DNA of 64,000 nucleotides from Campylobacter sputorum subsp. sputorum (GTDB lineage: Bacteria; Campylobacterota; Campylobacteria; Campylobacterales; Campylobacteraceae). The DNA lies in contig NZ_CP043427.1 of assembly GCF_008245005.1 (NCBI RefSeq), positions 1,550,001 through 1,614,000 on the forward strand, given 5' to 3'. The translations under genes and the position numbers were made by a program. Positions 1 through 64,000 of this stretch are shown piece after piece. How positions within the stretch are numbered: the first letter of the stretch is position 1; each line of letters opens with the position of its first letter. Below the pieces are notes generated by a model. It was not told the origin of the DNA. It did no database searches and saw nothing but the letters and a program-made list of their open reading frames with translations.

Positions 1-816
1 TCCATAAAATCGGATGATAAATGGTAAGTTTTTTATCATTATAATCTGGATCATCGGCACCGCTAAAATATACAACGCTATCAAAATGGTGCATAAAATA
101 GCACATTCCAATAAATTTCCCTTTAAATTTCAAAGCAATTATAGTCGCAAATCCATCTTTTAAAAGCTCATATTGTCTATCAAAACTCATTTTACCTCTG
201 GTTTGTCTACCTGAACATTTCTCATGAAGCAGTCTGTAATTTTCATGAATTGCGTAATCTTGGTTTTTATCATTCATTATAACAATTTCAAAATCGCTAT
301 TTTTTAAAACCCTGTTGATTAAAGTTTTGTAATTTCCTTTTATCTCTCGCCAACGATTTTCTTTGCTTTCATCAAGTTTTGCCACGCAAGTATTGGCACT
401 TGTGTCTATAAATCCATATTTTATAAGCAAATTAAAACGCATCGTATAAGCAAGCATATCAATGCAAAACATAATCTTACTCACATTTAATCTCTTTGAA
501 ATTTCAAAAATTTCAGCGAAGATAAGATCATAAATTTTCTTTGATTCTCCAAGTGGTGCAAAACTAAAGCCCCCCCCAGGGAAATTTGAATCAAGTTTTG
601 ATTTTTTTCTATCGGTAAAAAGCAAATTCCCGCACAGCTATTGTTTTGTATCACTACGAAGCTTTCATCACGAATAAGCAAATTTGAAGCAAATTTCAAA
701 ATTTCAATATATTTTGGCATAAATTTTACGCTACAATGATGGCTATTTAAATACTCATTCCACCTTATAAAAAACAATTTTTCATCATCTTTTAGCCGTA
801 TGATTTCTATGCTCAA
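1..816 (-). CDS. GNAT/FemAB-like acyltransferase, phase-variable (OFF), 3' end outside window
   Basis: The reading frame starts at 816 and breaks at a run of eight G (plus-strand C at 570-577). As given, the protein ends after about 109 residues. One extra G restores a frame that stays open to the left edge, with a fold resembling FemAB/Acetyltransf_6 proteins. The restored part contains HEKCSGRQTRGK and a GMCYFMHFDSVVYFSGADDP stretch typical of that group. Such proteins move an acyl or aminoacyl group to an amino sugar or peptide. The gene is the last one visible of the legionaminic-acid cluster, 17 nt after the methyltransferase, so a glycan-modifying role is likely but inferred. Exact substrate unknown. 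Confidence 0.6.
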
Positions 817-833
817 TTTGCCTCCTTAATCTA

Positions 834-1596
834 CTATTTTTGAATTTCTAAAATTCCCCAATTCATCAGCATTCCACCCGAAATTTGTATCCTTTGAACA
901 CTTTTGTTTTTTAAAATTTTTTCACAAAAAGTCCCAAGACCTCTGCCTTTGTAGTCAAAATCTACATTTGTATCAAATTTATGCACCTTAAAATGGCTCA
1001 CTTTATTTTCAAGCCAATTAGAAATTGTTTTAAGAGAATATGTGTTGTAGTTACAATAAACATTTTCTCTACCTGCTGGTGTCGTGTGATCCAAACATCT
1101 TGAATATATATCAACATCAAAATCTACATTAAAAAGCGAACTAATATATATAAATCCACCATCTTTGGTTATATCGATAAGCTCATTTAAAGCTTTTTCG
1201 GCTCTATCCAAACACATTAAAGCTTGCCAACAAAATACAAAATCAAATTTTTTATCAATCTTTAAGTCATATATATTTCCAACATAAAAAGAAAATCTAT
1301 CCGAATTTTCACGGTTTATCTCTTTTGATATGGATATTGCATCCTCTAAATAATCGACCAATGTGAAATTTGATAATGCGTTTTTCTTGCTAAGCCAATA
1401 ACTCAAACTCCCCCCCCCCCCCCCCACAAGCAATATCCGCTATCTCTAACTTGCCTGAAAAATGCTTGTTATTTGATAGTAACTTTTCTAAAAATTTTTG
1501 TTGCTCCGTTTTTGTGATAGCTGATTTTCTATAATACAAATCATTCTGCTTTGCATTAGCTTTCAAAAATTTTTGATACTCGTCAAAATGTTGCAT
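834..1596 (-). CDS. SAM-dependent methyltransferase, phase-variable by G16 tract (OFF)
   Basis: The start is the ATG at 1596 (MQHFDEYQKF), with an AGGAG-type site just upstream, 10 nt after the aminotransferase stop. The class I methyltransferase motif I (ADIACGGG) is built by a 16-nt G-tract at 1410-1425. With 16 G the frame ends at EFELLA-stop. With 15 G (or 12 or 18) it continues as SLSYWLSKKN into motif II/III (FDFVFCWQALMCL) and a 190-residue C-terminal part. Intact length would be about 250 aa. The tract forms the cofactor loop itself, so length changes of three would also alter the number of glycines in the SAM pocket. Likely an O- or N-methyltransferase acting on the surface glycan; target unknown. 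Confidence 0.7.
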
Positions 1597-1606
1597 ATTT
1601 TCTCCT

Positions 1607-2899
1607 TTAATTAAATTTTCTAAACACAGGCTTAATTGCTTCACCCATAAGATATTTTTCATAACCCTCATTTAACGCTTTTTTGTAAATTTCAAGCGCT
1701 TTTATCGCAGCGTTTTCGGTGATTTCTAACTCTTTTTCGCCGTGCGAATGTGATAATGCTATGTATGGCATTAAAACCTTTGATTTTATCATCTCTTGAA
1801 TGAAAATGGTTCTAAGCTCCAAGGAAATTTCGCCCTTTCTATCAAATGTCAAAAAATATGGACTGCACTCAATTCCACTTACTACAAAATTTTTCTCTAA
1901 ACCGAAATCTTTTGATAAAGCGTTTAACATATCCATAAGCTTTTTACCAAATTTCCACATATGATCGATTACATTATCTTTTTTTAAAATTTTCATCGTT
2001 TCTACAAAAGCCCCAAGTGAGCTCATCTCGGCTCCATGCGTAGTCGATAGTAAAAATACTCTCTCAGTGCCTTTAAACTCAATGCTGCCAAGTTGCATTA
2101 TCTCTCTTTTTCCGCCAATTGCCGCTACCGAAAAACCGTTTGCCATAGCTTTGCCAAATGTGCATAAATCAGGCTTCACCGAATAATAGTGCTGAGCCCC
2201 TTTAATGTGCCATCTAAAACCTGTAATCATCTCATCAAAAATCAACACAGCACCAAATTTAGTGCAAATTTCTCTAACCTGCTGCAAAAAATTATTTTCT
2301 GGATGATGTGTAGATGCGGGTTCTAAAATCACACAAGCTATTTTATCTTTGTGTTTATTAAAAAGCATTTCTAACGACTCAATATTATTATAATTAAACA
2401 ATAAAGTGTCATCTTGAATATTTTTTGGAACACCACGCTTAACAACAGTGCTTCCTATAAACCAATCATCGTAACTAAAAAACGGATTTTCAAAACATCT
2501 GGCAATCAAATTTCTACCCGTATAAGCTCTACTTAGTTTTACCGCTGCACTAGTAGCTGTTGAGCCATTTTTGGTGAATTTAACCATATCCACACAATCA
2601 ATCATATCTATGAAAGTTTCAGCCGCTTCAAGCTCGATTAGCGACGGTCTGCTAAGATTATTGCCATTTTCAATCTGTTTGATTGCAGCTTTATTAACTC
2701 TTTCATCGCTATAACCGATATTTACAGCTCTAAGTGCCATTGCATAATCTAAAAGTTCATTATCGTTGTGATCATACACATACGCACCTTTGCCACGTTT
2801 TAAAATTTCAGGTGCATTGCTTGGAAATTGATCATAACCTCTTGAATATGTGTGCGCACCGCCTGGAATTGCCTTTAACAATCTTTCTTGATATCTCAT
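1607..2899 (-). CDS. class III PLP-dependent aminotransferase (glutamate-1-semialdehyde aminomutase-like)
   Basis: 430 aa, class III aminotransferase fold. It shows the conserved NGSTATSAAVKLSRAYTG cofactor phosphate region (about residues 108-125), the IFDEMITGFR motif (about 217-226) and the PLP lysine in FGKAMANGF (about 246-254). It resembles GSA-aminomutase relatives found in surface-polysaccharide clusters rather than HemL itself: the context is glycan genes and the stop of legF overlaps its start by 4 nt. It probably transfers an amino group to, or isomerises, a sugar-derived or small aldehyde substrate used to decorate the nonulosonic acid. That role is inference; family assignment is firm. 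Confidence 0.8.
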   Translation of the reverse strand: MRYQERLLKAIPGGAHTYSRGYDQFPSNAPEILKRGKGAYVYDHNDNELLDYAMALRAVNIGYSDERVNKAAIKQIENGNNLSRPSLIELEAAETFIDMIDCVDMVKFTKNGSTATSAAVKLSRAYTGRNLIARCFENPFFSYDDWFIGSTVVKRGVPKNIQDDTLLFNYNNIESLEMLFNKHKDKIACVILEPASTHHPENNFLQQVREICTKFGAVLIFDEMITGFRWHIKGAQHYYSVKPDLCTFGKAMANGFSVAAIGGKREIMQLGSIEFKGTERVFLLSTTHGAEMSSLGAFVETMKILKKDNVIDHMWKFGKKLMDMLNALSKDFGLEKNFVVSGIECSPYFLTFDRKGEISLELRTIFIQEMIKSKVLMPYIALSHSHGEKELEITENAAIKALEIYKKALNEGYEKYLMGEAIKPVFRKFN

Positions 2900-3612
2900 T
2901 TGTATCCTTTTGCTTTCATCAACGCTTCAACCATGATAAAATCATCAATATCATCGATCTCTAACGATTTAAATTTTTCAACCTCATATCCCAATGTTTT
3001 TTCATGATAAAAACTCTTTTTTTCTAACAAAACATCAGTTTTTGATACATAGATCGTGCCTTCGAAAAAATAGACATCATCGATATCTTGTCTTCTAAGC
3101 ACTTTCATATCTTTGTTTTCATATCCGCTAATAAAGCCTTTATCGTCTTTTTTAACCAAAAAAGCGGGATGTTGGCTTTCTGTCTTGCAAACACCTACAA
3201 TAGAATCTGCAATATCGCTATTTACTAAAATTTCAATAGCTTTATCAATATCATCAGCTGTTCTTAAAGGCGAAGTGGGTTCTAAAAGCACGGTATAATC
3301 AAATTCTTTGCCAAGTTCATTTTTGTAAAACAAAATAGTATGTTTTAATGCATCAAATGTTGTAGAATCATCTTGTGATAAATTTTCAGGTCTTAAAAAA
3401 GGTGTTTTTGCTCCAAATTTATTGGCAATTTGAGCAATCTCCCGGCTATTTGTGCTAAGAACAATCTCATCTAAATATTTACTCTTTTTTCCTGCTTCAA
3501 TACTCCACGCTATAAGCGGTTTTTGGCATAAAATTTTAATGTTTTTACCAACCAAGCCCTTGCTTCCACTTCTAGCAGGAATTATGGCTAAAAAAGTTCT
3601 ATTTTTATACAT
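2896..3612 (-). CDS. legF: CMP-legionaminic acid synthetase (NeuA family)
   Basis: Cytidylyltransferase that activates the nonulosonic acid with CTP to CMP-sugar, the last cytosolic step before glycosyl transfer. The N-terminal AIIPARSGSKG signature binds CTP; LEPTSPLRT and the late EIDDIDDF segment are typical of NeuA/LegF/PseF. I chose the ATG at 3612 (MYKNRTFLAI), which overlaps the ptmE-like stop as ATGTATAA and has an AAAGGG site upstream, giving 238 aa. A longer in-frame start at 3654 would lie inside the upstream gene. The neighbouring LegI and LegG favour legionaminic rather than pseudaminic acid, though CMP-Neu5Ac-type specificity cannot be excluded by sequence alone. Confidence 0.85.
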   Translation of the reverse strand: MYKNRTFLAIIPARSGSKGLVGKNIKILCQKPLIAWSIEAGKKSKYLDEIVLSTNSREIAQIANKFGAKTPFLRPENLSQDDSTTFDALKHTILFYKNELGKEFDYTVLLEPTSPLRTADDIDKAIEILVNSDIADSIVGVCKTESQHPAFLVKKDDKGFISGYENKDMKVLRRQDIDDVYFFEGTIYVSKTDVLLEKKSFYHEKTLGYEVEKFKSLEIDDIDDFIMVEALMKAKGYK

Positions 3613-4639
3613 CGATATTAGCCCTTTCATACTCTTCGTGTCGTCCAATATCAATCCAATATCCGTCGATTTTATACACAGAAGTTTTTAAATTTTCATT
3701 AATCAGCTTTAAAAAGAGATTTGGCATATCAAGATAACTATTTTTATCCACGAAAGATAGACATTTTGGATCTAAAATGTAAATTCCAGCGCTCACACAA
3801 TATTTTTCCAACGGCTTTTCGCTTATTTGAATAATATAATCATCTTTTTCCTCAATCACTCCATAAGGCACCTGATACTCAAATTCTCTCGTTCCCATTG
3901 TTGCTAGTGCATTTTTTTTCATATGTTTTTCAAGCATTGAATCAAAATTTACCTCGCTTAAAATATCGCCATTCATCACGAAAAATGGCTCTTTTGGTAT
4001 ATATTTTAAAATTCCAAGTGCTCCTGCTGTACCCAGTCGCTTATCTTCTTTGACATAATCAATCTTTGCACCGAATTTCTCGCCATTTTGGAAAAAATCT
4101 TCAATCACTTCGCTTTTATATCCTGTGCAAAGCGTTATATTTGTATAGCCTTGCTTAACAAATCTCTCTATTATAATTTGCAAAATCGGCTTTGAACCGA
4201 CTTTAAGCATAGGTTTTGGAATACTCTCTGTTAGCGGCCTAAGTCTGCTTCCAAGTCCTCCAACCATCAAAATCACTTGATTTATTTTGTTTTTGGGTTT
4301 TACAAGCTCTTCAATCTTTTTTAGACCAAGTAGAGTGCCATTTTCATCAATTATAGGTATTTGATATAGATGTTTTGAAAGTGCAAGTTTTAAAATTTGT
4401 TCTTGCGAATCGCCAACTCTTGCAAAAGTAGGATTTTTATAAAATATTGGCTCAATTGGGCTATCTAAATCTGCTCCATTTAAAAGCGCTCTTCTTATAT
4501 CTCCATCAGTTAAAGTGCCAATCAATCTCTTTTTCTCATCCACAATTATAGCGATCTTTGACGCACCTTTATTGATAACTTTTAACGCTTGTTTTATAGT
4601 GCAATCGGCTTTTAAGCTCATATCATCAGCATTAATCAT
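3605..4639 (-). CDS. ptmE: GDP-sugar pyrophosphorylase with N-terminal CBS pair (PtmE-like)
   Basis: 344 aa. Residues 1-115 form a CBS-domain pair (GTLTDGDIRRALL motif). Residues about 120-344 form a sugar-1-phosphate nucleotidyltransferase with GGLGSRLRPLTESIPKPMLKV. The same CBS plus NTase layout is found in C. jejuni PtmE, which makes the GDP-linked glucosamine precursor used in the Campylobacter legionaminic acid route (that pathway uses GDP-, not UDP-, sugars). The stop overlaps the legF start and the start overlaps the PIG-L deacetylase stop by 4 nt, so these are translationally coupled. PtmF and PtmA homologues, which accompany PtmE in C. jejuni, are not seen here. Confidence 0.85.
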   Translation of the reverse strand: MINADDMSLKADCTIKQALKVINKGASKIAIIVDEKKRLIGTLTDGDIRRALLNGADLDSPIEPIFYKNPTFARVGDSQEQILKLALSKHLYQIPIIDENGTLLGLKKIEELVKPKNKINQVILMVGGLGSRLRPLTESIPKPMLKVGSKPILQIIIERFVKQGYTNITLCTGYKSEVIEDFFQNGEKFGAKIDYVKEDKRLGTAGALGILKYIPKEPFFVMNGDILSEVNFDSMLEKHMKKNALATMGTREFEYQVPYGVIEEKDDYIIQISEKPLEKYCVSAGIYILDPKCLSFVDKNSYLDMPNLFLKLINENLKTSVYKIDGYWIDIGRHEEYERANIDV

Positions 4640-5292
4640 AAAATTTCCTTTAATAACATAAAACTCTCAGCAAATTTAGCTGAGCACATTGAGCCTCTAA
4701 ATTTGGCCAACGCTTCTACATTTTCTATACTTCTTGGAAATGGAAAATCCTTTATTTCGCTGGAATATATTCTTAAAATTTCACACTTTTTTTCAAAAAA
4801 TTGATCAATATTGCTAAAAACATTAGGAATAAAGCTACTGTGTGTTAAAGCAGGTGCAAATTCCGTTTCGCTTACAATCTCCATCATATATATTTTCTTG
4901 ACAAAAGAATACCGAAAAGTTTTCAAGCAGCTAAATGACGCTTCAAAAATTTTTCTATGATCTGAATGCACATCACCCAAAAATGGCAAATAAACTATAT
5001 TTGGCTTTATCTCGCAAATAATGGCAGAAATTTTCTCTATTAATTGAGTCATTGGATATTCATCAACTCTTGCTGTTTCTAAACAAAGATTATAAACACC
5101 ATCAAATTTATAAGCATTTTCGACCGCCTTAATCTCTTGCTGTCTTGTTTTATAATAAATATTATTTTGATTCATCCGTGTGCAAATAAGCCAATAAATT
5201 TCATCGCCATTTTTTTTATGTTTTAGCAATGTTCCGCCACAACCAAGAGTCTCATCGTCAGGATGAACACTAATAACTAAAATTTTATTCAT
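4636..5292 (-). CDS. PIG-L/LmbE-family sugar N-deacetylase
   Basis: 218 aa zinc-dependent deacetylase. It shows the family motif HPDDETLGCGG near the N-terminus (His, Asp and Asp bind metal and act in catalysis) and the second metal ligand motif GDVHSDHRKIF at about residues 112-122. PIG-L enzymes remove N-acetyl groups from GlcNAc-containing substrates. The position between legG and the ptmE-like gene, with 4-nt overlaps on both sides, ties it to the nonulosonic acid pathway. It could either supply a GlcN intermediate or expose an amine on the finished sugar for re-decoration. This choice is inference; the usual C. jejuni leg cluster, as I recall it, does not contain this gene. Confidence 0.8.
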   Translation of the reverse strand: MNKILVISVHPDDETLGCGGTLLKHKKNGDEIYWLICTRMNQNNIYYKTRQQEIKAVENAYKFDGVYNLCLETARVDEYPMTQLIEKISAIICEIKPNIVYLPFLGDVHSDHRKIFEASFSCLKTFRYSFVKKIYMMEIVSETEFAPALTHSSFIPNVFSNIDQFFEKKCEILRIYSSEIKDFPFPRSIENVEALAKFRGSMCSAKFAESFMLLKEIL

Positions 5293-6449
5293 ACCAATTT
5301 TTCTTTAACATACCATTTTTTATCACTTAAATCAACCTTACTTAGAAATTCCACAATCTTTTTATGTGCATATCCATCTCCGTAAGGATTGATTAGTTTT
5401 GCTACAAATTGCCTATAATTTTCATCAAAACAAGCCTTTTGCAAAGCATTTTTGATTTCATTAATATTATGCGAAACAAATTCTACATTTCCCGCATTTA
5501 ATCGCCCTTTTTGTCTATTTCCTACATTGACAACAGGGAGTTTATAAAGCGGGGCTTCTAAAATTCCCATACTTGAATTTCCTACCAAAGCTTTTGCATT
5601 TCTCATCAAATTTACGAAAATTTTTCGTGGCAAGGTTTTAAAAAACTGCACATTTTGATTTGAATTTTCTTTAATTGCTCTTAAAATATCATATGATCCC
5701 GGATCTGTATTTGGATATATGCCTACAACTTGCAAATTTTTCTCTCTTGCAAATTCGCTTACAGCCTTGATTGTAACACTCATTTGCTCATAAGCACTGC
5801 TAATTTCCGATGATAAAGGGTGTTGCAAAACAACAATATAATCAGAAATTTCAAATTGCAAAAATTTCTCAATCTCTTTTTTGCTCAATGTTTTAGTTTT
5901 AAGAATATTATTTAACGCAGGATTTCCACTAAAACAGATTCGAAATTCCTCTTCGCCCAGTTTTTTTAAATTATTTGCATATTCCTGTGCGGTAGTAAAA
6001 TGAATATGTGCCAATTTGCTGCAAGCCATTCGAATAGGATCATCAGCATTGCCAAATACAACATCGCCTCCTCCAATATGCGCGACCAATTTGCCCATAT
6101 AATTACCAACAATGCAAGTTGCAATACTCTCTTCTCTATCGCCTACAAAAAGCAAAATATCTGGATCTTCTCGCTCCACACTTTGAGTTAGTGCGCAAAT
6201 CAACAGCCCAACGCCTTTTGAACGCTGAATAATTCTGTTTGTCATCAGTAAATAATCGATTTTTTCGCATATTTCAAAGCCGTCATCTTGAATATTTTTC
6301 AAACTATATCCATGCCAATCAGACAAATGAGCACCCGTCACAACAAGCTTTAAGCTGAAATTTTCATTGTTTTGCAACTCTTCCAGCACAGGATACAATA
6401 TATCGTATTCTGAACGAATTCCAGTGATTGCTAAAACTTTCTTTTTCAT
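5289..6449 (-). CDS. legG: hydrolysing NDP-diacetamido-sugar 2-epimerase (NeuC/LegG)
   Basis: 386 aa, UDP-GlcNAc 2-epimerase/NeuC family. The start KKKVLAITGIRSEYD, the middle PDILLFVGDREESIA and HIGGGDVVFGN, and the C-terminal NSSMGILEAPLYKLPVVNVGNRQKGR are diagnostic of the hydrolysing type. In the legionaminic pathway LegG releases the nucleotide and inverts C2 to give 2,4-diacetamido-2,4,6-trideoxymannose, the substrate of LegI. The full LegB-C-H-I-G-F set in one strand supports this over sialic acid NeuC. The start is 3 nt after the HAD gene. Confidence 0.88.
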   Translation of the reverse strand: MKKKVLAITGIRSEYDILYPVLEELQNNENFSLKLVVTGAHLSDWHGYSLKNIQDDGFEICEKIDYLLMTNRIIQRSKGVGLLICALTQSVEREDPDILLFVGDREESIATCIVGNYMGKLVAHIGGGDVVFGNADDPIRMACSKLAHIHFTTAQEYANNLKKLGEEEFRICFSGNPALNNILKTKTLSKKEIEKFLQFEISDYIVVLQHPLSSEISSAYEQMSVTIKAVSEFAREKNLQVVGIYPNTDPGSYDILRAIKENSNQNVQFFKTLPRKIFVNLMRNAKALVGNSSMGILEAPLYKLPVVNVGNRQKGRLNAGNVEFVSHNINEIKNALQKACFDENYRQFVAKLINPYGDGYAHKKIVEFLSKVDLSDKKWYVKEKLV

Positions 6450-6452
6450 CTT

Positions 6453-7094
6453 TTATCCTATTAAATTTTTCACTTCTAGCAAACTCTTTATATTATTACA
6501 TTCATCGCAATCAAATAGAGCCATATGTCCATTTAACAATCTATATGCCAAAATTCCAGCACTTTTTGCCCCTTTTATATCGGTTAATGGATTATCGCCT
6601 ATAAAAATCACCTCATCTGGATTTAAATTTAGCATTTCAACTGCTTTTAAAAATGACTTTGGATGAGGTTTTTCACACTCTTTTCCAAATTCTCTTGCAT
6701 AAACAATATTTTTTATATATTTTTTCACATTAAGAACTTTAATCTTATTTTTTTGCACACCGACAACGCCATTTGTTACAATTGCCATTTTCACGCCTCT
6801 ATTTTGCAAAAATTCTAAAATTTCAACACTATCGTCATTTAAAGATAGCAAACAATTTAAATTTTCATATATCTCAAACATCTCATCGTGTGCTTTTTTG
6901 GAATAAATATTAAGTCTTTTTAGAATATCGCCAAAAATATCGATACTTTTTAATCTCATCTCATCCGTGAAAATTTCTTTCATTTTTTCAAATGAAATTT
7001 CATATCTTTTAGCAAAAATTTTAAACATCTCGTAAATGTAAATTCTATCATCATAAAGCGTATTATCCAAATCAAAAATAACCCCTTTAATCAT
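6453..7094 (-). CDS. HAD-superfamily sugar/metabolite phosphatase
   Basis: HAD hydrolase with motif I DLDNTLYDD at the N-terminus, motif II VTNGVVG, and motif III/IV KPHPKSF ... FIGDNPLTDIKGAKSAG. I take the start at 7094 (MIKGVIFD), where ATGATTAA overlaps the stop of the ATP-grasp gene; an ATG 15 nt further upstream is possible. About 213 aa. These enzymes remove phosphate from small metabolites. The tight coupling to the ATP-grasp gene suggests a two-step conversion, for example dephosphorylation of the ligase product, but no substrate can be read from the sequence. Confidence 0.8.
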   Translation of the reverse strand: MIKGVIFDLDNTLYDDRIYIYEMFKIFAKRYEISFEKMKEIFTDEMRLKSIDIFGDILKRLNIYSKKAHDEMFEIYENLNCLLSLNDDSVEILEFLQNRGVKMAIVTNGVVGVQKNKIKVLNVKKYIKNIVYAREFGKECEKPHPKSFLKAVEMLNLNPDEVIFIGDNPLTDIKGAKSAGILAYRLLNGHMALFDCDECNNIKSLLEVKNLIG

Positions 7095-7977
7095 AAAAAA
7101 CCTCTTCATAATATCTAGCCATTTTTAAGCCATATTTAACATTTTTTGCTTTGATTTTTTTGTTGTGTATAAAATTATCAATCATAAGCAATATCCAGTT
7201 TTCACTAGCTTTCATTCCCAAAGCCATCCCGCCTGCAATTCTAGGATTTACTTCAATAAAAATAATATCTTTGTTGCTTACAAATAGCTGAAAATTTACA
7301 GCGCCATAAAATTTGATATTTCTTGAAATCTTTATAATCTCTTTGTTAATATCGGCTCTAAACTCGCTGATTCCTTTTGTTGATTTGCCATCTTTTACAT
7401 CAATTCTTTTTCTTGGAATAATATATACCGCTTCGCCACTATTATCAAAGAGACAATCTACCGTATATTCGGCGCCATCTACCTTTTCTTGTGTGATAAA
7501 ATCTGATATCGTATCATCAAAAATTAGCAAATCTTTTGCTCCACGCCCAAATCGTGGCTTTATAATCTCATAGCGATTATAAAGTTTTGTTTTTGGCGTT
7601 TTTATACCGATTTTCTTGAAAAATTGATAGGTTTTGTATTTATCCAAAAATAGCTCAATCGTTTCAAATGGCGATATAATCACATAAATTCCCTTTTCTT
7701 GAAAATATTTTACTCTTTTTGCCCAACCCAAGAGCATTTCATCAAAACTCGGAATCACAATATCTATTTTATGTTCTAATAGCGACTTTTCCACCTTTTG
7801 CCATAAATTTTTATCACCAAATTTTGGAAAAATAATGAAATCGTCACACATTTTTTTTGCCGCATTAAAATCATCAATATCGCTACCACACGCTAAATTT
7901 CCGCTTTCGTGTATGTTTTTTATCATAAAATTTGAACTCAAACTCCCAGAAGCTTCAATCAAAATTTTATACATCAT
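7087..7977 (-). CDS. ATP-grasp family ligase (CarB-like)
   Basis: 296 aa ATP-grasp protein. An N-terminal nucleotide-binding half is followed by the ATP-grasp core with KPRFGRGAKDLL (about residues 137-148), QEKVDGAEYTVDCL and the metal-binding FIEVNPRIAGGM (about 244-255). Such ligases join a carboxylate to an amine or similar nucleophile using ATP. Start and upstream stop overlap (ATGA), as do stop and downstream HAD start. Within a nonulosonic acid cluster it may attach an amino acid or other acid to the sugar amine, possibly one freed by the nearby PIG-L deacetylase. That is inference. Confidence 0.8.
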   Translation of the reverse strand: MMYKILIEASGSLSSNFMIKNIHESGNLACGSDIDDFNAAKKMCDDFIIFPKFGDKNLWQKVEKSLLEHKIDIVIPSFDEMLLGWAKRVKYFQEKGIYVIISPFETIELFLDKYKTYQFFKKIGIKTPKTKLYNRYEIIKPRFGRGAKDLLIFDDTISDFITQEKVDGAEYTVDCLFDNSGEAVYIIPRKRIDVKDGKSTKGISEFRADINKEIIKISRNIKFYGAVNFQLFVSNKDIIFIEVNPRIAGGMALGMKASENWILLMIDNFIHNKKIKAKNVKYGLKMARYYEEVFYD

Positions 7978-8673
7978 TCAACCACCATATAAGCGATATT
8001 TGGATCAAAGTTAAATTTTTTGATTCTTACATTGTTAAAGCTTTTAAAAAACTCAAAACTTGCAATGCTTTCACCTTTCCAAAATTCATTATTTATTTCA
8101 TCAAATGCAATAATACCGCCTTTTACTACACGATTTGCAAAATATTCAAGTGCTGTTTTTGTAGGCTCATAAATATCAAAATCTAAAAATAACAAACTGA
8201 TTAAAAGATGTTCATTATCTTCTAAATATTGCGGTATTGTCTTTGTTGCATCGCCTTTGACCAATTCAATTTTACCTATATGATTTAAAAATCTATTTTC
8301 GTCAAATTCTTTTATACAATCATTTAATTCACTCTGAATTTCATTAAAGGATGAAAATTTGCCAACTTCTAAATTTTCATGATTGACAGATTTTAAATCC
8401 TCTTGTGCAATTGATGGAAATCCCTCAAATGTATCAAACCCTATCACTTTTCTATCCAAGCCTAAAATATCAAGCCCTGCACAAAGTTTAGCCCATGCCA
8501 TTAGCCCCCCCATAATGAACACCACACTCTACAATTGAACCTTTTGCATCCTTTATCATCTTAAAAAGTTCATATCTTGCCAAAAACCTACTCAAATCTT
8601 GCCTACGGACATATTTTTCAAAATTTCTAAGCTTTATCTCTTTATCATAGTCATATTTATCGATTAAATGCAT
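7974..8673 (-). CDS. TylF/MycF-type methyltransferase, phase-variable by G7 tract (OFF)
   Basis: The first 61 codons (from 8673) carry RYELFKMIKDAKGSIVECGVHYGG; the rest (to 7974) carries LMAWAKLCAGL ... VIGFDTFEGFP and LLFLDFDIYEPT. Together they form a macrocin-O-methyltransferase-like (TylF) enzyme of about 230 aa. The two halves are in different frames across a seven-G run at 8505-8511. By direct reading, 6 or 9 G would join them (HYGG(G)LMAWAK), 7 G ends at GANGMG-stop, and 8 G stops at once. The cell is therefore OFF as sequenced. Likely a Mg-dependent sugar O-methyltransferase for the glycan. The stop overlaps the ATP-grasp start. Confidence 0.75.
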
Positions 8674-8693
8674 ATTTTTCCAATCTTTACACT

Positions 8694-9698
8694 CTATAAA
8701 AACTCGATCAAATCATCTTTGTTATAGTTTTTATTTGCTTTTTTACCAACTATTTCATACCAAAACATAGGATTTATACCATTTGCAGGGCGTTTGGTGC
8801 TTAAATTTTGCTCAGTGAAAATTCCACCTTTTTTTATTGCCGCTTTTGCAATTATCGATTTTCTAGCCACTAAAATATTTTTTTGCTCACTTTCGCTTAC
8901 CTTTTTTATGCCATCACCCAAGGCTAATTCGATATTTCTTATAGCTTGTATCATAGCTTTTAGCTCTTTTGGTTCCAAACTTGCACTATGATCTGGGCCT
9001 TTCATTGTTTTATCAAGAGTAAAATGCTTTTCTATGATACTTGCACCCATCGCAACCGCAGCTATTGGAATTTCTATACCCAAAGTGTGATCACTATAAC
9101 CAAATTTTAACCCAAATGCTCTACCTATCGTAACCATAGCCTTTAAATTTACATCACACATTGGTGTGGGATACTCGGTATTTGCATGTAAAATAGTGAT
9201 ATTATCTCTATTTGTTCCATTTTTTACTAAAATATCAATCGCACTTTCTATCTCACCCAAACTGGACATTCCTGTTGATAAAATAATTTTTTTATTTAGC
9301 GATCCAATCGATCTTAAATATGGCAAATTTGTGATTTCCCCGCTTGGAATTTTAAAAATATCCAAGCCTAAATTTGAGAGCAATTGCACACTTTCTACAT
9401 CAAACGGAGTAGATAAAAATATGATTTTTTGCTCATTGCAATATTTTAAAAGCTCAATATGATTATCTTTGCTAAGCTCTAAATGTTTGAGCATATCAAA
9501 TTGACTCTCTTTATCATCGCTGCTTTTTTGCTGATATTTAGCCTTAGAAGCGCTTTTTACAACCAAATTTTCAGCTCTAAATGTTTGAAATTTAATCGCA
9601 TTAGCACCTGAATACACTGCAATATCGACCATTTTTTTAGCTAAATCCAAATCACCATTATGATTCACTCCCGCTTCTGCTATCACAAAAACACCCAT
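8694..9698 (-). CDS. legI: legionaminic acid synthase (NeuB family)
   Basis: 334 aa. It condenses the diacetamido-trideoxymannose made by LegG with phosphoenolpyruvate to give the nine-carbon legionaminic acid. N-terminal TIM-barrel with FVIAEAGVNHNGD, AIKFQTF, STPFD and EKHFTLDKTMKGPDH, then a C-terminal SAF antifreeze-like domain (about residues 275-334, ARKSIIAKAAIKKG and KRPANGINP). MKGPDHSASL is the NeuB/LegI form; PseI has a different loop. One nucleotide separates it from legH. A second, divergent NeuB-family gene lies at 24641-25693. Confidence 0.88.
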   Translation of the reverse strand: MGVFVIAEAGVNHNGDLDLAKKMVDIAVYSGANAIKFQTFRAENLVVKSASKAKYQQKSSDDKESQFDMLKHLELSKDNHIELLKYCNEQKIIFLSTPFDVESVQLLSNLGLDIFKIPSGEITNLPYLRSIGSLNKKIILSTGMSSLGEIESAIDILVKNGTNRDNITILHANTEYPTPMCDVNLKAMVTIGRAFGLKFGYSDHTLGIEIPIAAVAMGASIIEKHFTLDKTMKGPDHSASLEPKELKAMIQAIRNIELALGDGIKKVSESEQKNILVARKSIIAKAAIKKGGIFTEQNLSTKRPANGINPMFWYEIVGKKANKNYNKDDLIEFL

Positions 9699-9699
9699 T

Positions 9700-10338
9700 T
9701 TATCGCCTTTGATAATCGAAATTTATGCTGTTTTTAAGCACCAACCCATCACCTATATCGTTTAACACACTCACACCAGCACCGATAATACAACCTTTGC
9801 CGATTTTAACATACTCTTTTGCAACCGCATTGCTGCCAAAAAAACTATCATCGCCAATCACAACACCACCATTTACGACACTTGCTGTAGATATGTGCGA
9901 AAAATCGCCAATAATTGCGTCATGCTCAATTAACGCTTTTGTATTAATAATGCAGTTTTTACCAACAATGGCACTTGAATTAATCAAAGCATTATGCATA
10001 ACCACACTTCCTTCGCCAATTTTCGCATATTTTGAAACATAAGCAAAAGGCGAAATGATACTTGGTAAATTAAAACCAATTGCTTTTAATTGCTCATAAA
10101 TTCGCTTTCTGGATGCAGATGTTTTAATCTGTCCAAGAGAAATTATTGCATTTTTACAATGTTTAAAAATTTTTGTTAAATCGCTCTGTGTGCCAATTAT
10201 CTCATATCCAAACAAATTTTGACCAACTTTTTCATCAATATCAATAATGCCAAAAATTTCAAATCTCTTCTCACTCTCAACAACATCAATAACACTCCTA
10301 CAATGTCCGCCACCGCCTATCAAAATAATTTTATCCAT
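9700..10338 (-). CDS. legH: UDP/GDP-amino-sugar N-acetyltransferase (LegH/PglD-like hexapeptide)
   Basis: 212 aa, sialic-acid O-acetyltransferase NeuD/PglD-like fold. An N-terminal Rossmann part (ILIGGGGHCRSVIDV) is followed by left-handed beta-helix hexapeptide repeats (AKIGEGSVVMHNA, AIVGKNCIINTKA, HDAIIGDFSHI). The catalytic His is expected in the EHDAIIGDF segment. LegH acetylates the C4 amine installed by LegC. It sits directly between legC and legI with no gap on the legC side, which decides LegH over the related PglD. Confidence 0.85.
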   Translation of the reverse strand: MDKIILIGGGGHCRSVIDVVESEKRFEIFGIIDIDEKVGQNLFGYEIIGTQSDLTKIFKHCKNAIISLGQIKTSASRKRIYEQLKAIGFNLPSIISPFAYVSKYAKIGEGSVVMHNALINSSAIVGKNCIINTKALIEHDAIIGDFSHISTASVVNGGVVIGDDSFFGSNAVAKEYVKIGKGCIIGAGVSVLNDIGDGLVLKNSINFDYQRR

Positions 10339-11493
10339 TTAAATCCTTGCTGAACTTGGTAAATTAGCAACCCTTTGACTTAAAATTTTAGCATTTTTAA
10401 GCTCATCTTGCTGGGAGTGTTTAAACATTTCAAGCTCACTCATAAGTCGCCAAATTCTTCTTGTAAAAACGCCATTTTCATTTGAATATCGCAAAAAACC
10501 GTTCTTAATATTCTCGCTATCAAAACAGATTGCATTTAGCCAAAAATTCGCTTTTGCGTCGCTACTTTCATCAATAAAAGTTATATTTTTAAACTTAGCA
10601 AAAAATTCTTTATAAAGCATCGCTAACTCTCTTTTACTAACTAAAAATTTATCCAAATTTTCAAGCTGTGCTACCAATAAAGCGGCGTTTAAATTGGGTA
10701 ATCTATAATTATAGCCGATTTCATCGTGAATATACTCATAAGGATGTGGAATTTTCGCTGTTGTAGTGAGATGTTTGGCTCTTTTTGCTAATTTTTCATC
10801 ATCACACACAATCGCCCCACCGCCACCACTTGTAATAATTTTATTGCCATTAAAGCTAAAAGTTCCGATTTTTCCAAAGCTTCCTGTATGTTTGTCTTTA
10901 TAATAGCTTCCTAAACTCTCCGCCGCATCTTCAATCAAATCAATATGCCAATATCTGCAAATCTCATCAATCTCATCAACTTTGCACGGAAAACCAAAAG
11001 TATGCATAATCACACAAGCTTTTATAATATTTTTTGTTGTTTTATTGATACATTTTTCGCCTATTATTTCGCAGTTTTTCTCTAAAAATCGCTCCAAAGC
11101 TTTTGGACTTAGAGATAAATTTTGCATATCCACATCAAGAAAAATCATCTTAGTGCCAACATATGAAATCGCATTGCAAGTGGCTACAAAAGTAAGCGGT
11201 TGAGTGATTATCTCATCATTTGGTTTTATATCTAGTAATTTTAGTGCAATATGCAAGGCAGATGTCCCATTTGTCGTGGCTACTGCAAATTTTCTACCGA
11301 CAATATCGGCAAATTTTAGCTCAAATTCATCCACATATTTTCCTACACTGGACACAAAGGTACTATCGATACAATCTAATAAATATTTTTTCTCATTGCC
11401 GATAAATCTGGGCTCATGAAGTGCAATAGTGTTTTTATCGGGATAAAGCGAGCGTATAAAATCCAAAATTTCATCAAACATTGTAAATTTCAC
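10339..11493 (-). CDS. legC: NDP-4-keto-sugar aminotransferase (LegC, DegT/DnrJ/EryC1 family)
   Basis: 384 aa DegT-family PLP enzyme. PLP lysine in SFNGNKIITSGGGGA (about residue 215), EDAAESLGS, and TNGTSALHIAL cofactor contact. It aminates the 4-keto sugar made by LegB, giving the 4-amino-4,6-dideoxy intermediate. The 5' end overlaps legB by 20 nt. The start is uncertain: GTG at 11493 or ATG (MFDEIL) 12 nt later; both keep the fold. Confidence 0.87.
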   Translation of the reverse strand: MKFTMFDEILDFIRSLYPDKNTIALHEPRFIGNEKKYLLDCIDSTFVSSVGKYVDEFELKFADIVGRKFAVATTNGTSALHIALKLLDIKPNDEIITQPLTFVATCNAISYVGTKMIFLDVDMQNLSLSPKALERFLEKNCEIIGEKCINKTTKNIIKACVIMHTFGFPCKVDEIDEICRYWHIDLIEDAAESLGSYYKDKHTGSFGKIGTFSFNGNKIITSGGGGAIVCDDEKLAKRAKHLTTTAKIPHPYEYIHDEIGYNYRLPNLNAALLVAQLENLDKFLVSKRELAMLYKEFFAKFKNITFIDESSDAKANFWLNAICFDSENIKNGFLRYSNENGVFTRRIWRLMSELEMFKHSQQDELKNAKILSQRVANLPSSARI

Positions 11494-12460
11494 TTTTATA
11501 TTTTTTTAAATTTTTCTTATCGCTAAACCAATCAATTGTGATTTTAAGCCCTTTTTCTAAGCTAAATTTGGGCTGAAAATTGCTAAGACGTTTTATTTTT
11601 GAGTTATCGCATTTAAGCCTAAAAACTTCGCTTTTTTTAGGGCGAATTCGCTTTTTATCTTCCAAAATTTCAATATTTGATGAAGTTAATTTCTTAATCA
11701 TCTCAAATGTATCTTTTATACTAATTTCGCTATTTGATCCTATATTTATAACTTCGCCGATGCTATTTTCGCATTTTGCAATCTCCAAAAACCCTTCGCA
11801 GGTGTCAAGAACAAAGTTAAAATCTCTAGTAGGTGTTAGATCACCCATTTTGATCACTTTTTTATTATTTAAAATTTGTATTATGATATTTGGTATTACC
11901 GCTCTTGCAGACTGTCTAGGTCCATAAGTATTAAAAGGTCTAGCAACACTCACAGGAAGATCAAAAGAGTTATAAAAGCTAAGTGCTAACATATCAGCCG
12001 CTATTTTACTCGCACTATATGGACTTTGTGGTTGTAAAGGGTGATTTTCATCAATTGGGACATATTGGGCTGTGCCATAAACTTCACTGGTGCTGGTGTG
12101 AATGAATTTCTCTAAATTTGAGCTTTTTTTAGCAGCTTGAAGCATATTTAAAGTGCCTTGAATATTGGTATCTACATAACTTTGCGATGCTTGATAAGAA
12201 TATGGTATAGCAATTAATGCACCAAGATGAAAGATTGTATCGATATTTTGAAGCAATGTTTCACAAAAAAAGCTATCTCTTAAATCGCCGCTTACAACCT
12301 CCATTTCTCTTAAATTTTTGCAATCTTCAAGCCATCCCCAAAAATTAAAAGAGTTGTATTGGCTTAATGCTTTTACATTATATCCACGCTCAACAAGCAT
12401 TTCACAAAGATGAGAGCCAATAAATCCATCAGCTCCCGTAACTAAAACATTTTTCATCAT
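11474..12460 (-). CDS. legB: NDP-GlcNAc 4,6-dehydratase (LegB, extended SDR)
   Basis: 328 aa extended short-chain dehydrogenase. NAD motif TGADGFIGSHL at the N-terminus, TSTSEVYGTA (catalytic Thr), YSASKIAADML (Tyr and Lys), and SVARPFNTYGPRQSARAVIP for the sugar-nucleotide end. It makes the 4-keto-6-deoxy intermediate that starts the legionaminic route. The start has two adjacent ATG codons. When the upstream radical SAM gene is in its long frame, its stop (12461-12463) abuts this start, which suggests one operon. Confidence 0.88.
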   Translation of the reverse strand: MMKNVLVTGADGFIGSHLCEMLVERGYNVKALSQYNSFNFWGWLEDCKNLREMEVVSGDLRDSFFCETLLQNIDTIFHLGALIAIPYSYQASQSYVDTNIQGTLNMLQAAKKSSNLEKFIHTSTSEVYGTAQYVPIDENHPLQPQSPYSASKIAADMLALSFYNSFDLPVSVARPFNTYGPRQSARAVIPNIIIQILNNKKVIKMGDLTPTRDFNFVLDTCEGFLEIAKCENSIGEVINIGSNSEISIKDTFEMIKKLTSSNIEILEDKKRIRPKKSEVFRLKCDNSKIKRLSNFQPKFSLEKGLKITIDWFSDKKNLKKYKSEIYNV

Positions 12461-13302
12461 CTATCCTTGAAAACTCAAACATCTTTTGCATAGCTCCAAG
12501 CCCCCCCCATATCAAAATTTCCGCTTTTATGAGCGCTTCGAATAAGATTAAATCTATCTGAATTATACAGCTTTAAAAAATCGTTTTCAAGCAAAGAGCC
12601 AAAATTGATCTCATCGAAATAATCTTTACAACAAAGTCCAAGCGAACAATCTGAATTGATATAAATTTCATCGAACGCAATTGTACATTTTCGTAAAATT
12701 TTTGTCGTCTCAACCTTAGTTATAGCCGTAAAACCAAGAGGATAATACCAGATGTGATCGATTTGATCAAAATTTTGGGCAAAAATTTTCCTAAAAGCGC
12801 TTTGTAACTCATCTTGTGAAATTTTATTTAAAACCGAACTTATGATAAGTTTTACATTGTGAAATTTCTCTTTTTTCAATTGTAAAAGTGCTTTGAAATT
12901 CTCTATAACCCTATCAAAATCATCTTTTTTATGAATTAATTTATAATCATTTTGATTAATTGCATTGATGGAAAATTTAATCGAATCAAGCCCCGCTTCG
13001 AGAAGTTTTTGGGCTTTATTTTCTCTGCATAGTGCGCCATTAGTGCTAATATAAACATATGATATTTTATATTTTTGCTTACAAAGTTTGACAATATCCA
13101 ATAAATCCTTATTTAAAAAAACTTCACCCTTTGCCGAAAGCCCTATTTCGCTAACTTCAACATATTTAAGCACATTATCCATAGTTTTTTCAAAATTTTT
13201 CAAGCTTGTAACATTTTTAATCGTGCGTTTATCTCCATTTGAGCAAAAGCTGCACGAATGATTACAAAATGTACAAATATCAAAATTTAGTTTTTTGTGC
13301 AA
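12461..13302 (-). CDS. radical SAM/SPASM-type protein, C-terminus switched by G8 tract
   Basis: The N-terminus has the radical SAM cluster FDICTFCNHSCSFC (CxxxxxC-type spacing with extra Cys), with a [4Fe-4S]-SAM half-barrel. The C-terminal part has CTIAFDEIYI and LGLCCKDYFDEINFG, typical of SPASM auxiliary clusters. A run of eight G at 12501-12508 sets the end. As sequenced the protein ends GGAWSYAKDV at 12475. With nine G it would end GGGLELCKRCLSFQG at 12461, restoring a CxxC pair that SPASM proteins normally have. So the current form may be inactive or altered. The substrate is unknown; it lies between the MeOPN-like block and legB. Confidence 0.7.
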
Positions 13303-14036
13303 TTTATAGCCTTTGTATCAAGATCTCCAACACTATCGACCTCAACCCAACCGCCTTTGACTCGTATGGGCTCAACACAACCAAATTTATCAATAATCAT
13401 CTGAATAAAACTTGTCATATACATATTTTTAAAATCGTTGCCGTCATAGGTTTTATCACGATCTAAACTATCATAAAATTTTATTATCGTTGGCAAAAAA
13501 TCGCCATTTATTTTCATAAGCCCCATATATTGTGCTTGAATTTCATCATAGCTAAGCGGTTTTTTACCAAGTTCTACAATCTTTTCATCCTTGATTTTTA
13601 GCGTCTCAGCGTCGCTTAAAGGATCATTCATTCGCTGTTTCCATAAATCTCTCCAGGCTAAATCCACCATAACACCAAATTTATTGCTAAATTTCAAAAC
13701 CTCTTGCAAAATTTTCTCACTATAAACAATATCCGCATAGCTAATCACAATATCGCCTTTTAAAAACTCTCTTGCGCAAAATAGCGTATAAACCATATTT
13801 GTCTTAGCAAAATCGGTATTTTCATAAAATTTCACATCTTTATGTTTTAAAAAATCTTTAAGTATATCAAATTTATACCCACCAACTACGGCAATTTGCT
13901 CAAATTTATCATTTGCTACATCTAAAATTTGAGATATAATCTCCTTATTTTGATATTTAACCATACATTTTGGCACATCATTTGTCAAAGGTCGCAAACG
14001 CTTCCCCTTACCTGCTGCTAAAATAATAAGTTTCAC
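13287..14036 (-). CDS. cytidylyltransferase, Cj1416-like (CTP:phosphoglutamine cytidylyltransferase)
   Basis: 249 aa nucleotidyltransferase with ILAAGKGKRLRPLTNDVPKCMV and a GGWVEVDSVGDL C-terminus, related to LicC-type enzymes. The GTG start at 14036 has AAGGAG 6 nt upstream. In C. jejuni, Cj1416 joins CTP and L-glutamine phosphate to give CDP-L-glutamine during O-methyl phosphoramidate synthesis. Assignment here rests on the company it keeps: an amidotransferase, a PEP-synthase-like kinase and a CysC-like kinase in the same relative order. Alone, a phosphocholine cytidylyltransferase would be equally possible. Confidence 0.7.
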   Translation of the reverse strand: MKLIILAAGKGKRLRPLTNDVPKCMVKYQNKEIISQILDVANDKFEQIAVVGGYKFDILKDFLKHKDVKFYENTDFAKTNMVYTLFCAREFLKGDIVISYADIVYSEKILQEVLKFSNKFGVMVDLAWRDLWKQRMNDPLSDAETLKIKDEKIVELGKKPLSYDEIQAQYMGLMKINGDFLPTIIKFYDSLDRDKTYDGNDFKNMYMTSFIQMIIDKFGCVEPIRVKGGWVEVDSVGDLDTKAINCTKN

Positions 14037-14279
14037 TAAAACTCCTTGCAGTAAGTAAAATTCTCATCATATTTTACCTTGCTTTTTGACAATCTTACCG
14101 CTTTTTAACAATAAATTCTCTTAAACTTAGGCACAATTCATCACGCAAAGGCAAATTTATCCATTATTACAAACTTTTTTACATAAAAATATTTAAAAAA
14201 AAGAGTATAAAAATTCACAATACAACAATTGCTTTGTGAGCGAACGCAGCAAATAAGCTTAAAAATGAAAAATTTTTAA
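14037..14279 (-). other. 243-nt non-coding gap in the MeOPN-like block
   Basis: No gene is visible. Close to the upstream gene, on the minus strand, is the AAGGAG ribosome site of the cytidylyltransferase. The part at about 14218-14250 (ttgct ... gagcgaacgc ... agcaa) is less AT-rich than its surroundings and can form a weak hairpin. It is the largest gap in an otherwise overlapping gene string, so a processing site, terminator or lost gene is possible. Confidence 0.35.
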
Positions 14280-14900
14280 CTAAAAAAAACTTTTAATAAG
14301 CAAATTTTGAGCTTTACTTGGAGGATTTTCTCTCTCGCTATGCCACATAATGCCTAAAATTTTATGCTCTTTATGCTCAATTGCCCTAATAATATTATCG
14401 CTTTTAGCACTTAACATAAGCTCATCGGACAAAGTATCGATAAAAAAATTGGCATATGAATTTACGCTTTCAATCTTACTAAGCTCATCAAAATATTTGC
14501 TATTTGGAGAAACTTCGAGCTTATGTCTGATATTAACCTGATTTGAAATTTCTTTGAAAGTTGAGCCAAAAAACTCTGCTATCACCTGCATACCACGGCA
14601 CACACCAAGTAAAGGAATTTCACGCTTTATACAAAATTCTATCAACTTTTTTTCAAAATCATCTCTCTTTTTTGAAAGCTCATCACCGCTTTGACTAAAA
14701 AGATCATTTCCGCCACTCAATATTACGCCTTGAAATTGCAAACTTTCATAAATTTTCTCTATATCAAACTCACACATCAAAACAATAGGAATACAATTAA
14801 TTTCATTAAACAAAACAGCCCAATTAATATCTAAACATTCTCTAATTTCGTAATAATTGGTATTTTTATATAAGCGTTGTGTGATAGCAATCTTTTTCAA
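14280..14900 (-). CDS. class I glutamine amidotransferase-like hydrolase, Cj1417-like
   Basis: 206 aa. Nucleophile elbow GVCRGMQ (Cys), catalytic His and Glu in MWHSERENP near the C-terminus, and GGNDL for the oxyanion region. It resembles gamma-glutamyl hydrolases of the PuuD type. C. jejuni Cj1417 hydrolyses the gamma-glutamyl-CDP intermediate to release glutamate and cytidine diphosphoramidate. The 4-nt overlap with the Cj1418-like gene, and the cytidylyltransferase next in line, support that role over GABA metabolism. Confidence 0.75.
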   Translation of the reverse strand: MKKIAITQRLYKNTNYYEIRECLDINWAVLFNEINCIPIVLMCEFDIEKIYESLQFQGVILSGGNDLFSQSGDELSKKRDDFEKKLIEFCIKREIPLLGVCRGMQVIAEFFGSTFKEISNQVNIRHKLEVSPNSKYFDELSKIESVNSYANFFIDTLSDELMLSAKSDNIIRAIEHKEHKILGIMWHSERENPPSKAQNLLIKSFF

Positions 14901-17215
14901 GATATAACCTTTATTTTTTTAGCTCCTGCGTCAATTTGAACACTATTTGCTTTTGCAATTTTATCAAAAAGCGCTTCTCCGCATCCAATGACCGCTACAA
15001 TACCAAGTTCCGCACATCGTATAGCCATATGAGAATTTGCACCACCCCAACAAGTTACAAGAGCTAAAATATTTTTGGAAAATAAAAAATCATACCCAGG
15101 ATCTGCTGATTCAACGCAGACAATTTTATTTTCAAAATCACCGCTTTGAATTGTAGAAATTTTACCTAAAACACTTTTTTGAGTGATGAAATTAGGTTCA
15201 TTTTTTTCTAGAAAAAAGTTGTAAATATCATCTTTTTGCGCAATTAAAGCAGGAAGTTTTAAAGCTTTGCTAAGATTGTAAGATTTTTTATTTTTTTGTA
15301 TATTATTAAGAAAAATTTCTCTTAAATCGAGCTCATCAAGTGTGCCATAAAGTCGCTTAATCACACTAAAATCAAGAAAAGCTAAATCGTTTTTATCGAT
15401 TTCAAAACGAGCACCAAGCTCTTCAATAAATTTCAACATCTGGCTCAAACTTTTAGTAAATATAAATTTAGCATACTCTCTACCCTCAATTGCTAATTTG
15501 ATAAAATTAATAAACTCATCAAAACTAGAATTGATTCCATACTCATTCAAAAGCGTAGAAATTTGCTCTTTTTGTTTTTTACTAAATTCAAACTCAATTT
15601 CCTTTGGTGGCTTTGAAATACCCGAAAAATAACTATCATAAGCCTCATCATATCGATTTGAACAGATATCATAAGTTCCAGGACGCAAATGCCCATAAAT
15701 TTTCAAAAATTCATCTTTATTTAACTTCGAAATATCTACGCTAAGCTGTTTTGAAATGGTATTTAAAGAATTTAAAAAAGCATTAAGCTCATCTTTATTC
15801 AAAACATTTTTATAAACAAGAGAATTCAAAAACTGCACCGATATAAACGCTGCTCTTGCAATGCCTGCAAATGGCAATGTTCCATATCGTTTGCAATCTT
15901 CACAAAGCCAATAAATTTTATCAATAATGGAAATATCGGAATTTATCACGCTTTCAAATTTATCTTTTAAAATTTCAATCTTTTGTAAATCTTTTTCAAA
16001 AACTCCATTTTTTTGCAAAATAAAATTGGTAAGCTCTAAAAGCGAAAATTCGATTCTTTTAATCTCTTGCTCGTTAAATCCATACTTTAAAAGCTCTTTT
16101 AAGTCATCTTCTATACCAAAATAGTAGCATGAATATATGATTTCAAACTCGATTTTATCGTGATAAATTTTGTTCTCTTTTAATTTTTTTATGTAAAAAT
16201 TTACCAATTTTTTTGCTATTTTTTCATTTAAATGCTTTGGTAAAAATGAGTTAAAACTCACTCTCACATCAATGTAACAAAGTCCCATAAATGAAACCAT
16301 AAGCGGATAACTGCGCAAATTTCTATATCCATAATTATCCCTTTGATATGCCCAAATCTCATCGGTTATAAGCTCTTTATAAAGGCTAGTTGAGAGTGCT
16401 TTTGGCTTGATTCCTATAATCTCGGCAGGATTCCAATCCGGCATAACCCCAAAAATACTCTCATCGCCCATTAAATTGGGATATGGTGCGTTTAATTTCT
16501 CAAATTTCTTATAAATTTTAAACAAAGCATCGGAAATATTTATATTGCTTAAATTTTCCTTTGATTTTTGAACAATCTCTCGCACCTGTAAAATGTAAAT
16601 TTCATCACCGCAAAAAGCAAACTCGATATCCAAAGAAGCTTTATCAAATAATTTTTCAATCTCTTTTACAGCATTTATCAGCTTTTTTAACGACAAATCT
16701 TTTATATTTTCGTAATTTTTATAGCAGATAAATGTTTTATCATCTTTGGCATTTCCGCTAGTTATAAGGTCGGTTTTACCGCTTTCATCGTAGTTGATAA
16801 TGTAATATGGTGCTAAATTATCAATATCAGCACTAAAAATTACACCACATTTTGAAACATTTTTCAACATCGGTTGAACAAAGATTTCATCACTCTCTTC
16901 GCAATTTTTATATGAATTTGCGACATCTTTTATCGCTTTTTTCAAATCGGCTTTATTATTTGAGACATTTCCAACACTTAGAAATTCCCCCGCTTTTGAA
17001 CTAACAGCGTTATCTTCACTACTTGCGCTTGAACGAACAATCAAATTTTCATCAAATTTGGATAAAATTTCATTTAAAATTTTATCCTCATTTTTTACAA
17101 AATCATCAACTAAAAATCTAACCACGGGTAAAACAGTTGCGTTTTTTAGTTTTCCACTCAACGCTAACAATGTTTGTGCTTTGTTTTTTAACTTCAATTC
17201 ACACCTTTTTAGCAC
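14897..17215 (-). CDS. PEP-synthase-like L-glutamine kinase, Cj1418-like
   Basis: 772 aa, PEP-utiliser family. N-terminal ATP-grasp-like ATP-binding part (LIVRSSASSEDNAVSSKAGEF, Arg/Ser loop; LDIEFAF), a long middle region, and a C-terminal phosphohistidine domain with WGGANSHMAIRCAELGIVAV. The catalytic His is in SHMAIR, about residue 730. In C. jejuni, Cj1418 phosphorylates the amide of L-glutamine, the first committed step of phosphoramidate synthesis. There is no PEP/pyruvate TIM barrel, which argues against true PEP synthase. Its 5' end overlaps the methyltransferase gene by 17 nt. Confidence 0.75.
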   Translation of the reverse strand: MLKRCELKLKNKAQTLLALSGKLKNATVLPVVRFLVDDFVKNEDKILNEILSKFDENLIVRSSASSEDNAVSSKAGEFLSVGNVSNNKADLKKAIKDVANSYKNCEESDEIFVQPMLKNVSKCGVIFSADIDNLAPYYIINYDESGKTDLITSGNAKDDKTFICYKNYENIKDLSLKKLINAVKEIEKLFDKASLDIEFAFCGDEIYILQVREIVQKSKENLSNINISDALFKIYKKFEKLNAPYPNLMGDESIFGVMPDWNPAEIIGIKPKALSTSLYKELITDEIWAYQRDNYGYRNLRSYPLMVSFMGLCYIDVRVSFNSFLPKHLNEKIAKKLVNFYIKKLKENKIYHDKIEFEIIYSCYYFGIEDDLKELLKYGFNEQEIKRIEFSLLELTNFILQKNGVFEKDLQKIEILKDKFESVINSDISIIDKIYWLCEDCKRYGTLPFAGIARAAFISVQFLNSLVYKNVLNKDELNAFLNSLNTISKQLSVDISKLNKDEFLKIYGHLRPGTYDICSNRYDEAYDSYFSGISKPPKEIEFEFSKKQKEQISTLLNEYGINSSFDEFINFIKLAIEGREYAKFIFTKSLSQMLKFIEELGARFEIDKNDLAFLDFSVIKRLYGTLDELDLREIFLNNIQKNKKSYNLSKALKLPALIAQKDDIYNFFLEKNEPNFITQKSVLGKISTIQSGDFENKIVCVESADPGYDFLFSKNILALVTCWGGANSHMAIRCAELGIVAVIGCGEALFDKIAKANSVQIDAGAKKIKVIS

Positions 17216-18746
17216 TCCAAGCTCTTGAAGTATATTTTATATCAAATTCTCTCGGTAGCTCTTTTTTAATCTCATTTGAAATTTTATCAAATAACGCTCT
17301 ACCTTCATCAGTATCCAAATCCCAATATGGATTTTTCACACTTTTCCACGCTAAAATATAATTATCAACACTTTGATGAAAATAAAAATCTTGCTCTATA
17401 TAGCAAATTTCATCAAAAAGATCTCTGTTTTTCTCAATGATAGCTCTTTGATCATCTCGCCTTACGCCTTTTTCGTAGTTAGGCACAAATTTCATAATGA
17501 TATTTTGTGCGCTTTGTTGAATTTCATCATTTAGATCCCGGTGGTTCCACATACAACTAAAAACCCCATCTTTTCTTAAAATTCTATGAGTTTCTTTAAG
17601 AGCTTCATCTCTATCCATCACATTAAAACTGCTTCCAAAGGTCACCCAGTCAAAAGAATCGCTATCAAGCGTAGTATTAACGCCATTTGCATTAATCCAA
17701 CTGATATTTTCTTTACTTGTGCGTTCAATGCCAATCTCTCTCATCGCATCATTTGGCTCGACCGCATTTACTCTTAGCCCTCTTTCAAGCAACATTATGC
17801 TTAAATTTCCAGTTCCTGCACCAATATCGGCAACATCTTCTAAATTTCGACATTTTCTAACATACTCGCACAACATATCGATTAAGAGCGGCGAATAGTT
17901 TGGTCGGTATGAGTAGAATTGCGCATGCTTTGTATAGTCCCAGATTTTTTGGTAGGACCCCCCCCGTGTATTTTGTTTTGCATTGTTATCCTTTCTTGCT
18001 ATATAAGCTTTTATTAAGTATTTAGCCTCAATTATATTAAATTTAGCTATTTTTGATTCTATCATTTTTAAAATTTCGCCCCATTTTTTGCCGGCTTGGG
18101 CTTGTATATCATTAACAGACTTCCAAATTCCCATATAACGATCTTTGCTCATCACTTCAACATAAGGGATTTCCATATAAAAACAATCTGTAAAATCTCC
18201 CGTGCTTTCTAAAATTTCATAATAATTTTTTACATTTTGCGTTCCGCTTGAAACTCTGTTTAAATTTGGTATCATAGCTTTTATTTCTTCTTCGATGTCG
18301 TAAAATATTGAGTCTTTTTCAATATGTCTAGGATTCCAAATCGCTGCAAATAGTGCATCTTTTTTGAGAATTCTTGCAAATTCAGGCAAAGACAAATTTG
18401 GATCTGTCCAGTGAAAACTGCTCGCCATTATCGCAATATCATAATAATTGCTCTGTAAGCCTGTTTTTTCGCCACTTCCATTGTGCCATTTTATATTTTT
18501 ACAATCTTTGCAATAGTTTTTACCAAAATCACGCATATTATCATTTGGCTCAACTGCATCAACGCTAATATCTTGTCTTAAATTTGCTAAAATTTTGGTT
18601 AGTTTTCCAGTTCCTGCACCTATTTCAGCAACTTTGAAATCATTTTTAAGTCCTGCACATTTTAGTAAATTTTCAATCAAAACTTTGCTATATGCCGGTC
18701 TATTGTCGTAAAATTTAGCAACATCGCTAAAATCACCTTGTTTCAT
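17199..18746 (-). CDS. tandem SAM methyltransferase, two domains joined through a G8 tract (Cj1419/Cj1420-like)
   Basis: 515 aa with two related class I methyltransferase domains. Domain 1 (about 1-250) has KFYDNRPAYS and VAEIGAGTGKLTKIL. Domain 2 (about 270-515) has QFYSYRPNYS and VADIGAGTGNLSIML. Between them is an eight-G run at 17958-17965 encoding RGG. With nine G, domain 1 gains a short tail and domain 2 is lost; with seven or ten it also stops soon. In C. jejuni two adjacent methyltransferases, Cj1419 and Cj1420, belong to the MeOPN cluster and one is phase-variable. Here the tract sets fusion versus single domain. They probably methylate the phosphoramidate or a sugar. Confidence 0.7.
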   Translation of the reverse strand: MKQGDFSDVAKFYDNRPAYSKVLIENLLKCAGLKNDFKVAEIGAGTGKLTKILANLRQDISVDAVEPNDNMRDFGKNYCKDCKNIKWHNGSGEKTGLQSNYYDIAIMASSFHWTDPNLSLPEFARILKKDALFAAIWNPRHIEKDSIFYDIEEEIKAMIPNLNRVSSGTQNVKNYYEILESTGDFTDCFYMEIPYVEVMSKDRYMGIWKSVNDIQAQAGKKWGEILKMIESKIAKFNIIEAKYLIKAYIARKDNNAKQNTRGGSYQKIWDYTKHAQFYSYRPNYSPLLIDMLCEYVRKCRNLEDVADIGAGTGNLSIMLLERGLRVNAVEPNDAMREIGIERTSKENISWINANGVNTTLDSDSFDWVTFGSSFNVMDRDEALKETHRILRKDGVFSCMWNHRDLNDEIQQSAQNIIMKFVPNYEKGVRRDDQRAIIEKNRDLFDEICYIEQDFYFHQSVDNYILAWKSVKNPYWDLDTDEGRALFDKISNEIKKELPREFDIKYTSRAWSAKKV

Positions 18747-18771
18747 CTCAAATCCTTTTTATATAAATTTT

Positions 18772-20022
18772 TTATAAAAATCTATCTTTATTAATTTTTT
18801 TATCAGCAAAAAATCGCTCCATTTCAAAAGTTTTTCGCCAAATGTAAAAGCTGTGCAAATCTCTGTAAAATTCTTTCGTTCGGTTAATTTTTTTTCGCAT
18901 AAAAATTAACCTTTTACTAAGCCAAAATGGAAGTTTTTTGTAAAATTTGTTCTGTATTTTGTTGGGATCAAGATTTTTCATTTCCAAATCTTCAAACCAA
19001 TAAAATGGCCTTAAAATCGGACGAATAAAAAGATAAGAAAAATATATTCTTGCATAAATTTTCTCAAATCCTTTTAACGGCTCGATTTCATATCCAAAAG
19101 CTTTTGCTGTGCTGTAATTGCACAATTTTATCAGTAATAAATCTTTGTATGATAAATTTTGTGATCTTTTTTGTCTGGATTTATCTGCGTCAAATCCGCT
19201 AAAAGTGCTTTTATCAATTGTATTTCCTTGCCAAATTTTGCCAAGAAAAGTTGATTGTATTAAATTTTTATCAAATTTTATATCTAAAAAATCAGCAATC
19301 TTTTTCATCGCTTCATCTTGCAATGAGTGAAGTGATTCCAAATATACAAATAGCGTATTTTCTGCTCCTATTTTCATATAAATATCATAAACATATTTAG
19401 AGTTTATATTAAACGATATGAGCGTTTGAAAAATGCCAAATTTATACACAGAAAATTTTCCGCCTCTGGTCATTTTTTTCATATATGAAAGCATGGAATA
19501 ACTGGCTTCCATAAAATCTCTTGTGGATACTAAAAGTTTCAAATTCGGATAATTTATGAAAAAAAACTTGCTATATTTCTCATCCTTTTTGCTTATTGGA
19601 AAGCTGTGAATATGCACAAGAATATATTTAATCTTGCTAATATCACTATAACCGATTGTTTTTGCATAAGCAAGATGTAAAAGTTCGAAAAGTTCTTTTT
19701 TGGAACTAATTTTTTTATCACACAAATTATCGCACAAGGATAAAAAATTATTTCTAAACTCGCTTTTACTAATTTGTGTTAATTTAAAATTTGCTCTATC
19801 TTTGGAAAAATGGGGAGGCTTCGCATATCCGTTATGAAAGGCGTTTGGATTTTTGTGAATAAATTCATCCACAATCTCATCATTTTTGTTATTTAGATTT
19901 AAGAAAAAATCAAGCTCGCAATAATATGCACAAAAAAATATGATCTCAGGATGATGATCTAAAAGCGATTGTAAGAAAAATGATCCGGTTCTACTTTGTA
20001 GTGTAAGTAATATTATGTTCAA
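18772..20022 (-). CDS. sulfotransferase-fold protein; candidate phosphoramidoyl or sulfo transferase
   Basis: 416 aa. The N-terminal 5'-phosphosulfate-like loop LQSRTGSFFLQSLLDHHPEI and the 3'-phosphate-binding loop LLVSTRDFMEASYSML match sulfotransferase families. A basic C-terminal 100 residues is Lys/Arg/Phe rich. Sulfotransferases use a 3'-phospho nucleotide donor. The CysC-like kinase of the MeOPN route makes a 3'-phospho-cytidine donor, so such a fold could transfer phosphoramidate instead of sulfate. The position corresponds to the C. jejuni transferases Cj1421/Cj1422. True sulfation remains an open alternative. Confidence 0.65.
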   Translation of the reverse strand: MNIILLTLQSRTGSFFLQSLLDHHPEIIFFCAYYCELDFFLNLNNKNDEIVDEFIHKNPNAFHNGYAKPPHFSKDRANFKLTQISKSEFRNNFLSLCDNLCDKKISSKKELFELLHLAYAKTIGYSDISKIKYILVHIHSFPISKKDEKYSKFFFINYPNLKLLVSTRDFMEASYSMLSYMKKMTRGGKFSVYKFGIFQTLISFNINSKYVYDIYMKIGAENTLFVYLESLHSLQDEAMKKIADFLDIKFDKNLIQSTFLGKIWQGNTIDKSTFSGFDADKSRQKRSQNLSYKDLLLIKLCNYSTAKAFGYEIEPLKGFEKIYARIYFSYLFIRPILRPFYWFEDLEMKNLDPNKIQNKFYKKLPFWLSKRLIFMRKKINRTKEFYRDLHSFYIWRKTFEMERFFADKKINKDRFL

Positions 20023-20023
20023 A

Positions 20024-21124
20024 TTAAATCCTTTTAATTCCTGTTTGTTTTACAAATTGATTATAATAAACCCAGCTTTGCATAATATCTGGAATTTCCT
20101 TTCTCAAAGGCTCAATCTGGCTAATTGAAATCTCTTTTAAGCGATTTGTAAAATCTAAATTTTGAAAAATAATCTCTAAAATTTCATTCTCTTTTAACAC
20201 TAATTTTTTGGCTTCTTGCTCCATTTCATAAGTTTTATCGATGAAAAAATCAATTCTATCATTGATCAACTGCATTGCTTGCTGATTATTTACTATTTCT
20301 TGAACGCTAAAATCGCCCTCTTTTAGCACCACAAAAAGTTTCAAATCGCTACGCTTTGGATGAGTGAAATTTGATATAATGATTTTATCTTTATAAACTG
20401 AATCCAAAAGACAATGATATTTTGTGTATCTATAAAATGACATTCTAGTTCCTATTAAAATTTGAAAACTTTTGCCATTTTCTAGACTAAGTGTAGGATA
20501 TGAAGGCATTGATCTTGCCAAAAGATCATTAAATCTTACATCATAATCGCTATTTTGCCTTAATTTCCCGCTATCTAACATAGAAATAACATTTTGCATT
20601 GTTAAAAAAGCATTTTCACCCACAATATCGGCAGTTTGAATGTAAATTTTTTTAAGAGTTGCATTATTTACTTGATTAAATGTAGATAAGAAATTTAGTG
20701 CTTTTAGCGGATTTTCAAATAAAATATATCGAATTGAATCGCCTGTTTTTGGCTGTGTTAAGTCTTTTCTAAAAACATTTCTTACCACATAATCATTAAT
20801 AAGCTCATTAACTCCCGATTTTATCAAGCTTATAGGATCTCGAATCAAAATAAAATGCAAAACTTTTGTTTGTAACTCTTGCAATCTTTTTACCGTATAA
20901 TCATCATAAACTCTATCTAAAAAAATGCCCCAAGTTTTTTTATCATTGAAATATGGTGAAAAATCTTTTTTGTAATCATTCAAACAATCTACCCCCTCCC
21001 TATCGCTTCCAATCAAATCCCAATACATTGGCGAAAGCTCTGATATTTGCAAAAAATATCTAAAAGCTTGTATTCCTGATCCATGCACTCCAGAGACGAT
21101 ATATCCATAATCTTGCGGTAACAT
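20024..21124 (-). CDS. divergent sulfotransferase-like transferase
   Basis: 366 aa. A degenerate P-loop-like start (VSGVHGSGIQAFRYFL) and a later LHFILIRDPISLIKSGVNE, the 3'-phosphate-binding pattern RDP..S of sulfotransferases. Spacing of one nucleotide to the next gene shows co-transcription. It may be the second of two transferases that place the same group on different sugars or positions. It also resembles Campylobacter/Helicobacter proteins of unknown function that I recall as DUF2972, so confidence in a specific role is modest. Confidence 0.6.
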   Translation of the reverse strand: MLPQDYGYIVSGVHGSGIQAFRYFLQISELSPMYWDLIGSDREGVDCLNDYKKDFSPYFNDKKTWGIFLDRVYDDYTVKRLQELQTKVLHFILIRDPISLIKSGVNELINDYVVRNVFRKDLTQPKTGDSIRYILFENPLKALNFLSTFNQVNNATLKKIYIQTADIVGENAFLTMQNVISMLDSGKLRQNSDYDVRFNDLLARSMPSYPTLSLENGKSFQILIGTRMSFYRYTKYHCLLDSVYKDKIIISNFTHPKRSDLKLFVVLKEGDFSVQEIVNNQQAMQLINDRIDFFIDKTYEMEQEAKKLVLKENEILEIIFQNLDFTNRLKEISISQIEPLRKEIPDIMQSWVYYNQFVKQTGIKRI

Positions 21125-21133
21125 CTCAAACCT

Positions 21134-21652
21134 TTATCCGTTTTTTTGTGATAAAAAATATAAAATTTTATCTATTTTTTTATCTAAATTTGCCTGTTTA
21201 GAATTATCTATAACCAAATCAGCCTTTGGCTCGTCAAATTCAATATCCACACCTACAACTTCTTTTATTTTTCCATTTATTGCGCCACTATAAAGCCCTT
21301 TTTGATCACGCCTTACAAGCTCATCAAAATCACATTTGATGTAAATTTCAACCAAATTTGGAATCTGAGCTCTATTAAAATCATAATTTTCTTTAAATAG
21401 CGATATTCCAGAACAAATCACATTAATACCTTGGCTTGATAAAATTTTGCACAAAATTGCCTTTTTTTTAGCCACCTTTATTCTGGAATTTTTATCATAT
21501 TTTTGTTCTTTGCTTAAAATTTCTCTAAATTCATCCCCATCAATATAGACCAAATTTGGAATTTTAGGCTTTAACCTATCATACAAAGCTCTACAAATCG
21601 TGCTTTTACCGCTTCCTGCAAAACCATTTAGCCAAATAACAAATGGATTCAA
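21134..21652 (-). CDS. CysC-like nucleotide 3'-kinase (APS kinase family; Cj1415-like)
   Basis: P-loop kinase with WLNGFAGSGKST, YIDGDEFRE, SRIKVAKKKA and IKCDFDELVRRDQKGLY, the standard layout of adenylylsulfate kinase. I prefer the TTG start at 21652 (MNPFVIWLNG) with AAGG eight nt upstream. It gives 172 aa, close to family length; the open frame extends to 21715 with a low-complexity lead. In C. jejuni Cj1415 has this fold but phosphorylates cytidine diphosphoramidate. No cysD/cysN genes are visible here, while Cj1416-1418-like genes are, favouring the phosphoramidate role. Confidence 0.75.
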   Translation of the reverse strand: MNPFVIWLNGFAGSGKSTICRALYDRLKPKIPNLVYIDGDEFREILSKEQKYDKNSRIKVAKKKAILCKILSSQGINVICSGISLFKENYDFNRAQIPNLVEIYIKCDFDELVRRDQKGLYSGAINGKIKEVVGVDIEFDEPKADLVIDNSKQANLDKKIDKILYFLSQKNG

Positions 21653-21768
21653 TGCTATACCTTGAAAAATTTTTGCATTATTATAGCAAATAAAATTAAT
21701 TTTTGAAATTATCAAAATTTACATTAATTAAAATAGATTATAATTAAAAAAAGAAAAAAAGAAAATTA

Positions 21769-22299
21769 ATGTTGATAACTTTTAAAAATTATAAAAATTT
21801 GCTTGATTATGAGACAGATGAATTGCTAAATTTAAGAAATCAAGATTACATTAGAAACTCATCATTTGATACAAAAATTATACAAAAAGTAGAGCATTTA
21901 AACTGGCTTAAAAATCTCAAAAATGCCGAGTATTTTGGTGTTTTTTTAGATGGAAAAATAATCGGCGGAACAAATTATAAAATAAGTGAAAATATTCCTA
22001 TATGGGGTGTATTTTTTGATAAAGATATAAATCCTATTGTAAAAGTTGTGTGTGTTTATGAGTTTTTAAATTTTGTATTTTTGCATTTTAACAAGCTTTA
22101 CTCATATGTAAAAATAGACAATGAAAACTCAATTAAATTTACTAAAAACTTTGGATTTTATCAAATTTACAAAAAACAAGATATGATAACATTTACTCTT
22201 ACAAGAAATGAATGGCAAGAATATAAAACTAAAAAATTACTCAAATTTGTCGATACTCTAAAAACTAAAACAAAACTAGATGGAGATATATATGGATAA
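21769..22299 (+). CDS. GNAT N-acyltransferase, PseH-like
   Basis: 176 aa. N-terminal LLNLRNQDYIR and HLNWLKNLK, then FGVFLDGKIIGGTNYKI and a C-terminal SIKFTKNFGFYQIYK, the order of PseH and related sugar-amine N-acetyltransferases. It opens a plus-strand operon divergent from the CysC-like gene; the next start overlaps its stop. The acyl carrier protein directly downstream makes acyl-ACP a plausible donor in place of acetyl-CoA. PseH itself acetylates C4 of the UDP-amino sugar in pseudaminic acid synthesis; whether this one does so is not decided. Confidence 0.65.
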   Translation: MLITFKNYKNLLDYETDELLNLRNQDYIRNSSFDTKIIQKVEHLNWLKNLKNAEYFGVFLDGKIIGGTNYKISENIPIWGVFFDKDINPIVKVVCVYEFLNFVFLHFNKLYSYVKIDNENSIKFTKNFGFYQIYKKQDMITFTLTRNEWQEYKTKKLLKFVDTLKTKTKLDGDIYG

Positions 22300-22591
22300 A
22301 AAAATTGCAGATATAGTTATAAATTGCCTTGATGAAACAGTGCAAAATTATACTGATTTGACTCTAAAAGCTGACGAAAATACTATAATTTTTGGCGAAA
22401 ATGGAGCTTTGGATTCTTTAGCTCTTGTTGCACTTATAAGCGAAATCGAAAGTGAAATTTCAAATAAATTTAATAAAGATATAATTTTGGCAAGTGAAAA
22501 AGCTATGAGTATGAAAAACTCACCATTTTTAAATGTAAAAAGTTTAAGCAAATTTATATACGAGGAAATGAATGAAAGTAATGGTAATTAG
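22292..22591 (+). CDS. acyl carrier protein
   Basis: 99 aa acidic helical protein with the phosphopantetheine site GALDSLALV (Ser about residue 41). Start chosen at ATG 22292 with GGAG 9 nt upstream; the ATG 12 nt earlier has no site. It overlaps the GNAT gene and is overlapped by the reductase gene. This is a stand-alone carrier, not the fatty-acid AcpP. Similar extra ACPs with ligases occur in Campylobacter flagellin/glycan loci, where they are thought to carry a small acyl group for sugar decoration. Confidence 0.75.
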   Translation: MDKKIADIVINCLDETVQNYTDLTLKADENTIIFGENGALDSLALVALISEIESEISNKFNKDIILASEKAMSMKNSPFLNVKSLSKFIYEEMNESNGN

Positions 22592-23288
22592 CGGAACAAG
22601 CCGTGGTATAGGAAAATATTTATCGCAGTATTATCTAAAAAGAAATTTTATAGTTTGTGGATGTGCAAGAGCAAATTCAAGCATAACACACAAAAATTAT
22701 AGGCACTTTTGTTTGGATATAAGCGACGAAAAAGCTGTAGTTTCTATGATAAAAAAAATTCAAAAAGAATTTAAACATATAGATATTTTGCTAAATAACG
22801 CAGGAATTGCCTCAATGAACCATATTTTGCTAACACCACTTAAAAGTGTTGAAAATATTTTTAATGTAAATTTTAAAGGCACTTTTTTACTACTTAGAGA
22901 AGTTGCAAAAGTAATGAGTTTAACATCTAAAAAAATGCAAAATCCGCACTTTCGAATTGTAAATTTTGCAACAGTTGCTACTCCTTTAAGATTACAAGGC
23001 GAAAGTATTTATGCTGCTAGCAAAGCTGCTATTGTAAATTTTAGTCAAATTGCATCCTACGAACTAGCTCCTTTTGGTATAACTATAAACTGTATTGGAC
23101 CAACTCCTATAAAAACAGATCTTATAAAAGGTGTAGATGATAAAAAAATGAACTCCTTAATAAACACGCAAGCCATAAAACGATATGGAGAATTTAGTGA
23201 TATTTCAAATACAATTGATTTTTTTATAGATGAAAAAAGCGATTTTATAACAGGACAATGCATATATCTTGGCGGTATAAATGGTTGA
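22572..23288 (+). CDS. short-chain dehydrogenase/reductase, FabG-like
   Basis: 238 aa classical SDR. Cofactor motif SGTSRGIG, NNAG (LLNNAGIA), catalytic YAASKAA, and GPTPIKTD after it. The usual catalytic Ser lies in a NFATVATP segment where Thr replaces it. Next to ACP and AMP-ligase it probably reduces a 3-keto (or similar) acyl group held on the ACP, for example to a 3-hydroxyacyl. The overlap with both neighbours shows one operon. Confidence 0.75.
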   Translation: MKVMVISGTSRGIGKYLSQYYLKRNFIVCGCARANSSITHKNYRHFCLDISDEKAVVSMIKKIQKEFKHIDILLNNAGIASMNHILLTPLKSVENIFNVNFKGTFLLLREVAKVMSLTSKKMQNPHFRIVNFATVATPLRLQGESIYAASKAAIVNFSQIASYELAPFGITINCIGPTPIKTDLIKGVDDKKMNSLINTQAIKRYGEFSDISNTIDFFIDEKSDFITGQCIYLGGING

Positions 23289-24561
23289 TTTGTTTGAAAA
23301 ATTTTCTAAATTTAGTAATAAAATTGCAATTTCTGAAAATGATGTTTCATACACATATGAGGATTTAATAAATAAAATCAATATTTATTATGATAAATTT
23401 GCAAATTTATCAAATGAAGTAGTAGCTATAAATTTAGCTCCAAGTAGTGATTTTATTGCTATAATTTTTGCTTTAAGTTTAAGAAAAAGCATAATTTTAC
23501 CTATGGTAGAATACGATGAAAACAAGCTTGAGTTTGCTAAATTTATTATTACAAAAAATAATATAAAAGTATTAAATAATAAAAATACTCATTCACTTAT
23601 ACAAAATTTACAATCAAAAAAAAGATCTGGACTTATACTATACTCAAGTGCAACAACAGGAAAAGCAAAATCAATGCTTCATGATTTTGATAATATGATA
23701 GAAAATTTTCATAATAAAAATGAAAAATCATACAATCTTTTGCTTTTACTTTTTATAGATCATATAGGCGGCATAGACTGCATTTTAAGAACTTTGTTTG
23801 AAGGTGCAAGTATAAGTATACCAAAAAATTTAACTCCAAAAGAAATTTTAAAATGCATTGAAAAATACAAAGTTGATATCCTACCAACTACTCCAACTAT
23901 GCTAAATTTACTCATCTTAAGTGGCGAAATACCCAAACATGATATATCGTCACTAAAAATTATAACATATGGTGCAGAAACAATGAGTGAAGAATTATTA
24001 AAAAGAGTAAATTTAACATTTAAAAATATTAAAATTTTTCAGAAATTTGGTACAAGTGAAACTGGTAGTTTTAGTACAAAAAATTTATCAAGCGATACTC
24101 TTTTTATAAAAATAGACGATAACAATGTATCTTATAAAATAGTAGATGATGAGCTTTATCTAAAAACAAATACTCAAATTTTGGGCTATCTAAACATCGA
24201 TGAAAGTTTAGAAAATGGATGGTTTAAAACGGGTGATATAGTTGTAAAAAAAGGTGAATATCTTCAGATAGTTGGCAGGAAAAAAGAGATAATAAATATA
24301 GGTGGAAATAAGGTTTTACCATTTGAAGTTGAAAATGCAATAATGAAACTTTCAGGCATAAAAGATGTTGTTGCTTACGCAAAAGATTCTCTAATAACAG
24401 GTCAAATGCTTTGCGTTGATGTTGTAGCTGATGAAAATATAACAAAAAAAGATATTATCAATATATGCAAAAATAATCTTCAAAAACATAAAATTCCAAC
24501 TCAAATAAATTTAAAAAAAGAAATTAACATAAGCCAACGCTATAAAAAACAAAGGTTATAA
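23281..24561 (+). CDS. AMP-forming acyl/amino acid-ACP ligase
   Basis: 426 aa adenylate-forming enzyme, shorter than standard acyl-CoA synthetases (about 500 or more). Core motif SSATTGKAKSMLHD, GTSETGSF, WFKTGDI and GRKKEIINIGGNKVLPFEVE. It would activate a small carboxylic acid as adenylate and load it on the ACP upstream. It ends the plus-strand operon. Unlike C. jejuni clusters with Cj1307, an additional SDR is present, so the acyl group may be modified on the carrier. Acid identity unknown. Confidence 0.75.
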   Translation: MVDLFEKFSKFSNKIAISENDVSYTYEDLINKINIYYDKFANLSNEVVAINLAPSSDFIAIIFALSLRKSIILPMVEYDENKLEFAKFIITKNNIKVLNNKNTHSLIQNLQSKKRSGLILYSSATTGKAKSMLHDFDNMIENFHNKNEKSYNLLLLLFIDHIGGIDCILRTLFEGASISIPKNLTPKEILKCIEKYKVDILPTTPTMLNLLILSGEIPKHDISSLKIITYGAETMSEELLKRVNLTFKNIKIFQKFGTSETGSFSTKNLSSDTLFIKIDDNNVSYKIVDDELYLKTNTQILGYLNIDESLENGWFKTGDIVVKKGEYLQIVGRKKEIINIGGNKVLPFEVENAIMKLSGIKDVVAYAKDSLITGQMLCVDVVADENITKKDIINICKNNLQKHKIPTQINLKKEINISQRYKKQRL

Positions 24562-24640
24562 ATTTAAACTATTAAAACAGCTTTTTGCAACAAATCTAAT
24601 CTCTTATAAATTATTTTAACTGCTTAAAACAAAAACAACA

Positions 24641-25693
24641 TTAAAATTGCAGATGTTTCCACTCTAAAACCTCGTCTTTTTTTATGTCTTTGCTTAGTTT
24701 AAGTCCTATAACTTTATGCTTATCAAATGGCGATATACCATAGCCTGGACGGAGCATATCAAGATCTTCTTTTTTGATTATTTCTCCAGCTTTTAAATCT
24801 TTTTTTGCATGCAAAGATCTAGTTGCCCAGTGTTTTTCCATAACTTCGTTTTGAGGTAAAATTTTTCTTTGATCGCCAAAGGCTATTTCTAAATTTCTAA
24901 CCTCATTTACTATATTTTTCATATCCACTGGATCCATACTAAACCAATGATCTGGTCCTTTTAAATTTTTATCTATCGTAAAATGTTTTTCTATGATTTT
25001 TGCTCCTAAACTTACAGCGCCAAGCGTAGCAGTTATGCCAAGAGAGTGATCTGAAAAACCTATAACACACTGCGGATACATCTGTTTTAAAGTTTTTATA
25101 ACATTTAGATTCATATGTTCCATTTTTGAAGGATAGTTCGCCACGCAGTGAAGCAAACAAAGCTCTTTTGTGCCATTTTCTTCAAGTAAATTTATAGCCA
25201 TATCAAGTTCAGCTAATGTGCATTTGCCCGTTGAAAGAAAAACTGGCTTTTTAAGCTTAGCTATAACTTCAAGCATATCAACATAATTCACATCAGAAGA
25301 TGCGATTTTATAAATCGGGTTGTTTAGTTTTTCTAAAAACTCAACACCATCTAAGCTAAAAGGCGTAGAAAAGCAGATAAGTCCTTTTTTAGACGCATAA
25401 TCATAAATTTCTTTATGAAATTCTCTTTTAAATGTTACCATATCAAACATCTCTTTTAGTGTTTGCGTAGTTTGCTCGTTTTTGCCGTATTTGTAAGTGT
25501 ATTGCATATCTTTATTTGAAAGAAGCTCTTCGGCTGTGTAGGTCTGAAATTTAACAGCATCAACACCACACTCATAAGCTGCATCAACGCTCTCTTTTGC
25601 TAAACTTAAATCGCCATTATGATTTGCACCGATCTCAGCTACAATGAAAGCTGGGGCATCGTTTGATATCACTTTACCATTTATATTTATCAA
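24641..25693 (-). CDS. second NeuB-family nonulosonic acid synthase
   Basis: 350 aa. FIVAEIGANHNGD, AVKFQTYTAEEL, CFSTPF, EKHFTIDKNLKGPDH and a C-terminal SAF domain (SLHAKKDLKAG, RPGYGISP). It makes a C9 acid from an amino-sugar and PEP. The KGPDHWFSM loop fits the NeuB/LegI type more than PseI of C. jejuni. The gene overlaps by 4 nt with a PseG/SpsG-like hydrolase upstream, so together they may give pseudaminic acid or another isomer. The missing steps would be elsewhere in the genome. Confidence 0.8.
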   Translation of the reverse strand: MININGKVISNDAPAFIVAEIGANHNGDLSLAKESVDAAYECGVDAVKFQTYTAEELLSNKDMQYTYKYGKNEQTTQTLKEMFDMVTFKREFHKEIYDYASKKGLICFSTPFSLDGVEFLEKLNNPIYKIASSDVNYVDMLEVIAKLKKPVFLSTGKCTLAELDMAINLLEENGTKELCLLHCVANYPSKMEHMNLNVIKTLKQMYPQCVIGFSDHSLGITATLGAVSLGAKIIEKHFTIDKNLKGPDHWFSMDPVDMKNIVNEVRNLEIAFGDQRKILPQNEVMEKHWATRSLHAKKDLKAGEIIKKEDLDMLRPGYGISPFDKHKVIGLKLSKDIKKDEVLEWKHLQF

Positions 25694-26640
25694 ATTTTAT
25701 CCTTTGTTATAATACTTTCTATATTTTTTAACGCACTGCCATCTATAAGTTTATAAGCATAAGCACATTTTTCGTTTACATCGGCAATTTTTAAATTTAT
25801 TAAATTATCATAAGCACTATTTATATCAAAAAGATCGTTTATCATACCGAGTTTGCCGAAATTTTCCACACAATACGCAAGATAACTCCATCTAACTCCA
25901 CAAACAGGCACACCAAGCATCATCGCCTCATATGTACTCATTCCACCAAGAGTTACTAAAATATCATTTTGCAAAAGTAAATTTATAAGATTTTTTGGGC
26001 TATTGACATAAGTGATATTTGGTTTTTTAATTTTTGCTATCGCCTCTTTTCTATTTTTACTCATCGCTGGACCCAAAACTATGGTGTAATTATACTTATC
26101 ATCATTTATAACATTTGCAAAATATTCACTAAAATTTGCAGGGTCAGCACCGCCAAAACTAATTAAAATATTTTTTATGTTTTTTAAATTTATATCTTTT
26201 TTACGATATTTTAGCAAATCTTGCGAGATTATATAATACTCAAAACCGCGATAAATTTGATAATTACTTTTCTTAACTTCATAATCAAATCCATCCATCA
26301 CAACAAGTATATCAGGCTCAAAACCAAACTCAATGCTATTGAAATGAATAATCTTTTTTACACCACATTTCAAGCGTAAAATATCGCTTAATTTTTTATT
26401 TGCATCTAGTAAATCGCATATATAAATTTCAGGTTTTATGTCTTTTATAATTTTTAATGAGTTGTCCAAATTTTTACTTCTAAGGCTATTTTTATGTTTA
26501 TATCTTGTAAAAAGTTCTTCGCTGCATTCAAAAATAGCCGTAACTTCGTGCTTATCGCAAAGAAATTTAAGCAACTCAAAACATCTCGAAAGATTGCCTA
26601 TGCCTATATTTTCGTTACCTCTTGCATGTATAATTATCAT
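25690..26640 (-). CDS. PseG/SpsG-like nucleotide-sugar hydrolase
   Basis: 316 aa, GT-B-like fold. N-terminal HARGNENIGIGNLSRCFELL replaces the usual GxGHxxR loop: Asn-Leu instead of His-Val. The C-terminal half has ILISFGGADPANFS and TLGGMSTYEAMMLGVPVCG. PseG releases UDP from the diacetamido-altrose of the pseudaminic route. The missing His in the N-terminal loop is worth checking, since it lies near the catalytic site. It overlaps the NeuB paralog and probably forms its substrate. Confidence 0.7.
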   Translation of the reverse strand: MIIIHARGNENIGIGNLSRCFELLKFLCDKHEVTAIFECSEELFTRYKHKNSLRSKNLDNSLKIIKDIKPEIYICDLLDANKKLSDILRLKCGVKKIIHFNSIEFGFEPDILVVMDGFDYEVKKSNYQIYRGFEYYIISQDLLKYRKKDINLKNIKNILISFGGADPANFSEYFANVINDDKYNYTIVLGPAMSKNRKEAIAKIKKPNITYVNSPKNLINLLLQNDILVTLGGMSTYEAMMLGVPVCGVRWSYLAYCVENFGKLGMINDLFDINSAYDNLINLKIADVNEKCAYAYKLIDGSALKNIESIITKDKI

Positions 26641-26786
26641 TTGAAAACCTTTTAAATGATATTATATACAAAAAACTCAAATATAAATTTTATTTTTTAT
26701 ATTCTATATAGTTTTATAATCTAAGTAATATCAAAGTCGTAAAAAGCAATAATTTTAATATCCATTCAAAATTTAAAGGCTATTAA

Positions 26787-27941
26787 ATGACTATAGATGA
26801 GATAAAAACCCCAGCTTATGTGTGCGAAGAGGAAAAACTTATATCAAATTTAAAACTTCTAAATGAAATCTCGCAAAAAAGCGGAGCGAAAGTGCTTTGT
26901 GCATTGAAAGGTTTTGCTTTTTCTCTTGGAATGCCATATGTCGATAAATACCTAAATGGCGTTACTTGTAGCGGTTTACACGAAGCAAAATATGCTAAAG
27001 AGTATATAAAAAATGGCGAAATTCACACCTATTCTCCAGCCTTTAAAGATGAAGACATAGATGAGATACTAAATATCTCAAATCACATAGTTTTTAATAG
27101 TTTCAATCAAGTGCTTAAATTTAAAACAAAAGCCTTACAAAACTCAGTTCATACCGCAATAAGACTAAATCCACAGACTTCGTTTTCGCCAACTGATAGC
27201 TATAATCCTTGCTCAAGATTTAGTCGCCTTGGTATAACAAAAGCAAATTTACTTTTAGCCATACAAAAAGACGCCACATTTTTAGATGGTATAGAAGGAT
27301 TTCATTTTCACGCACTTTGCGAAGAAAGTAGTGAGAGTTTAGAAATAGTTTTAAATGAATTTGAAGAGAAATTTGGAGAATTTATAAAAAATATGAAATT
27401 TGTAAATTTTGGTGGCGGACATCATATCACAAAAAAAGGCTATAACACAGAACTTTTAATAAATTTAATAACCAAATTTAGGCAAAAATACGGCGTTGAG
27501 GTTTATTTAGAACCAGGCGAAGCGGTTGGTTGGCAAACTGGGTATTTGATAACTTCCATTCTTGATATAGTAGAAAATGAAGCAAATATCGCTATCCTTG
27601 ATACTTCAGCCGAAGCTCATATGCCAGATACAGTTATAATGCCTTACAGACCAGATGTTAGAAATGAGAGTAAAAATGGCAAATTTATATATAAATTTGG
27701 TGGAAACACTTGTCTTTCAGGTGATATTATCGGACAAGATGCAGGAAATTCTGAGTATAAATTTGATTTCCCTTTAAAAATAAGCGATAAAGTAATTTTT
27801 GAAGACCAAATTCATTATACAATAGTAAAAAATACCACATTTAACGGGATAAAACTTCCTGATTTGCATTTAGTAGATAAAAATGGAAATGTTATATCTT
27901 CTAAATTTTTTGGGTATGAAGAGTATAAAAACAGAAATTAA
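26787..27941 (+). CDS. nspC: carboxynorspermidine decarboxylase
   Basis: 384 aa PLP enzyme, alanine-racemase/ODC-type fold. IKTPAYVCEEEKL, ALKGFA (PLP Lys in LCALKGFAF), FHFHALCEES, FVNFGGGHHIT and LEPGEAVGW. It decarboxylates carboxy(nor)spermidine in the alternative spermidine route used by Campylobacter. It is transcribed divergently from the PseG-like gene with a 146-nt gap. Housekeeping; no sign of operon with its neighbours. Confidence 0.9.
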   Translation: MTIDEIKTPAYVCEEEKLISNLKLLNEISQKSGAKVLCALKGFAFSLGMPYVDKYLNGVTCSGLHEAKYAKEYIKNGEIHTYSPAFKDEDIDEILNISNHIVFNSFNQVLKFKTKALQNSVHTAIRLNPQTSFSPTDSYNPCSRFSRLGITKANLLLAIQKDATFLDGIEGFHFHALCEESSESLEIVLNEFEEKFGEFIKNMKFVNFGGGHHITKKGYNTELLINLITKFRQKYGVEVYLEPGEAVGWQTGYLITSILDIVENEANIAILDTSAEAHMPDTVIMPYRPDVRNESKNGKFIYKFGGNTCLSGDIIGQDAGNSEYKFDFPLKISDKVIFEDQIHYTIVKNTTFNGIKLPDLHLVDKNGNVISSKFFGYEEYKNRN

Positions 27942-28249
27942 CAAATTCTTAATATTAAAAGAGTATTTATCATTAAATTTTGCTTAGATATTTCTTATAA
28001 ATTTATAAATTCAGGATATAATTTATAAATTTAAACTTTAATTATTATTTTTAAATTCTAAATTTAATCCATTTTTGATATTTTTGATATTTGCTGATAA
28101 ACTCGTACATTTGAGCTTTGATAAATATTCCAAAATAGCATATTTAAGCTAATTTTAATAATAAAAACTAGAAATTTTAAATCACATCTACTTAAACAAA
28201 TTTGTAGTAAATTCCATACGATGAATTAAATTTATAAGGGTAAATAAAA
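27942..28249. other. 308-nt intergenic region before the fdh cluster
   Basis: Very AT-rich with repeated ATTTATAAATT-like stretches. No gene or RNA is apparent. The right end holds the ATAAGGG ribosome site for the GTG start of the TorD-like gene. A promoter for the formate dehydrogenase operon is expected here but no clear box can be fixed. Confidence 0.4.
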
Positions 28250-28963
28250 GTGGAAAACTTAAATTTGGCTAGAGGGTTGTATTATTCGCTATTTTCAAAA
28301 CTATTTATTTTTACTACAAAAGATGATAGATTTGATGGCGTAAAAGAAAAACTTCTTCTAATTTGCCAAAATCCGCTCGATGATGAGAGTTTTCACGCTG
28401 CTAATAGAATATTAATGAGCTTTGATGGTAATCTTAAAAAAATAATATCTGAGTATGATAACATTTTCCATACCCCGCCAAGACCACTTAGAACAACTAT
28501 CAGTTATTTTGATGAAGGTAGAGAGATAGGCGAAGCTTGTGTGAAAATCAAAAAGATAATGGCACAAACTGACATAAGAAAAGATAAAGATAAATTTAAA
28601 GAAAGTGAAGATAGTTTTGGATTTATTTTCACACTAATGGGATATATGATATCTCAAAATATACAAAATGGCGATAAATTTGAACATCTTTGCGAAGAGC
28701 TTTTTGTAAATTACATAAATCCTTTTATAGATGAGTTTATAAACTCTATATTAACTCATCCAAAAGCATCTATATACAAAGACATTGCGATTATAATGGC
28801 TAGTTTTGTTGAGTTTGAAAGAGCTTATTTCGTGCAAAGCAAACCTGATACTCAAAAACATAAACAAGTTAGCAATGATCTTTCAAGATCTGAAATGATA
28901 AGAAGAGAAGTAAATAAAGCTAGAAAAAATAAGGAGAAAGAAAATGAAAGAAAAAAGGCGTGA
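28250..28963 (+). CDS. TorD/DmsD-family redox-enzyme maturation chaperone
   Basis: 237 aa. N-terminal ARGLYYSLFSKLF and later DNIFHTPPRPLRTTISYFDEG match the TorD family, which binds Tat leaders of molybdo-enzymes and helps cofactor insertion. The GTG start at 28250 has AAGGG 11 nt upstream. A Lys/Arg/Glu-rich tail (EVNKARKNKEKENERKKA) ends inside the next gene. First gene of the formate dehydrogenase operon, so FdhA is the likely client. Confidence 0.82.
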   Translation: MENLNLARGLYYSLFSKLFIFTTKDDRFDGVKEKLLLICQNPLDDESFHAANRILMSFDGNLKKIISEYDNIFHTPPRPLRTTISYFDEGREIGEACVKIKKIMAQTDIRKDKDKFKESEDSFGFIFTLMGYMISQNIQNGDKFEHLCEELFVNYINPFIDEFINSILTHPKASIYKDIAIIMASFVEFERAYFVQSKPDTQKHKQVSNDLSRSEMIRREVNKARKNKEKENERKKA

Positions 28964-29126
28964 GTTTTTAAAAAACGCGGCTATGATAGCTGGCGGTGTT
29001 ACAGTTGCAAGCGTTCCGGCTTTGGCTGTTAAACTTGAAGATATTAAAAAAGATAGCGGTAAAAAAACCGAAGTTTTATATCAAAAAAACCCTACTTGGG
29101 AATTTTATTATAAACAAGCACATTAA
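28944..29126 (+). CDS. small twin-arginine leader protein of formate dehydrogenase operon
   Basis: 60 aa. RREFLKNAAMIAGG is a Tat signal, followed by a short WEFYYKQAH-ending tail. It overlaps the chaperone gene by 20 nt and precedes fdhA by 14 nt. Such short Tat proteins stand before fdhA in many Epsilonproteobacteria and may be a subunit or assembly factor. No catalytic residues are seen. Confidence 0.75.
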   Translation: MKEKRREFLKNAAMIAGGVTVASVPALAVKLEDIKKDSGKKTEVLYQKNPTWEFYYKQAH

Positions 29127-29140
29127 GAAAGGATAAAAAT

Positions 29141-31942
29141 ATGTCAATAAGTCATAATAAGATAGGTCGTAGATCTTTTCTTAAAATGGCAGCACTTTCT
29201 AGTAGCGTTGGACTTGGCACATTAAGCTTAGCCGATGTTACTAGAAAAGCCACTGAGGAAGAGATGAAAAACCCGTTTCCAAACTCAAAACTTGTTAAAT
29301 CAGTATGTACAGCATGTTCTGTTGGATGCGGTGTTATAGCAGAAGTTCAAGATGGCGTTTGGGTAAGACAAGAAGTAGCTCAAGATCACCCAGTTAGTGC
29401 TGGAGGGCATTGCTGTAAAGGTTCTGACATGGTTGATATGGTTAGATCATCTGTTAGATTAAAATACCCTATGGAAAAAGTAAATGGAGAGTGGAAAAGA
29501 ATAAGCTACGAAGAAGCTTTTGATAAAATAGGAGCAAAGCTAAAAGCTCTAAGAGAAGAAAATCCAGAACAAGCTATGTTTTTAGGTTCTGCAAAAACAA
29601 GTAATGAACAAGCGTATTATATTCGTAAATTTGCAGCATTTTATGGAACAAACAATATAGATCATCAAGCTAGAATTTGACATAGTGCAACAGTCGCCGG
29701 TGTGGCGAATACTTGGGGTTATGGCGCTATGACAAATCACCTTGGAGATATACAAAAAAGCAAAGCTATAATTATATTTGGAGCAAATCCTGCAGTAAAC
29801 CATCCTGTTGGTTTTAGACACTTTTTACTTGCAAAACAAAAAGGTGCAAAATTAATAGTTGTAGATCCTAGATTTACACATACTGCTGCTAAAGCTGATT
29901 ATTTTGCACAAATTAGACCAGGAACTGATATAGCCTTTATATATGGTATGCTTCACATTATTTTCAAAAATGGATGGGAAGATAAAGATTACATAGAAAA
30001 AAGAACTTATGGTATGGAAGCCATCATAGAAGAGGCTAAAAAATGGACGCCAGAAGTTGTTGAAGATGTAACAAGTGTAAAAAAAGAAATTTTAGAAGAA
30101 ATTGCTAAAGTTTATGCACAAAATAGACCAGGAACACTTATTTGGGCTATGGGCTTAACTCAACACACTATAGGAACATCAAACACAAGAATGGCTCCGA
30201 TTTTACAATTAGTTCTTGGAAATGTTGGTGTTGAAGGCGGAGGAACAAATATATTAAGAGGGCACGATAATGTTCAAGGTGCTTCTGATATGGGATGTTT
30301 GAGTGAAAATTTACCGGGATATTATGATCTTAACGAAACTTCATGGAAATGGTTTAGCAAACAATGGGGTGTAAGCCATGAATGGATGAAAAGTAGATTC
30401 ATCAATGAAGATATGATGTATAAAAAAGGCTTTACACTTGCTAGATGGTGGGCTGGAGTTTTAAATGGTAAAGATGGAAATGATCCTATAGATAATGCTG
30501 GAACAAGCTTAAAAGCGCTGGTTGTGTTAGGAAACGGTATCACTTCAACAGCTCAGCAAACCAAGGTAAAAGAAGGTCTTGATAACCTTGATTTGTTAGT
30601 ATTAGCAGATCCATTTGTAAATGAAGCTGCAATTATAACAGATAAAAAAGATAATATTTTCTTGCTTCCAACAGCAACACAGTTTGAAACATCAGGCTCA
30701 GTTGTTGCAACAAATAGGAGCGGACAATGGAGATATCAAGTAGTTGAACCATTGTATGAATGTAAGCCTGATCAAGAAATTTTATTTGAACTTGCAAAAA
30801 GAATTGGATTTTACGACGAATATACAAAAACTATAAGAGATGATAAAGGAAATATCGAGTGGCCAGAAGCTGCTACAAGAGAGATAGCAAACACTCTTAA
30901 AAGTATCGGATATACAGGATGGACTCCAGAAAGACTTAAAAAACACACAGATAACTGGGATAAATTTGACCAAGTTACACTAAAAGGAAGTGGCGAATTT
31001 GAAAACGAATATTATGGCCTGCCTTGGCCATGCTGGACTGAGACACATCCAGGAAGTCCAAATTTATATAATATAAATTTACCTGTAAGTAAAGGCGGTA
31101 TGGGATTTAGAGCAAGATTTGGACATATAAGAGATGGCAAAAATTTACTTGCAGAAGAAGGGTCAGCACCAGTTGATTCTAGTATAAATGGGGGATATCC
31201 ACAAATTACTAAAGAAAACATAGAAAAAGTTTTAGGAATTACTCTAAGCGAAGAAGAAAAAGCTCAAATGGGTAATAGCTGGTCAACAGATGCTAGTAAT
31301 ATAATCGCTCAAAAATGCCTAGAAAAAGAGATAGCACCTTATGGCAATGCTAAAGCTAGAGCTATAGCTTGGAATTTTATTGACCAAATTCCACTTCATA
31401 GAGAACCTCTCCATTCGCCAAGACAAGATTTAGTAGAGAAGTATCCAACTTTTGAAGACCAAGAAAATCAATACAGAGTATTTACTAGATTTAAATCCAT
31501 TCAATCAGCTAAAAATTATAGCAAGGAATTTCCTATAAATTTAATCACAGCTAGACTTGTAAATCTAAATGGTGCAGGTATGGAAAATAGAGCCAGTATG
31601 TATTTAACTAGATTAACCCCAGAGATGTTTTGCGATATAAATCCAGCCCTTGCAGCAAAATATGATATAAAAGATGGCTCTATGATGAAAATTCATAGCC
31701 CAGAAGGTACTTGGATAAAAGTAAAAGCAAGATTTACACATGCTGTAAATGAAAAAAGTATATTCTTGCCATTCCACTTTACTGGAATTATGCAAGGTGT
31801 TGATATGACTAAGAATTTCCCAGCAGGAACAGCGCCTTATGCAAGCGGAGAGAGTGCAAATACTGTTACAAACTATGGATATGATATATCATGTCAAATT
31901 CCAGAAACAAAAGGCGGTTTATGCCGCATAGAAAAAGCTTAA
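29141..31942 (+). CDS. fdhA: formate dehydrogenase alpha subunit, selenocysteine-containing
   Basis: One gene read through the TGA at 29678-29680 as selenocysteine (residue 180), giving about 933 aa. Tat leader GRRSFLKMAA, [4Fe-4S] cysteines at about 56, 59, 63 and 91 (CTACSVGC, GGHCCKG), Sec in HQARI-U-HSATVAG, and a molybdopterin-binding body (GANPAVNHP, NIL RGHDNVQGASDMG). It oxidises periplasmic formate to CO2 at a Mo/W-bis-MGD site. A SECIS-like hairpin follows the TGA. Next to fdhB and fdhC it forms the membrane-bound respiratory complex feeding menaquinone. Confidence 0.93.
29694..29708 (+). promoter_or_regulatory. SECIS-like hairpin for Sec insertion in fdhA
   Basis: Thirteen nt after the UGA, TCGCC (29694-29698) pairs with GGCGA (29704-29708) around loop GGTGT. 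The loop starts with GGU, as in the SelB-binding loop of E. coli fdhF. Short distance and position inside the coding frame fit a bacterial SECIS. Weak pairs below the stem may extend it. Confidence 0.7.
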
Positions 31943-31952
31943 GGAGTAGATC

Positions 31953-32546
31953 ATGTCAGCTATAAGAATGAAATTTTTATGTGATTTAGATAGATGTATA
32001 GACTGCAATGGTTGCTCTGTTGCTTGCGATGATGCACATGAGTTGCCACTTGGAATTAGAAGAAGAAGAGTTATAACTTTAAACGAAGGAATACCTGGAA
32101 AAGAAGTATCAAGCACCATTGCTTGTATGCACTGCTCTGATGCACCTTGTGCACAAGTTTGTCCAGTTGATTGTTTTTATATAAGAGAAGATGCTATAGT
32201 TTTACACGATAAAGAAATATGCATTGGATGTGGGTATTGCTTATATGCGTGTCCGTTTGGTGCACCACAATTTCCAAAAAGCGGGATTTTTGGTGCAAAA
32301 GGTGCAATGGATAAATGTACAATGTGTGCAGGCGGTCCAAAACCAACAAACTCAGAAGAAGAAAGACATATGTATGGTCAAAATAGAATTTCCGAAGGAA
32401 AAGTTCCCGTTTGTGCCGCAATGTGTTCTACAAAAGCTCTACTTGTAGGCAATAGCGAAGAAGTAGATGCCATATATAGAGCAAGAGTAGTAGAGAGAAA
32501 AAGTCAAAATGGAGAACTAGGAACTCCTAAAGAAAATATTTTTTAA
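31953..32546 (+). CDS. fdhB: formate dehydrogenase iron-sulfur subunit
   Basis: 197 aa four-cluster ferredoxin-like electron transfer subunit. CDLDRCIDCNGCSVAC, CMHCSDAPCAQVCPVDC, CIGCGYCLYACPFGAPQFP and a last Cys set around CTMCAGG and CAAMCSTKAL. It passes electrons from FdhA to the cytochrome b subunit. It starts 10 nt after fdhA, with GGAG before the ATG. Confidence 0.92.
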   Translation: MSAIRMKFLCDLDRCIDCNGCSVACDDAHELPLGIRRRRVITLNEGIPGKEVSSTIACMHCSDAPCAQVCPVDCFYIREDAIVLHDKEICIGCGYCLYACPFGAPQFPKSGIFGAKGAMDKCTMCAGGPKPTNSEEERHMYGQNRISEGKVPVCAAMCSTKALLVGNSEEVDAIYRARVVERKSQNGELGTPKENIF

Positions 32547-32548
32547 AC

Positions 32549-32590
32549 AAACTGTGCTATAATAGTTTTAAATTATTTATGGCACAGTTT
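32549..32590 (+). terminator. inverted repeat between fdhB and fdhC
   Basis: AAACTGTGC (32549-32557) pairs perfectly with GCACAGTTT (32582-32590). The 24-nt loop contains TATAATAG, a good -10 box. It could partly end fdhAB transcripts, hold an mRNA end, or be an operator over a separate fdhC promoter. Confidence 0.55.
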
Positions 32591-32616
32591 ATGATATTAA
32601 AATTTAAAGGAATTCT

Positions 32617-33558
32617 ATGAAAAAATTACTTTTTTTATTTGGTTTTTCATGCTTTGCATTTGGAAGCGAGTTTTTAGAAAAGCTTCAACACGATAGTCCA
32701 GTTTGGGCTGAGGGTCGTATACAAAACATTGATAGCTACTACAATGGATTTGCGTCTTTTTTTGTTAATTGGCAAAGTAATGGTTATTTTGCTTGGCTTG
32801 CTGCTGGTGCAATAATAGCTGTAGTTTTAGCCTTTGTTGGTCATTATGCAATAGTTGGTCCAAAAACTTTTTCTCATCATCACGGGAAAGTTTATGCATT
32901 TAACGCTATAGAAAGATTGGTTCATCTTCTTGCTGCGGTTGCTTGGGTTATTTTAGTTCCAACAGGACTCATCATAATGTTTGGAGATGAATTTGGTGGA
33001 GGATTTTTTGTAAGATTGTGTAAAAATTTACACGGATTAGCTACGATAATTTTTGCAATTTCACTTATACCAATGTTTTTATTTTGGTTTGTAAGAATGC
33101 TACCTGCAACTTATGATATCAAATGGATGTTTATGGTTGGTGGATATCTTTCAAAAAACAAACAACCAATACCAGCTGGTAAATTTAATGCTGGTCAAAA
33201 AGCTTGGTTTTGGGTTGCTACTGTTGGTGGTTTCTTTATGATATTAACAGGTGCAAGTATGTTTTATCTTGATTATAATATCTCTTCATTAAGAGAAATT
33301 ATGGGAATGAGCCAAATAGAAATTTTAAGATTATCTGCTATTATTCATAATATTTTAGGGGCTGCTTGTGCTGTATTTTTATTAGTTCATATTTATATGG
33401 CTGTTTTTGCTATAAAAGGCTCAATACACTCCATCATAACAGGATATAAAGAAGAAGAAGAGGTTTATATACTTCATCACTATTGGTATCAAGAGCTAGT
33501 AAGAAAAGGTCAAATTCAAAAATCAACTTTTGAAAACCAATACAAAAATCTAGCGTAA
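32617..33558 (+). CDS. fdhC: formate dehydrogenase cytochrome b subunit
   Basis: 313 aa. Cleavable-looking signal peptide (LFLFGFSCFAFGSE) then five hydrophobic stretches: about 60-80, 100-125, 145-165, 200-220 and 250-275. Haem b histidines are likely in FNAIERLVHLLAAVAW, HGLATIIF and HNILGAACAVFLLVHIY. It anchors the FdhAB dimer and reduces menaquinone. The added N-terminal helix before the b556 core is typical of Epsilonproteobacterial FdhC. Confidence 0.88.
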   Translation: MKKLLFLFGFSCFAFGSEFLEKLQHDSPVWAEGRIQNIDSYYNGFASFFVNWQSNGYFAWLAAGAIIAVVLAFVGHYAIVGPKTFSHHHGKVYAFNAIERLVHLLAAVAWVILVPTGLIIMFGDEFGGGFFVRLCKNLHGLATIIFAISLIPMFLFWFVRMLPATYDIKWMFMVGGYLSKNKQPIPAGKFNAGQKAWFWVATVGGFFMILTGASMFYLDYNISSLREIMGMSQIEILRLSAIIHNILGAACAVFLLVHIYMAVFAIKGSIHSIITGYKEEEEVYILHHYWYQELVRKGQIQKSTFENQYKNLA

Positions 33559-33570
33559 GGAGAAAATCTA

Positions 33571-34353
33571 ATGGAACCGCTTTTTAGCACACAGATTACT
33601 AAATATAAAGGGAGTGAAAGTTTTATTTGTGATGATACTTTGGTTAGGGAAATAAAACTGGAAATTTTAGTAAATGATAAAAAAGTAGGTTCTGTTATGG
33701 CAACTCCAGTTGATCAAAAAGCATTAGCTGTTGGATATCTTATGAGTGAGGATATCATATCTGAAATTAAAGATATGAAAGAGATTAACGAACTTGAAGA
33801 TGGTATGAAAATCTCAATAATAGCTAACATCAACGAAGATAGTCTAAAAAGACTAAATGCCGAAGGTGTTGTTATAAGTGGATGTGGTAGAAGCAATACT
33901 GCAAACATTGATCCAGATGCTATAAATGCCAAAATTATTAAAAATGATATCAAATTTAATAAACACTTAGTGCTTGATCAAATGAGTAAATTTTACACAC
34001 AATGCGAACTTTATGAAAAAACCGGGTGCGTTCATACTGCCAAACTTTTTGTAGATGAAAATACATTCTTCATAGGAGAAGATATAGCCCAACACAACAC
34101 TATAGATAAAGCCATAGGAAAAGCCAGACTCGCTGGTGTTGATTTAACAAAAACATTCCTTATGGTAAGTGGAAGACTAAGTTCAGAAATGGTTGCTAAA
34201 GCAGTAATGCATCAAATTCCACTTCTTGTTTCACGAACAGCTCCAACTTGTCTTGGAGTTATGATAGCAAGGAAATTTAATCTAACACTATGTGGCTTTG
34301 CAAGAGGCGAAAATATCAATGTTTATAGTGCTGCGGAGAGAATTTATGCGTGA
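33571..34353 (+). CDS. fdhD: formate dehydrogenase accessory sulfurtransferase
   Basis: 260 aa. FdhD family: ALAVGYLMSEDII, SGCGRSN (conserved Cys loop; a single Cys in place of the E. coli CxxC pair), GCVHTAKLF, DIAQHNTIDKAIGKA, VSGRLSSEMV and RTAPTCLGVMIA. It transfers sulfur from cysteine desulfurase to the bis-MGD cofactor, needed for FdhA activity. 13 nt after fdhC; its last 8 nt overlap the next gene. Confidence 0.9.
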   Translation: MEPLFSTQITKYKGSESFICDDTLVREIKLEILVNDKKVGSVMATPVDQKALAVGYLMSEDIISEIKDMKEINELEDGMKISIIANINEDSLKRLNAEGVVISGCGRSNTANIDPDAINAKIIKNDIKFNKHLVLDQMSKFYTQCELYEKTGCVHTAKLFVDENTFFIGEDIAQHNTIDKAIGKARLAGVDLTKTFLMVSGRLSSEMVAKAVMHQIPLLVSRTAPTCLGVMIARKFNLTLCGFARGENINVYSAAERIYA

Positions 34354-35065
34354 AGATATAGCCGAGCTTATAAAAACTTCTTTAAATGAGAATGGTAGAT
34401 TAAATTGTGCAACTGCTTTTAAAATAGCAACAAAAACAAAAAGCGAACCAAAAGATGTTTCTAGCATAGCAAATGAATTAAATATAAGGATAGACAACTG
34501 CGATTTAGGTCAGTTTGGAAGACTTGAAATGCAAAATGGCAGCACAGAAGTGCTTGAAAAATTAAAGCCTTTTTTAGATGATAAAAATAGAATTTTTTGT
34601 AAAGATGCTAGAGCCTGTGCCAGTGGAATTAGCCTTAAAAAAGTTCGCTCTACTCTAAAAGACTTCAAAATTGATGTTAAATACTGCGAACTTGGTTGTT
34701 TTAAAGAAAAAAAGGGTAAATCTATGAAAATAAAAACAAAAATTTGGATTGAAAATTCCAAAGGAGAACTACTTTTTGGCAAGGGAAAAACTGAAGTTTT
34801 AGATGTTATAGAGCAAACTGGAAGTATAAAAAAAGCAGCAGAAATCTTAGGTATGAATTATAAAAAATGCTGGAACCATCTTAAAATTTTAGAAACAAAT
34901 TTCAAAGATGAACTTTTTGAAACAAAACAAGGTGGCGGAGAAGACGCTGGAACTAAACTAAAACCAAAAGCATTTGAGCTTATACAAAACTATAGAAAAT
35001 TACAGCAAGATATAGAAGAATTTGCAAACAAAAGATTTAAAGAACTTTTCTTGAAAAAAGATTAA
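34346..35065 (+). CDS. ModE-family molybdate-responsive regulator with an unusual N-terminal domain
   Basis: 239 aa from ATG 34346 (MREDIAELI), placed by GGAGAG upstream and overlap with fdhD. Residues about 128-225 are the ModE/LysR-like winged helix: GKGKTEVLDVIEQTGSIKKAAEILGMNYKKCWNHLKIL. Residues 1-115 are extra, with two similar halves each ending in a Cys-Leu-Gly pattern (NCDLGQFG; YCELGCF), and a CKDARACASG segment. No molybdate TOP domain is seen. It may regulate fdh or molybdate genes and may sense metal through the Cys residues; inference. Confidence 0.75.
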   Translation: MREDIAELIKTSLNENGRLNCATAFKIATKTKSEPKDVSSIANELNIRIDNCDLGQFGRLEMQNGSTEVLEKLKPFLDDKNRIFCKDARACASGISLKKVRSTLKDFKIDVKYCELGCFKEKKGKSMKIKTKIWIENSKGELLFGKGKTEVLDVIEQTGSIKKAAEILGMNYKKCWNHLKILETNFKDELFETKQGGGEDAGTKLKPKAFELIQNYRKLQQDIEEFANKRFKELFLKKD

Positions 35066-35094
35066 TATTGTAGCAATTTAGCTACAATATTAAT
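35061..35094. terminator. bidirectional terminator between modE-like gene and bioB
   Basis: ATTAATATTGTAGC and GCTACAATATTAAT form a perfect 14-bp stem with a 6-nt loop (AATTTA). The left arm holds the TAA of the modE-like gene (35063-35065), the right arm the TAA of bioB (35090-35092, minus strand). It serves both convergent genes. Confidence 0.8.
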
Positions 35095-35929
35095 GACATG
35101 TTTTTGCTATATCATATCCATAACTTCTAATTCTTTCAACCTCAGTTGCAGGTGTGTTTCCTTTTGCTATGAGATAATCTCCCAATACAACCGCATTTAT
35201 ACCACACTCAAAAAGTTCTTTTTGATTTTCACCAAACACAGCCTCTCTGCCTCCTGCTATCATAAGACGGACATTTGGAAGATATTGTTTAGCAAGCTTT
35301 ACACACTCCAAAGCCTCTTCTCTACTCATTGTTGGCTGATTAATCTTAAGACCTTTTGCATTTATAAAAAAATTTATGGGCACAGTGTGAGGCTTGATAC
35401 TTGCGACTTGTTTTAAAAACTCATGTCTTTGCTCTTTACTCTCACCTAGACCAAAAATGCCGCCACTACAAATTCCTAACCCAACACTTGCAACATTTTC
35501 ATTTGTCTCATATCTCTCTTCCCATGTGTGAGTGGTGCAAATTTTAGGAAAGTGGCTTTTAGCTGTTTCAAGATTATGATTATAACTTGCTACACCATTT
35601 TCTTTAAGATAAGAAAGAGATTGTCTATCAGCTCTTCCGCAACAAGCTATTATATGTAAAGATGGCACTTCTTTACTTATCATGCTAGCAAGAGAGGCTA
35701 TATACTCGCATTTATTGCTATCAAGCCCTCTTCCTGAAGTAACCAAGCAAAACCCAAGAGCACCATGATTTCTAAGAAATTTTGCTTCTTTTAAAACCTC
35801 ATCTTTATCTTTAAATTTATATGTTTTTATATCCAAATCATTGTGCGCACTTTGCATACAATATCCACAATCCTCGCTACAATTTCCACTACTTACATTA
35901 GAAATTGAGCATAAAAATATATCTTTCAT
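35090..35929 (-). CDS. bioB: biotin synthase
   Basis: 279 aa radical SAM enzyme that inserts sulfur in dethiobiotin. CSEDCGYCMQSA holds the [4Fe-4S]-SAM cysteines; GLGICSGGIFGLGE, VPINFFINAKG and MIAGGREAVF are conserved. It is short compared with E. coli BioB (about 346) but usual for Campylobacter. Convergent with the modE-like gene. Confidence 0.92.
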   Translation of the reverse strand: MKDIFLCSISNVSSGNCSEDCGYCMQSAHNDLDIKTYKFKDKDEVLKEAKFLRNHGALGFCLVTSGRGLDSNKCEYIASLASMISKEVPSLHIIACCGRADRQSLSYLKENGVASYNHNLETAKSHFPKICTTHTWEERYETNENVASVGLGICSGGIFGLGESKEQRHEFLKQVASIKPHTVPINFFINAKGLKINQPTMSREEALECVKLAKQYLPNVRLMIAGGREAVFGENQKELFECGINAVVLGDYLIAKGNTPATEVERIRSYGYDIAKTCH

Positions 35930-36088
35930 TTATTAAACCTTTTTATATCTATTTTTATTTCGTATGATACTTAAATAATCTAAATTTAAAAAACAAAAAT
36001 ATTCTTGATTTTATATTAAATTTATAATCTAATATTATTTTTTTAGTTATAATACGAAAAATATACTTACAAAAAGGAGTAGCATATT

Positions 36089-37576
36089 ATGAAAAATAAA
36101 ATTTTTCTTTCCATTTTGATATTAGCTCTTAGCCTACCAGCTTTAGCTTGCACCACAATTCTAGTTGGCGAAAAAGTCTCAAAAGATGGTTCTCTTCTTG
36201 TAGCAAGAAGTGCCGATAGTAAAGCCATAAAAGCACAAGTTTTTTTGATACACCCAAAAAAAGTTGGACAAACAGGAGTTCATAGTTCAAAAGCTCATGA
36301 TGGTGCAAATAACTTTGTGTATCCACTTCCAGAGAATTCTATGCGTTATACAACCATAGCCAACTCTCACACAAAACTTCATGGTGCTGTTGGATACAAT
36401 GAAGTTGGCGTTGGTATAAGTGGAACTGAAACCATTTACGCAAAAGATGAACTACTAAAAATAGATCCGTATAACGAAGAAACAGGTATCACAGAAGATG
36501 ACATTCCAGATGTATTACTGCCTAGAATGAAAAGTGCAAAAGAAGGTGTTTTGATTTTAGGCGATATAGTTGAAAAAATAGGTGCTGGCGAGGGATTTGG
36601 AGTAGTTTTTATAGATAAAGATGAAATTTGGTATTTTGAAACAGGCACAGGTCATCACTGGATAGCAAATAAACTTCCAAAAGATAAATATTTTGCCTCA
36701 GGAAATCAAGGTAGATTACAAATTTACAAACCAAATAACTCAAATTTTCTAGCCTCAAAAGGCTTGGTTGAATTTGCTATCAAAAACGGCACATATGATC
36801 CTAAAAAAGATGGCAAATTTAACTTTACAAAAGCCTATACAAGAGATGACGACAGAGATTTAACATATAATTATCCAAGAGTTTGGTGGATTCAAAAGAT
36901 GTTTAATCCATCTTTAAATCAAGATATAACAAAAGGTGCAAATTTCCCTGTATTTTTAGAGCCTAGCAAAAAGCTAAGTGTGCAGGATTTAAAAGATGCC
37001 ATGCGTTCACACTATGATGGCACAAAATACGATCCTTATGTAAATCAAAATACACAAGATGACATTTATAGAACTATAAGCGTATTTAGAACATACGAAT
37101 CGCACGTTATGCAAGTTAGACCTTGGCTTCCTATGGAAATCGGTAGAGTTACTTATGTGGCACTTGGTATGGCTGATTTAAGCGTTTATTTGCCATATTA
37201 TTATGGATTAGATGGATTTATAGACGGATACGATAAAGGTTCATATGAAGCAGATGATGAGTCTATTTACTGGGTGTATAGAAAACTTCAAACTTTAGTT
37301 ATGATGGATTACAACAAATACGCACCAATAGTAAAAGATGCTTATAAAAATTTTGAAGCCTCACTAGAAGCAAGACAAGCTAAAATGGAAAAAGAATATG
37401 TTGAAATTTATAAAAAAGATAAAGTTAAAGCAAATGAGCTTTTAAACAGCTTTAGCAAACAAGTTATGATGGACGCAAAACTTTTGACAATTGACCTTAC
37501 AAACAAAATTTTTACTATGCTTACTAATGACACAGATATTAAGTGGAAACAACTAAATAAAAACAAAAAAGATTAA
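36089..37576 (+). CDS. C69-family dipeptidase, exported
   Basis: 495 aa. Signal peptide KIFLSILILALSLPALA followed at once by CTTILVG: the cut would leave Cys as the N-terminal nucleophile, the hallmark of Ntn-hydrolase PepD/C69 dipeptidases. Conserved VARSADS, NEVGVGISGTET, and ETGTGHHWIA. It likely hydrolyses dipeptides in the periplasm. Single gene with GGAG upstream and a strong terminator after it. Confidence 0.85.
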   Translation: MKNKIFLSILILALSLPALACTTILVGEKVSKDGSLLVARSADSKAIKAQVFLIHPKKVGQTGVHSSKAHDGANNFVYPLPENSMRYTTIANSHTKLHGAVGYNEVGVGISGTETIYAKDELLKIDPYNEETGITEDDIPDVLLPRMKSAKEGVLILGDIVEKIGAGEGFGVVFIDKDEIWYFETGTGHHWIANKLPKDKYFASGNQGRLQIYKPNNSNFLASKGLVEFAIKNGTYDPKKDGKFNFTKAYTRDDDRDLTYNYPRVWWIQKMFNPSLNQDITKGANFPVFLEPSKKLSVQDLKDAMRSHYDGTKYDPYVNQNTQDDIYRTISVFRTYESHVMQVRPWLPMEIGRVTYVALGMADLSVYLPYYYGLDGFIDGYDKGSYEADDESIYWVYRKLQTLVMMDYNKYAPIVKDAYKNFEASLEARQAKMEKEYVEIYKKDKVKANELLNSFSKQVMMDAKLLTIDLTNKIFTMLTNDTDIKWKQLNKNKKD

Positions 37577-37585
37577 AAAATATCA

Positions 37586-37614
37586 AAATTTAGCCCAAAA
37601 TTTGGGCTAAATTT
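37586..37614 (+). terminator. terminator after C69 dipeptidase gene
   Basis: AAATTTAGCCC (37586-37596) and GGGCTAAATTT (37604-37614) form an 11-bp stem with loop AAAATTT, ten nt after the stop codon. Confidence 0.75.
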
Positions 37615-37864
37615 GCTTATTTAACTTCATTGTTTTATTACTTACACAATCATATTTGCAAGTATTTAGATTTAAATATCAAATATATTATCCTACTTTA
37701 ATTGACTTAAAACGCCTATTATCGTAGCACTTTTTATATTAAACAGCAAGATAAATAGCAGCTTTTGTGATATTTTAAGCTGTATTATAATAAAATATTA
37801 AAGATCTATCAAAAAAATTAAAAGGCTATATGTCAAATAAGCGAAAAAATCACAGGGGGATAAA

Positions 37865-38098
37865 ATGGCAACACTTATGGAAAAAGATGTTTTATTAGAA
37901 CTTGTCGCAACTGGTCTAGGAGAAATTTCTAGAGCTAAACAAAGAAAAGAAATAACCGAAGAGTTATCAGATAATGATAGATTTTATTTAGTTGATCTTA
38001 GAAAAAAATTATACTCATCAAACGAAAAAGAGTGGGATTTTTTAAAAACTGCCAATGATATAAAAAATGTTTGCCAAAAATATCAGATAAAGGATTAA
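37865..38098 (+). CDS. small protein upstream of zeta-like toxin; candidate antitoxin
   Basis: 77 aa, mainly helical and charged, with no known domain recognised. GGGGG-type ribosome site just upstream. It ends 3 nt before the zeta-like gene, whose ribosome site lies in its last codons. Size and place resemble epsilon antitoxins (about 90 aa), though no clear similarity can be claimed by eye. Confidence 0.6.
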   Translation: MATLMEKDVLLELVATGLGEISRAKQRKEITEELSDNDRFYLVDLRKKLYSSNEKEWDFLKTANDIKNVCQKYQIKD

Positions 38099-38101
38099 AA
38101 A

Positions 38102-38830
38102 ATGTCTGATGATTTCTCTACAAAATACAAATTTAGCGATGAAGAATTTAATGATAAATTTGAAGAAATTTGGAAAGAAGCTACAAGGCAAATCAATATA
38201 TCCAAAAACAAATCAGCCTATGTCTTAGGTGGTCAGCCAGGTGCTGGAAAAAGTTCATTGATAAATAGTATTTTAAAAGATAAATTTAATGATAATGCAA
38301 TTGTAATTAGTGGTGATGATTTTAGAAGATATCATCCAAGGTATGATGAAATTCAAAAAAATGAAGGTAAATTAGCTGCAAAATATACTCAAAACTTTTC
38401 AAGTAAAATCACTGAAAAATTGATAGAAAATGCAAGTGATAAAGGTTATAATTTAATTGTAGAAGGAACTTTTAGAACCGAAACAACTCCGATTAAAACT
38501 CTTTTGCTTTTAAAAGATAAAGGATACGATACTAATATAGCAATAAAAGCTTGTGATAAAGACATAAGCTGGCAAAGTTGTTTAGAAAGATATGAAAAAC
38601 AAAAACAAATAAATTCATCAACTGCAAGATATACCAATAAAGAAGACCATGATATAGTTGTAGAAAACATATCTGAAAATGCTGCAAAAGTTTTTGAAAC
38701 TGGTCTTGCAAATAGTATTTTCATTCAAAATAGGCAAGGTAAAAAAACTGAAATCAGTTTTGATAAAAATTTGGTTAAAGAAAAATCAAATAAAATTAAA
38801 AATTTATTAGACAATGAAAAAAACAATTAA
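38102..38830 (+). CDS. zeta-toxin-family P-loop kinase
   Basis: 242 aa. Walker A GGQPGAGKSS at residues 40-49, then VISGDDFRRYHP (the Asp/Arg substrate set), LIVEGTFRTETTPI, and CLERYEKQ. Zeta toxins phosphorylate UDP-GlcNAc and block cell wall synthesis. The paired small gene upstream suggests a toxin-antitoxin module. Full length and all main motifs present, so probably active. Confidence 0.82.
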   Translation: MSDDFSTKYKFSDEEFNDKFEEIWKEATRQINISKNKSAYVLGGQPGAGKSSLINSILKDKFNDNAIVISGDDFRRYHPRYDEIQKNEGKLAAKYTQNFSSKITEKLIENASDKGYNLIVEGTFRTETTPIKTLLLLKDKGYDTNIAIKACDKDISWQSCLERYEKQKQINSSTARYTNKEDHDIVVENISENAAKVFETGLANSIFIQNRQGKKTEISFDKNLVKEKSNKIKNLLDNEKNN

Positions 38831-39307
38831 TATAAAATTTGAATTTGAGTTAAATAACCTAGTTCGTGTTTGATTATAGGCATATAATACATATCTTTTA
38901 ATAATGTCATTATGCAAATTAATAGCAAAATTTAAATTAAATACTTTATTTATCTTTTAAAACAGTATTTATAGTTGATTTTTTTCATCGAGTATTAATT
39001 TGCTTAATTCTTGCTTTGTAGGCATTTTTGGTTTTGATAATTGATTTAGTTTATTACTTTTTTATATTTGCATTATTTTTGTTTTACTCTTACTTAATTT
39101 ATTTTTACTGGTTTTTTGTTTTATATAACAATTTTAAATAAACTTACTTAATATCAAATAACTTTTTATGATCTTTTTCATCAAAATTATATATTGCATT
39201 CTGTAATTAAAAGAATTTACAATTGTCCTATAAAACTAAAAAAATTAAGTTTTATAGCTTTTATCTTAAATTTATGTTAATATCATTTGACAAAAAAGGT
39301 ATTAACT
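38831..39307. other. 477-nt gene-free stretch with a possible decayed minus-strand gene
   Basis: No intact gene. On the minus strand from about 39120 to 38969 a Lys/Gln/Ser-rich frame reads KTSKNKLSKSKTKIMQ, a TAA, then NKLNQLSKPKMPTKQELSKL to a stop at 38969. It looks like the 3' end of a decayed gene. The remainder is AT-rich. Confidence 0.35.
38969..39120 (-). pseudogene. possible remnant of the 3' end of a lysine-rich gene
   Basis: A coding-like minus-strand segment (KPKMPTKQELSKLILDEKNQ before its stop) is broken by an in-frame TAA. Its Lys/Gln/Ser bias is unlike the random AT-rich surroundings. It sits right after the zeta-like pair, as expected for a once mobile region. Source family not recognised. 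Confidence 0.25.
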
Positions 39308-41413
39308 ATGAAAACTATATTTTATTTACTATGCAAATTTTTATATAACATAAGAATTTATGGAAAATTTGAGACCAAAAAACCAACTATAATAATCTCA
39401 AATCATCAATCTCTTTTGGATGGTGCTTTGCTTTGGGCTATTTTGCCAAATAAACCACTTTTTATCATAAATACGACTATGACAAATAAAAAAATCGTTA
39501 AATTTTTCATACATTTTTGTGATTACATAACCATAGATCAACTAAATCCGATGTCTTTAAAAAGCGTTATACAAACTATAAATACCACATCAAGACCGAT
39601 TGTTATTTTTCCAGAAGGTAGAGTAACAAATACTGGCGGACTTATGAAAATATACGAAGGAGTAGTATTTATAGCTCAAAAAACCGACGCTACAATTTTG
39701 CCAATCATAATAAATGGGAGCAAATTTACACATTTTTCAAGGATGCCAAAAACATTTCCAAAACGGATTTTTACACAAATTAACATAACATATTTCGAGC
39801 CATTTAAAATCAAATTTGATGAAACAAAGACAAATAAACAAAAAAGATATGAAGGGGCACAATTTTTACAAACAAAAATGCAAAATTTGATTTTCAAATC
39901 ACGCACAAAAAGAGACATTTTCGAAGAATTTTTATATGCTAAAAAAATTTATGGTTGCAAATTTAAAATAGCTGAAGATATAAAAGGCGTATATTCATAC
40001 AAAGATATTTTAACAATGAGCCTTATTTTAGGTAAAGTATGCGTAAAACTAACCAAAAATGAAAAACGCATTGGCATAATTATGCCAAATATAATCGCCA
40101 CTTTAGGGCTCATTTTTGGACTTATTTCAAAAGGCAAAACACCAACAATGATAAATTTCACATCAGGTGTTTTAAATATGCAAAATGCCATAAATGCTGC
40201 AAATTTAAAATTTATAATAACATCAAAAAATTTTTTAAAAACTACAAAACTAGAAGAAAAGATAGACAGCTTAGCAAACATAAAAATACTTTATATAGAA
40301 GATTTCAAAGAGCATATAAATATTTTTGATAAAATTTGGCTTATATTTTTTGAGAGAAATTTCATACATCTAACATACAAAAAGCAAGATCCAAATAACG
40401 AAGCTGCAGTGCTTTTTACATCAGGAAGCGAGGGCAAACCAAAAGGAGTTAGTCTTAGTCATAACGCATTTTTGGCAAATATTTATCAAATAAGCTCGGT
40501 TATAAGTATCACAAATGAAGATAAAATGTTAAACTCATTACCGCTTTTTCACTCATTTGGATTAAATGCCGGAGGGTTTTTGCCGATATTAAGCGGAACT
40601 AAGCTGTTTTTATATGTTTCACCACTTCATTATAAAATAATTCCAGAAATTTCATATGATTCAAACGCCACTATACTCATAGCTACAAACACATTTTTAG
40701 GAAATTATGCCAAAAAAGCCCATATTTACGACTTTCATAAATTAAAATTTGTGATATGTGGAGCAGAAAAACTCTCTAAAAATGTCAAAGAACTATGGTT
40801 AGAAAAATTTGGCATACGAATTTTAGAAGGCTATGGCACAACAGAAACTGCACCTATAATATCGGTAAATACACCACTTGCTTACAAAAGTGATTCGGTA
40901 GGCAAAGTTTTACCGGGGATTGAAATCAAACTCGAAGATATAGAAGGAATTAAAGATGGCGGTATTTTGTGTGTAAAATGCGAAAACATTATGAGCGGGT
41001 ATTTAAAAGATACAAATCCTGGCATACTTGAAAAACAAAATGAGTGGTATAAAACTGGAGATATCGTAAAAATAGACGAAGATGGATTTTTGCATATCAT
41101 AGGAAGAGTTAAACGCTTTGCAAAAATAGCTGGAGAAATGGTTGGACTTGAAGAAATCGAAAAATTAGCAACAAAAATATCGTCAAATTTTATACATGCC
41201 GTAATTAGTATAAAAGATGAAAAAAAGGGTGAATCTTTGATACTATTTACAAATGATGAAAAACTAAGCAGAGATGAAATATTAAATACAGCAAAACAAA
41301 ATGGCTTAAGCGAACTTTATATACCAAAAAAAGTTATTTATATCAAACAAATTCCACTTTTAAGCACTGGAAAAACTGATTATGTTGCTTTAAGCAATAT
41401 AAATTTTTATTAA
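39308..41413 (+). CDS. fused PlsC-type acyltransferase and AMP-dependent acyl ligase (Aas-like)
   Basis: 701 aa from ATG 39308 (MKTIFYLL), with AAAAGGT upstream; a TTG seven codons earlier is less likely. Residues about 1-190: PlsC domain with NHQSLLDGALLW and FPEGRVTNTGG. Residues about 200-700: adenylate-forming ligase with LFTSGSEGKPKGVSLSH, GYGTTETAP and WYKTGDIVKI. This layout is that of 2-acylglycerophosphoethanolamine acyltransferase/acyl-ACP synthetase (Aas), which recycles lysophospholipids, although the transporter domain often found with LplT is absent. Monocistronic. Confidence 0.83.
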   Translation: MKTIFYLLCKFLYNIRIYGKFETKKPTIIISNHQSLLDGALLWAILPNKPLFIINTTMTNKKIVKFFIHFCDYITIDQLNPMSLKSVIQTINTTSRPIVIFPEGRVTNTGGLMKIYEGVVFIAQKTDATILPIIINGSKFTHFSRMPKTFPKRIFTQINITYFEPFKIKFDETKTNKQKRYEGAQFLQTKMQNLIFKSRTKRDIFEEFLYAKKIYGCKFKIAEDIKGVYSYKDILTMSLILGKVCVKLTKNEKRIGIIMPNIIATLGLIFGLISKGKTPTMINFTSGVLNMQNAINAANLKFIITSKNFLKTTKLEEKIDSLANIKILYIEDFKEHINIFDKIWLIFFERNFIHLTYKKQDPNNEAAVLFTSGSEGKPKGVSLSHNAFLANIYQISSVISITNEDKMLNSLPLFHSFGLNAGGFLPILSGTKLFLYVSPLHYKIIPEISYDSNATILIATNTFLGNYAKKAHIYDFHKLKFVICGAEKLSKNVKELWLEKFGIRILEGYGTTETAPIISVNTPLAYKSDSVGKVLPGIEIKLEDIEGIKDGGILCVKCENIMSGYLKDTNPGILEKQNEWYKTGDIVKIDEDGFLHIIGRVKRFAKIAGEMVGLEEIEKLATKISSNFIHAVISIKDEKKGESLILFTNDEKLSRDEILNTAKQNGLSELYIPKKVIYIKQIPLLSTGKTDYVALSNINFY

Positions 41414-41608
41414 AATTAGTTTCATTATAGATAAATAGTGTTTGTTTGAAAAAAATTTTGATATTTTTATACTACTTTTTAAAATATGGAAATTACTTTA
41501 TTTGAGATTAAATAAAACAAAATTATCAAATAAATTTATAACAAAATTTTAATGCTATTTAAAAAATTAATGTAATATATAAGGATTAACACAAATCAAG
41601 GAGAATAT

Positions 41609-43546
41609 ATGACTTTTAAAAGAAAATACAATCCACCCGTTTTTTATACATCTGTTATAATAATAGCTTTGATTATAGCAATAACGATGATTTTTCCAGA
41701 ATTTACACTTGAAAAGTTAAAATTTACACAAAACTATTTAACTGTAAATTTTGGCTGGTTTTATGTTTTAAGCATGACTATTATATTTTTTGTTGTTGTA
41801 TTTTTAGGAATTTCAAGATTTGGTAAAATAAAATTAGGACCTGATCATTCAAAGCCAGATTATGCAAACGGTTCATGGTTTGCAATGCTTTTTGCCGCAG
41901 GAATGGGTATAGGTTTAATGTTTTTTGGCGTAGGAGAACCTTTAATGCACTATCTTGCACCGCCAAGTGGAGATCCAAGAACTATTGAAGCAGCAAAAAA
42001 AGCGATGAATATAACATTTTTTCACTGGGGATTAAATGCTTGGGCGGTATATGGTATAGTTGCAATTATACTTGCATTTTTTGCATATAGACACAATCTT
42101 CCTTTAACTCTTAGATCGGCTTTTTATCCAATAATTGGCAATAAAATATATGGAAAATTTGGAGATGCTATAGATGTATTTGCAGTTATTGCAACACTTT
42201 TTGGTGTTACAACATCTCTTGGATATGGCGTTTTACAAGTAAATTCAGGATTTAACTATCTTTTTGGTATGCCAATAAGTAATGTTTCTCAAGTCTTGTT
42301 AATCTTTGCAATAACTATAGGAGTTACACTTTCAGCAACAAGCGGTGTAGATAAAGGCATAAAATTACTTAGCAATACAAATATGATTTTGGCTGTTTTA
42401 TTTGTGATTTTTATATTAATCTTAGGCGAAACTAGCACGCTTTTAAAATCTCTAATAGAAAATACTGGCACATATATCTCATCTTTTATAGGAGATACAT
42501 TTAATCTTTATGCATATGAAAAACAAAACGATAGCTGGATTGGTGGATGGACTATACTTTACTGGACTTGGTGGATTTCTTGGTCGCCATTTGTTGGACT
42601 TTTTATAGCAAGAATTTCAAGAGGTAGAACAATAAGAGAATTTGTTATTGGGGTTTTATTTGTTCCTGCTGGCTTTACGCTTATTTGGATGACTGTTTTT
42701 GGAAATAGTGCTATAAATTTGGTAAATGGTGGTTTTGAACAACTTGCCATTATGGTAAATAAAGATATATCACTAGCATTATTTATATTCTTAGAACAAT
42801 TTCCGCTAACTTTAATTTTGGCATTTATTGCAGTTTTTATGATAATTCTATTTTTCATTACTTCTGCAGATTCTGCTTCCATGGTTATAGATATGCTATG
42901 TTCAAAAGGTGAAGATAAAACCCCAAAATGGCAAAAAGTATTTTGGTGTGCATTAACCGGAATTCTAGCTGCTGCTTTACTTTATACAGGCGGGCTTGAT
43001 GCTCTTCAAACAATGACTATTGTTTCAGCACTTCCACTAACTTTAGCTATGCTTGGGTCTATTTATGGACTTTTAAAAGCTTTAAGAATAGATTCTGAGA
43101 AAAAATATACTCAAAGCGTTGCAAATTTGCCAACAACCATAGGAAGCACAAAAAGTTGGCAAGAAAGACTTCAAGCTATCATTGATACCCCTGATAAAAA
43201 TGAAGCAAAAGATTTTTTAATAGACATAATACAGCCAGCTTTTAGTGAAATTTCTGAAATTTTTAATAAAAACTCGCTTAATCCAAAAATACATAAAGAT
43301 GTTAATAAATCAAAAATAGCTTTAGAAATAGATTTAGGCGATGAACAAAATTTTATTTATGGCGTAAAGCTTATAGAAACAAATTCACCTGATTATGCTA
43401 TGAGTGATAGTTATTATAGAGCTGAAGTATTTTTAAAAGAAGGCGGGCAAGATTATGATATCATCGGATGGAGCAAAACATCAGTGATAAATGATATAAT
43501 AGAACAATACAGACGACATATGCATTTTTTACATAAAACTAGATAA
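41609..43546 (+). CDS. BCCT-family betaine/carnitine/choline transporter
   Basis: 645 aa with about 12 membrane helices to residue ~490 and a hydrophilic C-terminal tail of about 150 residues. Signature WTWWISWSPFVGLFIARISRGRTIREF and GMGIGLMFFGVGEPLMHY. It imports quaternary amines, Na+- or H+-coupled. The C-terminal tail may sense osmotic state as in BetP, but length alone does not prove it. GGAG site before the ATG. Confidence 0.88.
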   Translation: MTFKRKYNPPVFYTSVIIIALIIAITMIFPEFTLEKLKFTQNYLTVNFGWFYVLSMTIIFFVVVFLGISRFGKIKLGPDHSKPDYANGSWFAMLFAAGMGIGLMFFGVGEPLMHYLAPPSGDPRTIEAAKKAMNITFFHWGLNAWAVYGIVAIILAFFAYRHNLPLTLRSAFYPIIGNKIYGKFGDAIDVFAVIATLFGVTTSLGYGVLQVNSGFNYLFGMPISNVSQVLLIFAITIGVTLSATSGVDKGIKLLSNTNMILAVLFVIFILILGETSTLLKSLIENTGTYISSFIGDTFNLYAYEKQNDSWIGGWTILYWTWWISWSPFVGLFIARISRGRTIREFVIGVLFVPAGFTLIWMTVFGNSAINLVNGGFEQLAIMVNKDISLALFIFLEQFPLTLILAFIAVFMIILFFITSADSASMVIDMLCSKGEDKTPKWQKVFWCALTGILAAALLYTGGLDALQTMTIVSALPLTLAMLGSIYGLLKALRIDSEKKYTQSVANLPTTIGSTKSWQERLQAIIDTPDKNEAKDFLIDIIQPAFSEISEIFNKNSLNPKIHKDVNKSKIALEIDLGDEQNFIYGVKLIETNSPDYAMSDSYYRAEVFLKEGGQDYDIIGWSKTSVINDIIEQYRRHMHFLHKTR

Positions 43547-43614
43547 ATATTTATGATAAATTTGTCTTATTGTGCGATAATTTGCCAAATTATTTTTAAA
43601 ATTAAGGATAAAAA

Positions 43615-44301
43615 ATGAAACTAAAAATTATAGCTTTTATTATCGTGGCTTCGCAAATTTTTGCTTTTGCAAATAATTACATAAATCAAAAAAATATCGT
43701 TGTTTATGGGCAAGGAGAGTTAAAAGTAGAGCCAGATATTGCTATTATTGATTTTATAATCTCTTCAAAAGGCGATACGCCCCAAGAAGCAAAAACACAA
43801 AATAACAAGCTTTCAGATAAAGTAAAAAAAATAATCGATAAAAACAATATCCAAAAACAAAATATAAAAATAAAAAACAACATAGTTATGCCACAAAATA
43901 TATATGATGATAACGGAAAAATAGAAAAAACATTTTATATGGCGTCTCAAAATGTTGAAATTACACTTACGAACATATCCAAAGAAAGCGAATTTTTAGA
44001 TACATTGACAAATATAGGCATAGAAGATATTACTACAAAATATCAAAAATCAAACATTCAACAACAAGTTGATTTAGCTATGAAAGAGGCGATAAACTAT
44101 GCTATATCAAAAGCTAAAAATATGACTAGTAGTGCTAATGTTACGCTTGGAGATATACTAGAAATCGAAGAAATTCAAGCAAGTCCAGTTTATGCGTCTT
44201 ATAGAATGTCAACCGTTGCACAATCACAGCAAAATTTAAATGGCAATGATGGAGTTATAGAGATAAATGCAAAAGTTAGAATTAAATTTGCCATAAAGTA
44301 G
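43615..44301 (+). CDS. SIMPL (DUF541) periplasmic protein
   Basis: 228 aa with signal peptide KLKIIAFIIVASQIFAFA. SIMPL domain: NIVVYGQGELKVEPDIAIIDF, QNVEITLTNIS and a C-terminal INAKVRIKFAIK strand. Members of this family are exported and include BP26/OMP28; function in Campylobacter is unknown. Confidence 0.82.
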   Translation: MKLKIIAFIIVASQIFAFANNYINQKNIVVYGQGELKVEPDIAIIDFIISSKGDTPQEAKTQNNKLSDKVKKIIDKNNIQKQNIKIKNNIVMPQNIYDDNGKIEKTFYMASQNVEITLTNISKESEFLDTLTNIGIEDITTKYQKSNIQQQVDLAMKEAINYAISKAKNMTSSANVTLGDILEIEEIQASPVYASYRMSTVAQSQQNLNGNDGVIEINAKVRIKFAIK

Positions 44302-44365
44302 TTTAATCAAAATAGTAGCTAAATTTCGCTAAAATTAATCCTTAAAAGTAAATTTTAGGAATTTT

Positions 44366-46156
44366 ATGAAAAATATAAGAAATTTTAGCATTATAGCACA
44401 TATTGACCATGGTAAAAGCACACTCGCAGATAGAATTATAAGCGAGTGTGGAGCTGTTAGCGATAGACAGATGAGTGCTCAACTTATGGATACAATGGAT
44501 ATCGAAAAAGAGCGCGGAATAACCATAAAAGCACAATCAGTTCGCCTTACATATAAATTTAACAATGAAGAATATATTTTAAATTTAATAGACACCCCAG
44601 GGCATGTTGATTTTAGCTACGAAGTTTCAAGATCTCTAGCAAGTTGTGAAGGTGCTTTGCTTATAGTTGATGCAAGTCAAGGTGTGCAAGCCCAAACCAT
44701 AGCAAATGTCTATATAGCACTTGAAAACAACCTTGAAATCATACCAGTTTTAAACAAAATCGATCTTCCAGCAGCAGACCCACAAAGAGTAAAAAATGAA
44801 ATAGAACATGTCATAGGTCTTGATTGCTCAAGTGCGATAGAAGTCAGTGCAAAAACAGGCATTGGTATAAAAGAACTTATAGAGACCATAATACAAAAAA
44901 TTCCAGCCCCAAATACAAATGATGAAGCACCACTAAAAGCATTAATCTATGATAGTTGGTTTGATAGCTATTTAGGGGCTTTAGCGTTAGTTAGAATTTA
45001 TGATGGTGTTATTAAAAAAGGTGATATAGTTTATGTTATGGGAACTGGTAAAAAACATGAAGTTTTAGACCTTATGTTTCCTCATCCGCTCTCTCCTATA
45101 AAAACAAAAGAAATTACAAGCGGGGAAGTTGGTATAGTGATTTTAGGACTGAAAAATGTAAGCGATGTAAGTGTTGGCGATACGATAACTTTAGCTACAA
45201 ACAAAGCTGCCAAACCAATAAGTGGTTTTCAAAAAGCAAAACCTTTTGTTTTTGCGGGTATTTATCCGATAGATACGGACAAATTTGAAGATCTTCGCGA
45301 TGCATTAGACAAACTAAAACTAAATGATAGCTCCATTAGCTACGAACCTGAAACATCAATAGCACTTGGTTTTGGCTTTCGTGTAGGATTTTTAGGGCTT
45401 CTTCATATGGAAGTTATAAAAGAAAGGTTAGAAAGAGAATTTAAACTAGATCTCATTGCAACTGCACCAACTGTTACTTATGAAATTTATAAAACAGATG
45501 GAAGCCTTGTAAAGATGGAAAATCCAAGCGATATGCCGCCAGTTAATGAGATAGAAACCATAAAAGAACCATATGTAAAATCTACCATCATAACTCCAAG
45601 TGAGTTTTTAGGAAATCTTATCACGCTTTTAAATACACGCCGTGGAATACAAACTAAAATGGACTATATCACACCGAGTCGCGTTTTGCTTGAGTATGAA
45701 ATACCAACAAATGAAATTATAATGGATTTTTATGATAAATTAAAATCTTGCACTAAAGGTTATGCTAGTTTTGATTATGAACCTATTGATTATAGAGCTG
45801 GAAATTTGGTAAAACTTGATATAAAAGTTGCAGGAGAAACGGTGGATGCACTTTCCATAATAGTTCCAAACGAAAAAGCTTTAAGCAAGGGAAGAGACCT
45901 TGTAAAAGCTATGAAAGAGATAGTTCCAAGACAACTTTTTGAAGTAGCAATTCAAGCAAGTATCGGAAATAAAATCATAGCAAGAGAAACGGTTAAATCA
46001 ATGGGTAAAAATGTAACTGCAAAATGTTATGGTGGCGATATTACGCGCAAAAGAAAACTGCTTGAAAAACAAAAAGAAGGTAAAAAAAGAATGAAAGCTA
46101 TAGGAAAAGTTGCACTTCCTCAAGAAGCATTTTTGAGTGTGCTTAAGATTGATTAA
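44366..46156 (+). CDS. lepA: elongation factor 4 (LepA)
   Basis: 596 aa translational GTPase. G1 [14 protein letters not shown]3 DTPGHVDF, G4 NKID, the EF4-specific [14 protein letters not shown], and the C-terminal [17 protein letters not shown]. It acts on stalled or mispositioned ribosomes. Full length. Confidence 0.96.
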
Positions 46157-46210
46157 TGACTTTACGATTTAGGCTAATCCGTGTGAGTTATTTACTATAA
46201 AAGAGAAAAT

Positions 46211-46414
46211 ATGCCATACATAAATATAAAAGTCACTAAAGAAAACGGGGAGCCAACAAAAGATCAAAAAGAGCTTTTGATAAAAGGTGTTACAAATTTA
46301 GTAAGTGAAATTTTAGGTAGAAACAAAGCTTCAACAGTAGTTATAATAGATGAGATAGATACTGATAATTACGGACTTGGTGGCAAAAGTATAAGCGAGA
46401 TTAGAAAAGTTTAA
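46211..46414 (+). CDS. 4-oxalocrotonate tautomerase family protein
   Basis: 67 aa with MPYINIKVT: Pro1 after Met removal is the catalytic base. Also the conserved INDE-like DEIDTDNYGLGGKS tail of the DmpI type. Natural substrate in Campylobacter is not known. Confidence 0.85.
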   Translation: MPYINIKVTKENGEPTKDQKELLIKGVTNLVSEILGRNKASTVVIIDEIDTDNYGLGGKSISEIRKV

Positions 46415-46483
46415 TTTTAATACTTTTATAGCATATTTTAAAAATATATGCTAAAATCTCGCTTAACTATAAAAGGATTAAAA

Positions 46484-47206
46484 ATGAAAAATGCTCTTAT
46501 GTTGTTTTTTATGATATTTTTCACAGCTTGTTCTAGCACAATGCAGCCAAATGGTACTGGTTATAACATAAATGGAACATCTGATGAGAAAAAAATAGAC
46601 TCAAATTCTTTCAAAAACTTCAAAGAAGTTATGAGAATTAACCCAAAATGTGAGCCTTGTGATAACGGAAGTGGTAGCAGTGTAACGATAAACGGCGTAG
46701 ATTATAGCAGTGATATCTCGCTTAGTTGTTGCAAGAATGTAAGAAAAATAGACACAGGATTAGCTCTAAAAAAAGTTTATATTCACAGAGTTAATGACTT
46801 AAGAGAAGATCAAAAGATAGTTCGCATTCAAGGCAAAGATAAACAATTTCAAGATATGCATATGAGCAAAAGAACTGATTATATGTTTTATCTTTTGCTA
46901 AAACAAGAGCTTAAAGAGCGTGGTATAATCGTGCTAGAAGAAAGAACAAGTCCTTATGTAATGAAACTTGATTTTGACTTTTTAGGCTTACAAAGCTATT
47001 ATTCGCCATCATCTGCACATTTGGCATCAAATCTTTATGGATTTTTAATGCTAAAAGATATAAATAAAACAAAAAGATACAAAATTTCAACAACTCAAGA
47101 TGTAAGAAAATTTCAAACAAATGATCCAGATGATTTTGGTGTTTATTTAGATTTGTTAATCAAGCAAGCAGCAAATAAAGTTGCTGAAGAAATTTCTAAA
47201 TTTTAA
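46484..47206 (+). CDS. lipoprotein of unknown function
   Basis: 240 aa from ATG 46484, with AAAGGA upstream. Lipobox FFTAC at residue 13-17 (Cys 17). A Cys-rich segment NPKCEPCDNGSGSS and LSCCKNVRK, and a C-terminal helix with DLLIKQAANKVAEE. It forms a pair with the following YajG-like lipoprotein, which has a similar final helix; both may be subunits of one envelope complex. Confidence 0.7.
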   Translation: MKNALMLFFMIFFTACSSTMQPNGTGYNINGTSDEKKIDSNSFKNFKEVMRINPKCEPCDNGSGSSVTINGVDYSSDISLSCCKNVRKIDTGLALKKVYIHRVNDLREDQKIVRIQGKDKQFQDMHMSKRTDYMFYLLLKQELKERGIIVLEERTSPYVMKLDFDFLGLQSYYSPSSAHLASNLYGFLMLKDINKTKRYKISTTQDVRKFQTNDPDDFGVYLDLLIKQAANKVAEEISKF

Positions 47207-47215
47207 AGGATGATT

Positions 47216-47764
47216 ATGAAAAAAGTTTTTACTTTTATTTTACTTTTATTGTTTTTTACTGGTTGTTCTCAAAAAGGAACAGTTATAATACTCCAACCTT
47301 ACACAAACTCTGGAAATCAAATCAAAATCAACAAAGAAATATTTATATCTAAGATAAATGACTTAAGAAGAAACAAAGGTGTCATAGCCACTATACTAGA
47401 CTCGCAAGGCTCCACAGATGAGTATGTTATGCTTCAAAATAATCTAGCTCAATGGGTTGATTCTTCTTTGCGTTCAGAACTTGCAAGTAGAGGTGCAAAT
47501 ATATCTCCAAATGGCACAAGAGTAGAAGTTGATATACTTAGTTTAAACGCGACTTTACAAGGTTATGCAAAAGACAATCTAAAAGCCGAAGCTAAATTTG
47601 AAGTGAGAATTTACAAAGACGATGGCACAACTATAACAAAGCATATTTCACAATCTCAAAGCAAATTTGCTCCTATCCATACAGGCGGTGCGTTTGATCC
47701 GTTTATTTGGGAACTTTTAAGAGATCTTGTTACAAAAACTGCAAATCAAATTTTAATTCAATGA
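47216..47764 (+). CDS. YajG-like lipoprotein
   Basis: 182 aa, start at ATG 47216 with AAAGGA upstream. Lipobox LFFTGC. YajG-like pattern VIILQPYTNSGN, NLAQWVDSSLRSELASRGA. It overlaps the comF-like gene (ATGA). Function unknown. Confidence 0.75.
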   Translation: MKKVFTFILLLLFFTGCSQKGTVIILQPYTNSGNQIKINKEIFISKINDLRRNKGVIATILDSQGSTDEYVMLQNNLAQWVDSSLRSELASRGANISPNGTRVEVDILSLNATLQGYAKDNLKAEAKFEVRIYKDDGTTITKHISQSQSKFAPIHTGGAFDPFIWELLRDLVTKTANQILIQ

Positions 47765-48333
47765 GATGCCTAAACTGCGAAAAATTTAGCTTTTCGTATT
47801 TTTGCAATGATTGCAAAAGAATCCTTAGCGAATGCACTCTACACAAAAGAGTTATTAACTCAAATTTAGATGTGTATTCGTTTTATTTTTATAGTGAAAT
47901 AAAAAAACTCATCCATTCAAAACATAAATTCTATGGCTCTTTTATATATTCTAAGTTGGCTAAATTGAGTTTTTATAAATTTGGTGTAAATTTCTCATAT
48001 CCGTATAAAGTAAATGCTATAGCATTAGATGATAGCGTAAATGGGGACTATTCACAAATTGCAATTTTGCTAAAAGCATTAAAAAGTAAAAACATTAAAC
48101 CGATTTATGGTGCATTAAAAGCCTTATACGATGTAAAATATAGCGGCAAAACTTTAGCTTATAGGCAACAACACAAAAGAAACTACACAATAAAAAAAGA
48201 TATTAAAAATCCAGTTATTTTAGTTGATGACATAATCACAACAGGCGAGAGTATGAAACAAGCAAAGGAAATTCTTAATAAAAACGGAATAGAAGTTTTA
48301 TTTGGATTAACTTTAGCAAATGCTGAATTTTAA
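47761..48333 (+). CDS. ComF-family phosphoribosyltransferase-like protein
   Basis: 190 aa. N-terminal Cys knuckles (MRCLNCEKF, YFCNDCK) and C-terminal PRPP loop VILVDDIITTGESMKQA. ComF proteins take part in DNA uptake or nucleobase salvage. Start at 47761 overlaps the previous stop. It precedes gyrA, as I recall for C. jejuni. Confidence 0.83.
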   Translation: MRCLNCEKFSFSYFCNDCKRILSECTLHKRVINSNLDVYSFYFYSEIKKLIHSKHKFYGSFIYSKLAKLSFYKFGVNFSYPYKVNAIALDDSVNGDYSQIAILLKALKSKNIKPIYGALKALYDVKYSGKTLAYRQQHKRNYTIKKDIKNPVILVDDIITTGESMKQAKEILNKNGIEVLFGLTLANAEF

Positions 48334-48355
48334 CATAATGAATTTTTATTTAGAT

Positions 48356-48377
48356 TAAATACTAAGTTTAGTATTTA
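48356..48377 (+). terminator. hairpin between comF-like gene and gyrA
   Basis: TAAATACTAA (48356-48365) and TTAGTATTTA (48368-48377) pair perfectly around GT, then TTTTTATT follows. Probable terminator for the lipoprotein/comF unit, 23 nt past its stop. Confidence 0.55.
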
Positions 48378-48431
48378 GCAACTTTTTATTAAATTTTAGC
48401 TAGAATTTATTGTTTAGTTACAAGGATAAAA

Positions 48432-51020
48432 ATGGAAAACAATATTTTTGATGAAAATCAAGATATAACGATTGTAGATGTAGAAGATTCAGTAAAAGAT
48501 AGTTATCTTACCTACTCAATGAGCGTTATAGTTGGGCGTGCCTTGCCAGATGCTAGAGATGGCTTAAAACCAGTGCATAGAAGAATTCTTTATGCCATGA
48601 ATGATCTTGGAGTAAGTAGTAGAAGTCCTTACAAAAAATCAGCTCGTATTGTTGGAGATGTTATAGGTAAATATCATCCGCATGGCGATACTGCAGTTTA
48701 TGATGCACTTGTTAGAATGGCACAAGATTTCTCTATGAGAGTTCCGACAGTTGACGGACAAGGAAATTTCGGCTCACTTGATGGCGATAGTGCTGCTGCT
48801 ATGCGTTATACAGAAGCTAGAATGACTGTTTTAGCAGAAGAGTTACTAAAAGATATAGATAAAGATACTGTTGATTTTACACCAAATTATGATGATAGTA
48901 TGGTAGAACCAGCAGTTTTACCAGCAAGAGTTCCAAATTTACTTTTAAATGGAAGTAGTGGTATTGCTGTTGGTATGGCTACAAATATACCTCCACATAG
49001 TTTAGATGAGCTTGTAGATGGCTTGCTTATGCTTCTTGAAAACAAGGATACTAGCTTAGAAGAGTTAATGAGCGTAATCAAAGGACCAGATTTTCCAACA
49101 GGGGGCATAATATTTGGTAAAAAAGGTATAATCGAAGCTTACAAAACTGGTCGTGGACGAATAAAACTAAGAGCCAAAACTCACATAGAAAAAAAACAAA
49201 ATAAAGATATTATCGTAGTTGATGAGATACCATACCAAGTAAATAAAGCCAAACTTCACGAACAAATAGCAAATTTAGCAAAAGATAAACAAATAGAAGG
49301 AATTAGTGAAGTTAGAGATGAAAGCGATAGAGATGGCATAAGACTTGTAATAGAGCTAAAACGCGATGCTATGAGCGATATAGTGCTTAATAATCTTTTT
49401 AAATCTACCACAATGGAAGTTACATTTGGCGTTATAATGCTCGCAATTGACAACAAACAGCCGAAAATTTTCAATCTTATAGAACTTTTAGATCTATTTT
49501 TAAAACATAGAAAAACTATAATCATAAGAAGAACGATATTTGAACTTCAAAAAGCAAGAGCAAGAGCTCACATATTAGAGGGTCTAAAAATAGCACTTGA
49601 TAATATTGATGATGTTATAGAGCTCATTAAAAATAGCGAAGATACGCCATCAGCAAGAAATGGTTTGATGGAGAAATTTGGACTTAGCGAATTGCAAGCA
49701 AATGCTATTTTAGATATGAAATTAAGCAAACTAACAGGACTTGAGCGAGAAAAACTTGACAATGAGCTAAAAGAACTTATTTTGGAAATTTCAAGATTAG
49801 AATCGATATTAAAAAGTGAAAAACTTATAGAAAATATCATAAAAGAAGAATTAATAGAAATAAAAAATAAATTTAACTGCCCTAGAATTACCGAAATTGT
49901 TGATGATTATGATGATATAGATATAGAAGATTTGATACCAAATGAAAATATGGTAGTAACAATAACTCATCGTGGCTATATAAAAAGAGTTCCAAGCAAG
50001 ACTTATGAAAAACAAAAACGAGGCGGAAAGGGTAAAGTTGCAATAACAACTTATGATGATGATTTCATAGAAAGTTTCTTTATATGCGATATGCACGATA
50101 CACTTATGTTTGTAACAGATCGCGGACAGCTTTACTGGTTAAAAGTTTATAAGATACCAGAAGGCAGCAGAACTGCTAAAGGAAAAGCTGTTGTAAATTT
50201 AGTTCAACTTGAACAAGATGAAAAAATCATGGCTATCATTCCAACCACAGATTTCGATGATAGCAAATCTTTAGCATTTTTTACAAAAAATGGTATTGTA
50301 AAAAGAACAAATTTAAGTGAGTTTAAAAACATAAGAAGCGTTGGAATAAAAGCTATAAATTTAGATGAAAACGATGATTTAGTAACTGCCATAATAGTCG
50401 AAAATGATGATGTTTTTGACAGCAACGCACAAAATAAAGATGAAGAATATATAGAAAATGAAAATTTAGAATTACAAGATGACAGCAATGAGAATGCCGA
50501 AGTTGATAACTCTGGTGGTAAAAAACTTTTAATAGTAACTCAAAAAGGTATGTGTATTAAATTTAATGTAAGTGATACAAGAGAGATAGGAAGAGCAAGT
50601 AGAGGCGTTACTGGTATAAGATTTAAAGAAAAAGACGACAAAGTTGTTGGCGCTCAAGTTATAGAACATGATGAAGAAGAAATTTTAAGTGTGTCTGCAA
50701 AAGGTATAGGCAAACGCACAACAGCAGATGAGTATAGGCTTCAAAAACGCGGTGGAAAGGGTGTAATTTGCATGAAATTAACCCAAAAAACAGGTGATTT
50801 GGTTGGAATAATTATCGTTGATGAAAGTATGGATTTAATGGCTCTTACTTCAAGTGGAAAAATGATAAGAGTAGATATGCAAACTATCAGAAAAGCCGGA
50901 CGCAACACGAGTGGTGTTAAAATTTTAGATGTAGATGGCGAAGATGTTGTAAGTATAGCTAGATGTCCAAAGCAAGAAGATGAAGACGATGATATTTCTG
51001 ATGATGGATTATTGGAATAA
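48432..51020 (+). CDS. gyrA: DNA gyrase subunit A
   Basis: 862 aa. Catalytic region [34 protein letters not shown] (QRDR; Thr86-type position reads TAV, so wild type) and YTEARM with active Tyr in [12 protein letters not shown]-terminal beta-pinwheel has the GyrA box QKRGGKG at two places. Acidic tail [10 protein letters not shown]. Together with GyrB it supercoils DNA. The quinolone-region Thr and Asp ([10 protein letters not shown]) show no known resistance change. Confidence 0.97.
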
Positions 51021-51058
51021 TATTTGCTTATAAAATTTATCAAAAAACGAGGTAAAAA

Positions 51059-51565
51059 ATGAAAAATATATCTATCCTTGCTACAGCTCTTATAGCAATG
51101 TTGGGTTTTAGTGGTTGTAGTTTTAATGGCTTTGGTTCTTCTGCAAACACACCGGCTCAAGAGGTCGTTATACAAAAAGTTGATAAAGATGATATCAGAG
51201 AAGTTATGAAACAAGAAAAGATGATATATACTGCACCAGAGTCTGCAAATGCTACTTTTAGTGCAGTAGGTGAAGGTATAGCACCGTTAAACACTGTTTC
51301 ACCAGCTCAAGCTTTAGCTTTAGCCAAAAGAGCTGCTATGGCAGATGCTTATAGAAATTTAGCTGCAAAGCTTTATGGTGTTAAAATCAACTCTAAAGAT
51401 ACAGTAAAAGATGCTATGCTTAAAAATTCATCCATCACATCTCAAGTTGATGGTCTTGTAAAAAATGCAGCTGTTACAAATGAATATTTTCAAAATGGGC
51501 TTTACAAAGTTGAATTAGAGCTCGAAATGAATCAAGAAAAGTGGCAAGAAGTTTTTGCTTATTAA
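51059..51565 (+). CDS. LPP20-family lipoprotein
   Basis: 168 aa. Lipobox LGFSGC (Cys about 20). LPP20 core: ALALAKRAAMADAYRNLAAKLYGVKI. Homologous to the H. pylori LPP20 outer-membrane antigen. Follows gyrA, precedes a small secreted protein and flgR, as in C. jejuni from memory. Confidence 0.83.
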   Translation: MKNISILATALIAMLGFSGCSFNGFGSSANTPAQEVVIQKVDKDDIREVMKQEKMIYTAPESANATFSAVGEGIAPLNTVSPAQALALAKRAAMADAYRNLAAKLYGVKINSKDTVKDAMLKNSSITSQVDGLVKNAAVTNEYFQNGLYKVELELEMNQEKWQEVFAY

Positions 51566-51939
51566 TACTTCTTTGTAAATTTGCTTTTGGGGCAGATCAG
51601 TTTATTTTTTGGGCTCAAATAAATTCTCAAAACAACATTATAAAAAGTGAAATCATAGCTATATCAAAAGCTATGATTTTAACTAATGAGATACCAAATT
51701 TTTCCTGTAAAATATATGACACGCAAAAAAAAGGAGAAAGTTCCTATCAATTTTTAAATAGACATCAAAATGAGCTTTTTGCATGCTTCTCTAATTCTAA
51801 AGTACACATTAAAGATAAATCCAAACTAGAAGATAAAAATTTTTACTCAAATCTTATATTAACGCTTTCGCCAATTCGTTTTGAGGTTGAATTTAAGTCT
51901 GATTTTGCTATCATAAACAAATTTGATAAAGGATTTTAG
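51541..51939 (+). CDS. conserved small secreted protein before flgR
   Basis: 132 aa from GTG 51541, overlapping the previous gene by 25 nt. Signal peptide SFCLLILLCKFAFG/A. Then QFIFWAQINSQNNI and two Cys (FSCKIYD, LFACFSN). No known domain recognised. Its stop abuts flgR (TAG then ATG), so it is coupled with it. Confidence 0.65.
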   Translation: MARSFCLLILLCKFAFGADQFIFWAQINSQNNIIKSEIIAISKAMILTNEIPNFSCKIYDTQKKGESSYQFLNRHQNELFACFSNSKVHIKDKSKLEDKNFYSNLILTLSPIRFEVEFKSDFAIINKFDKGF

Positions 51940-53094
51940 ATGAATATTGTTATAGTAGAAGATGATATAAATATGCGAAAATCCCTAGAAATTGCACTTA
52001 GCGAATATGAAGAATTTAACATAACTAGCTTTAAAAGTGCTATTGATGCATTAAAAAAACTTAGTGATGATACAGATGTTATAATAACTGATATAAATAT
52101 GCCAAAGATGGATGGAATAGAATTTATCAAAGAACTTGACGGAAAATTTGATGTTATCATCATAACAGGAAATGCCACGCTAAATAGAGCCATACAAAGC
52201 GTTAGACTTGGCGTAAAAGATTTCTTAACTAAACCATTTGATATAACAACCCTTTATGAAGCTATAATACGCTCTCAAAAATTTAAAACAAAAATTAAGT
52301 CAAAACCAAAAAAAGATTTAAAAACAGATGATAAAGATTTTGCCGGGACTTCTGAGGTTCTTGAAAAAACTTTACATTTTGCAAAAAAGGCAGCTCCAAC
52401 GGATGTAAATATCATGCTAATCGGAGAAAGCGGAGTTGGAAAAGAAGTTTTTGCTAAATTTATACATAAAAACTCAAAACGCTCAACTAGTCCATTTATA
52501 GCTATAAATATGGCTGCAATTCCAGAAAATTTATTAGAAAGTGAACTTTATGGTTATGAAAAAGGAGCTTTTACAGATGCAACTGCTCAAAAAATAGGTT
52601 TTTTTGAACTAGCAAACGGCGGAACTTTATTTTTAGATGAGATTGGCGAAATGCCTATAAAACTTCAGCCAAAACTTTTAAGGGCTTTACAAGAGCGAGA
52701 GATAACTAGACTTGGTGCTACAAAAAGCACAAAGATTGATGTTAGGATTATTAGTGCAACAAATGCAAATTTAAAACAAAAAGTTGAAAATGGAGAATTC
52801 AGAGAAGATCTGTTTTATCGCCTAAATACAGTCCCTATCATCATTCCGCCGCTTAGAGAACGAAAAGATGAGATAGAAGATATAGCAAACTCTGTTTTAC
52901 AAAGAGCTTGTAAAGAGTATGATCTTGGCACAAAATATTTTAGCGATGAAGCAAAAAATGAGCTTATGAATTATAATTTTCCAGGAAATATAAGAGAACT
53001 TATATCTATCGTCGAAAGAGCGGCTATTTTAAGCGACAAAGAAGCCATTAGTAAAGATGATCTTTTTTTATATAGTAGAAAAAATTCTTTTTAA
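51940..53094 (+). CDS. flgR: sigma-54-dependent flagellar response regulator FlgR
   Basis: 384 aa. Receiver domain (about 1-120) with DDINMRKS, phospho-Asp in IITDINMPKMDG (Asp about 51) and LTKPF. AAA+ domain with GESGVGKEV, ESELYGYEKGAFTDA (GAFTGA form with Asp) and GGTLFLDEIGEM. It ends after NIRELISIVERAAIL ... DLFLYSRKNSF; no Fis-type HTH is present. FlgR with FlgS drives RpoN-dependent flagellar genes. Confidence 0.88.
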   Translation: MNIVIVEDDINMRKSLEIALSEYEEFNITSFKSAIDALKKLSDDTDVIITDINMPKMDGIEFIKELDGKFDVIIITGNATLNRAIQSVRLGVKDFLTKPFDITTLYEAIIRSQKFKTKIKSKPKKDLKTDDKDFAGTSEVLEKTLHFAKKAAPTDVNIMLIGESGVGKEVFAKFIHKNSKRSTSPFIAINMAAIPENLLESELYGYEKGAFTDATAQKIGFFELANGGTLFLDEIGEMPIKLQPKLLRALQEREITRLGATKSTKIDVRIISATNANLKQKVENGEFREDLFYRLNTVPIIIPPLRERKDEIEDIANSVLQRACKEYDLGTKYFSDEAKNELMNYNFPGNIRELISIVERAAILSDKEAISKDDLFLYSRKNSF

Positions 53095-53132
53095 TTTGAT
53101 ATAATAATAAAATTTTATTTTAAAGGTCTACC

Positions 53133-54158
53133 ATGAGAAAATACAATATTGCCGTAGTTGGAGCTACAGGTGCAGTTGGCGAAGAAATATTTAATGTTTT
53201 AGAAGAAGTAAATTTTCCTATTAATGAAATTTTACCACTAGCAAGTAGCAGAAGTGCTGGAAGCGAGATAGAGTGTTTTGGAAAAACCTATAAAGTAGTT
53301 GAACTTACAGATACAGTGTTTGATGAACACGAAATAGACATAGCTTTTTTTAGTGCTGGCGGGTCTATTTCAGAAAAATTTGCACCACTTGCAGCTAGAA
53401 GCGGTGCTGTAGTTATAGATAATACAAGTCATTTTAGAATGCAAAGCGATGTTCCTTTGGTTGTTCCTGAGTGCAATCCAGAAGATATAAAAGAGTGGAA
53501 AAATACAGGAATCATAGCAAATCCAAACTGCTCAACCATACAAATGGTTCAAATTTTAAAACCACTTAATGATGCTTTTGATATACAAAGAGTTGATGTT
53601 AGCACATACCAAGCAACAAGTGGAGCTGGAAAAGAAGGAATGGAAGAGTTAGTTACTCAAATGCAACAATTTTTTGCTTTTAAGCTTGATGAGTGCGAAC
53701 CAAAAGTTTTTCAACACCAAATCGCACTAAATTTGATACCTCATATCGATGTTTTTTTGGATAATGACTATACAAAAGAAGAAATGAAAATGGTAAATGA
53801 GACACAAAAGATACTACATAAAAAAATCGAAGTAAGTGCAACTTGTGTTAGAGTGCCTATTTTAAGAAGTCATAGTGAAGCTATAACTATACATTTTGCA
53901 AACGCGATTGATGCAAATAAAGCAAGAGATGTTTTAAGAAATGCACCAAGCGTAGTTGTGGTAGATGAGCCATCTAAAAATATCTATCCTATGCCACTTC
54001 TTTCAACTGATACAAATGAAACTTATGTTGGAAGAATTAGAAAAGATAATTTTAGAGACAATGTTTTACATCTATTTTGTGCAGCTGATCAAATCCGCGT
54101 AGGAGCAGCAACAAACGCTGTAAGAATAGCACAAAAATGGATAGAATTAGAAGACTAA
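53133..54158 (+). CDS. asd: aspartate-semialdehyde dehydrogenase
   Basis: 341 aa. GATGAVGEEIF NADP site, active Cys in NPNCSTIQMV, catalytic His region RSHSEAITI. Makes aspartate semialdehyde for lysine/DAP, threonine and methionine. Full length. Confidence 0.95.
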   Translation: MRKYNIAVVGATGAVGEEIFNVLEEVNFPINEILPLASSRSAGSEIECFGKTYKVVELTDTVFDEHEIDIAFFSAGGSISEKFAPLAARSGAVVIDNTSHFRMQSDVPLVVPECNPEDIKEWKNTGIIANPNCSTIQMVQILKPLNDAFDIQRVDVSTYQATSGAGKEGMEELVTQMQQFFAFKLDECEPKVFQHQIALNLIPHIDVFLDNDYTKEEMKMVNETQKILHKKIEVSATCVRVPILRSHSEAITIHFANAIDANKARDVLRNAPSVVVVDEPSKNIYPMPLLSTDTNETYVGRIRKDNFRDNVLHLFCAADQIRVGAATNAVRIAQKWIELED

Positions 54159-54166
54159 AACACATA

Positions 54167-54201
54167 ATAGTCAAATTTAATACTAAATTAAATTTGACTA
54201 T
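54167..54201 (+). terminator. terminator after asd
   Basis: ATAGTCAAATTTA (54167-54179) pairs with TAAATTTGACTAT (54189-54201); two more A/T pairs extend into the loop. Nine nt past the stop. Perfect stem of at least 13 bp. Confidence 0.7.
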
Positions 54202-54290
54202 ATCTTTAAAATTAAATATTTTAATGACTTTATAATAACTTTCTAGATAAAATAAATTTCTTACTTTAAAATTTCAAAAAAGGCGCTAAT

Positions 54291-55619
54291 ATGGTTGAGC
54301 GATACGCAAGAAAAGAAATGAAAGAAAAATGGAGTATACAAGCAAAATATGATGCTTGGTTGGAAGTTGAAAAAGCAGCTATAAAAGCTTGGAATAAGCT
54401 TGGCTTGATAAATGATAGCGATTGCGAAAAAATTATAAAAAATGCTAAATTTAATGTAGATAGAATTGATGAGATAGAAAAAACCACAAAGCATGATGTG
54501 ATAGCATTTTTAACAAGTGTTAGCGAAAGTTTGGGCGATGAAAGCAGGTTCGTTCATTTTGCAATGACATCAAGTGATACCATAGATACAGCAGTTGCTT
54601 TGCAAATAAGAGATAGCTTAAATTTAATAATATCTGATGTTAAAAATTTAATGAACGCTATCAAAAAAAGAGCGTTTGAGCACAAAAATACGCTAATGGT
54701 TGGTAGAAGTCATGGAATTCATGGTGAGCCTATCACTTTTGGTTTGGTTTTAGCTATATGGTATGATGAAATTTCGCGTTCATTAGAACTTTTAGAACAT
54801 GCAAAAAAGATTATAAGTGTGGGTAAAATCAGCGGTGCTATGGGAAATTTCGCTCACGCTCCGCTTGATCTTGAAGAGTTGGTTTGTGAGTTTTTAGAGT
54901 TAAAACCAGCTCCAGCTTCAAACCAAGTTATACAAAGAGATCGCTACGCACAAGTAATGAGTGCTTTGGCTATCCTTGCATCAAGTTGCGAAAAAATTGC
55001 AGTTACTATCCGCCACTATCAAAGAACCGAAGTTTATGAAGCTGAAGAGTATTTTAGCCCAGGACAAAAAGGAAGCTCGGCAATGCCGCACAAAAGAAAT
55101 CCAGTTTTAAGCGAAAATGTAACTGGACTTTGTAGAATGATACGCTCTTATGTAATGCCAGCTATGGAAAATGTGGCTTTATGGCATGAAAGAGATATAA
55201 GCCATAGCTCAGTTGAGAGATTTATACTTCCAGATGGATTTATAACAGCTGATTTCATGCTAAATCGTTTGACAAATTTGATAGACAAACTAGTTGTTTA
55301 TCCTGAAAATATGCTCAGAAATTTAAATTTAACTGGCGGTTTAGTTTTCTCTCAAAGAGTTTTGCTTGAACTGCCAAAAAAAGGCGTAAGCAGAGAAGAT
55401 GCGTATAAGATAGTCCAAAGAAACGCTATGAAAGTTTGGGGCGATTTGCAAGAAGGCAAAAAAGCGATAGATGAAAATGGACATAGCCTGTTTTTGCAAA
55501 ATTTACTAAACGATGAAGACTTAAATAAAGCATTAAGTAAAGATGAGATTAAAGAGTGTTTTGATTACGCATACTATACAAAAAATGTAGATAAAATTTT
55601 TACAAGAGTTTTTAAATAA
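54291..55619 (+). CDS. purB: adenylosuccinate lyase
   Basis: 442 aa fumarase/aspartase superfamily. Signature GSSAMPHKRNP, GRSHGIHGEPITFG and the TSSDTIDTAV loop. Catalyses two steps of purine synthesis. Followed by nrdA after 14 nt. Confidence 0.95.
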   Translation: MVERYARKEMKEKWSIQAKYDAWLEVEKAAIKAWNKLGLINDSDCEKIIKNAKFNVDRIDEIEKTTKHDVIAFLTSVSESLGDESRFVHFAMTSSDTIDTAVALQIRDSLNLIISDVKNLMNAIKKRAFEHKNTLMVGRSHGIHGEPITFGLVLAIWYDEISRSLELLEHAKKIISVGKISGAMGNFAHAPLDLEELVCEFLELKPAPASNQVIQRDRYAQVMSALAILASSCEKIAVTIRHYQRTEVYEAEEYFSPGQKGSSAMPHKRNPVLSENVTGLCRMIRSYVMPAMENVALWHERDISHSSVERFILPDGFITADFMLNRLTNLIDKLVVYPENMLRNLNLTGGLVFSQRVLLELPKKGVSREDAYKIVQRNAMKVWGDLQEGKKAIDENGHSLFLQNLLNDEDLNKALSKDEIKECFDYAYYTKNVDKIFTRVFK

Positions 55620-55633
55620 ACTAAGGAATTAAA

Positions 55634-58009
55634 TTGAAAGTAATAAAAAGAAACGGTAGAACAGAAGAGTTAGACATAAGCAAGATTAAAAAATACACAA
55701 AAGAAGCTGTTGAGGGCTTAGATAATGTAAGTTTAAGTGAGCTTGAAGTTGATGCAAAAATTCAGTTTCGCGATATGATAACAACAGAAGAGATTCAGCA
55801 AACTCTCATAAAAACAGCTGTTGAAAAGATAGACATTGATAGACCAAATTGGACATTTGTTGCAGCAAGGCTATTTTTATATGATTTATATCATAAAGTT
55901 ACAGGATATAGCGGATACAACCACCTTAGAGAATATTTTGAAAAAGGCGAAAAAGCTGGGCGTATAATGCTTGGACTTAAAGATAAATATGATTTAGATG
56001 ATTTAAATTCGTACTTAGATTACAAAAGAGATTTACAATTTAACTATCTTGGTATCAAAACGCTTTATGATAGATATCTTATAAAAGATAGTAACGCTAA
56101 ACCTATAGAACTTCCTCAACATATGTTTATGGCAATAGCTATGTTTCTTGCGCAAAATGAATTTGACTGCCAAAGCTGGGCAAAGAAATTCTATGATCTT
56201 ATAAGTAAATTTGAAGTAATGCCAGCAACCCCAACTCTATCAAACGCAAGAACAACTCGCCATCAACTATCAAGTTGCTACATAGGCTCAACTCCAGATA
56301 ATATAGAAGGAATTTTTGATAGCTATAAAGAAATGGCGCTATTATCTAAATTTGGAGGTGGTGTTGGCTGGGATTGGAATCAAGTAAGAGCAGTTGGAGG
56401 AAGTATAGATGGGCATAAAAACGCAGCTGGTGGCATAATTCCATTTCTAAAAATAACAAATGATATAGCAGTTGCAGTTGATCAACTCGGCACTAGAAAA
56501 GGTGCAATTGCGGTTTATGTAGAGCCGTGGCATATGGATGTAAGCGATTTTATAGACCTACGAAAAAACTCTGGCGAAGAAAGAAGAAGAGCACACGAAC
56601 TCTTTCCAGCACTTTGGATAAATGATCTTTTTATGAAAAGAGTTGCAAACAACGAAAGATGGACACTTTTTGATCCAGTTGATGTAAAAGATCTTTGTGG
56701 GCTTTATGGGGAAGAATTTGAAAAAAAATATATAGAGTATGAAAATGATGAAAATATCCCAAAAAACACAATGCAAGCAAAAGAACTTTGGAAAAAAATC
56801 TTAACAAATTACTTTGAGACTGGAATGCCATTTTTATGCTTTAAAGATAGTGCAAATAAATCAAATCCAAATAACCACAAAGGACTTATAAGAAGTTCAA
56901 ATTTATGCACAGAAATTTTCCAAAATACAGATCCAAGTTACTATAAAATAAAAGTAATTTATAAAGATAAAAGCATAGATGTTTTTGATGAAGAAGATGA
57001 TGTAACAGTAGATGGCGGATATACAAAAAAAGCCAAAAAAATCACGGCACTTGATAGTATAAACTCTAAAGAAATTTATATCGTAGAAAAAGAAGTTATA
57101 GAGGGTAAAACTGCAGTTTGCAACCTTGCAAGCGTAAATTTAAGTAAAATCAACTCGCAAGAAGATATCAATAGAGTTGTCCCAATAGCTATAAGAATGC
57201 TTGATAATGTAATTGATTTAAATTTCTATCCTCACATAAAAGTTAAAAATACAAACTTAGCATCAAGATCAATAGGACTTGGAGTAATGGGCGAAGCTCA
57301 AATGCTAGCCCAAAAAGGCATAGAATGGGGAAGCTATGAACATCTCGTAAAGATAGATGAGATAATGGAAAATATAAGCTATAACGCTATTTACGCATCT
57401 TCAAATTTAGCATTAGAAAAAGGCAAATATCCTGATTTTGAAGGCTCAAAATGGAGCAAAGGCATTTTCCCAATAGATACAGCAAATCAAAAAGCAAAAG
57501 ATCTTATAAAAAGAGATGGACTTTTTGACGAAAGAACAAGGGATTGGAAAAAACTAAAAGAAAAAGTTATGAGTGATGGCATACGAAATGGTTATCTTAT
57601 GGCTATAGCTCCAACTTCTAGCATAAGCATTTTAGTTGGAACAACTCAAACCATAGAACCAGTTTATAAACGCAAATGGTTTGAACACAATCTAAGCGGT
57701 ATGATACCAGTAGTTGTGCCAAATTTAAGCCCAGATACTTGGCAATACTACACACCAGCTTATGATATAGATCAAAGGCTTTTGATAAAAGCTGGTGCTA
57801 TTCGTCAAAAATGGATAGATCAAGGTCAAAGTTTAAATATATTTATATCACTTGAAAAAGCAACTGGCGGCATTTTAAATCAAATTTACACACTTGCTTG
57901 GGAACTTGGATTAAAATCAACTTATTATCTAAGAAGTCAAAGTCCAGAAAACGAGATAGATCAAAAAAATGTAGTTGACAGAAGTATAGAGTGCGAGGGT
58001 TGTCAATAA
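55634..58009 (+). CDS. nrdA: ribonucleoside-diphosphate reductase alpha subunit, class Ia
   Basis: 791 aa from TTG start with AAGGA upstream. ATP-cone (KVIKRNGRTEELD), LSSCYIG (redox Cys), NLCTEIF, GVMG and C-terminal CEGCQ with the swinging cysteine pair. A 50-60-residue segment after NLCTEIFQNT (IKVIYKDKSIDVFDEED...) is an insertion between the active-site strands, common in Epsilonproteobacterial NrdA. Makes dNDPs with NrdB. Confidence 0.94.
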   Translation: MKVIKRNGRTEELDISKIKKYTKEAVEGLDNVSLSELEVDAKIQFRDMITTEEIQQTLIKTAVEKIDIDRPNWTFVAARLFLYDLYHKVTGYSGYNHLREYFEKGEKAGRIMLGLKDKYDLDDLNSYLDYKRDLQFNYLGIKTLYDRYLIKDSNAKPIELPQHMFMAIAMFLAQNEFDCQSWAKKFYDLISKFEVMPATPTLSNARTTRHQLSSCYIGSTPDNIEGIFDSYKEMALLSKFGGGVGWDWNQVRAVGGSIDGHKNAAGGIIPFLKITNDIAVAVDQLGTRKGAIAVYVEPWHMDVSDFIDLRKNSGEERRRAHELFPALWINDLFMKRVANNERWTLFDPVDVKDLCGLYGEEFEKKYIEYENDENIPKNTMQAKELWKKILTNYFETGMPFLCFKDSANKSNPNNHKGLIRSSNLCTEIFQNTDPSYYKIKVIYKDKSIDVFDEEDDVTVDGGYTKKAKKITALDSINSKEIYIVEKEVIEGKTAVCNLASVNLSKINSQEDINRVVPIAIRMLDNVIDLNFYPHIKVKNTNLASRSIGLGVMGEAQMLAQKGIEWGSYEHLVKIDEIMENISYNAIYASSNLALEKGKYPDFEGSKWSKGIFPIDTANQKAKDLIKRDGLFDERTRDWKKLKEKVMSDGIRNGYLMAIAPTSSISILVGTTQTIEPVYKRKWFEHNLSGMIPVVVPNLSPDTWQYYTPAYDIDQRLLIKAGAIRQKWIDQGQSLNIFISLEKATGGILNQIYTLAWELGLKSTYYLRSQSPENEIDQKNVVDRSIECEGCQ

Positions 58010-58062
58010 ATTTGACTAATTTTTGTTATAATAAATAAACAAGCATAGTTAAAAGGAAAAAA

Positions 58063-58461
58063 ATGAAATTTGTAAATAGCCATAGCATAGGGCTTTTGTT
58101 TTTAAGAGTTTTTCTTGGGATATGCGTTTTGATGCATGGTATATTTAAACTAAATCACGGCATAGCAGGGGTAAAAAGTATGCTAATAGCTAATGGCTTA
58201 CCACAAATTATGTCTTATGGTGTGTATATAGGAGAAGTTTTGGCACCACTTATGATAATATTTGGGGTTTTTACTAGATTTGCTGCTTTTATCCTTTTTG
58301 GAACATGTTGTGTAATTTTTTATGTAGCAAACGCATCAGCCCCTTTTAGCCTTACTTCATATGGAGGATTTGTAGCCGAGATAGTTTATCTTTATATCGG
58401 TGGAACTATATGTTTAATGTTTTGTGGTGGTGGAAAATTTTCTTTAACAAAAGACTATTAA
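58063..58461 (+). CDS. DoxX-family membrane protein
   Basis: 132 aa, four membrane helices. FLGICVLMHGIFKLNHG, YIGEVLAPLMIIFG and GTICLMFCGGGKFSL are DoxX/YphA-like. Role unclear; related proteins act in redox stress. Confidence 0.82.
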   Translation: MKFVNSHSIGLLFLRVFLGICVLMHGIFKLNHGIAGVKSMLIANGLPQIMSYGVYIGEVLAPLMIIFGVFTRFAAFILFGTCCVIFYVANASAPFSLTSYGGFVAEIVYLYIGGTICLMFCGGGKFSLTKDY

Positions 58462-58473
58462 TCAAGGTAAAAT

Positions 58474-59244
58474 GTGAAAGAAATACTAATAACAAACGAT
58501 GATGGATTTGAAGCATTAGGATTAAGAGAACTTGCAAAAGCTCTAAAAACCATAGCAAATGTTACCATAGTTGCACCAAGTAGCGAAAAATCAGCTTGTG
58601 CTCACTCCATAACTTGTACTAGACCATTACGATTTATCAAAATAGATGATGGTTTTTTTAAACTTGATGATGCCACGCCAACAGATTGCGTATATTTAGC
58701 ACTACATGCTCTTTATGAAAAAAAACCAGATCTTGTAGTAAGCGGCATAAATCACGGTGCAAATGTGTGCGAAGATATCACATACTCAGGAACTTGTGCC
58801 GGAGCAATGGAAGGGGTTTTACAAGGAATTCCATCGCTTGCAGTTTCGCAATACTACGACAAAGATGGTATCGAAAAATACGGCTTTGATTTAGCTTGTG
58901 AGATAACTCTTGATATCGTTAAAAATATTTTCAAAAAAGACTATCCGCTACCTAAAAAGCAGTTTTTAAATTTAAATATACCTTCTGTTAGCAAAAAAGA
59001 TTATAAAGGTTTAAAAATAGCACCAGCTGGAGAGAAAATTTACTCAACTTCAGCTCAGCTAAACCGCGATCCACGTGGCATAGAAAGATACTGGATTGGT
59101 GCTGATTTTATGGATTTTGATATAAATCAAAATACCAACACAGACATAAGCATAGTTATGGATGGATATGCGTGCATTACGCCAATAAAACTAAATTTAA
59201 CTTCTTTTGAAGAGCTAAAGAATATTTCTCAATGGATCAAATAG
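58474..59244 (+). CDS. surE: 5'-nucleotidase SurE
   Basis: 256 aa. ITNDDGFEALG metal site, APSSEKSACAHSIT, VSGINHGANV and SGTCAGAMEG. Removes 5' phosphate from nucleoside monophosphates. GTG start; the ThiF-like gene overlaps its last 13 nt. Confidence 0.94.
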   Translation: MKEILITNDDGFEALGLRELAKALKTIANVTIVAPSSEKSACAHSITCTRPLRFIKIDDGFFKLDDATPTDCVYLALHALYEKKPDLVVSGINHGANVCEDITYSGTCAGAMEGVLQGIPSLAVSQYYDKDGIEKYGFDLACEITLDIVKNIFKKDYPLPKKQFLNLNIPSVSKKDYKGLKIAPAGEKIYSTSAQLNRDPRGIERYWIGADFMDFDINQNTNTDISIVMDGYACITPIKLNLTSFEELKNISQWIK

Positions 59245-59909
59245 ATAGATTTTCTCGCTCAAGATTGCTTTTTGGAACTAAATTTGAAAAATTTAAACAA
59301 ACAAATATATTAGTTTGTGGATGTGGCGGCGTTGGCGGAGCTTGTATAGAAGCTCTTTATAGAACAGGATTTGTAAATTTAACCATAATTGATAAAGATA
59401 TTTTTGAAATCACAAATCAAAACAGGCAGTTTGGAAGCGAAAATTTAGGCGAGAAAAAAGTAGAAGTTTTTGCAAATAAATTTAGTGGTATAAAACCTAT
59501 TTTTGAAACTCTAACACCAGAGTTTATACAAAATTTTAACTTTAACAAATTTGATGTCATAATAGATGCCATAGATGATATGAAAGCTAAAATTGCTCTT
59601 GCTAAAAAGATAAACGATATAAATTTAAACTCTAAACAACAGATAATTTTTATAAGTTCTATGGGCGGAGCAAAACGCATAGATCCAAGTAAAATAAAAA
59701 TTTCAAACATATGGCAAACTACAAACGATCCTCTTGCAAGAAAATTTAGAAGCGAATTAAAAAAGATAAATTTTAGTGGAAAATTTGATGTAGTCTTTTC
59801 AACAGAACTTCCAAAATGCACATCTTTAGGCAGTTTTATGGGTGTAACTGCAACATTTGGACTTTATCTTGCTAGCTATGTAGTTCAAAAAATATGCGAA
59901 GAAGAGTGA
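59232..59909 (+). CDS. ThiF-family tRNA A37 dehydratase (TcdA-like)
   Basis: 225 aa. RFSRSRLLFG, GCGGVGGACIEAL, IDKDIFEITNQNRQ and DAIDDMKAKI. TcdA cyclises t6A37 in tRNA. The form resembles TcdA more than MoeB/ThiF since a short C-terminus lacks the Zn Cys pairs. Confidence 0.82.
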   Translation: MDQIDRFSRSRLLFGTKFEKFKQTNILVCGCGGVGGACIEALYRTGFVNLTIIDKDIFEITNQNRQFGSENLGEKKVEVFANKFSGIKPIFETLTPEFIQNFNFNKFDVIIDAIDDMKAKIALAKKINDINLNSKQQIIFISSMGGAKRIDPSKIKISNIWQTTNDPLARKFRSELKKINFSGKFDVVFSTELPKCTSLGSFMGVTATFGLYLASYVVQKICEEE

Positions 59910-59987
59910 TATTAATTTTGCATTTTTATATTATTTAATAACTTAATATATCATACCAATACCCAACTAATAAAAACCTCCTTTTAT

Positions 59988-60017
59988 AAAACAGACAATT
60001 TTTACTTCGTCTGTTTT
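59988..60017 (+). terminator. terminator between ThiF-like gene and mlaA
   Basis: AAAACAGAC (59988-59996) pairs with GTCTGTTTT (60009-60017), followed by more T. It serves the plus-strand gene and, with the A-run, may also serve mlaA on the minus strand. Confidence 0.7.
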
Positions 60018-60025
60018 TTTATGTA

Positions 60026-60742
60026 TCACTCGGAAATCATTTTTTTTCGTTTTAGACTATTGAAATCTCTTAAAAACTCGTATAAATTTTCCTCATCTTT
60101 AGTAAGAATTTCATACGCATTAGGTTGCAAAGAAGTATCGTTTATATATCTATAAGATTTTATAGCAACCGATGTCCATTCATTATCTCTATCAATGTAT
60201 GTTATAGGATCTGCAAAATGATCGCCAACAAGACCAAACATATCTCTTAAATTTGATTGACCAAGTATCGGTAAAACTATAGGCATTCCTTCTCCTAGCC
60301 CCCAATACCCTAGAGTTTGCCCAAAATCTTCATCATGTTTTGGTATATCAAAATGCATACTAGCAGCATCGCTTAGCCCAGCAAAACCTATAGTTGTATT
60401 TATCAAAAATCTTTTTGTTTCATCAAGTGAGTTTTGAAATTTTCCTTGCAAAATGTTATTTATTAATCTCATAGGATATAAAAGATTATTAAAAAAATTG
60501 CTAACAGCGCCTTGCAAAGGATCTGGCATAACATAATCATAGCCTTTTGCCATAGGTATTAAAACATAACTATATGCATAGTGATTAAAATATGTCATAG
60601 GTTTATTATACCAATAAAGCGGGTCAAATTTATTTTCATCTACAACATAGTTTGCCTTAAATTGCTCTATTTGAGTATTATCTATGTCTTTTGCAAAAGA
60701 TAAAACAACACCAATACTTAAAATCAAAAATAGCTTTTTCAT
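60026..60742 (-). CDS. mlaA: MlaA/VacJ-family outer membrane lipid-asymmetry protein
   Basis: 238 aa. VacJ core: DPLYWYNKPMTYFNHYAYSYV, DPLQGAVSNFFNNLLYPMRLINN, FLINTTIGFAGL, DEDFGQTLGYWGLGEGMPIVLPILG. The leader LFLILSIGVVLSFAKD has no lipobox Cys, so it may be a soluble periplasmic form rather than a lipoprotein. It moves misplaced phospholipid from the outer leaflet with MlaC and MlaBDEF, not seen here. Confidence 0.88.
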   Translation of the reverse strand: MKKLFLILSIGVVLSFAKDIDNTQIEQFKANYVVDENKFDPLYWYNKPMTYFNHYAYSYVLIPMAKGYDYVMPDPLQGAVSNFFNNLLYPMRLINNILQGKFQNSLDETKRFLINTTIGFAGLSDAASMHFDIPKHDEDFGQTLGYWGLGEGMPIVLPILGQSNLRDMFGLVGDHFADPITYIDRDNEWTSVAIKSYRYINDTSLQPNAYEILTKDEENLYEFLRDFNSLKRKKMISE

Positions 60743-61141
60743 TATTATTCCTTTATTTTTTGATAAGTATTATACTATATTTATATTTATTGAAACAAGC
60801 TATGCTATTTTTATGATGGATTTAACGATAAAATAAGCTCTTTTCTAAAACATTTAAAATCATATCGGCATAAAATAACAACCAAACCGATTTCTAGCAT
60901 TACACAACCTTTTTCAAATTATTTTGCAACTATAAAAATCGATTTTTTGTAATGCACTTCATTGATGTTTTTATCATCATTTTCAAAAGCAATACTTGCA
61001 ACCAAAACAATAAAACAAAAATTTTTCATAATATCAGCTAAATACTATACTATTATTTTTAAATTTTTAAAAAATATAACAAAATTTAGAAAAACAATTA
61101 TATTTTTAACAAATAAAATAAATTTTTAAGGTTCTTTTGGC
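60743..61141. other. AT-rich intergenic region with a 36-codon reading frame
   Basis: No large gene. A minus-strand frame at 60919-61029 reads MKNFCFIVLVASIAF with a signal-like start and a short charged end. It may be the remnant of an exported protein gene or a small peptide. The rest has no visible feature. Confidence 0.35.
60919..61029 (-). CDS. 36-aa signal-like peptide, possible remnant
   Basis: MKNFCFIVLVASIAFENDDK resembles a signal peptide followed by 20 charged residues ending SIFIVAK. No clear ribosome site. The start is like other exported proteins here, so it may be what is left of one upstream of mlaA. Could also be chance. Confidence 0.2.
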   Translation of the reverse strand: MKNFCFIVLVASIAFENDDKNINEVHYKKSIFIVAK

Positions 61142-61147
61142 TAAAAT
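61142..61147 (+). promoter_or_regulatory. -10 box of tRNA cluster
   Basis: GGCTAAAATGA with T-rich upstream (ttttggctaaaat), 20 nt before tRNA-Gly. It fits Campylobacter sigma-70 boxes. Likely start of the tRNA operon. Confidence 0.45.
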
Positions 61148-61166
61148 GACACTTCATTTATTTTTT

Positions 61167-61241
61167 GCGGGAATAGCTCAGTGGTAGAGCGCGACCTTGC
61201 CATGGTCGATGTCGCGAGTTCGACTCTCGTTTCCCGCTCCA
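61167..61241 (+). tRNA. tRNA-Gly (GCC)
   Basis: Acceptor GCGGGAA/TTCCCGC, T loop GTTCGACTC, anticodon GCC in CTTGCCATG, encoded CCA end. Standard cloverleaf by eye. Confidence 0.93.
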
Positions 61242-61268
61242 GTTTTGTGATTGTTTTGTTGTTATAGT

Positions 61269-61356
61269 GCCCGGGTGGCGGAATTGGTAGACGCAAGGGA
61301 CTTAAAATCCCTCGGAAATTTCTTCCGTGCCGGTTCAAGTCCGGCCTCGGGCACCA
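61269..61356 (+). tRNA. tRNA-Leu (UAA)
   Basis: Acceptor GCCCGGG/CTCGGGC, anticodon TAA in ACTTAAAAT, variable arm TCGGAAATTTCTTCCG, T loop GGTTCAAGTCC, encoded CCA. Confidence 0.93.
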
Positions 61357-61374
61357 TTTTTATAAGTTATGCAT

Positions 61375-61448
61375 GGCGACATGGCCAAGTGGTAAGGCAG
61401 AAGCCTGCAAAGCTTTTATCCTCGGTTCGAATCCGGGTGTCGCCTCCA
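61375..61448 (+). tRNA. tRNA-Cys (GCA)
   Basis: Acceptor GGCGACA/TGTCGCC, anticodon GCA in CCTGCAAAG, T loop GGTTCGAATCC, encoded CCA. Confidence 0.93.
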
Positions 61449-61469
61449 TATCAAATAAAAAGGAGATAA

Positions 61470-61625
61470 ATGCGTTTCTTGATAGGTACTATTTTGGCAT
61501 TAACTTTTTTTGTAGGTTGTTCTAATACTTGGCATGGTGCTAAAGAAGATACAAACAATGCTTATGAGTGGTCAAAAGATAAAGTAAACGATGGTGCTGG
61601 CTGGGTAGAGGAAAAAACAAGATAA
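61470..61625 (+). CDS. entericidin-like small lipoprotein
   Basis: 51 aa from ATG 61470, with AAGGAG upstream. Lipobox LTFFVGC (Cys 17), then a helical AKEDTNNAYEWSKDKVNDGAGW tail like EcnA/EcnB. Sits between tRNA-Cys and tRNA-Ser, so it is likely transcribed with them. Entericidins are membrane lipoproteins with toxin/antidote roles in E. coli; here the role is unknown and no second entericidin gene is near. Confidence 0.72.
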   Translation: MRFLIGTILALTFFVGCSNTWHGAKEDTNNAYEWSKDKVNDGAGWVEEKTR

Positions 61626-61638
61626 TCTACACTTATAT

Positions 61639-61726
61639 CGGGAGATGGCTGAGTGGTCGAAAGCGGCGGTCTTGAAAACCGTTGAGGTGAAAGCCTCCAG
61701 GGGTTCGAATCCCTTTCTCCCGGCCA
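61639..61726 (+). tRNA. tRNA-Ser (UGA)
   Basis: Acceptor CGGGAGA/TCTCCCG, anticodon TGA in CTTGAAAAC, long variable arm (TTGAGGTGAAAGCCTCCA), T loop GGTTCGAATCC, encoded CCA. Confidence 0.93.
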
Positions 61727-62144
61727 TTTTATATAACAAATAGTGATATTTTGAACTTAAACAAAATTTTGGTTTATCAAACAAAAATTTATTACAATTT
61801 ATCATTCTAAACTATACTAATTTAAAATATAATATTAATTTTAAATACTTATAAAATATTTATAATACAATCAACTTTAGAACACATTATGGATTAAAAT
61901 GTATTAAATTTTTACATAAATTTGGCAACATTTTATATAAAATTTAAAATAAAAATTTATAATTTTTTTATATTTTAAACTTTTTTTGAAAATTTTATGG
62001 TAAAATACATTCTAGTATTTGTAAGAATACTATCGATAGTAAGTGATTGCAATCTCGGTTATAGATGAGTTAGTGTAATCAAACATTGATAAATCCATCG
62101 CTAGAAATTACAATTACTAAAATTACATTATAAAGGAGTCTTAT
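61727..62144 (+). promoter_or_regulatory. leader of the S-layer-like gene, palindrome-rich
   Basis: 418 nt without gene. A -10 candidate TAAAAT at 62001-62006 (after a T-run) would start RNA near 62013, giving a ~130-nt leader. In that leader are TAGTATT/AATACTA (62013-62019/62026-62032), the palindrome TACTATCGATAGTA (62028-62041) and GATTGCAATC (62045-62054). Overlapping arms would allow alternate hairpins. The ribosome site AAAGGAG is at 62132-62138. Confidence 0.5.
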
Positions 62145-64000
62145 ATGGCTATAACAGAAGCTCAAGTAGCTAAAATGTATGTATTGGCATTAGGAAGAAA
62201 TGCTGATGCTAGTGGTGCTAAATATTGGTTAGATTTAGCTAACAAAGGAAACTTTACAGAAGAACAATTACTTGGTGCAGTAATAGACACTGATGCTGCT
62301 AAAAAAGAGTGAGGAGATGCCTCTAAAAGTAATGAAGCTTTTGTAGACCATGTTTATAAAAATATCCTTGGTAGGGAACCTGATGCAGAAGGTAAAGCAT
62401 ATTGGGTTGGTATACTTTCACAAAATGGTGGGAATAAAACTAAAACAATACTTGATATGTATTATTCTGCTATAGTTGATCCAAAAGGTGATCAAGGTGC
62501 AAAAGATAAAGCAGTATTTGAAGCTAAAGTAGCATTATCTCAAAAATCTATTGATGCTGGTGTAGAATTTACAGATCCTAAATTTGAAGAATTAACTAAA
62601 ATTTTTCAAAATACAACAAGAGACAATATTGAAACTCAAACAGAAGCTTTTGATAAACTTTTAAAATCTACAATATATCAACTTACAGAAAATGATGATA
62701 ATGTAGTTGGCGCAAGCGGTGATGACTATTTTTCAGGTGTTGCTTATGTTGGTGATGGCTTTAATAAATCAACACTAAATCCACTTGATAAAATCGATGG
62801 AGGAGAAGGCATAGATACATTAAATATAGCTTATAAAGCAAATAACTTCTCTAGCAATAACGTTCGTGGACTAACTAATGATAAACTAGCTGCAGATTTA
62901 ATAGGCGTTGAGAATGTTGAAAATCTTGTTATATCTTCTGAAGTAGGCAACTTTAATGTTACAGATGCTCTTGATGGTTATGATAAATTAAATATAACAA
63001 ATACTGGTGCTACATTATTACGATCAACAGCAAAAGATGTAAATGTAGTAAGTGGTGGAACTACTACAATTACAACCAACGAAGCTACAGATGTAACTGT
63101 AAAAAGCGCTCATGATACTAACGTTACTGCCGATAAAGCTACAAATATAAACTTAACAACTGATGGTGATGCTACAGTTGGTAATGCTCATGGTGAAGGC
63201 AATATAGTTATAAATTCAAAAGGTAGTGCTACAGTTACTGCTCAAAAAGCTAAAGATGTAAATGTAACAGCTGATGAAGCTGCCACAATTGTTGCTGCAG
63301 CAGCTGAGAATGTAGTTGTAAATGCAAAAGAAGATTCTATGGTTACTGCTGAGAAGGCTACAACAGCTAAAATTGATTTAGGTAGCAATGATAAAGAACT
63401 AACTCCAACATTAACAGTAGTTTCTGATCTAAGCTTAGCAAATCTTTCTGTAGGTGCTGTTACACTTAATCAACTTAGCAAATTATCACTAGATAATGTT
63501 AAGCAAACTGAAGATTTAACAACAGCTTCAAAAGATATTAGTCTTGCTATCAATAAAACTAGTGAAGTTAAACTAGCAGCTGTTAGTTTAGAAAAACTTA
63601 GCCTAACTGGTAATGCAGCAGAAAAAGGTACAACTTTAGATTTAAATAAATCAGTTTCTTTAACTAACTTTGACGCTTCATCTCTAAATGGTGATTTAAC
63701 TCTTAGTGCTAAAAATGTAGCTGATAGCACAATCAAACTAGGCTCTGGCAATGATGTATTAAAATTAGATACAACAGCAGCTAAACAAACTATAGATGGT
63801 GGTGAGGGAACTGATCTTTTAGTTGTTAAAAGTGCAACTGCAGAAATAGGTAAAGGTTCTTTAGTTATTAATAATTTCGAAGGATTACAAATTTCTGATG
63901 AACTTAATAATAATGTAGATATGGCTAAATGGGAAGGATTTAACTATATAGAATTAACTGAAGGTGTTAAGGCTGATGCTCCTCATAATATAACTAATCT
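62145..64000 (+). pseudogene. S-layer/RTX-like DUF4214 protein with in-frame TGA; continues beyond window
   Basis: ATG 62145 opens AITEAQVAKMYVLALGRN. Two DUF4214 repeats follow: residues about 8-50 (YWLDLANKG) and 70-110 (HVYKNILGREPDAEGKAYW). TGA at 62310-62312 (codon 56) cuts the frame between them; the same frame then stays open to the right edge. Later RTX-like turns: GASGDDYF, DGGEGIDTL, GSGNDVL, DGGEGTDLL. A stretch of TVTAxKAxDVNVTADEA repeats follows at about 63060-63370. The pattern matches C. fetus SapA and other Campylobacter type I-secreted surface proteins. May be a broken or silent copy, a readthrough gene or a sequence error. Confidence 0.7.

Follow-up and report, generated by a model that had tools for sequence, protein, structure and literature searches.

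A phosphoramidate gene cassette joined to legionaminic acid genes in Campylobacter sputorum suggests a phosphoramidate-modified surface glycan

In Campylobacter sputorum subsp. sputorum, a seven-gene phosphoramidate cassette lies in one same-strand run with legionaminic acid (Leg) genes. Gene families, operon layout, joint presence or absence and recurrence, all documented at the level of sequence, underlie a model that we consider modestly probable: one gene module would make two activated building blocks, which are then joined to place phosphoramidate on legionaminic acid or its glycan, with flagellin as the likeliest carrier. The stretch analysed, here called the window, comprises 64,000 nt (GCF_008245005.1, NZ_CP043427.1:1,550,001-1,614,000, forward strand).

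Results

The sequence-only reading had proposed a seven-gene O-methyl phosphoramidate (MeOPN)-like block, matching C. jejuni Cj1415-Cj1422 in family and nearly in order, that runs into leg genes on the same strand. The block was borne out, with all seven genes present on the minus strand at 13287-21715 (21715 being the furthest possible start of the first ORF; Table 1). In transcription direction they encode a CysC-like kinase (CysC), a DUF2972 protein, a sulfotransferase-family transferase (ST), a tandem methyltransferase (MT-MT), L-glutamine kinase (GlnK), gamma-glutamyl-CDP-amidate hydrolase (GAT) and a cytidylyltransferase (NTP). Families and order agree with C. jejuni except that CysC alone stands at the opposite end. 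The single-strand run also held, with overlaps or short gaps between genes and a 243-bp gap between GAT and NTP, but the leg genes lie beyond the range first given for the block, at 2896-12460, and a radical SAM/SPASM gene separates the cassette from legB. Then follow legB-C-H-I, legG, ptmE and legF, with TylF-type methyltransferase, ATP-grasp, HAD, PIG-L and ptmE genes between legI, legG and legF.

Table 1. Features of the locus in window coordinates
Feature	Position	Strand	Basis or remark
Stretch of 24.8 kb missing in G001 (G000:C1:1546920-1571715)	1..21715 (window part)	-	includes ptmA
legF-like CMP-nonulosonate cytidylyltransferase	2896..3654	-	best model PseF, 152.8 bits, below cut-off 205.7
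ptmE-like nucleotidyltransferase	3605..4639	-	nucleotidyltransferase and KpsF/CBS-type models, all below cut-off
PIG-L deacetylase of Leg operon	4636..5292	-	PF02585; 61% identical gene in G313 Leg operon
legG 2-epimerase, NeuC family	5289..6449	-	TIGR03568, 364.7 bits, cut-off 235.9
legI nonulosonate synthase, NeuB family	8694..9698	-	TIGR03569, 503.3 bits, cut-off 399.7
legH acetyltransferase, NeuD/PglB/VioB family	9700..10338	-	TIGR03570, 187.6 bits, cut-off 160.8
legC aminotransferase	10339..11493	-	TIGR04181, 536 bits, cut-off 420
legB, NAD-dependent 4,6-dehydratase	11474..12460	-	TIGR04180, 491.3 bits, cut-off 475
Radical SAM/SPASM protein	12475..13302	-	G8 tract near 3' end
CTP:phosphoglutamine cytidylyltransferase (NTP)	13287..14036	-	identity to relatives' cassette genes
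Gamma-glutamyl-CDP-amidate hydrolase, class I amidotransferase family (GAT)	14280..14900	-	NF045546; motifs GVCRG, HSERE
L-glutamine kinase (GlnK)	14897..17215	-	NF004508, alignment, tree; GGANSHMA motif
Fused tandem SAM methyltransferase (MT-MT)	17199..18746	-	G8 tract at hinge
Poly-G tract G8	17958..17965	-	between methyltransferase halves, codon 260
Proposed phosphoramidate transferase, sulfotransferase family (ST)	18772..20022	-	Pfam Sulfotransfer_3
Putative DUF2972 phosphoramidate transferase	20024..21124	-	NF058596 partial, DUF2972 Pfam
Predicted CysC-like cytidine-diphosphoramidate kinase (CysC)	21134..21715	-	NF004041; P-loop GFAGSGKST

We take CysC, NTP, GAT and GlnK to be of the Cj1415, Cj1416, Cj1417 and Cj1418 types, respectively, and the GGANSHMA motif of GlnK presumably has the phosphohistidine role. 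GlnK scored 1004.6 bits against NF004508 (NCBIfam cut-off 501), a model that carries the name hypothetical protein, its link to Cj1418 resting on gene neighbourhoods. The best NCBIfam model for GAT was NF045546 (177.7 bits, below the cut-off of 250; runner-up 55.7), and CysC exceeded the NF004041 cut-off (235.6 bits against 127) while staying below that of the APS-kinase model TIGR00455 (115.5 against 138.7), NF004041 itself bearing the name adenylyl-sulfate kinase. NTP matched no dedicated family model in this search; its best solved relative was CTP:phosphocholine cytidylyltransferase (1jyk, 43.7 bits).

When window genes were compared with the neighbourhoods of five relatives, five of the seven matched cassette genes. 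Identities in all five relatives were 49-52% for GlnK, 33-46% for GAT (32-54% at a like position once further loci are included), 49-51% for NTP (35-55% in further loci) and 58-67% for the methyltransferase halves, which are two ORFs in some relatives and are the counterparts of the methyltransferase pair in C. jejuni-type cassettes. CysC was 53-55% identical to genes beside GlnK in three of the five. Family models and neighbourhoods thus support assignment of the block to the phosphoramidate pathway, whose chemistry C. sputorum would share.

The remaining two genes encode the candidate transferases. We take the DUF2972 protein to be of the Cj1421/Cj1422 type. It exceeded the Pfam DUF2972 cut-off and scored 88.4 bits against NF058596 'O-methyl phosphoramidate transferase' (cut-off 600), covering positions 238-590 of 596, with the N-terminal ~237 model residues missing; a single gene (24%) matched it in the five neighbourhoods. 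ST reached 30.6 bits against Sulfotransfer_3 (cut-off 27), and had no NCBIfam match and no match in the five neighbourhoods. Its predicted structure had a pLDDT of 67 and a best-match TM-score of 0.43 by query, and for the DUF2972 protein Foldseek returned a single match below 0.001, with a TM-score of 0.34. With moderate confidence, both proteins are predicted to have sulfotransferase folds; the two families show a weak profile link, and each has a conserved R(D) that follows a strand. Elsewhere this fold reads the 3'-phosphonucleotide donor PAPS, and its predicted presence in both transferases fits a 3'-phospho-CDP-amidate donor. Should they indeed read such a PAPS-like donor, there would be a simple explanation for a CysC-like kinase that 3'-phosphorylates CDP-phosphoramidate.

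One scan confirmed 543 glutamine-kinase relatives; the 80 that were retained are spread over many phyla. In 19 of these 80 loci, across phyla, GlnK had an ST-family gene nearby on its own strand; in 46, neither transferase family was found, so other transferases must exist. The first of these counts also bears on the idea that CysC and ST genuinely serve sulfation, making PAPS from APS and transferring sulfate, while phosphoramidate synthesis proceeds independently. Both profile and predicted fold place ST among the sulfotransferases, CysC has APS kinases as its solved relatives (scores up to 88 bits), and the genome holds an ATP sulfurylase gene at 920922, so that the pair could make and use PAPS. 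We nevertheless consider sulfation improbable, given the recurrence of ST-family genes beside GlnK, the close relatives of CysC that adjoin GlnK in many loci, and the CysC scores given above.

Among the Leg genes, LegB, LegC, LegH, LegI and LegG all exceeded NCBIfam cut-offs, the TIGR03570, TIGR03569 and TIGR03568 models serving other nonulosonates too; legI fell below the PseI cut-off. The gene at 3605..4639, which we take to be ptmE, has 51% identical counterparts near Leg genes in G313 and Sulfurospirillum MAG-6, and ptmA lies left of the window (L009:18384-19190; NF050062, 352.4 bits, cut-off 350).

Joint absence was compared between two sister genomes, the C. sputorum source genome (G000) and G001. 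With conserved flanks, G001 is without Leg genes and cassette together, and has 4.9 kb in place of a 24.8-kb stretch that starts 3081 bases left of the window. The location of sialic-acid-like sugar genes and of genes for the rare P-N tag, familiar from the C. jejuni capsule, in one variable block suggests that the tag here sits on a different surface sugar, perhaps a flagellar one.

Other genera, and a second phylum, show the pairing too. In the GlnK tree, the window protein clustered with Sulfurospirillum/Arcobacter-type relatives (support 90), outside the C. jejuni/Helicobacter clade, and some of these relatives also have nonulosonate genes near GlnK, one with a Maf flagellin glycosyltransferase. 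Among the 36 Campylobacterales genomes with GlnK, five (G000, G313, G443, G449, G242) had NeuB no more than 15 kb from it, where random placement would predict 1.1 (P 0.006, own genome included). Excluding our own genome left 4 of 35 (expectation 1.1; P 0.024); a 10-kb limit reduced this to 2 of 35 (P 0.16). In the 80 GlnK loci, searched over flanks of up to 10 kb that often ended early at contig ends, a NeuB-family BLAST match was present in only three (L027, L062, L082); nonulosonate linkage is therefore a minority arrangement. Sulfurospirillum MAG-6 (L067/L109) has Leg genes (identities: legC 65%, legH 55%, legI 68%, legG 33%, ptmE 51%, legF 41%) and ST, CysC, GlnK, GAT and NTP on one strand, with other ORFs interspersed. 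Acetatifactor (Lachnospiraceae) repeats the pairing, also on one strand, as legC, H, I, G, PIG-L, legB, radical SAM, ST, GlnK, MT, GAT, NTP, CysC. In line with the earlier reading, which knew of no such combination, no description of it was found in the open-licence papers surveyed, largely at title and abstract level.

KpsC/KpsS (PF05159) gave no match anywhere in the C. sputorum genome in a search that used this one capsule family and detected its positive controls, and we therefore do not class the cassette as a capsule cassette. Of the 36 Campylobacterales genomes that carry GlnK, six, all C. jejuni-type, have PF05159 no further than 4 kb from the kinase gene. Flippase, polymerase and ABC exporter genes were absent among the scanned genes of the locus (1547-1572 kb). 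Elsewhere in the genome are a Maf transferase (195 kb), strong flagellin matches (95 and 187 kb) and weaker ones (683 and 709 kb). Although the positions of Maf and the flagellins outside the locus count against it, the observations together make flagellin the likeliest carrier of the legionaminic-acid-containing glycan.

Alternatively, phosphoramidate may decorate LOS/LPS or another polysaccharide, with the Leg genes serving that or a different glycan and the two sets being neighbours through surface-sugar island clustering. LPS phosphoramidate without the methyl group is reported for Xanthomonas campestris and Shewanella (PMC3907429, PMC3210612), and C. jejuni 12567 is described as having MeOPN on the capsule and legionaminic acid precursors for flagella, i.e. 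separately (PMC6003734). In addition, the genome has a Wzy_C (O-antigen ligase/polymerase family) match at 905562, the left flank holds two CDP-glycerol-type transferases, and in 15 of 19 GlnK genomes without PF05159 the contig with GlnK carried no NeuB gene up to 15 kb away, a count that contig breaks may affect. Set against the one-strand run, the joint absence in the sister genome and the recurrence in several lineages, we judge this alternative unlikely, though a serious contender.

Phase variation of the product is probable, given the poly-G tracts, one of which lies between the methyltransferase halves. Such tracts are reported to switch in Campylobacter and to render the C. jejuni MeOPN genes phase-variable (PMC3907429), and among the stretches examined here they occurred only in the glycan region. 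Poly-G tracts put two ORFs at the left end of the module out of frame, and of 13 Campylobacter strains that carry orthologues of cj1416-1418, four, C. sputorum RM3237 among them, are reported to give no MeOPN NMR signal (PMC3907429), as would be expected if the cassette were silent or decaying cargo that makes no phosphoramidate. We think this very improbable, given that tracts of this kind switch, that all seven cassette genes are open and that the motifs sought in five of their proteins are all present.

Discussion

According to the preferred model, the cassette would convert L-glutamine, ATP and CTP into 3'-phospho-CDP-phosphoramidate. The pathway runs in the order GlnK, NTP, GAT, CysC: GlnK would phosphorylate the glutamine amide, NTP would form the CDP adduct, GAT would liberate CDP-phosphoramidate and glutamate, and CysC would phosphorylate the 3' OH. 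The tandem methyltransferase probably supplies an O-methyl group, and the phosphoramidate on the legionaminic-acid-containing surface glycan would then probably be O-methylated. The Leg genes with ptmA and ptmE would yield a CMP-legionaminic acid derivative, and the two sulfotransferase-fold enzymes would move phosphoramidate onto hydroxyls of legionaminic acid or its carrier glycan. In C. jejuni, Cj1415-1418 are reported to make CDP-phosphoramidate 3'-phosphate and Cj1421/1422 to be required for two MeOPN sites (PMC11800397, PMC3907429), with no apparent change reported for Cj1419/Cj1420 knockouts (PMC11800397).

Published accounts call the glutamine kinase C. jejuni-specific (PMC9561416), state that MeOPN has been identified only in Campylobacter (PMC6429109), and describe it in the Campylobacter capsule as a phage receptor that bears on serum resistance (PMC9561416, PMC3907429). 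In contrast to this capsule view, the pathway stands here in a genome without KpsC/S, tied to nonulosonate genes; should the pairing prove functional, sugars with P-N bonds would be a general bacterial surface modification. More tentatively, and with some doubt, we propose that in more than one phylum phosphoramidate and nonulosonate genes form a combined system, in which enzymes of the sulfotransferase fold attach a phase-variable P-N group to legionaminic acid or to the flagellin glycan bearing it. Such a system would yield both a sialic-acid-like sugar modified with P-N and a phosphoramidate glycan linked to protein, neither of them part of a capsule.

Of the known systems, the C. jejuni MeOPN capsule cassette (Cj1415-Cj1422; order in GP013 (L034): DUF2972, MT, MT, GlnK, GAT, NTP, CysC) shares the enzyme families, a near-identical order, the DUF2972-type transferase and poly-G tracts. 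The window differs in adding ST beside the DUF2972 protein, in its methyltransferases fused via a poly-G hinge, in the clade of its GlnK, and in its junction with Leg genes in a genome without a KpsC/S match. The Campylobacter flagellin legionaminic acid locus consists of ptm/leg genes, and ptmA, ptmE-like, legB, C, H, I, G and legF-like genes are common to both; the window locus adds the cassette and the TylF methyltransferase, ATP-grasp, HAD, PIG-L and radical SAM genes, and its flagellins and Maf lie elsewhere in the genome. The MAG-6 and G313 loci combine legC/H/I/G, ptmE and legF-type genes with GlnK, GAT, NTP and CysC within about 25 kb. Unlike the window they have no legB-type match beside legC, where G313 has a Polysacc_synt_2 dehydratase; G313 has Maf inside the locus and a cassette convergent to the Leg genes, and L067 (MAG-6) has no methyltransferase match and ST as its only transferase. 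Finally, the PAPS sulfotransferases (for example 4gbm, tyrosylprotein sulfotransferases, heparan sulfate 3-O-sulfotransferases) have the fold predicted for both window transferases, which differ in being encoded with phosphoramidate genes and in their proposed donor, 3'-phospho-CDP-amidate.

A phosphoramidate cassette joined to a legionaminic acid operon

The C. sputorum genome is a single contig of 1.75 Mb, and on its minus strand, from window position 21715 down to about 1600, ORFs overlap or are closely spaced, apart from a 243-bp gap between GAT, the gamma-glutamyl-CDP-amidate hydrolase gene, and NTP, the cytidylyltransferase gene, and a 168-bp one between legI and the TylF gene. The first part of this run is a complete phosphoramidate cassette and the second is a legionaminic acid (Leg) operon. 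Family models and gene neighbourhoods bore out the sequence-only reading that a seven-gene phosphoramidate block is joined to the Leg operon on this strand. That reading had named true APS kinase, PuuD and PEP synthase as best matches that would refute it; the best models and the neighbourhoods pointed to the cassette instead, and these unrelated enzymes were rejected. Against solved structures, the kinase CysC matched APS kinases (up to 88.4 bits), NTP a phosphocholine cytidylyltransferase (43.7 bits) and GAT an anthranilate synthase subunit (36.7 bits) and PuuD (25.5), while the glutamine kinase GlnK gave a single weak PEP synthase match (24.3 bits). The VIA-align structure comparisons, a distinct analysis, re-examine Foldseek's own matches, and families missing there may still be related. 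Motif roles (a phosphohistidine, R-D as 3'-phosphate site, a catalytic Cys) are assigned from general background, as are the sequence of steps in the pathway, the Cj numbers of the genes and the gene names nspC and ptmE. A rival sulfation route is retained as a less likely reading, because the search for an ATP sulfurylase, which was the test of that rival, found one encoded at G000:C1:920922-921545 (L131) with a match above the family cut-off.

Additional enzymes in the Leg operon (Table) suggest that the Leg product may bear yet another decoration, and the gene set of the left flank (L009) would make a further phosphodiester or aminoalkyl modification possible. A 443-aa protein there (L009:16920-18251) was without a match in Pfam at E 0.001, in NCBIfam at E 1e-10 and among solved structures at E 1. 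The radical SAM/SPASM gene has a counterpart of 24% identity in Acetatifactor (L082:7315-8328), likewise beside legB and the cassette. To the right of the cassette, the NeuB-like and PseG-like members of the second nonulosonate-type set were both below model cut-offs, and the sister genome has kept the set. Helicobacter sp. 11S02596-1 (L055:1492-3858), too, has an ACP-SDR-AMP ligase trio, directly before CysC (SDR 63%). A promoter and terminator scan of window 8000-22600 gave counts at about chance level. At window 61167-61726, tRNA genes for Gly, Leu, Cys and Ser follow one another.

Table. Features of the module, its flanks and the compared loci
Feature	Position	Strand	Content
Left flank	L009:9677-18251		PseF (over cut-off), two TarF/TarL-like transferases, PhnW-like aminotransferase, nucleotidyltransferase
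ptmA	L009:18384-19190	- (as module)	NF050062 over cut-off
GNAT gene	L009:19196-19759	- (as module)	left of window edge
Poly-G tracts, left flank	L009:14320, 15194
Poly-G tracts, window	570-577, 1410-1425, 12501-12508, 17958-17965	-	all four in module
Extra Leg-operon enzymes	window 1607-2899, 6453-8525		glutamate-semialdehyde-type aminotransferase (NF004856 over cut-off), HAD, ATP-grasp (PF15632), TylF-type methyltransferase
Radical SAM/SPASM gene	window 12475-13302		adjoins legB and cassette
Second nonulosonate-type set	window 21769-26640	+ / -	GNAT, ACP, SDR, AMP ligase (+); NeuB-like, PseG-like (-); right of cassette
Sister-genome replacement	G001:C1:1522314-1527226 (L129)		partial Capsule_synth-family protein; protein without family; FrhB/polysaccharide pyruvyl transferase fusion
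G313, Leg part			Maf, then dehydratase, legC 63%, legH 55%, legI 65%, TylF, legG 30%, PIG-L 61%, ptmE 51%, legF 39%
G313, cassette		convergent to Leg genes	NTP, GAT, GlnK 57%, MT, CysC
Sulfurospirillum sp. MAG-6, Leg part			legC 65%, legH 55%, legI 68%, legG 33%, ptmE 51%, legF 41%
Sulfurospirillum sp. MAG-6, cassette		same as Leg	ST 28%, CysC, GlnK 55%, GAT, NTP; interspersed with other ORFs
Acetatifactor (Lachnospiraceae), Leg part			legC 34%, legH 44%, legI 57%, legG 30%, PIG-L, legB 59%; a radical SAM gene follows
Acetatifactor, cassette		one strand with Leg genes	ST-family protein, GlnK 44%, MT, GAT, NTP, CysC
L062 (other Lachnospiraceae locus)		opposite	legI, legG, legF
L027 (Campylobacterales MAG)			NeuB-type gene

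Poly-G tracts and the fused methyltransferase

The halves of the tandem methyltransferase (MT) are 35% alike and match two separate methyltransferases in relatives, where the other ORFs listed measure 152-291 aa, save one of 428 aa whose best match is the N half. The hinge of MT carries a G8 tract at codon 260, and at other tract lengths the frame stops after 287-296 residues. In the stretches of the own genome that were examined, Poly-G tracts, 8 to 16 bases long, were confined to the glycan region (12 overlapping 8-mer matches in the window against 0.08 expected); window 21716-64000 and stretch L010 held no tract of at least 8 G. Two ORFs at the left edge, 834-1433 and 2-816, each lose the frame of their upstream part at a tract. 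From this one genome in one state, we infer that the tracts may drive switching.

Comparison with the sister genome

The sister genome G001, of the same genus, was the closest relative searched. Flanking genes on both sides share 67-100% protein identity with it: on the left PseF 86%, the two TarF/TarL-like genes 72% and 67% and the PhnW-like aminotransferase 81%; on the right GNAT 83%, ACP 84%, SDR 95%, AMP ligase 88%, NeuB-like 92% and PseG-like 96%. Between them, the 24.8 kb of G000:C1:1546920-1571715 are replaced in G001 by 4.9 kb with three ORFs, none of which had a match in the corresponding region of the own genome. G001 gave no GlnK match and no LegI-type NeuB (nonulosonate synthase family), its sole NeuB being 35% like the window legI. 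As the simplest account of these two genomes, the entire block would have been gained or lost in a single event. The sister-genome identities may be comparable to the 94-95% ANI reported for C. sputorum subspecies (PMC12453555); the G+C content of 29.2-29.3% in that paper, for one subspecies, lies below that of most stretches examined here (29-32%).

Capsule genes and the carrier of the glycan

The check for capsule transport (kps) genes suggested from sequence alone was made genome-wide for KpsC/KpsS: PF05159 had no match, while control searches in E. coli and B. subtilis were positive. Judged by KpsC/S, the kps families searched, the genome has no C. jejuni-type capsule system, and a capsule was rejected as context. 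Neither flippase, polymerase nor ABC exporter families were found among the scanned genes of the module and flanks (ORFs of at least about 100 aa), and the only glycosyltransferase families over cut-off were those of two left-flank transferases of the CDP-glycerol type. Because no flippase, polymerase or exporter is near, while the genome has flagellins (Flagellin_N, two strong and two weaker matches) and one Maf, flagellin is the likeliest candidate carrier, with roughly an even chance within the main reading. The chief alternative is LOS/LPS, for which a single Wzy_C match elsewhere in the genome (905562) speaks. Overall, the earlier interpretation of phosphoramidate on a nonulosonate-containing glycan is strengthened, that acceptor being putative.

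Across the order Campylobacterales, 36 of 398 sampled genomes had GlnK. PF05159 matched in 17 of these (15 strongly, E < 1e-20, and two weakly), and lay within 4 kb of GlnK in six C. jejuni-type genomes (G002, G013, G403, G432, G444 and G337, the last being C. jejuni GP013, source of L034). G337 has its three NeuB genes at the positions seen in G070, likewise given as the L034 genome, and its listing in the own genome's family places the own genome in Campylobacteraceae. NeuB matched in 35 of the 36. Only five, namely G000, G313, G443, G449 and G242, had it less than 15 kb from GlnK on one contig, and no strong PF05159 match occurred in them, G443 having weak ones at 2.92 Mb. Distances of GlnK to NeuB and to KpsC/S were read from match positions, eight of them being computed. 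Random placement, with kinship and sugar-gene clustering ignored, predicted 1.1 genomes within 15 kb against 5/36 observed (P 0.006), or against 4/35 (P 0.024) with the own genome, the search origin, left out; limits of 10 and 20 kb then gave 2/35 (P 0.16) and 5/35 (P 0.016). The 15-kb and 3.7-kb limits were picked once the data were known, and two of three G397 NeuB matches were treated as one split gene in the placement statistics.

Recurrence of the pairing and ancestry of its genes

Cassette and nonulosonate genes also meet in the loci of the Table. In Acetatifactor the ST-family transferase (L082:8332-9978) lies between legB/radical SAM and GlnK, and its residues 21-109 weakly match a NeuD/PglB acetyltransferase model (32.6 bits, cut-off 160.8). 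G242 has legC (62%), legH (59%) and a NeuB whose closest own counterpart is just 37% identical; G443 and G449 have NeuB-type genes (35-45%). Since just 3 of the best 80 of at least 543 confirmed GlnK loci, in the stretches available, show a NeuB-family match, the cassette appears usually to accompany other sugars; the NeuB search over named loci covered 50 of the 80. Transferase-family counts over the 80 loci leave out matches weaker than E 1e-5, namely ST in L064, L042 and L096 (there on the other strand) and DUF2972 in L096; if weak matches are included, one L064 ORF matches both families. The GlnK relatives listed span Lachnospiraceae, Acidobacteriota, Pseudomonadota, Bacteroidota, Patescibacteria and others, and phosphoramidate chemistry looks broader than Campylobacter.

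In open-licence literature, mainly titles and abstract starts, we found no description of phosphoramidate and nonulosonate on one glycan. A botulinum paper was rejected as a prior description: both terms occur in it, but MeOPN (O-methyl phosphoramidate) solely in the reference list. C. sputorum RM3237 is reported to have orthologues of cj1416-1418 and no MeOPN signal (PMC3907429); in that study MeOPN peaks of Campylobacter fall at 3.61-3.75 ppm. The oxonium ion of a di-N-acetyl nonulosonate is given as m/z 317 (PMC2674064); by calculated mass, MeOPN would add about 93 to it and phosphoramidate 79.0, against 79.96 for sulfate.

A quick maximum-likelihood tree built on 89 GlnK rows places the window GlnK, which has a long end branch, with L030 and L025 (Sulfuricurvum), L067 (Sulfurospirillum), L026 (Arcobacteraceae), L027, G313 and G242 (SH-aLRT 90, not a starred branch); C. 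jejuni and Helicobacter form a separate clade (99). The window legI is slightly closer to Sulfurospirillum/Arcobacter-type lineages (66-69%) than to C. jejuni-type genomes (57-65%). The GlnK tree and the legI identities make it improbable that the cassette is a C. jejuni capsule block moved to a new place.
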